DNA of 64,000 nucleotides, taken from assembly GCF_035083965.1 (NCBI RefSeq), contig NC_089737.1, positions 14,125,029-14,189,028 on the forward strand, given 5' to 3'. The notes under the pieces are model-generated. The model made no database searches and was not told the DNA's origin. It saw nothing but the letters and a program-made list of their open reading frames with translations. Both the position numbers and the translations under genes were made by a program. Shown piece after piece: positions 1 to 64,000 of this stretch. Origin of the DNA: Branchiostoma lanceolatum. Its lineage: Eukaryota; Chordata; Leptocardii; Amphioxiformes; Branchiostomatidae. Numbering within the stretch: position 1 is the first letter of the stretch; each line of letters starts with the position of its first letter.

Positions 1-2597
1 CTGGCTTATTTCTCCTCTCTTCAATTAAGCAACAGAAGATTCGACTAGTACTGCAGAGGCGCAGGAGGTACGTCTGAAAGGTGTGGTATAGATCTGCGCG
101 CGGTGCTATGTCTTAGGCTTAGCTAAATCTTTTTAAATGTTTTGTAGTTAACTCCAGCAGCCCGTAGGTCGCCTATTGACCTTCCTTGCATACCGGACTA
201 CCCTTGCATACTATTCACTCTACTTGGCCGATTTATGCTATTTTCCCAGCGATCCGCGGAGCCTGGTAGAGGCTAAACTCCAGGGCTTCTGAGTTCTTTC
301 TTCGTCTTTCGTTGATAAGGTTGTTGTCCGCTCGTTGTGTCAGTTAAAGTTTGAAGGGGGCTTGGGGCTGTAGGTAGATACTTAGACTCAACCCCGGGGT
401 CAGTCTGATCATGATAGATGTATATCTTATATCTAGAGTGTTGCTATGTCATAGACTTAGCTATAAAAAGTCCAGGGCCTCTTTCTTCGTCTTCGGGTGA
501 TATGGTTCGTTCCCACTCGCTGCGCTGAGGTTAAATCTTGTTTTTAACCCCGCCATTTTGTTTCCAAGGTCGTCTGCAAATTCCAGTCACGCTGTTCGCA
601 TTGTTTGCGTATCTTAGAAAAGTTAACGTACATTAAGACGTTACATTTATCTGGTTCTATTTCTTATGTCTCTTATGTTCAACAATTAGAAAACATTATT
701 GCCAAACGACTGGATAAGACTCAAAAACACATGGGAAAGTGGGAAAGAATATATACTGTCCTTTCGACATAAATCATTCTTGTCATTATGTAATTGATTA
801 CATTTGTGATCATATATTATTGTTTCCCGGTTTTATGTATCAGTTTTGTGATTTCATATGTGTTTCACTTATTTTGTATATGTGCCATGTTCTTTATATT
901 TCTTTGTTATTTTGAAAATTAATAAAAAGAATGAGAAACAAGATTGGCAACATAAAAAAATGTTGCCATGGCGACGGTGGTGTCTGTTAATGTTTTCGTT
1001 TTTAGCCAACATGCAAATAAGGACCTCGCATAAATCATATCAGTCGATCACCTTCTCTACCAAAATAACACAAGTTGTCCAATGTATGAAAATCTTGTTT
1101 TCACAAAAAATACATTGTACCATTTCCTCATAAATTATGTAAATGAGGCCCTCTATGCAAGATTTGTGTCTAGTAGTGGCCACATTTACTTAACTTCCAA
1201 ATGGTGCAAAAATGAAATCCCTATCTTTACCACTATGGATTTATAGTATTTCATCATTAATTATGCAAATTAAGTATCAATTTGCATAATTGATTTGCAT
1301 AATCTATCGATATCTATCTCTTTCTCAGTTACATATGTCATGTGTTTGAGAGTCCTATAATAGAATTCAGCTGATTTATTAACTGTCCTCATTAATTATG
1401 CATATCAGATATTGATTTGCATAATTGGCATATGATTATGTAAATCATCACTTAAGCTATCTATACACCAAAAATTATGATGATCCGGCATCCCCTTCTT
1501 GTGTTATTCTCTTTCAAAGTTTGAGTCAAAATCAGCTCCTGCAGTTCCAAAAAAGCCGCTTGGGGGTCCAAATCTACAGGACATATTTTCCTAACAAAGA
1601 GCTATCCACCACTAAAAAATCATGACTATAGCATGTTCAGAAGACGAGATTTGAAAAGTGAAAGTTCCCCTGCAGTACCATAGAAAGTCGCTAGGGGGCC
1701 CAAAATCCAATCATTACAAAGTCTCCCACAGACTTACCCACCTACAAAATATGAAGACAATACATCCAGGCATTCTTGAGTTATCGTCCCATGGACTTTC
1801 ACATTCCTGTACAATTCCTAGAATTCTTGCAAACTGCACACAATATAGTAGAAATTTGGCTCACCCCTGAGGCGTCGCCAAAAAAGGTTAACGTAAACGT
1901 ATATTGACAGTATTACCTATTCTTCAAGCAGAGGCTAGGCTCCCAATTGTTTTGGACGTCTTTTAGGTGTTTCGTTGAACTTTCTCTTTTGTCAGATTTT
2001 CTTTGTGCGCCAGTGCTGTGACACAATTGAAAAGCTGGAAAAATAGAAAGTCCAACAAAACACGTAAAACGACGTCCAGAATAAGCCAGAGCCTAACCTC
2101 TGCTTGGAGAGTAACGTTGCGTAATACCCTGCTCTACTGTCTTTGACAAACATGCACTTTGACACCCTTACACACCACAGTGACTGTACTACATGCTCAT
2201 TTTTCACTCGGTTGCTGAGATTTTTAGTTTTTATCAGACCGCTTTGGCGGACTGAAAAAAATGCAGTAGGTTGGCCAAATATGGGTAATATTTCATCAGA
2301 GGACCTGCCTGGGCATTGGACTACAGATTTGTCAGCCGAAGTTGCATGAGCAGGAAAATACACGGACAGAATTAGCTGGAAATTCACAATTTTGAATTAA
2401 GCAAGAGATTTCTAGAATATCACCGGGGTTGGAGATCTCCGACTACTGTTGGTTAGAGTGATCTTTATAAACTTAGAACTTTGACAGTAGTCTAGATAAC
2501 TATTTTTGATTCCCATGTATTCCCATGTACTTGTTTGTCTGCAATTAGCCTTCGGGCATGAACTTGCAATAAAGTTATTTATCTTCAATTTCCACAG
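1..2597. other. gene-free, repeat-rich left flank
   Basis: I see no exon with homology here. The stretch 940-1880 is AT-rich and carries degenerate pieces of the dispersed element that is complete at 10349-11475: repeated AATTATGCAAAT-like motifs and phrases shared with 19600-20400 and 32690-32960. The phrase at 255-290 (gcctggtagaggctaaa) recurs near 55265. A foldback element sits at 1921-2111. The short reading frames are not supported as genes. A 5' untranslated exon of the downstream AKR gene could lie here, because the first coding exon is preceded by an acceptor-like AG at 2597. Confidence 0.6.
1921..2111. mobile_element. foldback MITE, CTCCAAGCAGA-type ends
   Basis: The ends are inverted copies: the left end reads cttcaagcagaggctaggct and the right end is the complement of aggttaggctctggc followed by ctgcttggag. 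The arms stay complementary for roughly 75 bases (tggacgtc...tttct on the left against gaaagtcc...gacgtcca on the right). Related ends occur at 18071-18187, 26287-26431 and 62704-62793, so this is a dispersed non-autonomous DNA element family. Confidence 0.7.
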
Positions 2598-2623
2598 ATA
2601 TACAGCGAGGCACGACTGGAAAG

Positions 2624-5600
2624 ATGACCTGTCCTGCGGTGAAACTGTCGACTGGAGCGTCCATGCCTCAGGTCGGGCTGGGGACATGGCAGGTAACTAC
2701 TACTAATAATAATAATGACCTTTATTGTACATCCATGCCCTGTCGGGCTAAGTACAGGCATACAGATACAAAACTAATGAACATATAATGACACTAATAG
2801 GCCTTCTAATACTAATCTAAAACATTGGTTCTAAAACTACTATATAATGCAGTACATGCGTTGGGCCTCTTCTCGTCTCTGTGTGATGTTAGATATATAG
2901 GCTGACATGGATTTGTTTGATATAGTATGGTCAAAATGAATAAGAAAAGTGCATTTTTGATACTACACTCCCTTTCCTCACAATGATTCTGATTAAAGAC
3001 AAAAAAATTAAAAGTGACACACGTTATACAATCAAAACCCGGACGGTTGGAAGGTTGATGGGACCTGGTGTAGAACGCAATGTCAAGTTTGCATAATTCT
3101 TACACTTAAATTCCCTCTTCCCTTTACAGTCAAAAGAGAACGAGTGTTATGAGGCGGTTAAGGCGGCACTGGAGGCGGGGTACCGCCACATCGACACGGC
3201 CGAACTCTACCAGAACGAGAAGGAAATCGGACGCGCTCTCAAGGAGAAGATGGACGCTGGGGTGGCAAGGGAGGAAATCTTCGTCGTGAGCAAGGTGCGT
3301 GGCATTATATCGTATCATTGCATTGTGTGCGCGTGAATGAGTGTGTATGTGTGTTTGTTTGTTTGTGTATGAGTGTGTTTGTGTGAGGGTGTGTATGCGT
3401 GTTTGTGTATGTGTGTGTGTGAGCTGTATATATATATATGTTGTGCTGATAATGATTATACCACAATGCCCACAGCTGTGGAACACCAGGCACCACCCTG
3501 ATGATGTCCTGCCCGCCTGCCAGAAGAGTCTTGACGACCTTGGGCTGAAGTACCTGGACTTGTACCTCATGCACCTCCCTATTCCTTGGGCTGTAAGTAC
3601 TGATATGCCTCTCTTAAGCCCCCTCTCACTGGACTCGCGGCACGCTGGCGGCGTCGCTGCGGCCGATCGATATTGAGAAAGCATTCAACTAATTTCATCG
3701 ACAAAAGCGAATCATTTTAAGCTTTGTGTGTTTTGTTGTCTTTTTGGTCATACTTGTACGTTTTGAATGATATTCCCATTATAAATTCGAGGGTAACACG
3801 AATCCAGTTTAGGGCGCAGCGACGCCGCCAGTGTGTCACAGCGACGCCGCCAGCGTGACGCGGGTCCAGTGAGAGGGGGGGCTTTAGGAGAGCAGAGGAA
3901 AGGGGGCGATCGAAATTGCCACGCTCATTTTGTTCTTTGTTTGTGTCTTCATTCAATTTTGTAACCTTATATCTTTACCACATTCAATATTGGTCTTTTT
4001 CATAAACAAGCATCACAGTGAAATTCAATGATAAGTTTTCCTACCCTTTGTACAGCGTTTGATCATAAAGATCGACTTTGTATAAAGCTTGCAATAGCAG
4101 TTTTATTGCTTGAATACATTTGTCTTTATGTGCAAATACAGCCAAAGTTATGAAATGTCCCAAAATTCTATGTTCAAACTTCAGTTGTTGAATTTGGTTA
4201 ATGGCTTACTTGAACTTTTATCCATTTTATTTATAATTAGAGAATTTGTGGCGTAATGGATAGAACACCCGACTGTCAAACAAGGGGAGCCGAGTTCGAA
4301 CCCGGGCTGCCCCAGACATGCGCCCCGACGTTGTGCCCTTGGGAAAGGCACTTTACACGACTTTCCTCACTCCACCCTGTGTCAAAATGGGTACCTGACT
4401 TCGGTTAGGGAGGTAAACGGCGGTGGAAGGAGAGGGATGGGCTCCGCCTTCCAATACCATGCCCTAGACACAGTGAGTAACAACCCACTGCCCCTATAGC
4501 TACGGCCCCAAAAAGGCTACGGTACCTTTTTACCTTACTTGAACTTTTATCCATTTTAGAGAGGAGACAACTTGCTGCCCCTCAACGAAGACGGCAAGGC
4601 GGAGCATTTCGATGTCCACTTCATGGAGACCTGGAAGGTACATTCATCGACTTCTTTTATGGCAAAGTGATTTTGCTTTTAATTCCTTGACCCTAGATGG
4701 CTTATAGACTCTTGTGATAACACACATTGTCTACATTTTGCAACTTGGGGCGTAAAAAAGGAGGCTAGTCAGCGCACTCTGATATTCTAACACTATGATA
4801 GATCTACTTTACAATCTATCAGTATTATTCTGACATCATGTCAGCACCTGTTTAGCTTTTGCTTTGTTATGTGTGATGTACATGGCGTTGTAAAATGTTA
4901 GTGTACCACCTTGACATTGGTAATGTTTTGTCTTAGGTGATAGCGATAAAAAGAATATTCCGACGTTTGCAGAATATCGTAAGTATCACCACAACACCGG
5001 TACAGTTAAGGAAATGTATAAACGTCCTGGCAAAGACACTTCGCCAGACGTTTGTGTAGGAAGGGGTTTACGGAAAAAGATAAAAGAGACTCCTTTTTCA
5101 TTTTCGTATCTTGTCCAGTCTGATTATGAAAATGTTTTTTTTTCAGGCCATGGAGAATCTGTTGGATGCAGGACTGGTGAAGGCCATTGGTGTGTCCAAC
5201 TTCAACATCTCACAGATGGAGGAGGTTCTGACCAATGGGAAGATCAAACCAGCTGTCAATCAGGTAAGCTCCGCCCAGAGTTTTACCTTATAAGGCCATA
5301 TCAATTTAGTTTGAAGGTTCTGACCAATGGGAGGATCAAACGAGCTGTCAATCAAGTAAGCTCCGTCCAGAAATTTTACCTTATAGGGTCCCTTTAGTTT
5401 ACTTTGAAGGTTTTGACCAATGAGGGGGGGGGGGGATCAAACCAGCTGTAGATCAAATAGGTTTGCTACAAAAATGCAGTCTCTTTAGATATCAGCATAA
5501 TTTGATAATTCCTTGCAAACTATTGCTCAATTCATAACATTGTTTAACTTCATTCCGAGCAGTTCTATGTAATCGTTTGAATTGTTTGATGATTTAGTAC

Positions 5601-8600
5601 AATGGATCGCTTGCTTTTGTTTTCTACATTTTCCTGTGACATTTTTCCACAGATTGAGAGTCATCCGTATCTGACGTGCAACCGAATGTTGGAGTTCTGC
5701 AAGGAGAACGGAGTTGTGATGACAGCTTATTGTCCGCTGGGCGCTCCAGGGTAATACAAGTCAAGTTTTCCTAAATGCATTTTCGCCATTTATATTGTCG
5801 TCCCATGTTACATGTAATTGATACATTTCAATCAGGAGCAATTGTTAGAGTCATGTAAGCATTCGTAATTGCTTTGACTTTGACTTAGTTCAAATTCTAT
5901 ACGATGTACCTATTGTTTTTTTGTACGCTTCATATTGTCTTAGTGCTAGCGATGAAGTCTGTTTTCTTCTCCCTTGTAACAATTCTTCAGTTAGACCACT
6001 AACGTCGACAAAGAAACATCCTTCTTAAACCATTAAGGTGTCTATTGCGCTGGCATACGCCCTGTACATTCCTCAGATATTCTAAATCTGATTGCACATA
6101 CATGTAGCAAAAAGTATGGCTTGCATAGTGTCCTTTTTTTCATCGAATGCTTTTGTTACGACTTGTAGCATCTAGTTTTCCTCACATTTGGCCACTTTTT
6201 GTCTTTGCCAATCCAGTGGAAATGGTATTGCTGACCACGGGTTTGCTGTGTTGGAAGACCCTGAACTCAAGAAAATCGCCGAGAATCACGGGAAGACAGT
6301 TGCGCAGGTATTGGATCTCATCTTAATTCGCATATTTGAATCTTGAAAACACAATAGTAAGTCATAACTAAACTTTAATTCATATTCCAGAAGCTTTTAT
6401 TCCTTTCGTCCCAGCAATGTCAGCATTAAAAAGTCATCATTTAGACTTTTTGTCATGTTAAAATCCGTCTGTAAAATTCTAGTTACATTACGGTGTATGC
6501 TACTGACGGATATCACACGATTAATAAAAAAAGCAAGCAAACAATATCACCTTACCTGTACTTATTCATTAATTTATCTATATTCATCTGTATAATACCG
6601 TGCTCTTGACATAGCATTGCCCCTACGGCCTCAAAAGGATATGGGACCACCTGTACCATATTCATTTATTGTTTGCTTCAACTTTTCAAGCTCAAAAGCC
6701 CATACACACATCTACACATCTAAAAGTAACAACGGCAATACCTTCACTTGAAAGTTCATCTGTCATGTGTTGGTAGAAGTCATTTTGAATCAAGGTTTAA
6801 CTGTAATTGCCAACACAAAAATTGGACTTACCCAAATTTTCGACTGGTTTGCTAGAGTCTTTGTCAAGGAATGAACAATCCACTGAACGGCAATACCTAC
6901 AGTGCATGTATCTACAATAGTAGTGGTAGTAGTAAACATTTATTTTCCTTGGAAGGCCCTGTCGGCCAGTACATATACATATATACATGTCCGTTAACTT
7001 ATGCCAGCACGGTGTGGGATGGTGCCAGTATGGTACATATTCAGAGGTTGCAAAGAATGCAGAATAAAGTAAGTAAGCTAATTCTAGGTCTCCAGCCAAA
7101 AACCCCTACTGCACATATGCACATGCTTCTTGGTTGGAAGGATGTTATGGGTATCCACAAAACACACAAACTTCTGACAGTCTACAGATCTTTACATAAC
7201 ATGTTGCCAGAACACATGAACGAACTCTTTGTGACCTGCCGCGAGAGTATCATGTATAAACACGACGTGTACCTGTTCCAGGTGTGCCTGCGCTGGCAGG
7301 TGCAGAGGGGCGTGGTCGTCATCCCGAAGAGCCTCAGGGCCGCCAGGATGGTCGAGAACTCGCAGGTAAGCATTAGCCTGGAATCCATACCCTCGGTGCC
7401 TCCCCGATATCTCTACGGCACTGTGAGTGACCCTCACCCGCCCAGACAGCTTAGCCCGCTCGGGGTGTTGTTTACGGCCTTGGATTAATTAGCTTGGCAC
7501 TCTAGGGGCGGCGGAAAAGTAGGAAGGCAGCGGAAGTGGGGTGTAGCGGAAGTAGGATGGCAGCCAGAGGTAGAAAGGCCATCAGAAACTGACTGGCCCG
7601 GTAAAACACCACTAAGCCGACCCTAGAGACTGGGACCAGGCTAGGCAAGCATATATGCATTACATGATGATACCTGAACCAACTTTCGCTCTACCACATG
7701 TTGTATGTTGTACAATGTATATGTAATGATATATATGTTGTTAGAGTTATTAGGACTTAAGTGATTGTGTATCTCTGTTGTATCTAACCCTTACGTCATG
7801 ATCTCAATAAAAAAATGCCTTGTGCCGATTTGAGACTCTAAGGTTTGTTTGTTTGTTTGTTTGTTTGAACCTTTGTTTATTCATGATAAGCTCAAATCGG
7901 CACGCAGGCCGCTTTTCATTGAGGTCATGAGGGAAGAGGTAAGGGTCAGATACAATATAACAGAGATACACAGTCATTTGAGTCCTAATAACTCTATCAA
8001 CATAAATCATTACATGTTAAGCATGTGATGCATTGGATGATGATACCTGAACCAACTTTCGCTCTACCATATGTTTTATGTTGTACCAAGTATGTGTTAT
8101 ACGATGTTTATGTAATGATATATATGTTGATAGAGTTATTTGGGCGTAAATGACTGTGAATCTCTTTTATATTTAACCTGGCCCTTACCCCTTCCCTCAT
8201 GGCCTCAATGAAAAGCAGCATGTGTGCCGATTTGAGATTCTCATGAATTAACAAAGATTCAAACATACAAACCTAAATCTTATGTTTAGACTTCTGCACA
8301 CCATTTAATGGTTAAGCTCACTGGGAACTTTCGAGATGCGACGGCCTCTATGTTCAATAGCTAGTACACTACGTGTAAGGACGAAAATGTTGCTTTTTGC
8401 GATCGGTCTTATTTGAGACATATTTTAGGATGGTTCAGTGCGTTAATGAAGTTCATATGTCACAAGCAGAATGTATCTCACCATTTCACTTCAGGAGAAA
8501 ATGATCTTTCACATTTAGATATGCATAAAATTCTTAATACAGTGCCATGCATATGTTTGACTAGATGTTACTTTGGAATAGATGCAAAAGTAGCCAAAGT

Positions 8601-9217
8601 GTATCAGAGGAGCTATAACCACCTATCTGCATCATTCTAGTTTATGTATGTATGTATGTTGGAAATAAATGTCTGTATGTTGTTTTCCCATGCATCAGAT
8701 CTTTGACTTCGAGTTGAGCGCTGGTGACGTGGAGACCATCAATAACCTGAACCGGGACGGGCGAGTTTACAAGTGGGAGTGGTAAGTTAACGATTAGTTA
8801 ATGATAATCAGTGAGTTAGTTGTTAAGGGTTCATCGGCATTTTTCTCTTTCTTTCATGATAGATTGCCACTTGAATCATTAATCCAATAACGGTTTAAAA
8901 GGGGGTAGCTGTACATTAGAGGGCTAGCTGACTGTCAAGCTATATATATATTCTTCATGGTTCGTTTACGCTATTCCTTGATCATCTATAGCTAATTGCA
9001 GCAACTTATGTATATCTTATCTAACTTTGAGACATCTATGCTTTCGGTCAAATCGGCCTTTTCAAGAATAGAATAGTTTAGAACATTATATGTTGGAAGG
9101 GCAGCGTATTAACCTCATTGCTTTGTATACTTCATTGTCATTTAAGATATTCTAACCCTTCTTTGTCGTTCTAGGAGCAAGGATCACCCACAGTGGCCCT
9201 TCAATGAAAAGTTCTGA
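2624..9217 (+). CDS. aldo-keto reductase family 1-like (AKR), complete, 10 exons
   Basis: This is an NADPH-dependent cytosolic reductase of carbonyls and aldehydes with a TIM-barrel fold. Coding exons are 2624-2692, 3130-3294, 3476-3592, 4560-4637, 5147-5263, 5653-5750, 6217-6307, 7282-7365, 8699-8781 and 9175-9217. All have GT/AG borders and consistent phases and give 314 residues, the usual AKR1 size. The start is the ATG in [16 protein letters not shown], which matches the family N-terminus. The catalytic tetrad is visible: D45 and Y50 (in [10 protein letters not shown]), K78 (VVSK) and H111 (LYLMH). The signature [12 protein letters not shown] is in exon 5, and IPKS, which contributes to NADPH binding in the family, is in exon 8. 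The C-terminus is WPFNEKF. An AATAAA lies at 9552. An acceptor-like AG at 2597 suggests an upstream non-coding exon. Substrate cannot be told. A paralogue starts at 60771. Confidence 0.95.
2707..2765 (-). repeat. short retroelement 3'-end remnant
   Basis: The phrase taataataataatgacctttattgtacat followed by tgccctgtcggg resembles the tract at 6930-6975 (agtagtaaacatttattttc then gccctgtcggcc). Both look like reverse-oriented 3' ends of LINE or SINE copies. They lie in AKR introns. Confidence 0.35.
3320..3425. repeat. GT-rich microsatellite
   Basis: Imperfect (GT)n with GTTT interruptions in AKR intron 2. Open frames across it, such as the Cys/Val-rich one on + and the His/Thr-rich one on -, are artefacts of the repeat. 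Confidence 0.85.
3614..3887. mobile_element. MITE with about 45-base terminal inverted repeats
   Basis: The left end ttaagccccctctcactgga continues into ctcgcggcacgctggcggcgtcgctg. The right end is its inverse: cagcgacgccgccagcgtg, then cgggtccagtgagagg, then ggggctttag. It lies in AKR intron 3. A related half is at 43440-43500 in an AGMO1 intron (cttaagcccctgtctcacat, then gcggcacgttggcg). Confidence 0.75.
4245..4535 (+). mobile_element. tRNA-derived SINE
   Basis: The copy has a tRNA-like head with an A-box-like gtggcgtaatggatag and a B box GAGTTCGAACC at 4292-4302. Then comes the shared body: gtgcccttgggaaaggcac, then tttacacgactttcctcac, then gggtacctgacttcgg. Copies with the same body are at 23020-23378 (+), 38040-38165 (+) and 59052-59400 (-). 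It sits in AKR intron 3, so it is not a functional tRNA gene. Confidence 0.8.
5219..5460 (+). repeat. three tandem copies of the AKR exon 5 end plus donor
   Basis: The real exon 5 end (gaggttctgaccaatggga ... gctgtcaatcag, then gtaagctccg) is followed, at a period of about 92 bases, by a second copy at 5313-5400 and a third, decayed copy at 5406-5460. The second copy has a usable donor-like gtaagctccg. The third has a poly-G run and no good donor. Neither copy has an acceptor of its own in front, so they look like by-products of a tandem duplication rather than exons. Confidence 0.8.
6985..7260 (+). mobile_element. LINE reverse-transcriptase C-terminal remnant
   Basis: The translation contains ASTVWDGA, then [18 protein letters not shown], then [19 protein letters not shown] and LHNMLPEHM. 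This is the typical C-terminal part of non-LTR retrotransposon reverse transcriptases (LQ-x-QN, LGW, H-K-x-x-x-x-Y motifs). Only this fragment is present; no palm-domain catalytic motif is seen. It ends about 25 bases before AKR exon 8 and is open in the same frame as that exon. Confidence 0.7.
7374..7643. mobile_element. MITE-like repeat with TAGCCTGG ends
   Basis: It starts TAGCCTGGAATCC and ends GGGACCAGGCTA, an inverted repeat of the first bases, and begins 8 bases after AKR exon 8. The internal phrase acccgcccagacag also occurs in a shorter copy at 60545-60634 with the same TAGCCTGG / CCAGGCTA ends. Confidence 0.5.
7650..8270. repeat. three copies of one repeat end (two direct, one inverted)
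   Basis: 7665-7840 and 8035-8260 are direct copies: gatgatacctgaaccaact, then ttcgctctacca, then gtaatgatatatatgttg and gtgccgatttgag. 7865-8015 is the same sequence inverted. Each direct copy has an A-rich stretch near its end, as at retroelement 3' ends. They lie in AKR intron 8. Confidence 0.65.
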
Positions 9218-11599
9218 ACAGCCAAGAGCATAACACAATACTGAACAAGAGCTGCAGATGACGAGAACTAATACAAATGATGATTCTGTATTGCTTAAGG
9301 CTTTCTAATGTACTTACCTGTAATAGTAATAGCTGCACTGATTACTGTTTGAGGCAACTGTCTGTAACCTGCATTACATTACAAACGTTATTTCGAGTAC
9401 CAAGTGGTTGTAAGCATGGTTATTGCAAAAATGACACATAATTTTCCTTTAGATTATTATTCTTCGCATAATTCATTACACATAAAGAACGCTTTATTGA
9501 CACGATAGTGCAGGGGCTTACATGAGCTCTTCTGCAATAATAATCAAGGCAAATAAAATCAGCCTAAGTAATGGAAATTATGTAAAGTTTCATTTCATTT
9601 CAAGCCTTAAGTTAATCTCGATAGCTAGTTCGGACATACAGCCGCTTTTCAACAACCCCGAGTAATGGCAGAGTTTCTTACATTATCTCACAATCATGTA
9701 ATCGACTCAAGATGCACAACAGATTTTCAATTGAAAGTCTACTCGGCTACTAGGTTATGCATGGTGAAAGTAAAGGATATTGTGAAGTCAAATCACTATA
9801 TGTTCTGTCCTTTATATGCATTGATTCATAATGCTATTTACATATCAAACAACAGAGATTACACATCATTTGCAACAATTCTGTCTACTTAGCAAAATTT
9901 GCTCATCATTGGAATTGAATGGAAAACTATGTAAGTACACGCCATCAACACACGCCGTCAATACACACTGATTCACTATCCCTATCGTTACATGTATATT
10001 ATTGTATACCTTATTCTATTTGGTACATAAATACAAGCATTCCGGAACTCATTCTGTATGTACATCTATCGACCATGAATCGGTTCATAAGTCGTTGTCA
10101 CGTCATAATATTGAAAATTGATTGAAACAGCTGTGTGCATTATCATTCCATACTCAAAAGAAAACAGAGGTTGATACGAAACATCACTTAAAAGAAACTG
10201 GCAGAGCATTTTTTTTTCTACACACTCGGATGACTTTGCTTGCGTTGGGCAGAATCGTTCCAGCCAACACAACTATGTTCTAGCACATAAGCTGCATTCT
10301 ATCTTGCCACATATCGAAAGTAAAGTAAACGTTTAGTACTGTAATTATTACCTTCGCCGAGAAGGTTATGCAGAGGGTAGCGTTAATGTGTTTGTGTGTG
10401 TGTGTGTTTGTAACCAACGGCATAACTCAAGAAGGCTTGGATGGATTGTTTTGATATTTGGAAGGTGGGCAGGTCTTGATGAGACATGGAAATGATTAGA
10501 TTTTGGGTGCCCCAGCGGCTTGTTACGGTACTGCAGCGGAACTTCCTGTTTTGATATCTCGTGTTCTGGACATGCTATGGTCCTGATTTTTGAGTGGTAG
10601 ATAGGTCTTTGGACAGAGAGTAAGTGGTATAGGTTTTGGCCCCCTAGCGGCTTTTTTGGAACTGCAGGAGCAGGTTTTGCTTCAGATTTTGAAAGGGAAT
10701 AAATAACTCAAGAAGGGCTTGATGGATGGTCATGATTTTGAGTAAGTAGATAACTTGAGTGATGATGTACATGATTAGACATTAATTATGCAAATCAGCA
10801 TGAAATTTGCATAATTAATTAGGAAAGTTTATACAGCTGCCAAATTCCATGATAGGACTCTCAAACATGTGACATATATAACTGAGAAAGAGAAAAATAT
10901 TAATAGATATCAACTATGCAAATAAGGACCTCATTTGCATAAGAAATTAGAAAATACTATAACTGAAGATGGGCTTGATGGATGTTCATGATTTTTGGTA
11001 TGTAGATAGCTTAGGTGATACTTTGCATGATTGGACGATAATCATGCAAATCAGATTCTAATTTGCATAATTAATGAGACAATTAAAAAAAATGCTGTGT
11101 TCCATGATATGACTATTCAAATATGTGACATTTGTAACTGAGGAAGAGAAGAAGGTTGATAGATAGAAAATATGCAATTGTAGGCCTAATTTGCATAATT
11201 AATGAGAAACTACTAGAATTCCATACAGGTAAATGATGGCAATTTCATACTTCTGGCATTTGGAAGTTATGTGAATGTGAACATCGTTGAATCAAATTAT
11301 GCTAATAAGGAACTCATTTGCATAATTGATTACATCTGTTTGCATAACCTTTTTAAGCTCATACTTTGAACAACTTCTGTTATTTGAGTGAAGACGATCA
11401 ACTGGTATGATTTCTAATTGATGAGAAACACTCCTAATACGTCAGCCATATAGGTTAAAATCATTTGGCGAAGGTATGAGGTCGTGGAGCTCTAGTTGTT
11501 GTTGCAGAATTGCCAGACATGCTCTCAGCAGATCGAATACTCTCGGCAGATCAATGTTACATATTCAATAACTTGTTGGCAGCAGGAACACAATAACCT
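9218..11599. other. intergenic, tail-to-tail between AKR and DED-GBP
   Basis: It holds the AKR 3' untranslated region (AATAAA at 9552), the complete dispersed element at 10349-11475 and otherwise AT-rich sequence with no supported coding region. Confidence 0.6.
10349..11475 (+). mobile_element. 1.1-kb non-autonomous element with TACCTTCGCC inverted ends (copy A)
   Basis: It begins TACCTTCGCCGAGAAGGT and ends GGCGAAGGTA, a perfect 10-base terminal inverted repeat. The interior has four or so related blocks with AATTATGCAAAT and TTTGCATAATTA palindromes, and phrases such as gctcctgcagt/actgcaggagc. No coding capacity is seen. A second full-length copy in the opposite orientation is at 19368-20425. 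Degraded pieces lie at 940-1880, 17720-18250, 20660-21240, 22805-22860, 32690-32960 and 40905-40920. Confidence 0.75.
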
Positions 11600-14500
11600 T
11601 TACAAGATGGTGCATACTGTTTCCTCACCTGGAAAAGCGTAATAAATACCAAAGTTAGTGATTGAATGAATGTATTAATGAATGAATGAATGAGTAAGAA
11701 CGAATGAAGACCTTCATCATACATGATATACCCACTGAGTTCAGTACAGATCACAAGAGAATGGTGTACAGATACATCTATGCATTGTCACATGATTACA
11801 ATAATTATAATAATAAGTAAGTTGGGACTTCTCGCGTCTTTGTGATAACAAAAATGTTAGAGCAGTTATGTTCCATAATTAAAGTCATGTCTACACTCAT
11901 TAGAAATGTATCTGTATTACTTAGGTGTATGGATTAGAGATTATTAGGTTGTCTATAAAGTTCACCAACTCTCTCTTTGTTGTATAATAACAATCTAATA
12001 CAAAATCGTATTCATTCAGTTTCAAAGGCATGTAGTTTGCGACATTTTATTCGACTGTTTTGTGTTGGTGCAGTTGACTCATGGATGTAATAGTATCAAT
12101 TTCTAAGATGGCATAAATGCATTGAAGTACATATTAACAACTACTTACGTGGGGTTGGAGGTGGAGGTGGAGGCCGTTTCTTCAGTTCCTTTAGCACCTT
12201 TTGCATATCTGCCTGCTGCCGCTCCATCCTGTCGATTTTCTCTTTCATCTTACCCATGTCCTTCTCGTAGCGCTCCTGCGGCAGAAATTTGGGCCCAGAT
12301 CGGTCAATCGATTTTTGCAGGAAGTCAAAAAGCAATGTTATTCCAATCACTATGACGGGGCTACGTGGTATATGTTGTAGCCATATCACGAACGTCGTGT
12401 TGAAAAGGAGATTTTTAACTTGCCTTTTCTGCATAGGTTGCTACATTTTATGTTCGACATTTGTCTGTTCAAATTACACATGTCAGGATTGCCTTGATGT
12501 TCATTAGTTTCTGTGCTCACTCTGTAGTATAATCTTTTTACTGTTAAGTTAAACATAATTGTCTTATGATGGAACTTGTGGACTCGTTTATTTTCCGGTA
12601 CTAGTAACTGCATTGTCTTCCCTTTATGTCTGCCATGCTCATTGCAAAATGCGTTACTTTGAAGGTGACGCCAATGACGAAAAAGAATCAAACGTTTTGT
12701 TTATTACTTAGAAATATTTCTAAACTACTATTTTGCTGTGACATTACTGCTGACCTTTGCCCTTTTCGCCTGTTCCTCCATCTGTGCATTCTGAAGGTCC
12801 CGGATCTTCTGTAGCTCAACCGCATGCCGCTTCTCCATCTCTCGTTTCATCTGAGATTAAAAGTGGAAGTTATAAATTATATTAGGGATGATGATTGATA
12901 AACATTTCACGACTTTTGGCTCCTACATCTGCTGGATATATTAACACATGATCTTTGATGAGTTTTCAATTGGTTTTTTCATTCAATGTACAATGATTAC
13001 TCATAACAGTACCTTTTCGATCTGCTCCTTATGAAGCCGCTCCGTTTTCTGTAGATTTTCCTGTTCGGTTTGCTTCATGTCCTGTGCTTGTTTGCGCAGC
13101 TGTTGCTTCTCTCTCGCCATGATCTTAGCATTGAGCTCTGCCTCATGTGCCTTCTGCCGTTCCTGCATTATCTGGAGTATCGAGAGTGCTGCATTAATAT
13201 GTTCCGTAGAGCATACACTTCTTGTCTGTAATATGCTTTGGACACCATAGGGAAATAAAACCTTTGACGTATGCAGAATTCCGACGAATTCAAAAGACCA
13301 GAAACAGATGACAAGGCAATCATCAAGTCCCATACTTCTTGGGTTACTCCAATGTAGTGCTACATTTGTTTTTAGGAATGGGAAAATTACCTTGCTTCGA
13401 TAGCCCTTGATCTTTTCGATTTCTGCTTTTAGCTTTTCTATGTTTTTGGACATCTGCTGCAGAACCACCCACTTCTCCGGGCCGCGTGCCTGCTCTTCGT
13501 ACTGATGGAGTGCATTAGTCAGCTCTACAGTCAACTCCTGGAAGTCATAGTCTGGAGGAGGCGACTCCACGTGTTTTCTTGCAAATAGAACAGTGAAATA
13601 CATACTTTATTCAATCGTTCGCAGGCATTATACTTTATTAGAAAACCAAATCCATACTTCATGATAAACATTTATTAACTATGACAGAAATCGTCGTGAT
13701 AAATGATGTAAGAACGACGAATCAAGCTAAAAAGGAATTCAATTGAAAGTTACCTAATTGGGTCAAACAAGCGTTCAAAGAGTGTCTGGCAGAAGATCTT
13801 GGACAGCTCTTTGTTCTTTTGGATGTAGTGGAGAAATTCCCCGCCAGTAACCACAAACCCTTCCTGCGTTTTGGTAGTGCCGTCGGCTGCCACATAATCA
13901 ACTGGACGCTCCTCTCTTTGAACTGCACAAAGGTTAATGTAGTATAGGAACATTTTGGTTTCAGCCTTTTGTAACGTTTTGTCGACAAAAGGATAAAAGT
14001 GTCACTTTGTAAGGGTAACAGTCCTTCAACTCACATTTGAACAAAAATAACATTTTGACCACTTCAGAAAATTTTTTATACAGTAATCAGAAAACATTAC
14101 CGTAAGTCTCATTGATATGGCTAAATGTTAAGCAAAAAGTACTTTTGAGTCGTCGTCTCTGTCAAGCTATTTTCTCAAAGAAGCATAGCCAGATGCAGAA
14201 GCTAAGTTCGGTGTAATATAACCAGCTGCTGCTGCGTCGCGTTCCTGCGAAGCTAGTGTGTTGCGCCGAAGCAAAGTTTCAAATGTACTTACCCAAACGT
14301 TTTTGCATTTGATCCATCAACTTCTTGTTCTCATTGCTTTGATCGTCTGAGCTGATATCAAAATGGCCGACCTTCTCCAAAAGCATGTCTGTGGCTTTAT
14401 CTAACAGCGTGTTGTGGAAGCCAATGAGGGTAGGCTGGCTGGGAGAGTTCCTGAGCAAATAGATGAGAAATAAAAATCAACTTAAACAAGAATATGACTG

Positions 14501-17500
14501 AAGTGGGAAGCTACTTGCTATTGTATGGACTCTGAGGCCTTGGGTCGGACTGGATAAGATTCATCGAAATAAATTCACCGATTCCGACACTAATGGAGAC
14601 GATTAATGAGTAAATATCGTGGTTCTCCCATTGTCATCGCGATGAATGAGCGTCCCCTCCTATCACAAGTAGTAAATATAATATGTAGATAATCGTACAC
14701 ATAACGAGAGGGTCAAGGTGACAGTTAATTAAACCGTAACAAAATGTTTTTCGTCACGTAAATGATACCTTGTACTGGTTTTCCCACTTCCTTTTGCACG
14801 TTTCCTTGTAGGGCGTCTCATAGCTCCCTTAGGTTTGAGATGTATTTCACTTCCTTGACTTTCCTCCAATGGAACCAGTCCATTGTGGGTGGCGGTAGCA
14901 ATCTGGGACTACAGAATAGACAAAAATCAACTCTTTTTAATAACTTGCAATGCCATGTCTAATGAATACGTGAATGTTGAATATTACATGGTCTATGTCC
15001 GTGAATTGTTCCATAAGGTTACATGAGCTACGGTGGTAAAAGATACATCGGTGCTTACCACCAAACCTTAAAAATCTGGTTATACTGATGCTAACGCTGC
15101 AAAATCTCTATTTTCTGTCTCTCAAGTGAAAACTGATTTAACTAGCAATATTTTAGTACGTTGCATAGATAAATATGTCATATTAATGTTGAATATCTCT
15201 CACTTGCATCTGTTGATTGTATTCATTGATCACCTCCTCAATGGCCCTGACCCGCATGAGCTCTATGGTGTTCTGCCAGGTGTTGTCCAGGGCAGGGATG
15301 GCCTTAGGATCATTGACCGCTTCCATATACTGTCGGGTCATGATGCTGAGGGCCTCACCTGAGAAGATGAAACTTGCATAGATCAAACAGTCAACACTTT
15401 GCCTTGCCTGATTTCATCATGTCGGCGCGTCAGTCAATAACAAAGTTCTTTGTACACAACGAAGTGTTTTTAGCCGACGTTTTGATGACCTTCTGTTACC
15501 TTCTTCAAGGCAGTACTGGCTAATTGACACTAACACTATTGACACAATGCAGCAGTACAAATTTTGCACCTACCTGCAGTGCAAATTAGAACCAGTCATT
15601 AATGCCATGAGGAATTTGACAGACGGTCACGTAACGTCGGCTAGGTCACCTGGTTATGTAATAAGAATTTTGTCATCCAACCAACGCAAGAATGAAGGTG
15701 TAGTCATAAGTGTACTACACTGGTGTAAAATAAGGGGTGTACCGAATAACTAATAGCAAACCATTGTTTTTACTACGAGGAAAGAATTATGGGGATAATG
15801 CCCTTGGTTGTCCTTTCTTACCACTAACAGTTGAAACCTTGTCGTAGCCTCGCTTTGCACGTGACTTCCGCAAAAGCCTCTCGGTGAGGTTTTCAACGCC
15901 CTTGTTAAATTCTGGGTTCAGGCTGTCCGTGTGCTGAGCTATGTTGTACATCACCTCCGGGACCCCAGAGGGGCTCACCAAGGTGGTACATTCCACCGAC
16001 GGGAAGAATGTGAGAATGGCCCGACCTACTTTGTCACTTGTTGACTCCTCAAAATCATCATCATCATCATGACGTCCAAGGACCTACATGTAAGATACAT
16101 AACAGAGAAATACCTGATGTAAAGCATAGCAACTAGGGTGCACAAAGTCTCTATCACAAAATTGATGCTCCTCTCCGCAAGACTAGGAACTATGATAGGT
16201 TTGGATTCCAAGCTAGCTTTGATTGCCATCGACTTTCATCAGACCTTACCTTAGTAATCAAGTACTCGGTAGGAGTCATGTCTTTGCCGAATTCATCCTC
16301 CATCTTAAGAGCTGCGTCACGTAGCAGCCACAGGAAGTCTGGGAAGAACTGACGGAATGCTGACACCTGTGTCTTCTCTCCTTGTTTCACCGTGACCCCT
16401 TTAGCCAGTTTGATGAAGCACCTGGTGAAATGTTGGATTAGACAAAAGCCAGCGCATTAATGTACACTGTTTGATCCTTTACGTCATACGGTACCTGGCC
16501 ATGGGCCGGAATAACGTTCGATACAGACGTTCCGAACCGGTCCGTATTTTACGCGTATTGCACGGTGTTCGAAGTTGTATTGCAAAGACTTCCATCGAAT
16601 TATTCGAACGCACTTCGCATGCGCCGCGAGATTGTGAATTCCAAATTGCGTGGAATTGATGTTTAAAAGTTTTGTGTTCGGCACACCAAATTTTCTCAAA
16701 TTCTGGTGCATTTTGCATTGAAATTTGTGTTTTGGGGTGAGTATGACAGAGAAAATACAACACGGTGCATTCCATTCCATATAACCCTCGGTCCCAGCCT
16801 TACTGTGGGTATGGCTGGTAGCTCGATTGATTCGGGATACACCGTCTTGTATTTGTATAACATGTAATCATTAAAAAGGTAAAGCAGGCATTTTCAATTG
16901 AGGTGAAGCATAATGCTTTTAAGTAGCTAGTGGTAGTGCAATGCGGCTTCGCCACGGCTCGCGTATTAATTTAATGTAATCATTACTCAAAGAAAATCAA
17001 GTACCCCAATCAGATAGATGTAATTAGTAAATTGTTGTCATCAAGTTATTCGTATTCGCGGTAAAATCTACTTACTGCATCTTCTCCAGATCTCCCTTAT
17101 GTGGCACACTGAGTGAGTTGTAGATGAGTTGGGAGGACAGCAGGATGGTCATCACCAGGATAGAGGCGTCCTGGCCAGCACTGGCTCCTACTGCGTCTGG
17201 AATTCAAAATGATTTATTTGAAAACTGAATAAGGATGTCGTCAAATAGATCTTTCTGTACTCTTCAGAAATTATATTTTGAGGCACGATACTACCCTTGT
17301 AGTAGCGTAGTAGCTGGGAGCTAAAGGATACATTGGTATGACATTCCTGCGATTGGGAATGCTAAAAAACAGTTATATGGCACATTTTGGTGAGACTTAA
17401 TTCAGTATCACTAATGAATGTTTTCTGAAACATTATATGTAATACTAAGATGCATTTGGCTTCTTGCGACTAACAAATCTCAGAATGGAGCTAAACCAAC

Positions 17501-20500
17501 ACTCCACTTTTGAGCAAACCCTACTTACCAATGCCCTCTGTGTCCAGTAGCACGATAGTGAAGTCCTTCCCCCGCAGCACCTTGGTGCCCATCCAGATAC
17601 CAAGCGTCTTGGAGAACACGAGATGACCCAGTTCAAAGGCATCCGCTGTGCCAAGTAGCCTATAACACCGATGGTCCTTAGTTACTCGGTTAACTTCTAA
17701 ACAACACCGAAACCAGAGCAATTCCTCATTGATTATGCAAACGAAGTCCTAGTTTGCATAATTTGTATCTAATCGTGTACATCTCTGTCTAAGCTATCCG
17801 TATACCGAATGGTTCCTTTGTTCAGTGCTCCTCCTTTAAAGGTGTTAACAAAAAAACAGAAGTTTCAGAGCAAGCTCATGGGGTGCCCAAACCTATACCA
17901 CCACATCAAAAGCTATCTGCCACAAAAGACCAATGCCATAGCATGTCCAGGAGAAAAGATATAAAGAACGGAAGTTCTACTGAAGTATCCTAGGTCACAC
18001 ACCAGAGGGGCCCCAAACTCGACCCTGACCTCTGTGTACCCACATACCGAACATCATTACAGCACAGCATAATCTCTAAGCAAATCTAAGGGTGGCAAAG
18101 ACCGCATCCAACTGCCAAGTGTGGCTACAAAAACTCCTTTTAACAGTTGGATACGGTCTTTGCCACCATTAGATCTGCTTGGAGATTACATTCACCAGAG
18201 GTTCTTGAGTTAACGTTATTGACAAGACAGAGGGTATGAGGTCTCCGAACTCTTGGTTTCTTGTTACGTTACTTTTTGTGCAAATGCTGGTCACACAAGG
18301 CGTTGGCTTGCATGTTGGAATTGACACTTTTTTGGCTTAAGTTCACTCAAAAGGTTTGGACCATTTACGCCAGAGTCGCCAAGGTCACTGATATCTATCA
18401 CCAATTCTCGGCCACGAAAGCATACATTTTTTTTTATGGCTAACAGGTAACATCTCACCTTGAGAGGATGTAGCTTTTTCCAGTCCGACAGGGTCCACAG
18501 ATTGCCAGGACACTCACGGGCCCCTCGATCCCCTCCATTAGATCCAAGGCCTCGGGAACGACATGCAGACTTTCCCGTCGGACACCCAACACCTCTTCGA
18601 CTTTTCCGGTGGACGCATTGTACTTCAGATCGTTCGGCAGGATCAGCGGGATGGACGAGCCATGGACGGTATTCCCACCTCCTTTGGGCTTCAGCTCCTC
18701 GACTTTGAACCCGAGCTTGGAATGTAACCTCCCTATGTCTGTTGGAAATCGTTGCAATGTCATGGTGAAAAGGCTGCAGTATTTTGTAGTAAGAAGAAAT
18801 AAGAGAAACGCAGACAAAATCTGATAATTTCATGCAAGCCAAGCTGCTTATTACCCCAGCTGATACTGGATGGACACATGTTTCTTTAGGTCTTAGGCAG
18901 TAAGGTGTGTCCAAGATTTCTTGTTCCTAAAATTCTATTCAATACTGCATTCGTCTGATAGCATGGGGCCATATGTTATAGGCTATAGCTCACTTTGGTC
19001 CATTGTCACACATCCCCCCCCAACAATGTATTTTATATTGCGGTTCATCCTTATGACAAAAAATCTACCATTCTCAAGCTTGTGTGCCTTCCACCCTCTC
19101 ATGCCAGGCCTGCCACTAGTCCCTTTCAAGTTGCGGTAGTATTTTTCAGCAGGGCTGCCATCATCATCTGGTGTGTTTCTCTTTCTCATTCCTACAAGAA
19201 GGATATCATGGCTTGTTTTGGTGTTTGCGCATGCCTCAACAACCCAATACATACGATGATACATAATGTATTACTTAAGTTAAAGGTAAAGGGGAACCAT
19301 ATATTTAAAACTCTTTGATAAACTCGTATAGATCAATTCATAGATTAACAAGAGTTCTACGACCTCATACCTTCGCCAAATGATCTTAACCTTTATGACT
19401 GACGTATTGGGAGTGTTTCTCATCAATTATGAATCATGCCAGTTGGTCGTCTTCACCCAAGTAACATAAGTTGTCCAAAGTATAACTATGAGCTAAACAA
19501 AGAAGGTTATGCTAACATTTATCATCAATTATGCAAATAAGCTCCTTATTAGCATGATTTGGTTCAATGGTGTTCACATTCGCACTACTTCCAAATGCCA
19601 CAAGTATGAAATTGCCGTCATTAACTAGTATGCAATTATAGTAGTTTAACATTAATTATACAAATTAGTCTACATTTGCATATTTTTATCTATCAACATT
19701 CCTTTCTTCCTCAGTTACAAATTCGCATATTTGAATAGTCATATCATGGAACACAGCGGGTTTTTAAATTGCCTCATTAATTATGCAAACTAGAATCTGA
19801 TTTGCATCATTATCATCCAATCAAACAAAGCACCACGTAAGTTATAGAGTTATAGAATTTCTCATTAATTATGCAAAAGAGGTCTTCATTTGCATAGTTG
19901 ATATTTATTACTATTTCTCTCTTCCTCGGCCATGTCACATGTTTGAGAGTTCTATTATGGAATTTGGAGGATGTATCAATTTTCATCATTAGTTATGCAA
20001 ATTAGATACTGATTTGCATAATAAGTTTTATATCATGTAAATCATCACTCAGGCTATCCACTTAGCAAAAAGCATGACCATCCATCAAGCCCTTCTTGAG
20101 TTATTCCCTTTCACAGTCTGAAGCGAAACCTGCTCCTGCAGTCCCAGAAAATGCCGCTAGGGTGTCCAAACCGATACCTTTTACTCTCTTTCCAAAGAGC
20201 TATCTACCACTCAAAAGTCGGTTCCATAGCATATCCAAAACATGAGAATTTCCGCTGCAGTACTATAACAAGCCGCTAGGGGGCCCAAAATCTAATCATT
20301 TTCAGGTCTCACCAAGACCTACCAACATACCAAATGTGAAGACAACCCATCCAGGCATTCTTGAGTTATGCTGGTCTTCGTATACATACAAACGCTACCC
20401 TATGCATAACCTTCTCGGCGAAGGTAACTACTTGCCTTGAGGAACAGTGCAATTTCACAAGATCAAGATCTAAAAGTCAGTGAGAAGCCAATTTGTGTCA

Positions 20501-21570
20501 GCCAACACGTTTTAGGATCTTTTAGGCCTTCACAGTCAAACACCCCTGGCCCAATGGGAATATCTCCTTACTACACCAGTAACACTTTCCCTAAACCAGT
20601 AACACGTTCCAGCTGGTACCCAGCACAGGCACTCATACAATATAACACATTTCTACACTTTTCTCGTTAATTATGCGAAGTACTTCGCCCAAAATCTAAT
20701 CATCTTTAGATTTCCCACATACTCATCAACACACCAAATTTGACAACAATCCATCCAGGCGTCACTGCACGAAATGGCCTCGTATCCCGGCGTATACGTA
20801 CAGGGATTCCTCTGAAAATATTCCATTTCCCGGTGCGGATTTTTTAACGGAAACGCTAAATCCGCACCGGGATATGGAATATTTCCGGAGGAATCCCTGT
20901 ACGTATACGCCAGGATACGAGGCCATTTCGTGCAGTGCGTTCTCGACTTATTCTGTTCACTAACAGACACACAGACAAGCATCAAAACATAGACTTCTTG
21001 GCGAAGTCAACAACTTTCAACGTAGCCTTTGAAAACGTGTATTTAATGAGACATATGCCCTCCAAGAACCTCTGAGCATCCAATCCCATATTACTTTTGA
21101 GCACCTAAGTCCCATAATCAAACTTGTTCTAATCACATACCAAATGTCATAAAGATCCCTTTACAACGTCGCAATTTCACAAGTTCTGCTGGTCAGCCAC
21201 ATTTGAACGAAACCGAAAACATAATTTTTGGCGAAGGTACTATCTTTCATATGAAGACCAAAATCTACTCACTCTCATCCCTCTCCAAATCCTCAGCTTC
21301 TTTTGCTAGCCGTGCTTCCTTGAGGGCTGTCAAAAGTTCCTTCAGCAATCCAAGATGTCCCTCTCTAATTTTGTCATCAGCTTCCAGCATAGTGAACATC
21401 TCATGTGGTGTTGCATTCTGAACTTTTCCTTTGGCAATATGATTGCCTAACAAAAGTCGCAAACTTTTCACTTGATTTTCAGATAAATTTTCATCAACCT
21501 TTAGATAAAACTTGCTACGAGGGGATAGTTCAAACTTGTCTGATGATGAGTCACCATTCCAAGACGCCAT
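11600..21570 (-). CDS. DED-GBP fusion: death-effector domain + guanylate-binding GTPase + coiled coil + CaaX box
   Basis: Coding exons: 21570-21273, 18738-18459, 17659-17529, 17196-17076, 16421-16250, 16083-15822, 15358-15204, 14908-14769, 14450-14293, 13922-13754, 13577-13391, 13171-13013, 12850-12755, 12275-12149, 11628-11600. They total 2484 nt (827 residues) with every phase consistent. Residues about 18-95 are a DED (LSENQVKSL, HEMFTMLE, LLKELLTAL) like that of FADD. The GTPase has the P-loop GPCRTGKS at 181-188, DTEG at 232-235 and the GBP-type LLRD at 309-312. Helical and coiled-coil regions follow to about 810, then a proline run (811-818), and the last four residues CTIL form a CaaX box as in vertebrate GBPs. 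The DED exon has ACCATGG at the start and ends in phase 1; the GBP exon opens in phase 1. An ATG at 18763, in frame, could start a DED-less form. If the 12149 donor is not used, translation stops at TAG a few bases later and the CaaX is lost. Inferred role: prenylated defence GTPase with death-fold signalling. Confidence 0.83.
16878..16972 (-). mobile_element. SINE fragment (AGCTAGTGGTAGTGCAATG family)
   Basis: The phrase aggtaaagcaggca then tagtggtagtgcaatgcgg and cttcgccacggctcgcg matches the longer copies at 46612-47060 and 54837-55210. It lies in a DED-GBP intron. Confidence 0.6.
17720..18250 (-). repeat. degraded piece of the TACCTTCGCC element
   Basis: Contains gattatgcaaacgaagtcc/tttgcataatttg and the gagggtatgaggtc edge, matching interior and end blocks of the elements at 10349 and 19368. 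A foldback element (18071-18187) is inserted in it. Confidence 0.5.
18071..18187. mobile_element. foldback MITE, CTCCAAGCAGA-type
   Basis: Left arm aatctctaagcaaatctaag then ggtggcaaagaccgcatcc; right arm is the inverse, ggatacggtctttgccacc then attagatctgcttggagatt. Arms are about 45 bases with a loop of about 30. It lies in DED-GBP intron 2. Confidence 0.75.
19368..20425 (-). mobile_element. 1.1-kb non-autonomous element with TACCTTCGCC inverted ends (copy B)
   Basis: Left end TACCTTCGCCAAATGAT, right end TTCTCGGCGAAGGTA: the same termini as the 10349-11475 copy but inverted. The interior is colinear in reverse, with blocks of AATTATGCAAA and TTTGCAT. It sits in the large intron between the DED exon and the GBP exons. 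Confidence 0.75.
20763..20937. mobile_element. CACTG-ended snap-back MITE with probable CGT target duplication
   Basis: Near-perfect hairpin: CACTGCACGAAATGGCCTCG on the left and CGAGGCCATTTCGTGCAGTG on the right. The arms are about 80 bases (both contain gtatacgtacagggattcct or its complement) around a short loop. The flanks read ggCGT|CACTG and CAGTG|CGTtc, which fits a 3-base target duplication of the CACTA superfamily. It is inserted into a degraded TACCTTCGCC-element piece. Confidence 0.8.
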
Positions 21571-21949
21571 GGTGGTCACTGTGAACAACAAAAAGACAGC
21601 ACTGGGAGGTTAGATGATCTCCAAGCAAGTCTGATGCGCTCTCTGGTCCCCTCCTAGGCATGCGAGGATAGTTTGTGTGTATGTGTGAGGCGTGTCCTGA
21701 AAAGAATATATAGAAGCCTAGACCTATATAGTTGGCCTGACGTAATTTTGTGGCGATGTTCATAGTTTAGGTGGGCTCTTAACACTAACAGTGCAATCAT
21801 GATAAGCTTTGGGCTCAAATAGTATCATGCAATCGGCAACTGTCAGGCAGACCCCATTCATGCACAAAGAAACAACCCCTAATGCACCGGGTGCGCGAGA
21901 GGAGCCGCTCTTTCCCGTGCAGCTTATTTCTGTGGTAATTGCCCGCCAG

Positions 21950-22335
21950 TGTTGGGACCCTTGACTATTCATCTTGTACATTACATGTTGTTACAGATAA
22001 CAAAGACTACGCAGACCAAAGTCTTTTGGATCAAGTGTCACGGGTCACAAATGTTAAGTGACAATTCTTGTGTATACTATGAGCGGGCGCTTTCTGTGAC
22101 GGTGAAAAGTCAATACAAATCATGACACAGCTGGCATTACCTACTGGTAAGTTTGTCTAGGTCAAAGCAAAACACTATTCAATGGAAAGTCCAATATGTA
22201 CCCCGGCCTGAGTAAGAAAAACTCCCCAATTGGCATTATGGTAAAGCTCGCGTAAGGCAACCAATCGCTGTTCCTTCCACATAAGTGAAAGCAAAAACTA
22301 CCAACCGGGATGAAAAACCCGTGTTATGTTGTATA
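21950..22335. repeat. unit 1 of a three-copy upstream repeat
   Basis: The shared string of phrases is: acagataacaaagactacgc, then gtcttttggatcaagtgtc, then ggtcacaaatgtt, then gagcgggcgc, then a short spacer and gtttgtctaggtcaaagca. Other copies are at 24105-24400 and 24880-25325. It lies 0.4-0.8 kb upstream of the DED-GBP start codon, so it may include promoter sequence. An IRF-like run GTGAAAGCAAAAAC lies at about 22285-22298. The order and spacing are conserved, but I cannot tell a duplicated promoter from an unrecognised transposon. Confidence 0.5.
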
Positions 22336-23019
22336 CTTTATTCAATGATCATATTTCCGATGTCATAGCATCTGAATGCTCGGCTAATTCGCAGCACGTC
22401 ATTCCTAAGCAAAAGAGGAACATATAATTACGTGCGTGCGCAAAGTCACATGACACACCTGTTCGGGTGGATAGTCTGTAACCCGATTCCTCACCACAGG
22501 TCCCAGTATAAATGCATGCTCACACGGTGTTAAACAGGCGGCGATAAAGTTTCAGACCATGCATTGTTCTTTATTGAAGGACCGATATTTCTTCCAATGG
22601 GTTGAATAAACTTTTGGCTCTGCCCGTGCGGTTTTAAGATAAATGATGTTTTTTTTATACATTGGACGATGATTGGTAGCGCTACATTACCTTGAGCATC
22701 CATGGAGCCGATTGAATCGTCTAATGATAGTCTAAATTTCCCGAGGTTACTTACGAATGTGTACATTTGTTTTCTGGCAGATAAGAAAGTAGTCGACTTT
22801 CACGACGTCATACCTTCACGAAATGATGTTAACCTTTTCAAGTGACGTATCAGAAGTATTTCAGCCCCTGCATGCGCAGTTGAAACAAACCATCGAAGAT
22901 AACGAAGATGTGATGCTTTTCAATTGCCACTCCGATGTCAAACGTGGGACGTTGATTTTTTTGACAGTTTAAAGTGACTTCATGATGGACCAGACTTGCA
23001 AAGTCTGTAACGTTACCCT

Positions 23020-23378
23020 TTGTGGGGTCGTGTGGCGCAACGGCAGATCGTTCGGCTCAGAACCAAGGGGTCCCGAGTTCGAATCCTGTCATGTCACCGA
23101 TCTTGTGCCCTTGGGAAAGGCACTTTACACGACTTTCCTCACTTCACCCAGGTGTAAATGGGTACCTGACTTCGGTCGGGGAAGGTCGTATTGAGGTCAC
23201 CTGGTGGCACCGAATGGCAGCCGCCCAGACCCTTGCGAAAATTCCACATAATGCAAGTGTGGATAAGATATGTACTACATGTATATGTATATGTTGTGCA
23301 TTATGTGAAACCTGTAAACCCTGCATCAATTCAGCCCTAGAAAGGCTGCCATTGCGGGTAATTTCTGACCAATAAAAA
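23020..23378 (+). mobile_element. tRNA-derived SINE, near full length
   Basis: Head cgtgtggcgcaacggcagat with B box gagttcgaatcc, body gtgcccttgggaaaggcac, gggtacctgacttcggtcgg, ggcagccgcccagaccctt, and tail attgcgggtaatttctgacc then aataaaa. The - strand copy at 59052-59400 matches it end to end. Confidence 0.8.
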
Positions 23379-24104
23379 CCATACTTCTCTTCACCGACCG
23401 GACATTTTAAATCTTTGAAGAAACCTGTCTTTGGTCAATCATATGTGGTATTTCATAGTCTTACGATGAAATACCAACAAGCTTAATAAGTTACTATAGA
23501 GCATTTGACACAGCTAACCCTGCCTTGGTTTTCCCCCCGAACCAAAGGAAAGACTGGAAATAAACATCATCCAATGGAAAGTCCCAGCTTGATATAAACC
23601 TGGGCATGAGTCAGGGGAACCCCCTAATTAGCATCACAATAATGATAAGTCCGTGACTCAACTGTTCTAGTGGTAAGTCCCAGCTTTTGGTATGATTTTG
23701 AAAAATCTCTGAGATTAGTGGTACTGCACTCACCCAACAATTTATTATGCAAGTGGACTCTAGTATTTTTCTTTGTAACACTAATGGAATCTGACTAAAA
23801 TGAAACAAACAAATCGAGTGCTGCTTGGTTTCTTAAAATGAAACATCTTGTTCTTCAGCTTTCACTGTTTAATAAGCAATTTACACATTGGAAAGAGATT
23901 ATCAATTTTTGCTCACAATTTTTTGGGTATTGGAGAAGCCGTTCTGGACAAAGAATATGGGAGCTGGATGTCAGTATTCAATTGGTAGCAAACGTAACTT
24001 TTCTTGTAGAGTGGGTATGCCTTAATGTACTCATGTTCCTGTTAATTTCAGTAACACATGTCATATGATTGAATAGTCCTATCATGGAGCGTATTGGATT
24101 TATA

Positions 24105-24400
24105 ATTTAGTGTTGGAGCCCTAGACTATTCACCTTGCAGACTTGCACCTTACATGTTTTCACAGGTACCAGAGTCTACACAGAAACAAAGTCTTTCGGA
24201 TCAAGTGTCGCCGGTCACACAGACGCGGCAATTCTTCTGCTGCGTGTGTATATATAGCGGGCGCATTTATTTGACATTGGGCGTGGAAAGTCTACAACAA
24301 TCATGTCACCGCTAACGTTACCTAGTATTAGTGAGTTTATCTAGACCACAGCAAAATACTGGAAAAAAACATTCAGTGGAAAGCACCAGCTTAACATGTA
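24105..24400. repeat. unit 2 of the three-copy upstream repeat
   Basis: Carries gtaccagagtctacacag, aaagtctttcggatcaagtg, tatatatagcgggcgcattt and gagtttatctagaccacagc, in the same order as units 1 and 3. A shorter internal repetition (tggcgatgtccgtagttgg) occurs at 24435 and 24611 next to it. Confidence 0.5.
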
Positions 24401-24879
24401 CAATAAGCCCCTGTCAGGGCCCAATTGCCTGGATATGGCGATGTCCGTAGTTGGGGTGGGGGCGCAACGGTTCGCAGCGCAGTGCAAACACGATAATCAA
24501 GCTTTGAACTCAAATACATTTTACCATTAGATAGTCTAAACGCGAACCCCTTATGCAGGCCTCCATGTATTCATATTCCCGCACACCTCTCATCCTAATT
24601 GCCTGGTTGTGGCGATGTCCGTAGTTGGGACAGGGGGCTCAACGCTTCGCAGTGCAGTGCAAACATTTTAGCGTTTCATAGCGTAAACGGGAACACCTCA
24701 TGCAGGCCCCCATGAATGCACATCCTCACATACCCCTGTTTTGCTTCCTTTGACGCTCGGCAACAGCCCCTAAAAATAATAAAATGCACCAGAGTCAGCC
24801 TCAAAATCTTACCAAAATTCTCGTTAAGACCCTCCGGAGTTATTCCCTTTCGTCCTCTCTCCAACGTAGGCTATTTATT

Positions 24880-25325
24880 TGCCCGCCAGTGTTGGGGACC
24901 ATTTGTGTTGCACCTTACCTGTGGTCACAGGTAACAGAGCCTGCACAGACCATGAAACAGAGCATGTTCCGACTTTTTCAGATCAAGTGTCGCCGGCCAC
25001 AAATGTTGATCGACAGTTCTTTTGTTGTGTGTGTATAGCGGGCGTATTTATGTAACATTGGGCGTGAAAATTCAACACCAATCATGGCACCGCTAACGTT
25101 GCCTACTAGTGAGTTTGTCTAGGCCAAGACATAACACCATTTAGTTGGTCGTGGGTAAAAAAAATACATCATTCAATGGAAAGACCCAACTACATATGTG
25201 GAGTTACCTATGCGTGAAAAAACTCCCTGATTCGCATGATCTTTCACCTCGCGCCGCAAGGCAACCAACCGCGAAAGTGAAAGCACGAACTACCGACCGG
25301 GACGAAACGCCCGTGTTATGTTTAT
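24880..25325. repeat. unit 3 of the three-copy upstream repeat
   Basis: Carries gcccgccagtgttggggacc, ggtaacagagcctgcacaga, cagatcaagtgtcgccggcc, gtatagcgggcgtatttatg and gagtttgtctaggccaagac. It also has GAAAGTGAAAG at 25273-25283, which fits the interferon-stimulated response element core GAAANNGAAA, and ends accgggacgaaacgcccgtg like unit 1. Confidence 0.5.
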
Positions 25326-26286
25326 GATGCAATCGACGATAATCATCTTCCATACGGTATGGGACAGTTATGTCGCTACAATAAAGGAAAGAAAGAATCC
25401 TCCATTCAAGTCATGGACTATGTTCGGTATTTTCCTTGACTTCTATGGACTGCTACACAACGTCATAACATTGATACCGAGTCTTTTTGTTTACTCTAGT
25501 CCACCTTGAGGTAGAATACGTGATCTAATTGAACATTACAATTGGAACTAGAATAAGAAACGTAAACTACTTCTTACCTTTGTATTGTCACTTATTTCTT
25601 GGTTACCTTCTTCTTCCTCCCCTCTCTTCAGTAGTTCACTGCCCCTTTAGTGAAGGAAATATGGTAGTCCTAAGTCCTGAATGAAGACACCCCAGGTCTA
25701 GACGGCTAACAAATAAATCGACTCAAGTAGAAAACGGCCGTCGTCCGCAATCTAACAAGTGCAACTTCAAATCCAGTACACGATTTCACCTGATGTTATC
25801 GTCTGAAAACGCTTGAGCACTAGCAGGACTATACGAGGCTGCCAAACTTATCCAAGATATCTCAGACGTGGCCTATTCCTATTGACTAAAACTACAACCG
25901 AGAAAAGAAGGAAGTTGTGATCAGGTGCGCAAAGTCACCTGGGAAGGGGGAAAAGCCATGACTCATCTGTTCAGGTGGAAAGTCCCAGCCTTTCATATGA
26001 TCCAAAAAAGCATTTCTCGGGGGGTGGGGGTATAGGAATTCAAATACTGTTTAGTAAAGATAAGTAAGGACCATCTGATGTAACGGGTGAATATATTCAA
26101 ACTTGTTTGCACAGCAATTCTGATGGGCACAATATACACCAAAATATCTGAAACAGGTTTTACATCTTCCCTAGTTTGTAAATGAAACAGAACTACTGTA
26201 TGTTTATAGCTGTCACAGTGGGAAAATCTTCTTGGATAGCAACCAACATGACGGGAGTGACGTCACCGCTAGGCACCCCTAAATAT

Positions 26287-26720
26287 AATCTCCAAGCAGA
26301 TGTTTGGGGAGGCTAAATCATATTTTCTTAGCTGCCATTGTCTGTGACAAACATTAAGGAGGTGGTATGTCATAGAAAAGGGCAGCAAGGAAAACGTAAC
26401 GAATTAGTCTCCCAACTTCTGCTTGGAGATTCCCGTAAATGGACCTTGGTTTATTGTGTTTACGCTAGAGCTAATATGCCATAGTAAAGGACAGCAGGCC
26501 TGAAGGACAGTAAGGAAAAAGTAACGATTTAGTACCCGAGCATCTGCTTATGGGGATTACCGAGAATGGGTCTCCAGTGGTTGTAGCGTTTACATTAGAG
26601 CTAGTGTCACAGAAATGGGCAGCAAAGAAAACGTAACAACTGAAGTCCCCCAACATCTGCTTGGAGATTACCGTGAATAGACCTTGGTTTGTTCTGTTTA
26701 CACTAGAGCTAGTGGGCGGA
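26287..26720. repeat. foldback MITE followed by tandem copies of its right half
   Basis: 26287-26431 has inverted ends (aatctccaagcagatgtttg and the complement of caacttctgcttggagatt). Its right half then recurs twice at a period of about 120 bases, to 26720: each copy has aaggaaaacgtaac or a close variant, catctgctt, ggagattacc and ttacactagagcta. Confidence 0.65.
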
Positions 26721-27927
26721 TCGTTTCAACGCGAGACCTTATGAGTTCACACAAAGGTCACCTTGTTAGTTGAGGGGCATTAAGTTGCGCCGGGGAACAA
26801 CGCAGCAATTTAATCAAACACTCTGACAGTGATAACGTTATGTAGAGGGTATATATCAAGATATGCTCTGCTGTTGTCAAAGTAGGTTTTTAAGATAGAG
26901 AAATTCTACCTTATCCGTCTGCACTACTGTTGCCAAGTACACATTAAGAAGATACCATGATGTAGTTTTCACATTGCGTATTTGCATTTATTTATTCAGG
27001 TGGAAGGACCCCAAGTCCTTTGCTGTTTTGACGTACATGAATGACTTTCCTCAAAGTCCTTTATATATTACAATCTAATCTATACACATTTTACTCACTG
27101 ATAATAATCGGCTAAATTGACTTTGCAATGCAATCTATATACGTATCGATAAATGCTACGATTCTTACGGTAAAGTAGCATACTATCTATCGTTACATAT
27201 AGACTTGCATTGCTTTTAACATAGGAATATCAATAACATTCATGTATAACTGTATTTGCAATAAGTATATAAACAAATTGTAAATTATACAGCCACCATA
27301 TAGATTATCTTGAAATACTAATACTCCTATCATTAGCCATTAGACATCGATAACGGGAGAGAAGGCATAGGCTCGTAATGTCCCAAATTTGAAAAAAAAA
27401 ATTGTGGGTCGTCCCTGCAATTCTCGATAAGTACTATTTGAGTTACTATTAGAGTATGTTGGATTCTTCAACGTACTGGGATTTGACAAATGAGGCTCCT
27501 TCATCCTTAGGACCGAATGATTAAAGTCTACTCCCAAAAGACGACAAGAATATTGACATGTGAGTACGTATACTATATACAGACCATTCTCTCTCTCTCT
27601 GTTTAGACATGTCTCTCTGTGTATCTTTTTTGACCTACGTTTGTACGTCGTCTATGAATGGGATGTATCAATGTAGCAATTATCATATTCGGAATATAGT
27701 TTCGTGTATCCCCAGTAGCTTCCTATACATATCAAAATATGTTAAATTCTTAGGAAAATATGATTTTATCTTTGAATCTAGTTGGAAATGTGACAATAAA
27801 TGTGGTAATAAAACCCATATGTGTGTAGTTATGTACGTGTACAGTGCGTTGTATCTTCGTTGATAGAACACAACAGAACACCGATGCGATGCGATACCAT
27901 CATATCCATAAGCAGTCCCTTGTAGAC

Positions 27928-30083
27928 TTATTTCGTGCAAGCCTGAAACAAGAACAATAACAAAACAACTTGTCAGGACAAAAGAAAAGAGACTCTCTCT
28001 CTCTCTTTACTTCTGATTTGAAGTCAAACACCAAGTCACTGTAGATAAGTCAATGAATGAAACTATTGAAAATGACAAGTACACAGATTAGCACTCAGCC
28101 GATTTGTCCAAGTTGTATGTGTTTTTGCAAAGAAGAGGTAACCTTTAAGTGCTCTATTAGGCCTCATGATCTGAACGATCACAAAACAGTTCGTTTTTTA
28201 TAAGAGATTGATAAGTACCTTTATTTCCATGATGTAGATGATGGCTGCATAAAAGGTTCCCTTGCTGAATTCGTTCTTTAAGTCCCTTAATTGGTCCTCA
28301 CATTCTGGTAAGTAGAAATATGAAATAGCAAAGCAAATACCATCAAATTCACAGTACTCTCTCTAGAAGGAAAATAAAGCGTGTCGATTATTTGCATCAA
28401 TTAAGAATTAGAAACATCTTCATTAAATAGTTTTGTATTGCAAATGAATAAAGATTTCTAATAATAAAACATTCTACATTACTATAGGCATATTCATAGC
28501 ACTGGTTGGTGTTGATTTGTGGTTAGCCGTGCATGGGCATCAACTTTGCAACATTGAAAAATTAAAAAAAGGAACATGGAATGTGAAAAATTTAGCATGC
28601 TCACCCTGGAATGTCGGCCTGTCCTGTGCGTTCTGACTCCAGCATGTCTGCATCAGCTGACTGACTGTGCCCACCTCTGGCACATTTGTGGGGACCAACT
28701 TCAGGTCAGGCCGTTGTCCTGTTTTCACAGCAAGCTCGATGAGTGCTGAATTCATTGCATCTGCAGGGAAAGTCAGTGAATGAAAGACTCATGATTATGT
28801 TATATATGAGCTACTAAAGATGAAATAAGATTAAAGATGGTGTGAGGCGGGCCTACTGATAGAGCAAACATATACTCACTTTCATATGGCTTTCGTCTCG
28901 TGATGATTTCCCACAGCAGCACACCAAAGCTGAAATCATCACAAAGGGTGGTTGAAACTTAAAACCTGAAATCAAATTTCTCTTGTGGAAGGCAATAATC
29001 TAACTTTTCAAGTTTAAAAAACGTACCTGTACACATCAAACTTGCTGTTGGGAACGCTGTTGATATCTATGATGAACTCTGGTGGAGCATGCGTGATTGT
29101 CGCACCGGTTGGACTCGTTGAAGTGACAACGCGTGACGTAGTTTTCCATTTCGACAGGCCGAAGTCTGAAATCTGAAGGAGGGTTCAAAGCCATTAAAAC
29201 AGCATAATATAATGATAAGCCACTCAAGTTGGTCTGTATCTATGGATGACAGCCCTATAGAAGATTATTATTATGACTAAAGACTGGGCGAATTGTTTCG
29301 ACTTGTGATAGAAAACGTCACCCGTTACCTTCACATGGAAGTCTTCATCCAGTAGCACGTTTTCTGACTTCAGATCGCAGTGGAGAATCTGTGGGTTCTG
29401 GCAGTGCAGGAAAGTCATCCCCAGGGAGATCTCGTGCGCCATTCTCCACCTCAGGGCCCAGGGCACGTCCACATCCCGGAGCAGCTCGGCCAGGGAGCCG
29501 TTCTCCATATAGGGCATCACGATGGCGAAGTGTGGCTCCAGACAGACCCCCAGCAGACTGACGATGCAGGTCGATCGACCTCCAAGGTTCAGCTTTCTTG
29601 CCTCAGAGTATAGGAGAGGTCGCTCGCTATATAATAGAATGAATGAATGAATGACAAAGTATGTAATTATAGTCTTGTTTGTTTGCTTGCTTGTTTGTTT
29701 GCTTGCTTGTATTGCATACCCGGTAAACTGCCTCCTGGCGTAAAATACAAGGTTTGTACTGAACAAAGTACAAACTGCATATCCGGACAGATTTATTTGA
29801 TCCACTCACTCCTACTTTTGTTATAAGTGTGGCGGGTTTAAATCTTAAATGACTCGTACTGCGAATCAAGTTTTTGATACGATGATGAAGATTCATGCAC
29901 TGACCTTCCTTCTGTTGGTTGAGGCAGCAGCCGTTTGACAGCCACGTCCTGTTTCCAATCCCGATGATGAGCCTTTGCTACGGCGGCGAACCCTCCATGG
30001 CCGAGGTAGGACTCTGTCGGAAAGTCCAGCCGTTCATACTCGATGACAGGAAAATTGTCATCATCCGTCACGCTCAGCTTATT
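27928..30083 (-). CDS. RIPK-like protein kinase module, 3' part of the GBP-kinase gene
   Basis: Exons 30083-29905, 29626-29329, 29172-29027, 28929-28880, 28760-28605, 28304-28219, 27942-27928; 309 residues. The kinase domain is complete: glycine loop LGHGGFAAV, VAVK lysine, C-helix glutamate in YSEARKL, HCDLKSEN catalytic loop (H-x-D as in RIP kinases instead of HRD), SDFGLSKW, HAPPEF and SFGVLLWEI. HVKISDFGLSKW is close to RIPK2. The first exon opens in phase 0 with NKLSV and has no ATG before the glycine loop, so it needs an upstream exon; the nearest in-phase donor is the last GBP exon, 201 bases away. The C-terminus after the kinase domain is short (MEIK, then ACTK and stop) with no CARD, death domain or RHIM. 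The last exon is the least certain. Active-kinase residues are all present. Confidence 0.85.
29690..29815. repeat. short repeat, TGCATACCCGGTAAACTGCC family
   Basis: cttgtattgcatacccggta ... gctgcatatccggacagattt-type sequence in a kinase intron. It is nearly repeated at 36303-36420 and, more diverged, at 43765-43850. Probably a SINE part. A TTTG/CTTG microsatellite precedes it. Confidence 0.55.
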
Positions 30084-30284
30084 CTAGGAGAAAACAAGGT
30101 TGAACTCAATAGGATTTTATTTCACACCGGGGATCTACAAAATGTTTCGTAATCTATTACGATAACCTTGAGTGTTTAAGTTGCAGTATGTCTTTTTTCT
30201 CTAAAACATATCATCTTCCTGCAGAATTATTGTTGATTTTATTTCTTTATTGTGATTCGTTACATCTGTCATTTTCGAACGTAC

Positions 30285-33200
30285 TTTCATTCTTGTAACC
30301 CGGACTCCCTGTAGCTCAAGTGCATGTCGCTCTTCGATTTCTTGTTTCACCTGAGGAAGGAAAGAGGTAATAACAGATGGTAGGTAGATCTTTTGCAATG
30401 TTCGGAAATGCTCCTATCCTATCCACTTCAATATCAAATGCCGGCCCAAATCGGAGAACAATTACATATGTCAACTTATCCAAGTACCTTCTCCATCTGC
30501 TCCTTGTGCTGCTGATCCATTCTCAGATGGGCTCTCTGCATGTCCTGAACCTGTTTCGTCAGCTGCTGCAGTTCCATGGCCTGTTCCCTGGCCTTTAGGT
30601 CTGCCTCTCGTGTCTTCTGTTGTTCCTCCATCACCTGTGGTAACGATAAATTGAAATGTCCAGCATATTTACTCTACAGACTTATTTCTTCTTTCAATTG
30701 GACAATGACGTAGTTGATAAACCATGTATTTAGGTATAACGTTATGTTATATGTATTGTGTAACGTCTTTTCGCCAAGGGATTGTTGTGAGGAAGTGAAC
30801 AGTGAGTGAGTACTCAGTTTTTTTATTTTCCTCTCTTGTAGCTGAGATCCATTGATAATTGAAATTGCAATGTTGGTATCACGTTCAGACAATACCAACC
30901 ACCGGTATGCATCATGTGATGAAGTATCTAAATAAATCTTACCCGCTGCTCGTTGGAATGAAAAATATTACCTTGTATTGATATCTATTAATCTTCTTGA
31001 AGCTGGCCTCCAGATCTTGGCTCTTGGTCATCTCTTGCAGGACAGTCCACTTCTCTGGGCCACGTGCCTGCTCCCCGTACTGCTGACGTGCTTCAGTCAG
31101 CTCTCCCACCAGCTGTTTAAACTGATAGTCCGGAGGAGGCTTCTCTACACGTTTCCTGACACACAATTAAAAGCGATAAGTTATTATCATTAGTGAGACC
31201 CGTATCCCCCAAATTAGCCCACTGATCAGTCTTGACAAATTGTATTTACCAACTGCTAACGGAGATTTACTATCACATGCTGTCAAAATAATGAGGAGTA
31301 AAAATGACCTTCTGTCTTTACAAGGAATGAAGTGAATGTTTGAATTACCTTATTGGGTCAAACAAGCGTTCATAAACCTGTTGACAGAAGACCTTTGAGT
31401 GTTCTCTGTTCTGCTGGATGAAGTGGAAAAGCTCCCCGCCATTAACGACAAACCCTTTCTGCTGATAGGTTTTGCCGTCTTCTGCCACATAGTCGACTAT
31501 GCGCTCGTCTCTTCGAACTGCAATTAAAGTGACGAAAATGATATCACCTTTATCGAATTTTCCTATTGTTTTAAGCTTGCCATATTTGCATGTCACTGTG
31601 ATCTTCATTTCGGAAATTCACATTAAGAGGTGCATCATTTTTTTTAAAATTACCCAGACCATTCGTCAATAGACATACTAGGTAGTCTCGGAATATTCAA
31701 CTGACCTGACTAGAATGCTCAGCCCAAAGCCCACTGACAGTGGGTACGTTCATAGTCTCCGTTAGCCCCCAAAGTCTACATCAGAGTTTTACTTCTTGGA
31801 CAACTAGGCAGATACCTCAGCTAAGTATTGATCATCGTTGACTACCCACCCAAGCGATTTTGCATTTGATCCACCACATCGTCGCTCTCGTCATATCTCT
31901 GAGTCTGTGAGCTGGTACAAAAATGGCCGACCTTCGTCAGAAGCTTGTCTGTGAGTACCTTGAACAACTCGTTGTGTAAATCCATGAGGGTAGGCTGGGC
32001 GGGTTGGTTTCTGAATGGAGAGATATGAATAGAGCGAATAAAGATGCAGCCTATTGCACACAGTGTGTATATGTGGGAAAATGACACCAAGTTTTGATTT
32101 GTTATTACAATTGATGTTTGATAAAAAATTTCCTTACTTTCCATCTTTTGCCATCTCCTCTATTGGAACTTGTCCATTTCCGCTCGCTCCAGCGATCTTT
32201 GCCTAGTAGAGAGAATAAAGTGTAATTAACATCGAAAGCTATCAGTCCACAATGTCTTATTTTCTCTCAATTGAATAATGGTGTAAATGGTTATATCTAG
32301 GCCATCGCTAATATCCATTAGAAGGAAACAAAATAATTGGGAAATAGATAAATAACTGATGATACGGATGGTATCGCGTGATTGCAACGAAAAATCAAGA
32401 TATCTATGATACGGGCAGTGCTGTTAGATCGCACCTGCATCTGCTTTATGTACTCCATGGCTATTTCATCAATGACCTTTCTCCGCATGACCTCTACTGT
32501 GTTCTGCCAGGTGTTGTCCAGGGCAGGGATGGCCTTAGGATCATTGACCGCTTCCACATACTGTTGGGTCATGATGCTGAGGGCCTCACCTGAGAGGAAT
32601 TACATACATGATTGATAATTAAGAAATCCAACACTTTAATCAGACTCTAATTAATGACTTATCAATTTGTCTCAACCTGGACGTAAAGACAACAAAATTT
32701 GTTGCCATGATAACTGTGGTCTCTGCTAGTGTTTACGTTTTCTACAACTTACACTATAGATCAGACGCAAATAAGGACCTCAATTGTATAGATTTTATCA
32801 GTAGATCACCTTCTCTACTCAAATAACACAAGTTGTTTAAAGTCTTATCTTAGCAAAAAGGCTATTTGTACCATTGCCTTATAAATTCTGTAAATAAGGA
32901 CCTCGTCTGCATGATTTATGTCTGATAATGCCCACATTTACTTAACTTCCAAATGCGCCAAAAAGGTATACTCACTGACAGTTGTCAATTCTTTATTCTG
33001 AAGATGAAATTATGATCATGAGTGTTGGTCACATTTTCCTTCTTGACTAACTTACCACTAACAGTCGAGCCGCTGTAGTAGCCTCTCTTTGCACGTGACT
33101 TCAACAACAGCGTTTTTGTCAGCTCCTCTACACCCTTGTTGAATTCTGGGTTCAGGCTGTCCGTGCGCTTAGCGATGTTGTTCATCACCTCCGGGTCCCG

Positions 33201-35888
33201 AGAGGGCCTCTCCAAGGTGGCACACTCCACAGATGGGAAGAACGTGAGGATGGCTCGTCCTACTTTGTCACTGGCTGACTCTTCAAACGCATCAGGGTCA
33301 CAACTAAGGACCTAAGTTTAGAATTGATCGATCAAGAAAGTATAACGTAAGTGACACGTCAGGTGATCGGAAGCATAGTAATCAAACCTTCCCTTCCTCT
33401 CTCATACTAAGGCTTTAGATTATTCTTATCCTCCTGTTTTTGTGTTAGATCAAAGCACTGTCTTCCATCTACATTCTTGACAATGGCGCTGCACCATATA
33501 TATCTTACCTTCTTCTTCAAGTACTCGCCGGGGTCCATGTCTTTGCCGTCCTTATCCTGCATCTTCTGAGACACGTCACGCAGCAGCCACAGGAAGTCTG
33601 GGAAGAACTCACGGAATTGTGCCACGTCTCTCCCCTCTCCTTTTTTCACTGTGATCCCCTTAGCCAGCTTGACGAAGCACCTGGTAGTATTTTGAATTTT
33701 CAGTGCTTGTGTTTTAAAGTACACTGCATGTCTGATAAGTACCACATTAGTTAGATGGTAAACATAGTCATTAATGGTAGACAAAATGTATTAATGGCAG
33801 TTGAAGCTGATAGACGTAACTCGTTCATATACTCACTGCATCTTCTCCAGATCTCCCTTGTACGGCACATAGAGTGAGTTGTAGATGAGATGGGACGAAA
33901 GCAGTATGGTCATCACCAGGATAGAGGCGTCCTGGCCAGCGGTGGCTCCTACTGCATCTAGTCGTTGATTCAGAAGTGATTTTTTTAAAATCATTGAGCA
34001 AGGGTATCATCAAGCGTGTCCTCTATTGCACACTATCACTTTATAATTTACGTTTTGATACATGACACTATTCCTAGGGTAGAGAGCTGGAAGCATATCA
34101 TAAATCAGGATAAATCAGTATAGCATGTTACACTTTTAGGTGAATCTCTTTTTAGTAAAGCTGTCACATATTGCCTTACACTACTTACATTATATATACA
34201 TGTAATAGCTTTGCGAACTACTAGTAACCTGGATTCCACCTTAAGTTGGTTGGTCTTAAAGGAATTTTGAAGCGAAAGCTGCGAAGCAAACCTAAGTATC
34301 CGGGTAAGCCCTGACCAACCCCACGTACCTATGCCCTCTGTGTCCAGCAGCACGATAGTGAAGTCCTTCCCCCGCAGCACCTTGGTGCCCATCCAGATAC
34401 CAAACGTCTGGGGGTCCGTGCGATGGCCCAGCTCAAAGGCATCCGCAGTGCCAAGTAACCTATATTGAAGAACAATGATTTCAAGAAGCATGTTCGGCAA
34501 TTCAGTACAGTTCCGCCATATGCATTCACCTTAATGATATTTATATCCTAATAGTAATAGCATTTGAAATAACCAATAGCCATAGGCCCCCACAAGACCA
34601 TGCTGAAACCTGAATCCTTATTTAGAATTTCTTCTATATCATGACGCAGATACATCAAATGTGTTTGGGTCCATGTAGGCAGTCTAGATACATGTGTTGA
34701 AAACAAGTGTCTTAAAACCGTAGTCAAACACGTGTGTTTGGTCAGACAAGAGAAAAGGCAATGACCTCCGGCAAATTACAGTTCGTTTGAATCATGAACC
34801 ACTGCAACCATGCAACAGGCTATCATGACTGAGGGTATAGCTGTTAATGAGTTGCGGTTCCTTTATAATGGGAATAACGCACTTTATGAGGTTGAATCTA
34901 ATAGGGATTCGAGACGCGTTGGATTCGCCATTGCTTGGTGCATCATCAACAAGAGTTCGGAGACGTCATGAAATATATGATACGCTAATTAGGCCCTTAT
35001 TTCAGGCGGAAAGTAACAGGAGGGTATTCTATTTTGGCGAGGTCCGTGCCTTTGCCAATATTTGCTATACCGATGTCACAATGTGAGAGGCTACACTCTG
35101 TGAGAACAAAAAGCGTGTAGGTGTTTGTTTCGGTGTGTACAATGGAATAGCGAATATCAGGTTACTGCCGAGTTAACGTGGTATATAGCACCCCAACTAA
35201 CCAAATCGTTTACTCTATTTACGTCAAAATTGTCACCACTGGCACCACTTGTACACGGCCAACCTACTATTTCTCGGGCGATGTAACTGTTATATGGATT
35301 TTAACATAAAGTCGAAGATAATAGAGCTTCCAGCAACTTGTATGTATTACAAAGTAAGCTTAATATATACCATACAGTGACAAAAAATCATTTAAACCAA
35401 ATTCCCTTCTGCAAGAATTGAAACTTTGTTGACCTAACGGTGACATCCAAAGGACAAGGCTAAATGCGGAACTTCAAGTGACAAAACTTAATTAAGACCT
35501 ATATACTATAGCTATCCGTAGCCCTGCCGTGGCCCAGTGGTTCTGCTACTATGGTAACACGACACAAAGGTACCGAATGCAGCAGATTAGACGATAGACA
35601 ACCCATCTTACCTGGAGAGGATGTAGCTTTTCCCGGTCCGACAGGGCCCGCAGATCGCCAGGACGCTCACGGGCTCCTCGATCCCCTCCAGTAGCTCTAA
35701 GGCCTCGGGAACGACCTGCAGGATCTCCCGTCGGACGCCATACACATTTTCGACTACGCCGTTCGACGAATTGTATTTCAGATCGTTTGGCAGAATCAGC
35801 GGGATGGACGAACCCTGGATTGGCCTACCTGGTTTGGGCTTCAGCTCCTCGACTCTGAACCCGAACTTGGAATGCAGCCCCGACATAT
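30285..35888 (-). CDS. guanylate-binding protein (GBP) module, 5' part of a predicted GBP-RIPK-like kinase fusion
   Basis: Exons 35888-35612, 34459-34329, 33957-33837, 33680-33509, 33311-33056, 32589-32435, 32202-32138, 32010-31850, 31517-31349, 31155-30972, 30635-30488, 30350-30285. The exon plan and phases match the DED-GBP paralogue. From the ATG at 35886 the GBP part is about 634 residues: P-loop GPCRTGKS 80-87, DTEG 131-134, LLRD 208-211, helical region, then an E/Q/K-rich coiled coil. The first exon opens after an acceptor-like AG in phase 1, so an upstream exon is possible; no DED was found before the AGMO1 gene. Exon 30635-30488 counts 148 nt against 147 expected, and the extra base (T run at 30600-30601) breaks the frame unless the exon is skipped or the base is an error. 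Exon 30350-30285 ends in phase 0, matching the kinase exon at 30083. Read-through past 30285 would stop at 30201. Inferred role: GBP-type defence GTPase with its own kinase. Confidence 0.85.
30595..30605 (-). other. apparent one-base frame disruption in the GBP coiled-coil exon
   Basis: On the - strand the coding phase before this point reads EEQQKTREAE-like codons and after it a frame shifted by one (KAREQAMELQQLTKQ), both matching the paralogous exon 13171-13013. The plus strand reads ctttaggttctgcc at the join. The shifted frame would hit a stop in the next exon. Polymorphism, assembly error, exon skipping (both neighbours are phase 0) or real decay are all possible. Confidence 0.6.
32690..32960 (-). 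repeat. piece of the AT-rich dispersed element
   Basis: aatttgttgccatgataact ... accttctctactcaaataac ... ccacatttacttaacttcca recurs at 950-1200 in the same order. In a GBP-kinase gene intron. Confidence 0.55.
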
Positions 35889-37581
35889 CTGCTGGAATGT
35901 TTGGCAATCCACATAGGGACGCAAACTTTCCTGTGCTCTGTCACCTAGCTACTTACACCTGCGCATTTATCCGTATTTGAGGCGAGTGTGTGGGGATTTC
36001 CAATGTTTACGGTCTGAGGGTCAAAGTTCGATCTTGAAAATGACGTCAGTCCTTTTGCATATGAACTTTCGGTCGTCTAGTGGTTTGAGCATGTGTTGGT
36101 CAACATATCACCACTGGGTGTTAGACTGCATTTAAAAGAAATTAAACTCTTGTGATCTGTTTGTTAGACTGCACTTAAAAGAAATTAAACTTTTGTGATC
36201 TGTTTAAGCAAGAGGTTATAACCTCCTTGGTTTAAGTACTGATAATGCACACCCGAAAGGAAGGGCTAATGTTTTACTAGATATCCGGATGTATCACGGG
36301 GCCTTTGTTTGTTTGTATTGCATACCCGGTAAACCGCCTCAAGACATAACATACCAGGTTTGTACTGAAGCGTACAAGCTGCATATCCGGACAGATTTAT
36401 ATGATCCACTCACACGCATGCAATGACGTGATACATATGACGTTTTTAATACTAATATTCAAACATAATATTTTCTTTCTATTATCGTCTTACATTCCGT
36501 GAATAATATTTTAAGATCTCCGGTTGTGAATGTACTAATGGCATAATTAAATAATAATCCACAATGTAACATTGAACGTATATATTCTATGACATAGAAA
36601 TGTACAAGGCTTGTTAAATTGACTCTTTGCTAAGATTGATACTCTCATTAACATAAGCTGAACACGGCCAATCACAATTCCTGAGTAATTTAAGATGAAC
36701 ATAATTATCTAATGTTTATGATTATATAAACATGACTTGCTCCTAAAGAAATAAACTTGCAATTGCATTGATTAACAACAATATTGCTTAATTTCCTTTT
36801 TTTTTTAGGTCACATCAATTCAATTTCTAGATCCTTGGATCGCTAGATTGGAATATCAACCTGAAAACAGATTCTTCATGTGGGTATGAAGCATACTTTG
36901 TGCGTATAAATATGTAACGTTAGGGTAAATCTAATCACATTGGAATTGCATAGATACTATCTAAAACTTCAACAATTCAATTCCAGAAATCTGCTCGACG
37001 AATGTATGAAGATTAGCAAATATTGAATCCAGTAGAAGGCAAAAAGCCTCAAAGAATTATTCCTTGAAAACGCGGTACTTTATCTTATGGGTTTTGATCT
37101 TAAAGACATGTTTCAAGACGTTGATTTACCAGATACCATCGATACGTGTTACACGTGAAAGCTTAACATTAATACAACAATTGAAAGTTGTGCATACCGA
37201 TACCTTTTACACGTATATCACCAATTTAGAGTCATAAATGACTAGCATCAATCATCGTCAGGAGTGTCAATCAACGTTAGACATCATCATGCATTAATAC
37301 TACATTCGAAACGAATCAAACAAAAGACATATTATATCTTATTCAGTTGTTTGATTTTGTATAAAGCCTTCAAAGAGCATTAATGGAAAATACATTAGCC
37401 TTCTAAATGCTACCTAACCCCTTAATCAATACGGATTTGGTACCAAACATTCTCAGGCTGATGATTAATCTGATTTAGAATATGTGAAAGCTTAGGGAAG
37501 GTAGGGAAGTTAATACACGAAATGGTAGCTGACACCAGGTATCAATCTATTTGCCAAACGATTGCCTTAGCAGGCTGACAA
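35889..37581. other. interval between GBP-kinase gene and AGMO1; no exon recognised
   Basis: If the GBP-kinase gene has an upstream first exon it should lie here. I found no DED-like reading frame. 36115-36215 has a tandem pair (ttagactgca(t/c)ttaaaagaaa, then ttaaact). 36303-36420 is the TGCATACCCGGTAAACCGCC repeat. The remainder is AT-rich. Confidence 0.5.
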
Positions 37582-40500
37582 TTAATCTGATTTGAGGGCT
37601 TTAACCTTAAAAAAAGGTTTAAGGAAGCTGATACCCCAGATGGCAGCCGACATGAGGTACCAGGCCAGCATGGCGTTCATCAGCGGAGAGGGAAGCAGAA
37701 CGGCGGGCGGTCCCGTCAGTCTGGTCGCCACGTCAACCAGCGCGTACGTCAGACAACGTGTGAAGTCTACTATAGGTGCACTGGGCCTACAGGGGAAGGG
37801 GGGAACATTGGTTAACCTTCCACCTGCCGCTTAACTCAATGGGACAGCACCGATTGTACAGTTTTCGTACATTTGATATTAATTGTCGGCCACGTGATGT
37901 GTATATTTGCTATTGTTCCGTTTCGAAATTGTACATGTAAGTAACCTTTGCAAAGTACAGCACGTACGTCAGACAGCGGGCGAAGTCTACTATCGGCGCA
38001 CTGGGCCTGAGGGAAATATAGCAACAAAATATAGTTCGTGGATCGTGTGGCGTAACGGCAGGGTCCCGGATTCGAATCCCCTGACGCCATCGATCTTATA
38101 CCATTGGGAAAAAGGCACTTTACACGACTTTCCTCACTACACCCAAGTGTAAAAACGGGTATATTGTGTGTGTGGGTCACGACACCAGCAATAGCTACCT
38201 GTGTCCCACGTGTATTGCACTGTTGCAATTATAATACAATCAAATCAAATGAAGGCAACACACGTTTTCAACTTGTTAACATCTCTCTCTCTCATTAGAT
38301 AGTAATGATTCACTATAGCTGATCATCAGGTTGGGACGACAAACTAGATATTTGAGTCGTTGTTCACATTGACAATTAAAGTCTTCTTCTTACCTGAATA
38401 CATTTTGCCATGTACAGTTATCTGGCACGTTAACGATAGCAAAAAGACTGGAAAAAATGCAGGATTTGATTGTGTGCAAGAATTATAATATCAGATAAAA
38501 TAGCTCCTGGACCAAGCTGTTTATCGATATGTGCCCATCTCTACTGGACCAAAGTTTATATTTAGATGAACATTAAAGGAAGATATGCAGTGCAAGTATC
38601 TAATAGAAAATCTTATTCAGTATGCTATACATACTTCATGTCCATGATAGCAGCCACAGACACCAGAGTCCAGAGCACAAACATCACCCTCCCCAGCATG
38701 GCAGTAGTAGTCAGGTCCTGAGACATGGAAAAATATAGTATAAAAGGGGGAAAGCAGTGAATGCTTTCATCATGGAAAAACACATCTTTATTACAATTTT
38801 CTTAGATTTACTGTAGAGTTTAAATTATCCAAAATTTTAGTCTCTTCACACTTTATTTCTTAGTCGTGGCGTTTTTGCTTGATATTACATCCCTTAGAAC
38901 GGATAGTAGATGTAATATCAAGCAAAACGTCCTTCTTTAGTCGCCACAGCTGCATATCATTGACTGCCACAGTAAAAAGAAACTGAAGGGAAAGCTTTTT
39001 AAAAGGCATAATGTTCCTCGAAATATTATCATTAGGCCACACCAATTTAATTTCTTGGTTTACGGATTTTTTCTTAAATTTCAGCAAAAAAAATCATGAA
39101 AACAGAAGGCTGGGGTGAAAACTTGCACCTGACCCTGTTCACACCCTGAAACTGTGTGCACCAAAGTACAGAATTTTCTGAGATTCTGTTTTTATATTGA
39201 TTTTGGAATTTAGCATTTTTTTTCAAAATATCCATTAACCAAGAAATTAAATTGGTGTGGCCTTAAGGGAGTTATCGCAACTACAAGTAAATACTAGAAT
39301 GGCAACATTTTCGGGAAAATGCAGAATATTCCCCTCCCATTACCTACACCTCAAATATGACATCCTTAGCATTGACTGTAAGGATATGACGAAGTTTCTG
39401 TATAAATTATGCAAAGGAGGTCGGCATTAGCATAATTTATGGCCAGGTGTGTTCGGCCTTTCCTAAAGGTACCTACATCTCAAATATGACATCCGTAGCT
39501 TTTATGGTTAGGGATATGCATAAATTATGCATAATGCACTCATTAACATAATTTATGGCCAGGTTTTCTGACCTTTCCTAAAGGTACCTGCATCTCATCC
39601 GTAGCCTTTACAGTAAGGGAAAAACATGTTTATGCATAAATTATGCAAATGAGGTCTGCATTAGCATAATTTATGTACAGGTGTGTTCACCTCTCCTAAA
39701 GGTACCTACATCTGAAATATGCCATCCGTAGTCTTTACGGTAAGGGATATACATACATTATGCAAATGAGGTCCGCATTAGCATAATTTATGTGCAGGTG
39801 TGTTCACCTCTCTTTAAGGTACCTACATCTGAAATATGCCATCCGTAGTCTTTACGGTAAGGGATATACATACATTATGCAAATGAGGTCCTCATTAGCA
39901 TAATTTATGTCCAGGTGTGTTCACCTTTCCTAAATATACCTACATCTCAAATAAGACATCTGTAGCTTTTACGGTAAGGGAAATACAAGTTTCTGCATAA
40001 ATTATGCAAATGAGGTCCTCATTAGCATAATTCATGGCCAGGTGTGTTTACCTTTCCTAAATTTATCTACTTCTCAAATATGGCATCTGCAGCATTTACT
40101 GTAAACGCAATACAAGTTTTTGCATAAATTATGCAAATGAGGCCCTCATTAGCATAATTTATGTCCAGGTGTGTTCACCTTTCCTACAGATACCTACATC
40201 TCAAATATGACATCTGTAGCTTTTATGGTAAGGGAAATACAAGTTTCTGCATAAATTATGCAAATGAGGTCCTCATTAGCATAATTCATGGTCAGGTGTG
40301 TTTACCTTTCCTAAATTTATCTACATCTCAAATATGACATCTGCAGCTTTTACTGTAAACGCAATACAAGTTTTTGCATAAATTATGCAAAGTATGTCCT
40401 CATTAGCATAATTTATTGTCAGGTGTATTCACCTTTCCTATAGGTACCTACATCTCAAATATAACATCCGTACATTGTAACATAAGGTACATATAACTTA

Positions 40501-43500
40501 CTGCAATACCATTAGTACAGCTACCACCGCACATCTACTTGGTTTTTGGCAGAAGAAAGAAGAAGAAGAAGAAGAACAGGCAAGCAAAAACAGTATATCC
40601 CCCTTCCCACTGGAAGGGGAATATAACTAAGAGATTATGAACCCACATGTTCAACAATCCCTTCGAATGGTCTCTTTAAGTTAAACTTCTGTTCACCTAC
40701 CTTAGCCACAGTGACCAGCTCCTGGTATAAAACCACGCCCAGCACAAAATGCACGGCCACATAGACTGACCACAGGCTTGAAGCCTTGCTGTCGTACTTT
40801 GGCTCTGGATACTTCACCTAAGTTCATATAAAAACAGTAGATATGCATATTATTTTTTTTTCATTTGAGTAATGGTACTGAAACGGTGCCGACAAACATA
40901 ACCGTATTGGCGAAGGTAACAAAATAGACAACATATCAGACGGCGACGTACCTTAGGGATGTCTTCGATGCACCCCATTCGAGGCTTCCCCGGTGCCCAT
41001 CCCGGTCCCTTCCACAGTACGGACAGTTTGTTGGTCAGGCCTGGAGTCGCCCAGAATGTCTTCCAGATATGGATGTAGTGGCAGAACTGGAAATGGCGAA
41101 CAATATGTAGTTGCTTTTGTTCCAATCACCTTATGATACATGTACCTCAAGTTTAACATCAATCCCATCCATGTGAGCTAGGGTCTATGTACAGAACAAC
41201 TAAAAAAAAAAGTAGCGATATTCTCACCTGCACCCAGATAGGGTCCCACGTGTTGAGTGGATGCGTCAGGCCGTATACCACCTTCTCTTCCTCTTTGGCA
41301 AACGTACCTATAGATACATGTACATGTATGTCAATCCCATTATGATATTATACAGACATGTTTATTTGCTTGTTTATTTGAAAGATCTCCATTAGGATAA
41401 GAATGTGTTATTTTCGGCCATCAAATGCAAATAGAAAAATAGTCTCTAAAACACTGAACTTCGCACGCTACAAAGTTACTTACCGAACATCCTGTCAAAG
41501 ATGATGAGCGTGCCACCATAGTTCTTGTCAATACAGTACGGGTTCCTTCCTTTAAGGTAGAACGAGAGAATAGTTTCAGCAATCATATAAGACAATTTTC
41601 TGTAAGATTATAAGTACATGCAGCTCTTAGCAATTCTGCATGCGGAAGTCATTTAAACAACTACAAGTGCACATTCTTGTTTCGAATCCTTACATCTAGG
41701 CAACATACAAGGCTTTTAATTTTAAAACGAAACAATTCACATTATATCATCAATGCACAAAACAGTTAAATATGTAGAGGACTTACCAAGAATGTATGTA
41801 TTACTTAAGGTCCAATATACATTTCCTTAGCCGTTGCTAATTAAACCAAAACAAACTGTATAACCTAATTGCAACTGACCATGGTGCACTCTGTGGTGGC
41901 TGGGGGTGTTCAGTATGTACTCCAGGGGCCCAAGGGACGTCACCAGCTGTAAAATGGACATTTGGTACATAAATACATCTTGCATGTATCGACCTACATC
42001 AGCAAAAGTAAGCTTGGCACTGAAATTGATTATTTTACAGTAGCATGTCAATTGATAGATACAATGTATATGTTGTGTTGACCTCTTATAGCGTCCAGCT
42101 AGTGGCACATAGGGCCGCACGTTTCCTTGCTGTTTCTGTAGAAAGGTACACAATTTTGATAGGGAGGAGTTGCTAGCCCTTTCTCTTTATCGTACTCGAA
42201 GCACCTCATCTAACACGGGACCCCCATTTACGTCCCTTTCGAAAGACAGGTGCAGCCCCAACCGGGGTGTCCTACCCAGGATTGAACCGGGATCTCACAG
42301 TTACCAATTATAATTGGAACAAGGAGCTCAACTGTGGGGCTACTACCAGGTGAGATATTGGGACATCTCTGATAGTATGTGTGTGTGTTCAAATCCTGGG
42401 AAGGGCATCTCGGTTGGGGCTGCACCTGTCTTTCGGAAGGGACGTAAATTGGGATATCGTGTTCGAAGAGGTGCCTCGAGCACGTTAAAGGGAAACGGCA
42501 AGCAAACCCTCCCTCCCTCCCTGTACCACGCTACAGAAACAGCAATGAAAGTTCCCGACCTATGTGCCACTAGGTCATCATCATCATCATCATCATTGGT
42601 CGGCTGTTACGCAGGCCACTAGGTACTATAAGGTAAACAACAGAAACAATAACAAAAACTCATTACACCACTTGGAGAAATGGGATGAAGTTCTTACCTC
42701 GGTGTGTATCCAGAACTGATACAACAGGTTGAACTGGAAGTGAGCAGAGAACGCAGCTGGGGGAACCAGGAAAGCCATTGGCAGCTGGAACAACTGAAAT
42801 CAACAGTACATGGTTTTACTTTGAGACAAAGCACACTCATTAAACACTTTCTCTCAAGCTTTTAGTTAGAAGGATGTCAGGGTATCCTGGGGATGCCGTA
42901 GGATATTTTTTTATCCCTTTCTGAAATGAAAAAAAAAGGTAAAAGTAAAAGTAAAGGTAGTCCCATAGCATTTTGAGGCCCTAGGGGCAGTTGCTTGTTA
43001 TCCACTGTGTCTAGGGCAAGATGCTATAAGTCAAGTACCAATTTGTACAACTGGGTGGAGTGAGGAAAGTCGTCTTAAGTGCTTTCACAAGGACACAGCA
43101 TCAGTGGAATATCAGTGGATTCAAACCCACCACATCTGGGTTCTGGGCCAAGCACACTAAAACCCTTATCAATAATTTCTTGGATCGGAAAATAAAGGCC
43201 TAAATGTGGCAAGATACTCACAAAGAAGGGGCCGACTCTCCGGAAAAAGGACTGTCTCATTGCCGTTGTCAGGTTGTACTCTTCCGAGCTGTGGTGGACC
43301 TGGTGCGCTGCCCACAAAATGTTCACCTCTACAGCGGAAATTATATAAAGCAGAGAAAGAAAATGAGTGGCAAAAGCTTTGGAAAGATACCTGCAGAGAA
43401 TGTGCCAAATTTCCGAGTGGAAAACACCTGTGCCATCGTTAAGCCCCTGTCTCACATGACCCGCGGCACGTTGGCGACCTCGCTGCGACCAAGCGATTTG

Positions 43501-44481
43501 ACAGAGCGCCCATAAAATGTTCACCTCTACAGCAGAAATTATATAAAGCAGAGAAAAGAAATTAATGGTACAAGCTGTGGCAAGATGAATGCACCTACAA
43601 AGTATACATTATTATATACATTATTTCTACTGTCAGTCATAGATAAGATTAATTCCTTGTATTTGTTTAGTAGAAGCAATAGTTCAAACCTCATGTGCGT
43701 AACTACCATACACTGTACCAGTTACAATTGTCGCGCAATAAAGTTCTTCTTCTATCTTTGTTTGCATGGCATACCCGGTAAACCGCCTCAAGGTATGAGG
43801 CACCACAGTTGTACTGATTAATTCGATCTATTCATACTCTTTCCGATAAGTGTGGTGGGTTCTTTTACATGCTCAAAGTGTGGCTCTCCTAAAACACGGG
43901 ACCTCCATGTAACGTCCTGTCCGGGGGACGTCCTTAACCGAACCTAGGTACTTATTTTCACCTGTGTGAATTGAGGAAGTCGCGTGTGCACAACATCAAC
44001 GGACAAATCAGGGGATCCCGGATTCGACCCCAATACACCCTCAGCCACTGCGCCACCGCGACGCCACATACAAAAGCTGTGACAAGATACTTACAAAGAT
44101 TATGCCAAATTTCTGAGCAGAAAACAGTGATACATACCATGTGACATCCTGTGGAACCAGTAGTAGGTAAACTCCACCAGGATGAAGGCAGTCCACCAGG
44201 TGACGGGGGAGTCCCAGGGTAGATCCACTAGTCTGTAGTTCTCATACACCCAGACGTACGTCATCATGTAAACACCCTTGGTGAAAAAGCTGTAACAATA
44301 GATGCACAAATTGTGTACTGTAAATTAATCGAAATCGACGGCGATGGAAATATAAAGCGTTTGCGTTTTTTCTTGCCTTAAGATAAATCGGGTTAGGACA
44401 TTGGTTCGAACAAGCAAACTTTTAGATTGGGATGGGAGGGCTCAATACTGCAATGTTTTGATTCATAATAATACAACTCTA

Positions 44482-44530
<49 letters not shown>

Positions 44531-45121
44531 TGTCTGTGTGTGTGTTTGTTTATTTGTTTGTGGATGTGTGTGTGTGTTTGACAGTGTTTGTGAACAGCGA
44601 TGATATTTGGCATGTCGGTAAATGTCTGACAAAAAGGATAACTTTGATTGTGGGTCACCTGGCGGCATTCTAAGGTACTGTGGCAAAACTTCCAGTTTTT
44701 ATGTCCCACGATTCATCATTTTTGAGAGGTAGATATCTCCTGTTGAATATTTGTAAATGCAAACTTACTTTTTCTTTTTCAAATTGCAGGTGGTATTTGT
44801 AGCCCTGCATGACTTACTTTGACGTTTCAGATATCATTCCTGCTGACAGTGAGCCGATGGAGTCGTTCAGACGTGAAGGCGATCTCTTGTTCTTCAGAGA
44901 AGCCAGCACAAACTCCAGCAACATCATGCCGATAAAGATCGGGACCGCCTGGACGTTTTGAAGACAAAAATTTAAAGTTTTGTGAACTTTAGAAATTGTA
45001 CTTGTAGAAACAAGACAATCGGAGATAGTAGACTTCACCCGATCCTGAAAAAAAAACTACACAGCTCACGCTAGCATAACACATAGCAACTTCAGTAGAA
45101 CACACACACGCACGCACAAAC

Positions 45122-45159
<38 letters not shown>

Positions 45160-45163
45160 ACAT

Positions 45164-45217
<54 letters not shown>

Positions 45218-46447
45218 AACTTGTCTACCGTGTAATCAACATTAAATTGAGAATGAGGTCCATTTCCTATTTTATTGCCCTTTTTACGACAATTTACGCC
45301 GAACACTGTTCAACAAAATGTACAACAAGAGACCTGATATCATTTGGGAAAGAGATGAAACAAAACTTAACGTAACTGTTTATTCACGGAGGGGTTATTT
45401 AAAATTGCTTCATACATTCAGCAGGCTTGGACGAAATATAAGCACTACATCTACTCGTAACAAAAATACTTCAATGGAATGATTTGATCCTATTTTGCAT
45501 CTAGTTTTGTTTTTGTTTGGTTTTGTCTCTATCCTGTCATGTACTGCTTTGACTGTAATACACTGAGTTGATATACGTGTTGTTACCTTCAATAACTTTT
45601 GGGTTGAATTTAATCTATGTTCATCATTGTAATTATGTTCATATTTGTGTTTCTCATTACCGCTATTATTATGATTTATTTCTGATTATTATTATTTATT
45701 ACCGTACCTCTACTAACACTCCTATGTGAAGTCTATGTATTCAATTGGTGTCCTATAAATCCGTATGGGCTGGTCGACTTTATTGAGTCGCAGGACACGA
45801 AAATAAAATATTCATTGATTCATACACATACACACACGCGCGCGCGCACAAACACACACAGGAAAACAAGAACCAATACTTGACACCCCAGAATGATAAA
45901 GTAAAAAGTGCGAAAAAGACAAAATGAATGTCTATAACTGCATAAGGGTGACTTGCAATAACGCTTGCTTATATATTCTGCTCGTATTACTTAACCTGTT
46001 ATGTATACAGAATACTTTGTTGACAACAGGCAAACTATAGTACTTTCGTAAGGTCGGAATCTACAGATATAGATATAACGTTACACATAAACCCAAGTGC
46101 AATCATCAAAACAAAATTAGCTAACGTACAGTGCAGCGGCTGCCTTATTACTAACATATGTCTAACTACATGTGGTTTAGTGATTAAGAAGTTTTATCAT
46201 TTTGGTCAAATCCATATATATAATTGCAACTGGGTTAAAGTTCAAACAAAGTGTCATGCGAATGCGCTACAAAGAATAAAAGTTTCGGCACAATCACCTG
46301 CTGTATGTATTTGGGAACTTCCTCCACGGTTTGGAACGACGTCTCGTTCGGAGTGACGAGGTAGAAAATCCGCCGGAGTCCCGTCAGAACCGACGGCCCG
46401 TCCTTTCCGGCGAAAACCTCCTGCACTTTCAGCTCACCCCCCGCCAT
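37582..46447 (-). CDS. AGMO: alkylglycerol monooxygenase, copy 1 (12 exons, complete)
   Basis: ER-membrane, tetrahydrobiopterin- and iron-dependent enzyme that hydroxylates ether lipids, releasing fatty aldehyde and glycerol derivative. Exons 46447-46298, 44948-44818, 44289-44138, 43328-43222, 42793-42698, 41946-41880, 41549-41484, 41307-41228, 41086-40952, 40817-40701, 38717-38635, 37786-37582; 462 residues (human about 445) with all phases consistent. The eight-histidine metal site of the fatty-acid-hydroxylase superfamily is intact: H140 and H144 (HRMSHE), H153/H156/H157 (HQVHH), H230/H233/H234 (within HHRVHH). [18 protein letters not shown] follows, typical of AGMO. Hydrophobic segments lie at about 50-65, 120-138, 180-200 and in the C-terminal third. 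Start is [12 protein letters not shown]. Head-to-tail paralogue at 51013-58407 with identical exon plan. The last exon reads KVKAL, then KSD and stop, longer by a few residues than copy 2. Confidence 0.93.
37960..38018 (-). repeat. partial duplicate of the AGMO1 last-exon start with its acceptor
   Basis: On - this reads tccctcag then GCCCAGTGCGCCGATAGTAG and CTTCGCCCGCTGTCTGACGT: the same codons as the first 45 bases of exon 37786-37582, then diverging into non-coding sequence. It resembles the AGMO2 last exon (51208) slightly more than its own neighbour. Confidence 0.65.
38035..38165 (+). mobile_element. truncated tRNA-derived SINE
   Basis: cgtgtggcgtaacggcaggg, ggattcgaatcccctgac (B-box-like), then aggcactttacacgactttc. 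Same family as 4245 and 23020. In the last AGMO1 intron. Confidence 0.65.
39035..39262. mobile_element. 228-base MITE with GGCCACACCAATTTAATTTC ends
   Basis: Left end ggccacaccaatttaatttc then ttggtt; right end aaccaag then aaattaaattggtgtggcc, perfect over about 26 bases. In the last AGMO1 intron. A hairpin-like pair (gcttgatattaca / tgtaatatcaagc) also lies just upstream at 38875-38930. Confidence 0.75.
39345..40490. repeat. satellite-like tandem array, about 10 units of 117-128 bases
   Basis: Each unit contains acctacatctcaaatatgac, catccgtagcttttacgg, then ataaattatgcaaatgagg and tcctcattagcataattta, then aggtgtgttcacctttccta. Units start near 39345, 39467, 39583, 39700, 39818, 39936, 40060, 40188, 40315 and 40444. 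The core AAATTATGCAAATGAGG ... CATTAGCATAATTT is a near-palindrome containing the octamer ATGCAAAT. In an AGMO1 intron. Confidence 0.85.
42180..42480. repeat. two SINE-type copies in inverted orientation
   Basis: 42184-42300 (gaagcacctcatct ... cgaaagacaggtgcagcccc ... aaccggggtgtcctacccag) is the inverse of 42340-42480 (cctgggaagggcatctcgg, ttggggctgcacctgtcttt, ... gaggtgcctcg). Both contain a tRNA B-box-like ttcaaatcc/ggattgaac. In an AGMO1 intron. Confidence 0.65.
43000..43135 (-). mobile_element. SINE fragment of the GGGAAAGGCAC family
   Basis: ctgggtggagtgaggaaagt, cgtcttaagtgctttcacaa, ggacacagcatcagtgg and ttcaaacccaccacatctgg are reverse-oriented counterparts of the SINE at 4245 and 23020. 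Confidence 0.55.
43505..43580 (-). repeat. duplicate of the AGMO1 exon 4 acceptor region
   Basis: cataaaatgttcacctctac then agcagaaattatataaagca and gagaaa repeats 43310-43370, which contains the true acceptor and the first codons (EVNIL) of exon 43328-43222. The copy keeps the acceptor and about 18 coding bases, then runs into a MITE remnant at 43440-43500. Confidence 0.65.
43765..44075 (-). mobile_element. composite SINE remnants
   Basis: 43765-43850 resembles the gcatacccggtaaaccgcc repeat of 36303. 43870-43945 has aaacacgggacctccatg. 44015-44070 has ggattcgaccccaataca then ctcagccactgcgccacc, a reverse tRNA-like head. In an AGMO1 intron, just downstream of exon 44289-44138 in the reading direction. 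Confidence 0.5.
44482..44580. repeat. (GT)n microsatellite
   Basis: Nearly pure GT run with a few interruptions. Apparent Cys/Val and His/Thr reading frames come from it. Confidence 0.9.
45100..45213. repeat. (CA)n microsatellite
   Basis: Nearly pure CA run in AGMO1 intron 1. It is the source of a spurious Cys/Val-rich frame on the minus strand. Confidence 0.9.
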
Positions 46448-47950
46448 TTTATTTTCTGACCGTTGGGTCGCTGACGTAACGTACAGGGCATCCATCTAAG
46501 AGTGTATTTATTTTGACGGGGCAAAGTCCACAGCTGGGCAAACGTAATTACATGAACTGCAGCTAAGCTTTAACTACGTTCCTGGGAGATGTTGACACGA
46601 GCGAGTGTTAAGGTAAGGTAAAGCAGGCATCCTCAATTCAGGTGAAGCATAATGCCTTTTCAAGTAGCTAGTGGTAGTGCAATGCAGCTTCGCCACGGCT
46701 CGCGTTTTGGCCAAGCACACCGGGTCACCCCTACTCTTCTCGATAAGTGTGTTGGGCTCTTTTACGTGCAGAGGTTTGACGCTTGAGGCTTACGTCCGAA
46801 GCTCCCTCATACACAGGGCCGCAGGCTTTACGACTCACCTTCCGAAATGACGGATGCAATCCCTCACAACATGTCCGAGCTCGAGTCGACCACTGAGGAT
46901 CGAACGCGGGCCCTAGGATCCACGGAATTTTGATCTAGATGGCGAAGCAGCGGGGTTGCGTTTCCAAAGGACACAACATTGGGACCTGTCAGTGATTCGA
47001 ACTCAGAACCTCCAGTTTCAGGGTCAGCAACCCTGACCACAAGGACATCGTGCTACCCTTGAGTGATATTGATAAAAATAGAGACTTGGATTTATCAATG
47101 ACATATTCATACAGTTGTTATCACGAAAACCAAATCAGTTTCAATGTTAAAATGAAACAATATGTGTGATTGATATAAAGCTCATTTATAATCTGCTAAA
47201 GGTACATTAAATAACTATAACCAACTCAGATACATGTAATGCATAGAATATCAATACTCACAAATTATATATTTTTTAATTATTTCTAGTCTGCAATGTG
47301 AATGTAGATATGCCATCATTAAATAACATTTGAATTACAGCTACCTGAGCTGCAGAATACAGTGGATCATCATCAAATAACATTTACAAAATGAATTAAG
47401 CCACTAAAAGTTTCAACAATTACATACACCTCAACCCTCCTTTCCATATCATTTGCAATGATATATAACAATTCTATATCACATCAAAATATACAAACGG
47501 GTGTTGAATTTACTGTTTTTACAGATAGATTCTTTGATAAATATCTAGTAGCACTAGTACATACAGTTTCATTGATATTGCTCATCTTGAACTTTTAGAA
47601 TACCATTCTAAATGCATTATCATCATTATCATTATTATTCCCTTCCACCAAAGCATCTAAGGGAAACTATTAGAAGAACCAAATCATGCCATTCATGAGT
47701 TATCAGCAATCGTTGCTTTCTGATTTGGAAGTTTGGGGAAATTAGGTCATACATTACATAGAAGTTGTAAATAAATGGACAATTGCATTGATATGGCTCA
47801 ATTAGACCTTCTAAACTATCATTCCAAAAGTTTGGACCTATTATAAACACCATTCCAGAGTCTTTGATAACTTTCAAATCTTGGTAGGTGATTTAGTACA
47901 ATGCATGAACCTTCTATGAGGTCACTCTCACCACATAATACTTCTGCCAA
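46448..47950. other. intergenic between AGMO1 5' end and AGMO2 3' array
   Basis: Contains the AGMO1 promoter (no TATA box recognised), a long SINE at 46612-47060 and AT-rich sequence. No coding exon seen. Confidence 0.55.
46612..47060 (-). mobile_element. long SINE, AGCTAGTGGTAGTGCAATG family
   Basis: Shares aggtaaagcaggcatcctc, tagtggtagtgcaatgcag, ccaagcacaccgggtcaccc, ctactcttctcgataagtgt, tttgacgcttgaggcttacg, atgtccgagctcgagtcgac and atggcgaagcagcggggt with 54837-55210. The right part has a reverse tRNA-like head (ttcgaactcagaacc). Confidence 0.7.
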
Positions 47951-47959
47951 GACAGCTTA

Positions 47960-50900
47960 ATTAATCTTCAGGGTTTTTGTCTTAAAGACAGGTGTGAGGA
48001 GATTGGCGCCCCAAATGGCAGCTGACACCAGGTACCAGGCTAGCATGACGTTCATCAGTTATCAGTAATCATTGCTTTCTGATTTGGAAGTTTTGGAAAC
48101 TTAGGACATACATTACATACAAGTTGTACATACATGGACAATTGCATTGATATGGCTCAATTAGACCTTCTAAAATGTCATTCAAAATGTCAAACCTTTT
48201 CTAAATACCATTCCAGAGACTTTAATATAATGACTTTAAAATCTTGGTGGGTAATTTAGTACAAGTCATAAACCTTCCACCAAGTCACTCTCACACCAAA
48301 ATACTTCTGCAAAAGACCTAAATTCATTTTAAGAGTTTTAGTCTTGAAGACAAGTATATCCAGGGACAATAGACCGATCCCAAAGCCACACCCCCTGTTC
48401 GATTTCGAACACCTCCGTCAAAAACAGGGTTTGACGGACCAAACATGGCCGCCGTGGCTAAGTTGAAAATAATGCCACTGACTTCGGTTTAGCTTTTGTG
48501 ACACTGAAACCCTTTCAAAGCGGGCCAAATAAGAATGCTATGTCTTCTTTGTTGAAGGCAGTATCCACCGGGTAGAGTTGTTTATGGAGTGGGTAGGTGT
48601 AGTTGGGGTGAGAGCGTAATGTTTTCGGTCAATGTTAAAGCGGTATGCGCCGCATAGTTTTCCCTTGTCGGTGGGCATCAGCGCCCATTTTCTGACAAGC
48701 AGTCGATGCACGTGTAAAACAGGGTTCATATATCTGTGACAGGGTTCCCACTGTATTGACTGCATGTATAACAGCTGCATGGTATTTAGTAACTAAGAAT
48801 TAAAATGCATCCTTTCACTTCCCAGTTCATTTTCAAGTTAACCAGTTTCACACACCAGTAACTGAAGAAACGAAACTCTGCGCTAGCGGACTTTGTAGTA
48901 GTCAGCATGTGGTACAAGATTCCTCTCCTTGAGTGCCCGATCTATTTTCTTTTTAAATTCGTTTTTGTTCTGAGCATGCATTCAACCAATACAGCGGAAA
49001 ACCTGTCCCAGATATACGTGCCCTACTTTACACGTGCCATTTCTGCACCGCCAACACTGTTTTTGACGGAGGTGCTCTGAATAGAACGGGGTTCTATGGG
49101 TCTTCTATTCGTTCGATATGGTGTTCGACAGGATCGGTCTATTGCATTGATATGGCTCAATAAGACCTTCTAAAATGTCATTCTAAAATGTCAAACCTTT
49201 TCTAAATACTATTCTTTACTAACTTTTAAATCTTGGTGGGTAATTTAGTACAATGCATGAACCTTCTATGAGGTCACTCCCACCACATAATACTTCTGCA
49301 AAGACAGCTTAATTAATCTTTAGGGCTTTGGTCTTAAAGACAGGTTTGAGCAGATTGACGCCCCAGACGGCAGCCGACACCAGGTACCAGGCTAGCATGA
49401 CGTTCATCAGTTATCAGTAATCATTGCTTTCTGACTTGGAAGTTTTGGAAGCTTAGGACATACATTACATTACAAGTTGCACATACATGGACAATTGCAT
49501 TGATATGGCTCAATTAGACCTTCTAAAATATTCCAAAAGTTTTTAACTTTTATAAACACTATACCAGAAAACACCCTAATTCATCTTAAGAGTTTTACCC
49601 TTAAAGACAGGTTTAAGGAGGTTGATACCCCAGATGGCAGCTGACACCAGGTACCAGGCTAACATGGCGTTCATCAGTTATCAGTTATGAATAATTGTTT
49701 TCTGAGGTTTTGGAATCGTACCTACATTACATGCTGTGCGTATATTAACATTTGCATTGATACAGCTCATCTAGACCTTCTAAAATGTCATTCTAAAATG
49801 TCAAACCTTTTCTAAATATCAAAGTCTTTCAAAATCTAATCACCTTCAAATCTTGAAAGGTAAAATTTAGCTTTTGCCATAACATACTTCTGCAAAATCA
49901 CCTCAATTCATCTTAAGAGTTTTACCCTTAAAGACAGGTTTAAGGAGGTTGATACCCTAGATGGCAGCTGACATCAGGTACCAGGCTAACATCGCATTCA
50001 TGGGTTATCAGTAATCGTTCCTTTCTGATTTGGAAGTTTGGGAAGCTTAGGTTCTACATTACATACAAGTTGTACATACATGGACAATTGCATTGATATG
50101 GCTCAATTAGACCTTCTAAACTATCATTGAATTTCCAAAAGTTTGGACCTTTTATAAACACCATTCCAGAGTCTTCAATCCATGACTTTCAAATATTCCA
50201 TGAAGTCACTCTCACCACAAAATACTTCTACAAAATTGTAATCTTAATTCATCTTAAGGGCTTTAACCTTGAAGACAGGTTTAAGGAGGTTGATGCCCCA
50301 GATGGCAGCTGACATCAGGTACCAGGCTAACATTTTGCATATCACTTAAAATAGGGAGTATTGGAGCTGTGATATTGATAAAACTACTACTAGTAGGATG
50401 GCACCATAGATTTAACCTTATCAGCTTGGCGGTTAATCTGATTTAAAGAGTTTTAGCCTTGAAGACAGGTTTAAGGAGGTTGATACCCCAGATGGCAGCC
50501 GACATCAGGTACCAGGCTAACATTTTGCATATCACTTAAAATAGGGAGTATTGGAGCTGTGATATTGATAAAACTACTACTAGTAGGATGGCACCATAGA
50601 TTTAACCTTATCAGCTTGGCGGTTAATCTGATTTAAAGAGTTTTAGCCTTGAAGACAGGTTTAAGGAGGTTGATACCCCAGATGGCAGCCGACATCAGGT
50701 ACCAGGCTAACATTTTGCATATCACTTAAAATAGGGAGTATTGGAGCTGTGATATTGATAAAACTACTACTAGTAGGATGGCACCATAGATTTAACCTTA
50801 TCAGCTTGGCGGTTAATCTGATTTAAAGAGTTTTAACCTTGAAGACAGGTTTAAGGAGGTTGATGCCCCAGATGGCAGCTGACATCAGGTACCAGGCTAA

Positions 50901-51012
50901 CATTTTGCATATCACTTAAAATAGGGAGTATTGGAGCTGTGATATTGATAAAACTACTACTAGTAGGATGGCACCATAGATTTAACCTTATCAGCTTGGC
51001 GGTTAATCTGAT
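47960..51012 (-). repeat. tandem array of the AGMO2 last-exon tail (about 9 extra copies)
   Basis: Each copy holds the end of the AGMO last exon read on -: [19 protein letters not shown] then VFKVK. Copies lie at about 47970-48058, 48330-48360 (truncated), 49316-49412, 49575-49680, 49908-50005, 50250-50335, 50440-50525, 50630-50715 and 50820-50905. The last four plus the true exon tail at 51021 form an exact-looking 190-base tandem, with a spacer (cactt, then aaaatagggagtattggagc, actactagtaggatggcacc). The older units have a different spacer (gcattgatatggctcaatta). Most copies keep an open frame and a stop. No copy keeps the exon's 5' half or its real acceptor. Confidence 0.85.
48367..49144. 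mobile_element. 778-base DNA element with CAATAGACCGATCC inverted ends
   Basis: Left end CAATAGACCGATCC, right end GGATCGGTCTATTG: a perfect 14-base inverted repeat. Subterminal parts also pair (cacctccgtcaaaaacag near 48410 with tttttgacggaggtgctc near 49062). No transposase frame is seen, so it is non-autonomous. It interrupts one unit of the AGMO2 last-exon array. Confidence 0.75.
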
Positions 51013-54000
51013 TTAAAGAGTTTTAACCTTGAAGACAGGTTTAAGGAGGTTGATTCCCCAGATGGCAGCCGACATCAGGTACCAGGCTAACATGGCGTTC
51101 ATCAGCGGAGAGGGCAGCAGAACGGCGGGCGGTCCCGACAGCCTGGTCGTCACGTCAACCAGCACGTACGTCACGCAGCGGGCGAAGTCTACTATCGGCG
51201 CACTGGGTCTAAGGGAAAGAGTTGAACAAATCTTAAAACCTTTCACCGAAGAGTTATGTATCATGTTAACTACATCATTTCTGAACTTCAATCTCTTCTT
51301 ATAGAAGACTTAGTGCTAAGGTCCATACTATTTGCTACCAGCACTGTTGTGTATTCTTAGTTCTGTTACTGTTTATCTGGGCAAATAAAGTGTGGTGGAC
51401 GGACACGGACCTAGCTGTTTAAGAAAAAAAAAGAGTTATGTTTCACATTGATTAACCTTCTACCTGCTGCCTAACACTGTAATCAGCTATAGACAGCAAT
51501 GCAAGGCAACACCAATTCGATGGTTGGATCTTAAACTTGGATCAAAAAAAGCTAAACTGGAATATGAACTTAAAAACAGCCTGATAGAAAAGTCTTCTCT
51601 ACTTTGGTACCCACAGTTTCAGGAGTATTGAAGCCATCTGCTGTACTTAATTCTACCTTGGTCTATTGCTGATTCTCATTCTAAAATATCTGAGAACAAA
51701 GCAAATAAATTGTTGCGTCCTAAAGTACGCACACTACTTGATAAATAGTTTGCAGAACAAAGACAAATTTTAAGTTTGTTTAATAGAAAGAGATATAGTT
51801 CAAGTATTCAAAATTGCCACATTGCTTTTGATATGACTTCATAGTGATCACTCAAGTTAGAAGAGCAGATACATGTGCAGTCCAAGTAATTTCAATGCCA
51901 AACTGTAATCATTTGATGTAACAGTTAATATATCACGTACTTCCTGTCCATGATAGCGGCCACAGACACCAGAGTCCAGACTACAAAGATGACCCTCCCC
52001 AGCATGGCAGCTGTGGACAGGACCTGAGATTAGGGAAAATAGAATTTTGTACAAAAGGGGTCAGCAGTGTAGAGTAGAGTGGATTCATTCCTCAAGCTTG
52101 AACAAACATCTTTCACATCGCAGTCGTCCCTCAATAAGACATCTGGAGCCGCATTATAAGTTCTTGTTTAGAACATTTATTGAGCCTGTTACTACAAGAA
52201 GTTTCGCTGTGTCTGCTTTTTCAACTGACTGAATACTAGGGGTGAGCAGTGAATATAATAGTCATTTTAAAAAACCTCTTACTAGATACAATTATACAGA
52301 GACAAGAAGGCAGGGATTTCTTTTCTTAGATGCACTGTTACATTTAAGATTAAAATTATATGTAACATCACTATATTAATAGCTGACTGCAAAAGTGATA
52401 AGAAACTAAAGTTTTAAAAAAGGCATAATGTACCTCAAAATAACATCTTAATGATGGGAATAAACAGCAATCTTCGATTAGAAGCGAACATCAAAAGATA
52501 ATTAAACTATGTCACCTACCTTAACAACAGCAAACAGCTCCTGGTATAGGACCATGGCCAGGAAAAAGTGTATAGCCACATAGACGGACCACAGGCTGGA
52601 CACTTTGCTGTCGTACTTTGGCTCTGGATACTTCACCTGTGGTCATATACAGGACAAGACATGTTACATTCAGTCAAGTGGAGACAAAAGTGGGCAACAT
52701 ATTCAGTAGAACAAATAAAATTAATTTAGAATACAACATGGTGTATTTCCGTATCACCCGAGGTTCCAGCCCAAGTACGGGTAGGATCCCCAGATGGCTG
52801 TAACAAAAAGTTGTAATAACAGCAATTCCAAGTTCCATATTCGGTATTCAAATTTTCAACAGTGGCGCGATTGCTGCACTCAAAGTGGGTTCCAATGATT
52901 CTATGAAAGCCTGTTTGATAAAAGTACAAATGTAGAACCCTGTGTGATAATCCTAGTTATCACCTGGTCCGGAACACCTATATCGAACATTATGCTGGCC
53001 CAGGTAGGACATAAAATCTGATACATCAAAAAAAAAATCATTGTCCATAGCTCAAAGTCAAAAGTTGGAGATGGCATTACTCTATAACGTACCTTAGGGA
53101 TGTCTTCAATACACCCCAGCCGAGGTTTCCCGGGTGCCCAGCCAGGTCCCTTCAACAGTACGGACAACTTGTTGGTCAGGCCTGGAGTTGCCCAGAATGT
53201 CTTCCAGATATGGATGAAGTGACAAAACTGCAGGAGGGAAAAGAGTCATAGATGTTTTGTTTGTTTTGTACAATCGGTAAATCACCTTTAAGTTCATAGT
53301 ACACCAGTTTTGTACAGTAAGGCAACACCAATTTGTTTCCTTGGTTTTCAGATATTTCAAGGTGAAAATATAGCAAGCAGACATCATAAAAGCAGAGGGC
53401 TGGGAGGAAAACTTCAAACTATGTCTGTTTATGCTCAGAATAAAATGTAAACGGCTCTTAGTGTGGCTCTTCTCAAACACATGACCCATGGCCAATGTAT
53501 AAATGCAAAACACATTAAAATGTGTACGTTACCTGCACCCAGATAGGGTCCCATGTGTTGAGTGGATGTGTCAGGCCGTATACAACCTTCTCTTCCTCTT
53601 TGGCAAATGTACCTACATATGGATGAATATAATGATTATCATATCTTCAATAGACATTGAACAAGATGGAAAAGTATTGTTTTCATTCATCTAGAAAACA
53701 GACAATAGACACCGTAAACTAAGTGAAACTTGTTAATGTATGCAAGTAGCTAGAGACAAACCAACAATTTGAATGTCACATTATGCAACAAACTATTATA
53801 TCAGTTATAGAGCAGAATGTCAAAATAAGAATCTCAACATTAAAATATCTAGAGCTATCAAAGTAGGAGCACTGGGCGCACACACCAGTGAATAAAGGCA
53901 CTTACCAAACATCCTGTCAAAGATGATCAGAGTACCACCATAGTTCTTGTCAATACAGTATGGGTTCCTTCCTTTGGGTGGGAGAACAAAGAAAATATCA

Positions 54001-57000
54001 GGAGTTAGAAAGTTTGCTCAAAAACAAGAACAATTTCATTGATTGTATTAAGCACATGATATACAGGTACATACTGTACATCAAAGGTAATACAGTCACA
54101 ATGCACTGTGAAAAGAATGATATAAAAGATAATGATGAAAGGAATTGAACTTTCAAGGTTTACATGTACAAGATGACAGAAAGTGCAATACTGTAAATAC
54201 AGAAATCTTTGCAGGGATTTAAATTTGCGGTGGATTTGAGTTCATGTTTGAAAAAAATAGTAGCCCTACAGTCAACAGTTAACCGCGAAAACCGGGAACA
54301 TAAAAACACTGCGAACATTTCTGCATTAATTTTGCAGTATTTGATTTGAAACTTTTCTAGTCTGATCCTTTAAGTTAATGCAAAACAAAACTCACTAACA
54401 TATTATTAAGGCAACTGACCATGGTGGACTCTGTGGTGGCTGGGAGTGTTTAGTATGTACTCCAGGGGCCCAAGGGACGTCACCAGCTGTAAGATGTACA
54501 TTTGGTACATAGATATACATTTTACATACTTACATCAGCAAAAGTAAGCTTGGCACTGGGATCAAATTTATTTTAAACAATAATACCGTGTCAAATGTTA
54601 GGCGTGACACTGTGTCAGTCATGAAAAAACAAGATATACGTATTGTACATTAGAATAGAGATTTCTAATCCGTTCATTGGTCAAGACTATATGTAAATTC
54701 TTGAGGAAAAACAATGAACCATTCCTAGCCTAGTAGCAGGCTCTGCAGATTGCTGAAAAAAGTAGAAATTTGCCAAACAGAGTGGATACTACATGTAGTA
54801 GTATGCTAGCCTAGGGTAGTTGGCCAACCAATAGGTAAAAGGTAAAGCAGTCATCCTCAATCGAGGTGAAGCGTAATGCTTTTTCAAGTAGCTAGTTGTA
54901 GTGCAATGCGGCTTCGCCACGGCTCATGTTTTTGGCCAAGCACACCGGGTCACCCCTACTCTTCTCGATAAGTGTGTTGGGTTCTTTTACGTGCAGAGGT
55001 TTGACGCTTGAGGCTTACGCCCGAAGCTCCCTCATACACGGGGCCGCCGGCTTTACGTCACCATCCGAAATGACGAATGCAATCCCTTACAATATGTCCG
55101 AGCTCGAGAGTCGACCCTTAGGATCGAACTCGGGCCCTTAGGATCCACGGAATTTGATCCAGATGGCGAAGCAGCGGGGTAGCGTTACCGCTTGCGCCAC
55201 GGGGACATGTATAACTATCCACTATATTAGACCAATTCTTACTACTAGTATTTTTCCAGCACTCCGCAGAGCCTGGTAGAGGCTAAAGCTTTATTACAAC
55301 CTCACACAAAGCCCTGGAGTTTGAAATGGGATGAAGCCCTTTTCTCACCTCAGTGTGAATCCAGAACTGATATAACAGGTTGAACTGATAGTGGGCTGAG
55401 TACGCAGCAGGGGGAACCAGGAAAGCCGCAGGGAGTTGGAAGAGCTGAAATCAACAGTATTTCATTTTTATTTATTTATACAGGGTAAATACAACTCAGG
55501 CTGTGAAGCCTGTTTTTCAGGTACCCCTGATTTCACATATAAAAACACAAACTACAACTAAGTACACAGTGACAATAATAATCAATCAATCATAAAAGCC
55601 ATGTTACATAGAATACAGATTTCAATTTCCGCCGGTATTGCCATTCTGAAAGTTCTTGTAAGTAATAGCAGTGCATTTATGGTTAACATAATAATAACAT
55701 TGACAAGGCCTAGGGGAAAAAAGTTGTGTTTCAGGTTACCTAGCCTGACTAAATCGCACTCCTAGCGGTGGGCCCGTCAGATACCACCCCCTAGAGGGAG
55801 GGGTTCATTAACGCAGGCCAGCGAGAGGCTGTGTAAACAAAGGCTACAGGTTACCCGACTGACCCAGCTAGCAACATCCTGCTGATCCCTAGCGTCTATT
55901 TTGGTCGACCACTGGAAAGGGACATAAAACTTTTGGTCTACCATCTAATATAAAATCATTTTAATTTGCTTTTTCCACTTAATATGTACTAGTAACAAAC
56001 CATGATTAATCACTTCTTGGTTGGTTCGTTCAGACAATAAACTAAAAAAATGCAAGATTATAACTTACAAAGAATGTGAGAACTTTCTGAGTGGAAGACT
56101 GTCTCAGTGCCGTTGTCAGGTTGTAGTCTTCTGAGCTGTGGTGAACCTGGTGTGATGCCCACATAATGTTCACTTCTGCAGTGGAAATCATACAACAGGG
56201 AGTTACACTAGACAAAATCCTTAGTACACAGGGCTTGAAATTTATTTTAGGGAATAGGTGCACTGGTGCACTTGCTATCCTTGGAATTCCTGGGGTACTC
56301 CCTGTGGAAAGTTTCCTGCCAACTAACATTAAAACATTCCTATGGACTAAAAATAGCTGCATGACCCCCTTTGGAATAGATTTCTGTGGACAAATTCCTG
56401 TACAATTCCTAGAATTCTTGCAGACTGCACACAGTACATTAGGCTTGCCCCTGAGGCATCGCCAAAATCATTTAGGGGACCACCAAAAAGCCAGGTCACA
56501 TTGGCTAGCTTGTCATTATGTACAGGTGGTCACTTGTACAGGTTTGCCTCTATGTTACGAAGTGCTAACTAAAGGCTCCACTCCTGAAGCATTACCAAAA
56601 TCATTCCATACATGTACATACCATGTGACATCCTGTGCAGCCAGTAGTAGGTAAACTCCACCATTATGAAGGCAGTCCACCAGGTTACAGGGGAGTTCCA
56701 GGGTAGCTCCACCAGTCGGTAGTTCTCGTACACCCAGACGTACGTCACCATGTAAATACCCTTGGAGAACAAGCTGAGGTGGACGCAAATGGACTATCAT
56801 AAGCTAATAAAGTCTGCATTAGTAATAGAAGACTGACAGTACTAGTTTAACTAACTATGTGTAAACTGTGTTGATTTTGATAGTCAATTGTTTTATATTC
56901 TGACATTGAATTGCAAATGGCTGTCATCTTTACGCCAACTCAATTCAGAATTCACAATTATACTGAACAGACAGATTTCTATGATCCACTCACACCAGGA

Positions 57001-58407
57001 CCAGGAAGGGCCCCTACTCTTTACGATAAGTTCGGTGGGTTCTTTTACGTGCTCGAGGTCCCAGGCTCTCCTCAAACACGGGACCTGGATTTAACGTCCT
57101 ATCAAGGGATGTCCCTAAACCAAAGCTTGATACTCATTTTCACCTGTCACCTCACCTAACCTATGAGGGCCTCAGCATGCCCCTTTTACATAGAGCGTAA
57201 TCGGCCATTTTAATTTTACGTAGAGCGTTGCCGACCACTCCATAATTTAGCGTAGAGCATAGGGGGGGCTTTCTGAATTTAGTGTAGAGCGTAGGGAGGC
57301 TTTCTGAGTTTAGTGTATTACGTAGCCGGCCCTCCGAATTTAGCGTAGAGCGTTGTCGGGACCCCCCAATGCAGGCCCTCACTTATCCCTTGATCTCTTT
57401 TTGGGTTGTTGGGGCACCATGAATAGTTTCTCTACCTGTCAGTGAAGTGATAAAAGTCATGTTGGCATTAATGTAGCCCTGCATGACTTACTTTGATGTT
57501 TCTGATATCATTCCTGCTGACAGAGAGCTTATGGAGTCGTTCAGACGGGCGGGCGTTTGTTTGTTCTTCAGAGAAGCCACCATCAACTCCAGCAGGATCA
57601 AGCCTATAAAGAATGGGGATGCCTGGAAACAATTTGAAAGAAAAAATGTTAACATTTTTCAAACTTAAGACATTGTACCCCCTCTGGCAGGACATTAAAA
57701 AACTGCACTGTGTGCTATGGTAAACCCCATTGCAATTTCAGTGCAAGCACACACATGCACAGACATGAACACACACACACACACACACACAAACATATAT
57801 ATCATACATAAGCAGAGAGAGACACAGACATGAAAAATAATGAAGACTAGGTTAGTAATAATTCAGAAACCCTTAGATTTCTAAAGACGGGTAAGGCCGC
57901 GATTTGTTACAACACTTACGTTACGAAAACAATTTTTATATTATGTACTAAATGTTAAACAGAACACTGGGCAAAGTGCAGTGGGACTTTCGTAAGCTCT
58001 TCCACAGATGATACTATAACTGACAAATCAATGAACAGACGTAACACATATTAAAAGTAAGTTGAAGTTGGTACCCTTAAAACAAAGTGATATAAAGTGA
58101 TTATGAAGTTATTATACTTAGCATTTTGGAAAAAGCAAGGAAGTTATATATATAATATTTGCATAATTTGACCTCCTTACAACTTGGTGACAAAGTTCAC
58201 ACTTCGAGATGTCAGGTGCGCAACAAAGAAAGAAATACAAAGTTTCGGGACAATCACCTGTCCTACGTATTTGGGAACTTCCTCCAAGGTTTGGAACGAC
58301 GTTTCGTTGGGAGTGACGAGGTAGAAAATCCGCCGGAGCCCCGTCAGGACCGACGGCCCGTCCTTTCCCGCGATCACCTCCGCAATTTTCAACTCAACCT
58401 CCGCCAT
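51013..58407 (-). CDS. AGMO: alkylglycerol monooxygenase, copy 2 (12 exons)
   Basis: Exons 58407-58258, 57622-57492, 56773-56622, 56175-56069, 55444-55350, 54486-54420, 53971-53906, 53612-53533, 53227-53093, 52636-52520, 52023-51941, 51208-51013; about 459 residues. It has the same exon phases and the same histidine motifs as copy 1 ([23 protein letters not shown]). Start MAEVELKIAEVI; stop right after KVKTL. Differences from copy 1 are scattered and mostly conservative, so both seem under selection. Exon 55444-55350 counts 95 nt where copy 1 has 96, which would shift the frame inside LLYQFW. The missing base would be in the T pair at 55380/55381, and I cannot exclude a counting slip. If real, this copy is broken in mid-protein. 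The tail of its last exon is amplified downstream (47960-51012). Confidence 0.9.
54837..55210 (-). mobile_element. long SINE, AGCTAGTGGTAGTGCAATG family
   Basis: Near-identical order of phrases to 46612-47060, ending in a reverse tRNA-like head (gggtagcgttaccgcttgcg then ccacggggac). In AGMO2 intron 5. Confidence 0.75.
57185..57365. repeat. minisatellite, about 39-base units
   Basis: Repeated aatttagcgtagagcgt followed by variable G/C-rich bases (ccgacca, aggggggg, agggaggc, agccggcc, tgtcggg), about five units, in AGMO2 intron 2. Confidence 0.65.
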
Positions 58408-58670
58408 CTTGTTTTCTTGACCCTGTGACGCAATCTCCAAGCAGATGTTGGGGCGGGGCGCACTTTTAACTCTTAAAGCAGATGTAGGGGCGGGACGCTC
58501 TTTCAACTCAAAGCAGATGTAGGGGCGGGACGCTCTTTCAACTCTAAACGTCGCTACCTGTTGTAGGCGGGGTAGCGACGTTGGGAGCAGACCAAGGCTA
58601 ACAAGGCTGGACTCGATCCAGGCTGCTTTGGGGCCTTTGGTGACACCAGTATTGGCCTTTTATTTCTGAA

Positions 58671-58855
58671 ATGTTCGCGGTGGTTTTAGGTTCGCGGTGG
58701 TTCTATGTTCGCGGTGGTTTTAGGTTCGCGGTGGTTTTAGGTTCGCGGTGGTTTTATGTTCGCGGTGTTTTTATGTTTGCGGTGGTTTTATGTTTGCGGT
58801 GGTTTTATGTTTGCGGTGGTTTTATGTTCGCGGTGGTTTTATGTTCCCGGTGACT
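58671..58855 (+). repeat. 17-base minisatellite
   Basis: About 11 units of ATGTTCGCGGTGGTTTT with small changes. An open frame (FAVVL/RWFYVRG) across it is an artefact of the repeat. Confidence 0.9.
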
Positions 58856-59051
58856 CTCGAGATCTCCACCGTGAAGTCACTACACCGTGAATATGAATTC
58901 CCAATGTATTACTGTTAATTGTTACTGTTAATTCCACCACCCTGAAAAGATAAATCCAAACAGATCTCCAACCCAACGTCCCCCAGTATAACGCACATCC
59001 TATGTATTAAACTGGGGGGTGCTGCACTACAGACCTCTAAAATAATAATGA

Positions 59052-59400
59052 TAACGGTTTATTGGTCAGAAATTACCTGTGCAATGGCAGCCAGTGCTGA
59101 ATTGCTGCAAGGTTTACAATCACATAATATTATGCAGATACATATTTGCTCCACACTTGCACTTTGTGGAACTGTCGCAAGGGTCTGGGCGGCTGCCATT
59201 CGGCGCCAGCGGGTGACCTCAATACGACCTTCCCCAACCGAAGTCAGGTACCCATTCACACCTGGGTGGAGTGAGGAAAGTCGTGTTAAGTGCCTTTCCC
59301 AAGGACACAACATCGGGGCATAGCAGTGGTTTCGAACCCGGGACCTCTGAGTTCTGGGCGAAACACCCTACCGATTGCGCCACACGATGCCACAAACCCA
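59052..59400 (-). mobile_element. tRNA-derived SINE, near full length
   Basis: Reverse copy of the 23020-23378 element: ggtcagaaattacctg, ggcagccagtgctgaattg, ggtctgggcggctgccattc, gtgcctttcccaaggacac, B-box complement ggtttcgaacccgg, and tgcgccacacgatgcc at the tRNA-like head. Confidence 0.8.
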
Positions 59401-59793
59401 CTGTTTTGCAAATTGATGGATTTGTGTAACCCGGCGGCTTAATGTTAATGGAGGCTAATTGCTTACTGACATAATTGTTGCCCCAAACTAAATGACAGTG
59501 TACAATCTAAGGTAGTATAATCCAGATGTTGTACTTGAAAAGTTTAACTTTGAATCAAATTTTAAAGGAGACCAGTATTAGTCATAGCTGATCGCACCTA
59601 TGTTTATAAAAGGCATTGACATGTACAGATATACTGCACCCTTCCAAGACCTGCCACAGTCAGGGCACTGATTAGGACAATCGTAAGGGTGTTCTCACCT
59701 CTCATTGGTAGGGCCAGAATCGGTTGATAACACGTCACGCCCACAATACAACGAGCAGACAACTATAATGTCAGACCAAATGCTGTCACCTAT

Positions 59794-60173
59794 CAGGGCT
59801 CGAAATTCATTTTTTTAAACAGGTGCACCGGTGCCCTTAATCTATAAGTTAACGGTTTATGTGCACAGAACTTGTTTTTCTTGCACGATATAGAATAAAG
59901 TAGAATGTCAGAAAAATGTATTTACAAATTCTACTTCATCTCATAAGAACTTCAATGTGTAATTCTATAAACTTTAAACAAGTAATACATCAAAGTACAA
60001 AAGACGTTATATTGCTTTTTTTCTTTCAAAAATATTTTGTATACTAATGCATAATTGTACTCTTTACAAAGATATCTAGGTGCACTACTGCACCTACAGT
60101 AAAAAAAACAATTAGGTACACAGCTATTGTGAATTTTCGATGCACAAAAGTGCACCCGGTATTTCGAGCCCTG
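59794..60173. mobile_element. 380-base MITE with CAGGGCTCGAAAT inverted ends
   Basis: Starts CAGGGCTCGAAATTC and ends GTATTTCGAGCCCTG. The interior repeats ggtgcaccggtgc / gtgcactactgcacct. The CAGGG ends resemble hAT-type elements, but I see no clear 8-base target duplication. A related left end (cagggcttgaaatttatttt) is at 56229 in AGMO2. Confidence 0.65.
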
Positions 60174-60544
60174 CCTTTATGTACACTTACTCATGCATAC
60201 ATAACTGCAGGGCGGTAAACAGGTTCTTCTGTCCCTGACCCAACCCAACCACAATCCCTGCATTCTTTTGTCTACTGGCCCACAAAGAAGACCCTCCGAC
60301 ACACTGAGTGATCGGCCTGTCTAAACACTCTGTATATCTCGTAAGTCCCTTCACAAGTATGGAGTTTTTATCCACTAAAACTGGTAGATTCCGAATGGCT
60401 TTTATTTATTCTTATATGATATCTTGTACTGTACTATTATCTATTTTATACTGCAGGTACTAGTCAAGACATACATATTGTAAAGAATTTTCACTCTATG
60501 TATTGTAGGTCATCTTGACGTTGTACATTCGTCTGTATTTTTGT

Positions 60545-60634
60545 TAGCCTGGAAACCATACCGTCGGGAGCTCCCCGGTTTCTCTGCGGCGCTGGGAGTG
60601 ATGCCCGCCCGCCCAGACAGATAAGACCAGGCTA
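60545..60634. mobile_element. short MITE-like repeat with TAGCCTGG ends
   Basis: TAGCCTGG at the start and CCAGGCTA at the end, with gcccgcccagacag inside, as in 7374-7643. Confidence 0.5.
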
Positions 60635-60770
60635 TATTTTTGTGGGTCAGTCGTTACTAGCGAGAGCGGAATTGGCTGACCCAGTGTAATGAATTGCTTC
60701 AGTCTCAGGGCTTTAATAGTATGTGTTTGGTGTTCTATTTACAGGTGTTTGAAATTGATCAGTGAGCTTC

Positions 60771-63700
60771 ATGGCAGGGCCTGCAGTGAGACTATGTACC
60801 GGGGCACCCATGCCTCTCCTGGGACTTGGGACATGGAGGGTGAGTTTGAACACATTTGAGTAATATACTCTGATTCCTTCTTAGTGCGTGTAGTCCAGCG
60901 GTTAGTGGCCATGCCTCTCCTGGGTCTGGGGACATGGAGGGTAAGTTTAAACAATGCAATGAGGTTTTAAAAACCTCTTTGGTTTAAACACATTTGAGTG
61001 TACTTTGATTGCTGATTAATGTGCGTAGGGCGTGTCCCAGTGGTGTAGTGGTCTGTGCTTCTGTTCGTTACCACATCTGGTTCTGATTACTCGGAACCGG
61101 AAGGCCCGAGTTCGTGCCCGGGTAGGACACCTTTGGACAAGAGGCGCATTGAGTCATACCAAAGACTTTATAAAAATGGTACATACTTCTGAAACAGTAT
61201 GGAAGTTAAACATACTCCACTGCCAGTGGACTAGCCCCCTGCTGCAGTGATTGCACCACAGTGTGGCCCAGGGCTATGAAACGGGGATGGGCATCGCGCT
61301 ACATACCTTATGGTGTGTGAGGATTTTATCTTAACTTAACTAACTTAATTAACATTATGGACTGTCCTTTCTTGAAGTCTCTAGATAATTCAAGCTGGGG
61401 CCGACCTGGTATCAGACTCGGGCCCACGATAGGGAATCCATAGAATTTGATCCAGATGGCAAAGCATGCAGCGCCGGTCGCTTGAGCCATGGGGGCATGC
61501 GCTTTATACAATCTCAATATACCTTGTCTTGAAGATAGTCGAATAATGAATTTTTATTAATATGATTCTGACTATTTTGTATTATGACAGCCTCGCAGGT
61601 AACCACTGGTTGCCTGAAGTATGCTATGGCTTACAATATTACAATTACAGTTTTAAGGTTACAAACACAGTATTACAGACATCACTGTGGTGTTACAGTT
61701 GGTACAAAAACACAAGCCTATTAAAACATTACTCGTCCTACATAATTTTCCAGGCTCGACAGAATGATTGTTACCGTGCCGTGAAGGCGGCTCTGGACAT
61801 GGGCTATCGTCACATCGACACTGCGGAATATTACCGGAACGAGAAAGAAATTGGTCAAGCTCTTCATGAGAACTTCGCGGCAGGACTGAAGAGGGAAGAA
61901 GTGTTCGTGACCAGCAAGGTTGGAAAAATCTTAAACCTTTAGCACTTTGAAGTAGCCGTTTGGCACGCAATTCCCTTTTGCCAGTATTGGTTCAGACGTA
62001 GGCAGCAGGGAGAGGGTTAAAAATGCTACATCACTGCTTAATGCACTCATCATGCAGCGTTTGGTAGTATGGGAAATAAACACACACAACTACCATTGGA
62101 CTGACTAAACCCCCTATTGGAGACTGTAGACACGTGATTACGCACGTGTGACGTCAGCACTGGGTCAAAGGTCGTCGGAAGTCGGTACCACCTCCGTCCC
62201 GGTTAGACTGGCGTCTCCCTATCTAAGGCCTTAAGTTGAATGCTAAATTGTAAACATGGCATTGATAGCTAATACAACATTACTATACAGAATTTTAGTT
62301 TTAAGTTTTTTTGCTCAGGATCAGAAGCAAGTTTTATCAAATCAGATCTTTTCTTTTCTGATTCGTAGTTGTGGAACACCAGGCACCACCCCGATGACGT
62401 CCTCCCCGCCTGTCAGAGGAGCCTAACAGACCTGGGACTAGACTACCTGGACCTGTACCTCATGCACTTCCCTGTGGCTTATGCGGTAAGGTAACAGCTT
62501 TTACCTGCGCCCAGTGGCCCTGTCCCTGGAGCTAGAAGTCGCGAGTTCGATTCCGACTGTGTCACTCACTCTACCTGACCGCTACTGGAATGGTTCGCAG
62601 TCCTTAGGACGGGTCGTTAAGCCGTGGTCCACCGGTACCGTTAATTGTGCTTGTCGAAAAGTGCTAGGGTAATTTTCCCGGTACAATGAAGTTTGTATAT
62701 TGTATTCTCCAAGCAGAGGTTTCGGTAGAGTGGGGTAGTTGTGGCTGTTTTCTTTTTTTTCAATCTGCCTCCGTAACCTCTGCTTGGAGAATATTAATAC
62801 TGTACACCGTGAGCGTCTGTCTTCTCTGCCATGACCAGTGGAAGATTAGCTATTCAGTGAGCTAAATTGGATCGATATCACTATTAGAGTGAAAGGCCAA
62901 CTGTGTTGATTCAGAATATAGATTTCATTAGGTGCGACACCAAACATTTTGTTGTTGTTTACTTTGCATGCTGTTGTTGTTTGTTTTTTTACAGAGAGGA
63001 GACAACTTTCTCCCGTTTGATGACAAGGGCCAGGCTTTTACACTTGACATCCACTTCATGGAGACATGGAAGGTGATCATTCATAGATAGACAAATTTGA
63101 ACCACGCAAACTGGTTTCGTCATATGGGGCATTTTGCGCACAAACTGTCTCTGTCATCGCTCACGTCCGTAAAGAACAGGACGCATTCGAGACTTGATTT
63201 ATATTTATTACGTTTATTTAGTTCTTAAGATAATTTCTGTTAGAAAACGGGATAGTTTGAAAAGTTGTCTATTTGTAAAGTTCTATCCCATTAATTTACG
63301 ATACGTTTGTGACAAACGTTATCACATGTAAAAGTAGTTATCATGGTTTTCGATTGAAATAAATTTTAGGAATTCAAAAATGGGACAAATAGCTTGAGCT
63401 CGCATTCGAATGACCTATAGCATCCCCTGACCCCTGACAGGTGTCACAGAGCCAGGCATCTTAGTTAGTACCTTTCATACACATGAATGGTTAAATCAAC
63501 AACGATCTTTCTTCTGTCCTTCCTATCTGTTTTGCAATTACTGTAGGTCTTGAAATATTTGCTGTGGTTTTACTATCATAATGTCACTTGGCTTGACATG
63601 CATGACATTGAGAATATCGATTTGGAATGTACTACCAAGTACAAATAATTGTTTCAACCGTGACCTTAAAACACCCGGAAAACCGTCTGTCTTTTTTTAC

Positions 63701-63875
63701 AACAAATTTAAGTCTAGGTGAAAATAAATGAACTTACTGCTCTTTTTTTCTTTTTCAGGCCATGGAGAAGCTAGTTGATGCAGGCCTGGTGAAGGCCATC
63801 GGTGTGTCCAACTTCAACATCTCACAGATGGAGGAGGTTCTGACCAATGGGAGGATCAAACCAGCTGTCAATCAA
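60771..63875 (+). CDS. aldo-keto reductase family 1-like, second copy; 3' part outside the window
   Basis: Exons 60771-60839, 61754-61918, 62369-62485, 62995-63072 and 63759-63875, with the same lengths and phases as exons 1-5 of the AKR at 2624. The first 182 residues are present; the rest would lie past 64000. Start [20 protein letters not shown]. The catalytic tetrad D45, Y50 ([10 protein letters not shown]), K78 and H111 (LYLMH) and [16 protein letters not shown] are intact. Protein identity to copy 1 is clearly high in exon 5 and lower in exon 4. The two AKR genes bracket the GBP and AGMO genes in the same orientation. The gene is partial only because the window ends. Confidence 0.93.
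60905..61020 (+). repeat. duplicate of the AKR2 exon 1 end and donor
   Basis: ccatgcctctcctgggtctg then gggacatggagggtaagttt repeats the end of exon 1 (60808-60850) about 100 bases downstream. It keeps the last 11 codons ([10 protein letters not shown]) and a donor that looks better (gtaagt) than the one of the real exon (gtgagt), but has no start codon context of its own. Confidence 0.75.
61029..61500. mobile_element. SINE pair in AKR2 intron 1
   Basis: 61029-61320 (+) has a tRNA-like head: gtgtcccagtggtgtagtgg, then ccgagttcgtgcccgg. 61394-61500 (-) is a fragment of the 46612/54837 family (gaatttgatccagatggca, then cgcttgagccatgggg). Confidence 0.6.
62507..62690 (+). mobile_element. tRNA-derived SINE, different body
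   Basis: gcgcccagtggccctgtccc then gcgagttcgattccgactg (B-box-like), followed by ccttaggacgggtcgttaag. In AKR2 intron 3. Confidence 0.6.
62704..62793. mobile_element. 90-base foldback MITE, CTCCAAGCAGA-type
   Basis: attctccaagcagaggtt on the left and aacctctgcttggagaat on the right, an 18-base perfect inverted repeat around a T-rich middle. In AKR2 intron 3. Confidence 0.8.
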
Positions 63876-64000
63876 GTTAGTGTAGCTCCTCTCATTTAAC
63901 CTTATAAGGCCACATCCGTTAATTGATTTGATGGTTGTTAGATTTGGGAAAGTATCAATTAGGAACTGTAAGATGTAATCAAACACAGAGTCTGAGCTAT

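Follow-up and report, generated by a model that had tools for sequence, protein, structure and literature searches.

A candidate lancelet gene joining a guanylate-binding protein to a RIPK2-like kinase

Within a 64,000-nucleotide stretch of the Branchiostoma lanceolatum genome (the window), exons of a guanylate-binding protein (GBP) are followed closely by exons of a protein kinase, and the locus raises the question whether they encode one protein or two. Rebuilt exon by exon, the minus strand from 35886 to 27928 gave 19 exons (Table 1) that joined into an open frame of 943 residues plus a stop, with GT-AG borders at all 18 introns, a GBP in residues 1-634 and a protein kinase in residues 635-943. 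The first-pass annotation had called 12 GBP exons and 7 kinase exons in the same orientation and a protein of about 940 residues, and the rebuilt frame agrees on all three counts. It had ended the span at 35888, which directly follows an acceptor-like AG; the ATG itself lies at 35886-35884. The main catalytic motifs are present in both halves, and both enzymes are probably competent. We conclude that the assignment of the GBP and kinase exons to one gene is well supported but not proven, and that a single transcript spanning both halves is likely. As the best explanation of the whole, with a probability of about 0.55, we propose one gene for a 943-residue GBP plus RIPK2-like kinase that would signal from a GBP coat independently of a CARD.

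Table 1. Predicted exons of the GBP-kinase gene and neighbouring features of the window
Feature	Positions	Strand	Content
Exon 1	35612..35886	-	ATG at 35886; P-loop GPCRTGKS, residues 80-87
Exon 2	34329..34459	-	GBP G domain: TFGIWM (110-115), DTEG (131-134)
Exon 3	33837..33957	-	GBP G domain
Exon 4	33509..33680	-	GBP G domain, LLRD (208-211)
Exon 5	33056..33311	-	End of G domain; PF02263 match stops at 308
Exon 6	32435..32589	-	Start of GBP helical domain; PF02841 match 314-373
Exon 7	32138..32202	-	
Exon 8	31850..32010	-	
Exon 9	31349..31517	-	
Exon 10	30972..31155	-	
Exon 11	30488..30634	-	E/K/Q-rich; helical on inspection
Exon 12	30285..30350	-	Last GBP exon; ends ...VTRMK, phase 0
Junction intron	30084..30284	-	201 bases
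Exon 13	29905..30083	-	First kinase exon: LGHGGF (661-666), VAVK (681-684)
Exon 14	29329..29626	-	Alpha-C Glu (702), HCDLKSEN (776-783)
Exon 15	29027..29172	-	DFG (796-798), APPE (822-825)
Exon 16	28880..28929	-	Kinase C-lobe
Exon 17	28605..28760	-	Kinase C-lobe
Exon 18	28219..28304	-	Post-kinase helix, aligned with RIPK2 as far as residue 313
Exon 19	27928..27942	-	ACTK + stop
Tandem GBP paralogue	11600..18763	-	14 exons, 736 aa, no kinase, ends ...REETVCTIL (CaaX-type)
Death-effector-domain exon	21273..21570	-	Between the two GBP genes; PF01335 E 3.1e-12; ends phase 1

The Pfam profile PF02263 matched the fusion protein with E 4.8e-43 and PF02841 with E 2.3e-9 (37.5 bits against a cut-off of 24.3), the latter over profile positions 2-60 of 297 only. 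Human GBP1 was among the best solved-structure matches to the GBP half (E 1.2e-38), with a weak second match at residues 477-619. GPCRTGKS, TFGIWM, DTEG and LLRD all sit in place in the GBP1 alignment, and we take them to be the GxxxxGKS loop with its arginine, the switch I segment with its threonine, DxxG and (T/L)RD, TFGIWM in exon 2 presumably being switch I. By its G domain the predicted GBP half is a member of the GBP family (dynamin superfamily). Like human GBP1, GBP2 and GBP5, the fusion protein has a large G domain with an arginine-bearing P-loop, DTEG and RD motifs, followed by a predicted helical region. Unlike them, it lacks a C-terminal CaaX box (it ends in EIKACTK) and carries the kinase there instead, and the start of PF02841 alone is matched.

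The kinase half matched PF07714 (E 5.3e-47) and PF00069 (E 2.9e-41). Among the best 60 of 2459 solved-structure matches, the top 32 were RIPK2, RIPK4, RIPK3 and RIPK1, with RIPK2 scoring 212.8 bits, RIPK4 193.0, RIPK3 172.5 and RIPK1 164.9; the kinase had been called RIPK-like before, and these matches sharpen that call to RIPK2-like. In the RIPK2 alignment, which takes in the whole post-kinase helix, 120 of 292 residues (41%) are identical, and K47, E66, D146 and D164 of RIPK2 are all kept. We conclude that the predicted kinase half is a RIPK2-like RIP kinase, closest to RIPK2 among the solved-structure matches listed. A scan of NCBIfam profiles yielded nothing but generic kinase matches that fell far short of cut-off and, for the tandem paralogue, one weak SMC match.

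RIPK2 and the fusion protein share the kinase domain and the post-kinase helix; unlike RIPK2, the fusion model has a GBP in front, has Val at the residue aligned to S176 and stops at 27928 without a CARD. Further domains downstream were sought in 10 hand-picked open reading frames (nine at 22.8-27.7 kb, plus one that overlaps exon 19), taken from 128 minus-strand frames of at least 50 aa in a list that excludes the two GBP genes, and none gave a Pfam match at E 0.1. A further difference concerns XIAP, which binds across the RIPK2 kinase dimer according to PMC10485824. At ten RIPK2 positions at or near the contact that are named there (R36, D39, R41, N133, N137, I208, K209, E279, S282 and K285), the fusion kinase is identical at two (D39, K209), conservatively substituted at three (R41K, E279D, S282T) and changed at five (R36H, N133T, N137C, I208S, K285E). 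D291 was excluded from the set because the printed sequence has E at 291, and the mutation D39L was found harmless in the same source.

Downstream of the fusion gene, on the same strand, a second GBP gene runs from 18763 to 11600, with 69% identity over 628 codons. The intron phases of exons 1-12 match between the two genes, and exon 12 is homologous up to ELQ(G/K)(V/I)R. Past exon 12, in the same phase, the paralogue has two tail exons ending in CTIL, a predicted prenylation (CaaX) box, and lacks a kinase; the kinase exons of the fusion gene stand in the position of these anchor exons, after the same phase-0 exon 12. Between the two GBP halves dN was 0.21-0.22 and dS 0.44-0.46, a ratio of 0.45-0.49 that indicates moderate constraint. 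CaaX-tail exons surviving elsewhere in the window were considered and rejected, the best tblastn match having E 0.028, lying on the opposite strand and containing a stop.

The case for one gene turns on the junction between exons 12 and 13, for which the first-pass annotation had described a 201-base intron, matching phases, a good pyrimidine-rich acceptor and a kinase exon with no ATG before its glycine loop. The intron was recovered in the rebuild, with phase 0 both at the end of exon 12 and at the start of exon 13, and no in-frame ATG occurs in exon 13, the codon directly 5' of this exon being TAG. The acceptor proved ordinary rather than outstanding: its score of 5.75 is equalled or beaten by 5.9% of 3824 AGs, and 8 of the 31 modelled introns have a lower-scoring one. 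The donor is good (8.84, equalled or beaten by 1.2% of 3963 GTs on the same strand of the window), with lower scores in 18 of the 31 introns, and exon 12 and the junction intron hold no second good donor, the next best scoring 3.8. We favour one gene because the phases match, the donor is strong, the kinase exon lacks an ATG and the CaaX-tail exons of the paralogue stand at the same place; readings of the junction intron that would terminate the GBP weigh on the other side.

If the locus comprised two adjoining genes, the GBP would end in the junction intron, with the tail VRSKMTDVTNHNKEIKSTIILQEDDMF or with EDDMF, and a separate RIPK2-like kinase would start with an unseen first exon of its own, or at the ATG AAA that closes exon 12, where an internal promoter could yield a kinase beginning MKNKLSV. 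The stop mentioned earlier near 30201 is indeed there, as a TAG at 30203-30201, and AATAAA occurs at 30251, 30243 and 30121 (three observed against 0.17 expected, Poisson P 0.0007, two of them only 8 bases apart). Alternative acceptors would start an exon at 30218 (score 6.73, above 5.75; GBP ending after EDDMF) or at 30134 (4.47; GBP ending after IPGVK), the former leaving a 66-base intron, below the minimum of 97 among the 31 modelled introns. The kinase half begins about one residue before the first residue of RIPK2 (alignment extrapolated), as a whole-gene kinase would. PMC4967905 finds prediction errors to be frequent in lancelet gene models and illustrates a merged pair of neighbours; two genes here would make one more such trap. 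Against this, the gap is just 201 bases, the kinase exon requires an upstream exon or an upstream ATG, the phases match, and the paralogue has a tail after exon 12 in the same phase. The candidate GBP tail also has no detectable counterpart in the paralogue: past the conserved core, homology between the junction intron and exon/intron 12 of the paralogue did not rise above shuffles (local score 40.4; 300 base shuffles gave a mean of 35.6 with an s.d. of 5.6). We consider two genes unlikely. The combined evidence for a short GBP and for the fusion would also be accommodated if both products were made, intronic polyadenylation or alternative acceptors giving a kinase-less GBP and full splicing a GBP-kinase; this appears rather unlikely. 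Against it, intron 12 of the paralogue likewise holds two AATAAA, yet coding exons come after it.

The fusion might also be real with a kinase that serves the GBP in place of an NF-kB-type output: phosphorylation of the fusion's own GBP part, or of the sister GBP, would then hold back or release assembly. A precedent is given by PIM1, which phosphorylates human GBP1 at Ser156 in trans, the phospho-GBP1 bound by 14-3-3 failing to dimerise (PMC7615196). The mostly changed XIAP-contact surface points in the same direction. PIM1 belongs, however, to a different kinase family, and the post-kinase helix of RIPK2 is kept. We regard this role as quite unlikely. Lancelet genomes are highly polymorphic, and an assembly or haplotype chimaera could have put unrelated exons side by side; the sequence runs through the junction without a break or oddity, the splice sites are plausible and the phases match, and such an artefact is highly improbable.

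In the reading that we prefer, one gene for a GBP with a RIPK2-like kinase, the kinase would replace the prenylated tail of the tandem sister behind the GBP G domain and helical stalk. Once it has bound GTP, the GBP part would form dimers and enter GBP assemblies on the membrane of a pathogen or vacuole, where the prenylated sister GBP perhaps holds the fusion protein, since the latter has no CaaX box of its own. PMC12091997 describes the human GBP1 coat as a platform for signalling to which four GBPs, caspase-4 and gasdermin D are recruited, and coat attachment of GBP1 as requiring its CaaX box. By analogy with human GBP coats, it is a sound inference that GBP oligomerisation would bring the kinases together, and clustering of the kinase on a GBP coat seems slightly better than an even bet. 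The crowded kinase domains may then activate each other or make a signalling scaffold, and the output would be a CARD-independent short cut to RIPK2-type NF-kB/MAPK signalling, a step that we put forward tentatively.

Literature searches, judged mostly by titles and the starts of abstracts, found no description of a GBP-kinase protein. In B. floridae, RIP-kinase domains occur in fusion with LRR, Death or Zalpha parts (PMC9573974), and lancelet RIPK homologues (LRR-Death-kinase, Zalpha-kinase, SH3, ZU5) resemble the fusion protein in joining a RIP kinase to other domains; unlike it, none of the 19 rows in the table of B. floridae RIPK homologues has a GBP domain. Judged from its sequence, the GBP-RIPK2-like kinase would combine two known families in a new way. 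Should the transcript prove genuine, it represents a natural fusion of two innate-immune families so far studied apart. It would suggest a functional connection of GBP coats with RIPK2-type signalling, and raise the question whether vertebrate GBP coats recruit or activate RIPK2. The tandem duplicates would then carry a lipid anchor and a signalling enzyme at the same place, with the anchored sister adjoining.

The death-effector-domain (DED) exon between the two GBP genes was considered as a C-terminal domain of the fusion protein and rejected: it would have to be entered in phase 1, exon 18 ends in phase 0, and the distance exceeds 6 kb. It may be a gene of its own or form the 5' end of the paralogue. 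Exons at 21570-21273 and 19191-18994 could join the CTIL paralogue at 18738 by splicing in phase 1, and a DED-GBP together with the sister GBP-kinase would form a coat signalosome, which we think improbable. In such a signalosome the prenylated DED-GBP would lay the coat and wire it to cell death, and the GBP-RIPK2-like kinase would join the coat and wire it to inflammation, so that both outputs would be covalent parts of the coat, where vertebrates recruit separate proteins for them.

The predicted fusion gene, rebuilt exon by exon, gave a single frame of 943 codons plus stop, with GT-AG introns between its exons. The first-pass annotation had proposed a protein of about 940 residues in which GBP exons lead, in the same orientation, into kinase exons, and the exon order and a frame of that length were confirmed, with PF02263 and PF07714/PF00069 located in the one rebuilt frame (table). 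We regard a predicted single-transcript GBP-kinase fusion as likely, with a probability of about three in four. Both component families are already known; the way in which their domains are combined is new. Two bases before the ATG, at 35888, stands an acceptor-like site (8.27), and homology to the tandem paralogue, a GBP gene lacking the kinase, starts roughly at the same position. Together these suggest an upstream, perhaps untranslated, first exon.

Features in the window, with positions, strand and supporting matches
Feature	Position	Strand	Details
Fusion gene	35886-27928	minus	19 exons
GBP half	exons 1-12, residues 1-634	minus	PF02263 E 4.8e-43
Intron 12 (junction)	30284-30084	minus	201 bases, phase 0 at both ends
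Kinase half	exons 13-19, residues 635-943	minus	PF07714 E 5.3e-47; PF00069 E 2.9e-41
DED exon (death effector domain)	21570-21273, between the two GBP genes	minus	PF01335 E 3.1e-12; FADD in PDB E 5.8e-5
Exon after DED exon	19191-18994	minus	198 bases, phase 1/phase 1
Paralogue	18763-11600, downstream of fusion gene	minus	14 exons, 736 aa; Pfam GBP
Two similar exon sets, upstream of fusion gene	~38.6-46.5 kb; 52.9-58.7 kb (limits by eye)	minus	
Tandem repeat	51012-50284		four near-identical 53-aa ORFs, 190-base spacing
Aldo/keto reductase exons, near both window ends	3097-3336; 61550-61939	plus	PF00248

Splice sites were scored with position weight matrices built from the remaining 30 introns of the fusion gene and the paralogue. 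The donor of intron 12 (8.84) scored above 18 of the 31 introns and its acceptor (5.75) above 8; on the minus strand of the window, scores at least as high were reached by 1.2% of 3963 GT and 5.9% of 3824 AG. As had been claimed, the first kinase exon has no start codon of its own: no in-frame ATG lies upstream of the glycine loop, and a TAG immediately precedes the exon.

Some features argue against GBP and kinase sharing one transcript, as they would let the GBP end in intron 12 or the kinase start internally. The TAG reported near 30201 is indeed present (30203-30201), and read-through of the intron would add 27 residues to the GBP before this stop. Alternative acceptors with exon starts at 30218 (6.73) and 30134 (4.47) would each terminate the GBP five residues later, and the former outscores that of the kinase exon, but its use implies an intron of 66 bases, whereas the shortest of the 31 modelled introns has 97. 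AATAAA occurs three times in intron 12 (0.17 expected); however, two of the three are 8 bases from each other, and intron 12 of the paralogue has two of its own. Exon 12 has ATG AAA as its final codons, and from there a kinase beginning MKNKLSV... could conceivably be started internally.

For the GBP half, GBP1 was the best of 26 solved-structure matches (E 1.2e-38), followed by GBP2 and GBP5, with atlastins far weaker. Pfam also matched the start only of PF02841, the GBP C-terminal domain (E 2.3e-9). GPCRTGKS (P-loop), TFGIWM, DTEG and LLRD all occur at the expected places, their functional roles being general background.

A solved-structure search with the kinase half (threshold E 0.001) matched 2459 sequences. 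Among the best 60 of these 2459, the top 12 were RIPK2 (up to 212.8 bits), followed by RIPK4 (193.0), RIPK3 (172.5), RIPK1 (164.9) and other kinases from 121 bits, which bears out the earlier description as RIPK-like. The kinase half aligns to RIPK2 residues 10-313, post-kinase helix included, with 120 of 292 aligned residues identical and the equivalents of K47, E66, D146 and D164 conserved. Unlike RIPK2, it has Val at the position of S176 and ends after that helix, without a CARD. An excerpt of PMC10485824 names 10 RIPK2 positions at or near the XIAP contact and describes D39 mutation as harmless; in the kinase half two of the 10 are identical (D39, K209), three conservative and five changed, so use of XIAP is not to be assumed.

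The paralogue shares 69% identity with the fusion gene (dN 0.21-0.22, dS 0.44-0.46; 628 aligned codons). Its exon 12 carries the helix on in phase 0 into two further exons ending in REETVCTIL, whose place is occupied by the kinase exons in the fusion gene. The terminal CTIL (11628-11600, minus strand) is a CaaX-type box in a presumably invertebrate GBP; CaaX motifs are noted for GBP1, 2 and 5 in the sections seen of PMC12091997. A search for the two tail exons across the window found nothing outside the paralogue better than E 0.028, and that match was rejected as a surviving copy, being on the opposite strand and containing a stop. The simplest history would be tandem duplication and then replacement of the tail exons by RIPK2-like kinase exons at the phase-0 intron, although the change may have run the other way. 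A 112-base repeat (copies 86.6% identical) occurs twice, at 36304-36413 upstream of the fusion gene and at 29698-29809 within the first kinase intron; that it aided recombination is speculation. Fragments of it occur at 43757-43817 and 56970-56995. Another dispersed repeat, in intron 5 (32694-32964), matches 955-1212 (72.8%) and, inverted, 11407-11256 (70.2%).

In the mechanism that we propose for the fusion, sequence features are the only part directly observed and the other steps we infer. By analogy with human GBP1, the GBP half may undergo nucleotide-driven assembly into coats. Attachment of human GBP1 coats depends on the CaaX box, and these coats bring in other GBPs and caspase-4 (PMC12091997, in part). 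The fusion protein has no CaaX box, which would make co-assembly with the CaaX-anchored paralogue its likeliest route to the membrane. XIAP binds the RIPK2 kinase dimer, which acts as platform (PMC10485824, in excerpt), suggesting that clustering could activate the kinase with no need for NOD or a CARD. Alternatively, the kinase half might act on the GBP itself as regulator, for which PIM1 and GBP1 offer a precedent (PMC7615196, in part).

No GBP-kinase protein was described in the titles or opening abstract text of the literature covered. No paper there treats guanylate-binding proteins together with amphioxus and a kinase domain, and of 173 papers naming two of PF02263, PF00069 and PF07714, the 20 ranked best all lack PF02263. 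Since supplements and annotation databases lie outside this scope, public annotation may well contain a predicted protein of this build that carries no name. A table in PMC9573974 lists 19 RIPK homologues of B. floridae, of which several carry LRR, Death, Zalpha, SH3 or ZU5 parts as fusions; unlike the fusion here, none is given a GBP domain there. A B. belcheri gene named GBP5 appears with the value -10.75 in a table of genes changed after poly(I:C) (PMC5752451, in part), and the joining of domains in lancelet immune genes is discussed in PMC2575513 (in part).

The DED exon ends in phase 1 and is splice-compatible with the exon starting at 19191 (acceptor 10.3), in which Pfam found no match. 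From there the frame could run to a stop at 18983, giving a small separate gene, or continue by a further phase-1 splice to 18738, close to where the paralogue's GBP homology begins. The phases would permit a DED-GBP fusion, but the acceptor at 18738 is poor (-0.31), which makes a separate DED gene the likelier reading. The two similar exon sets upstream of the fusion gene are probably tandem genes; both resemble fatty-acid hydroxylase / alkylglycerol monooxygenase by eye, with FA_hydroxylase and AGMP_C Pfam matches below curated cut-offs.
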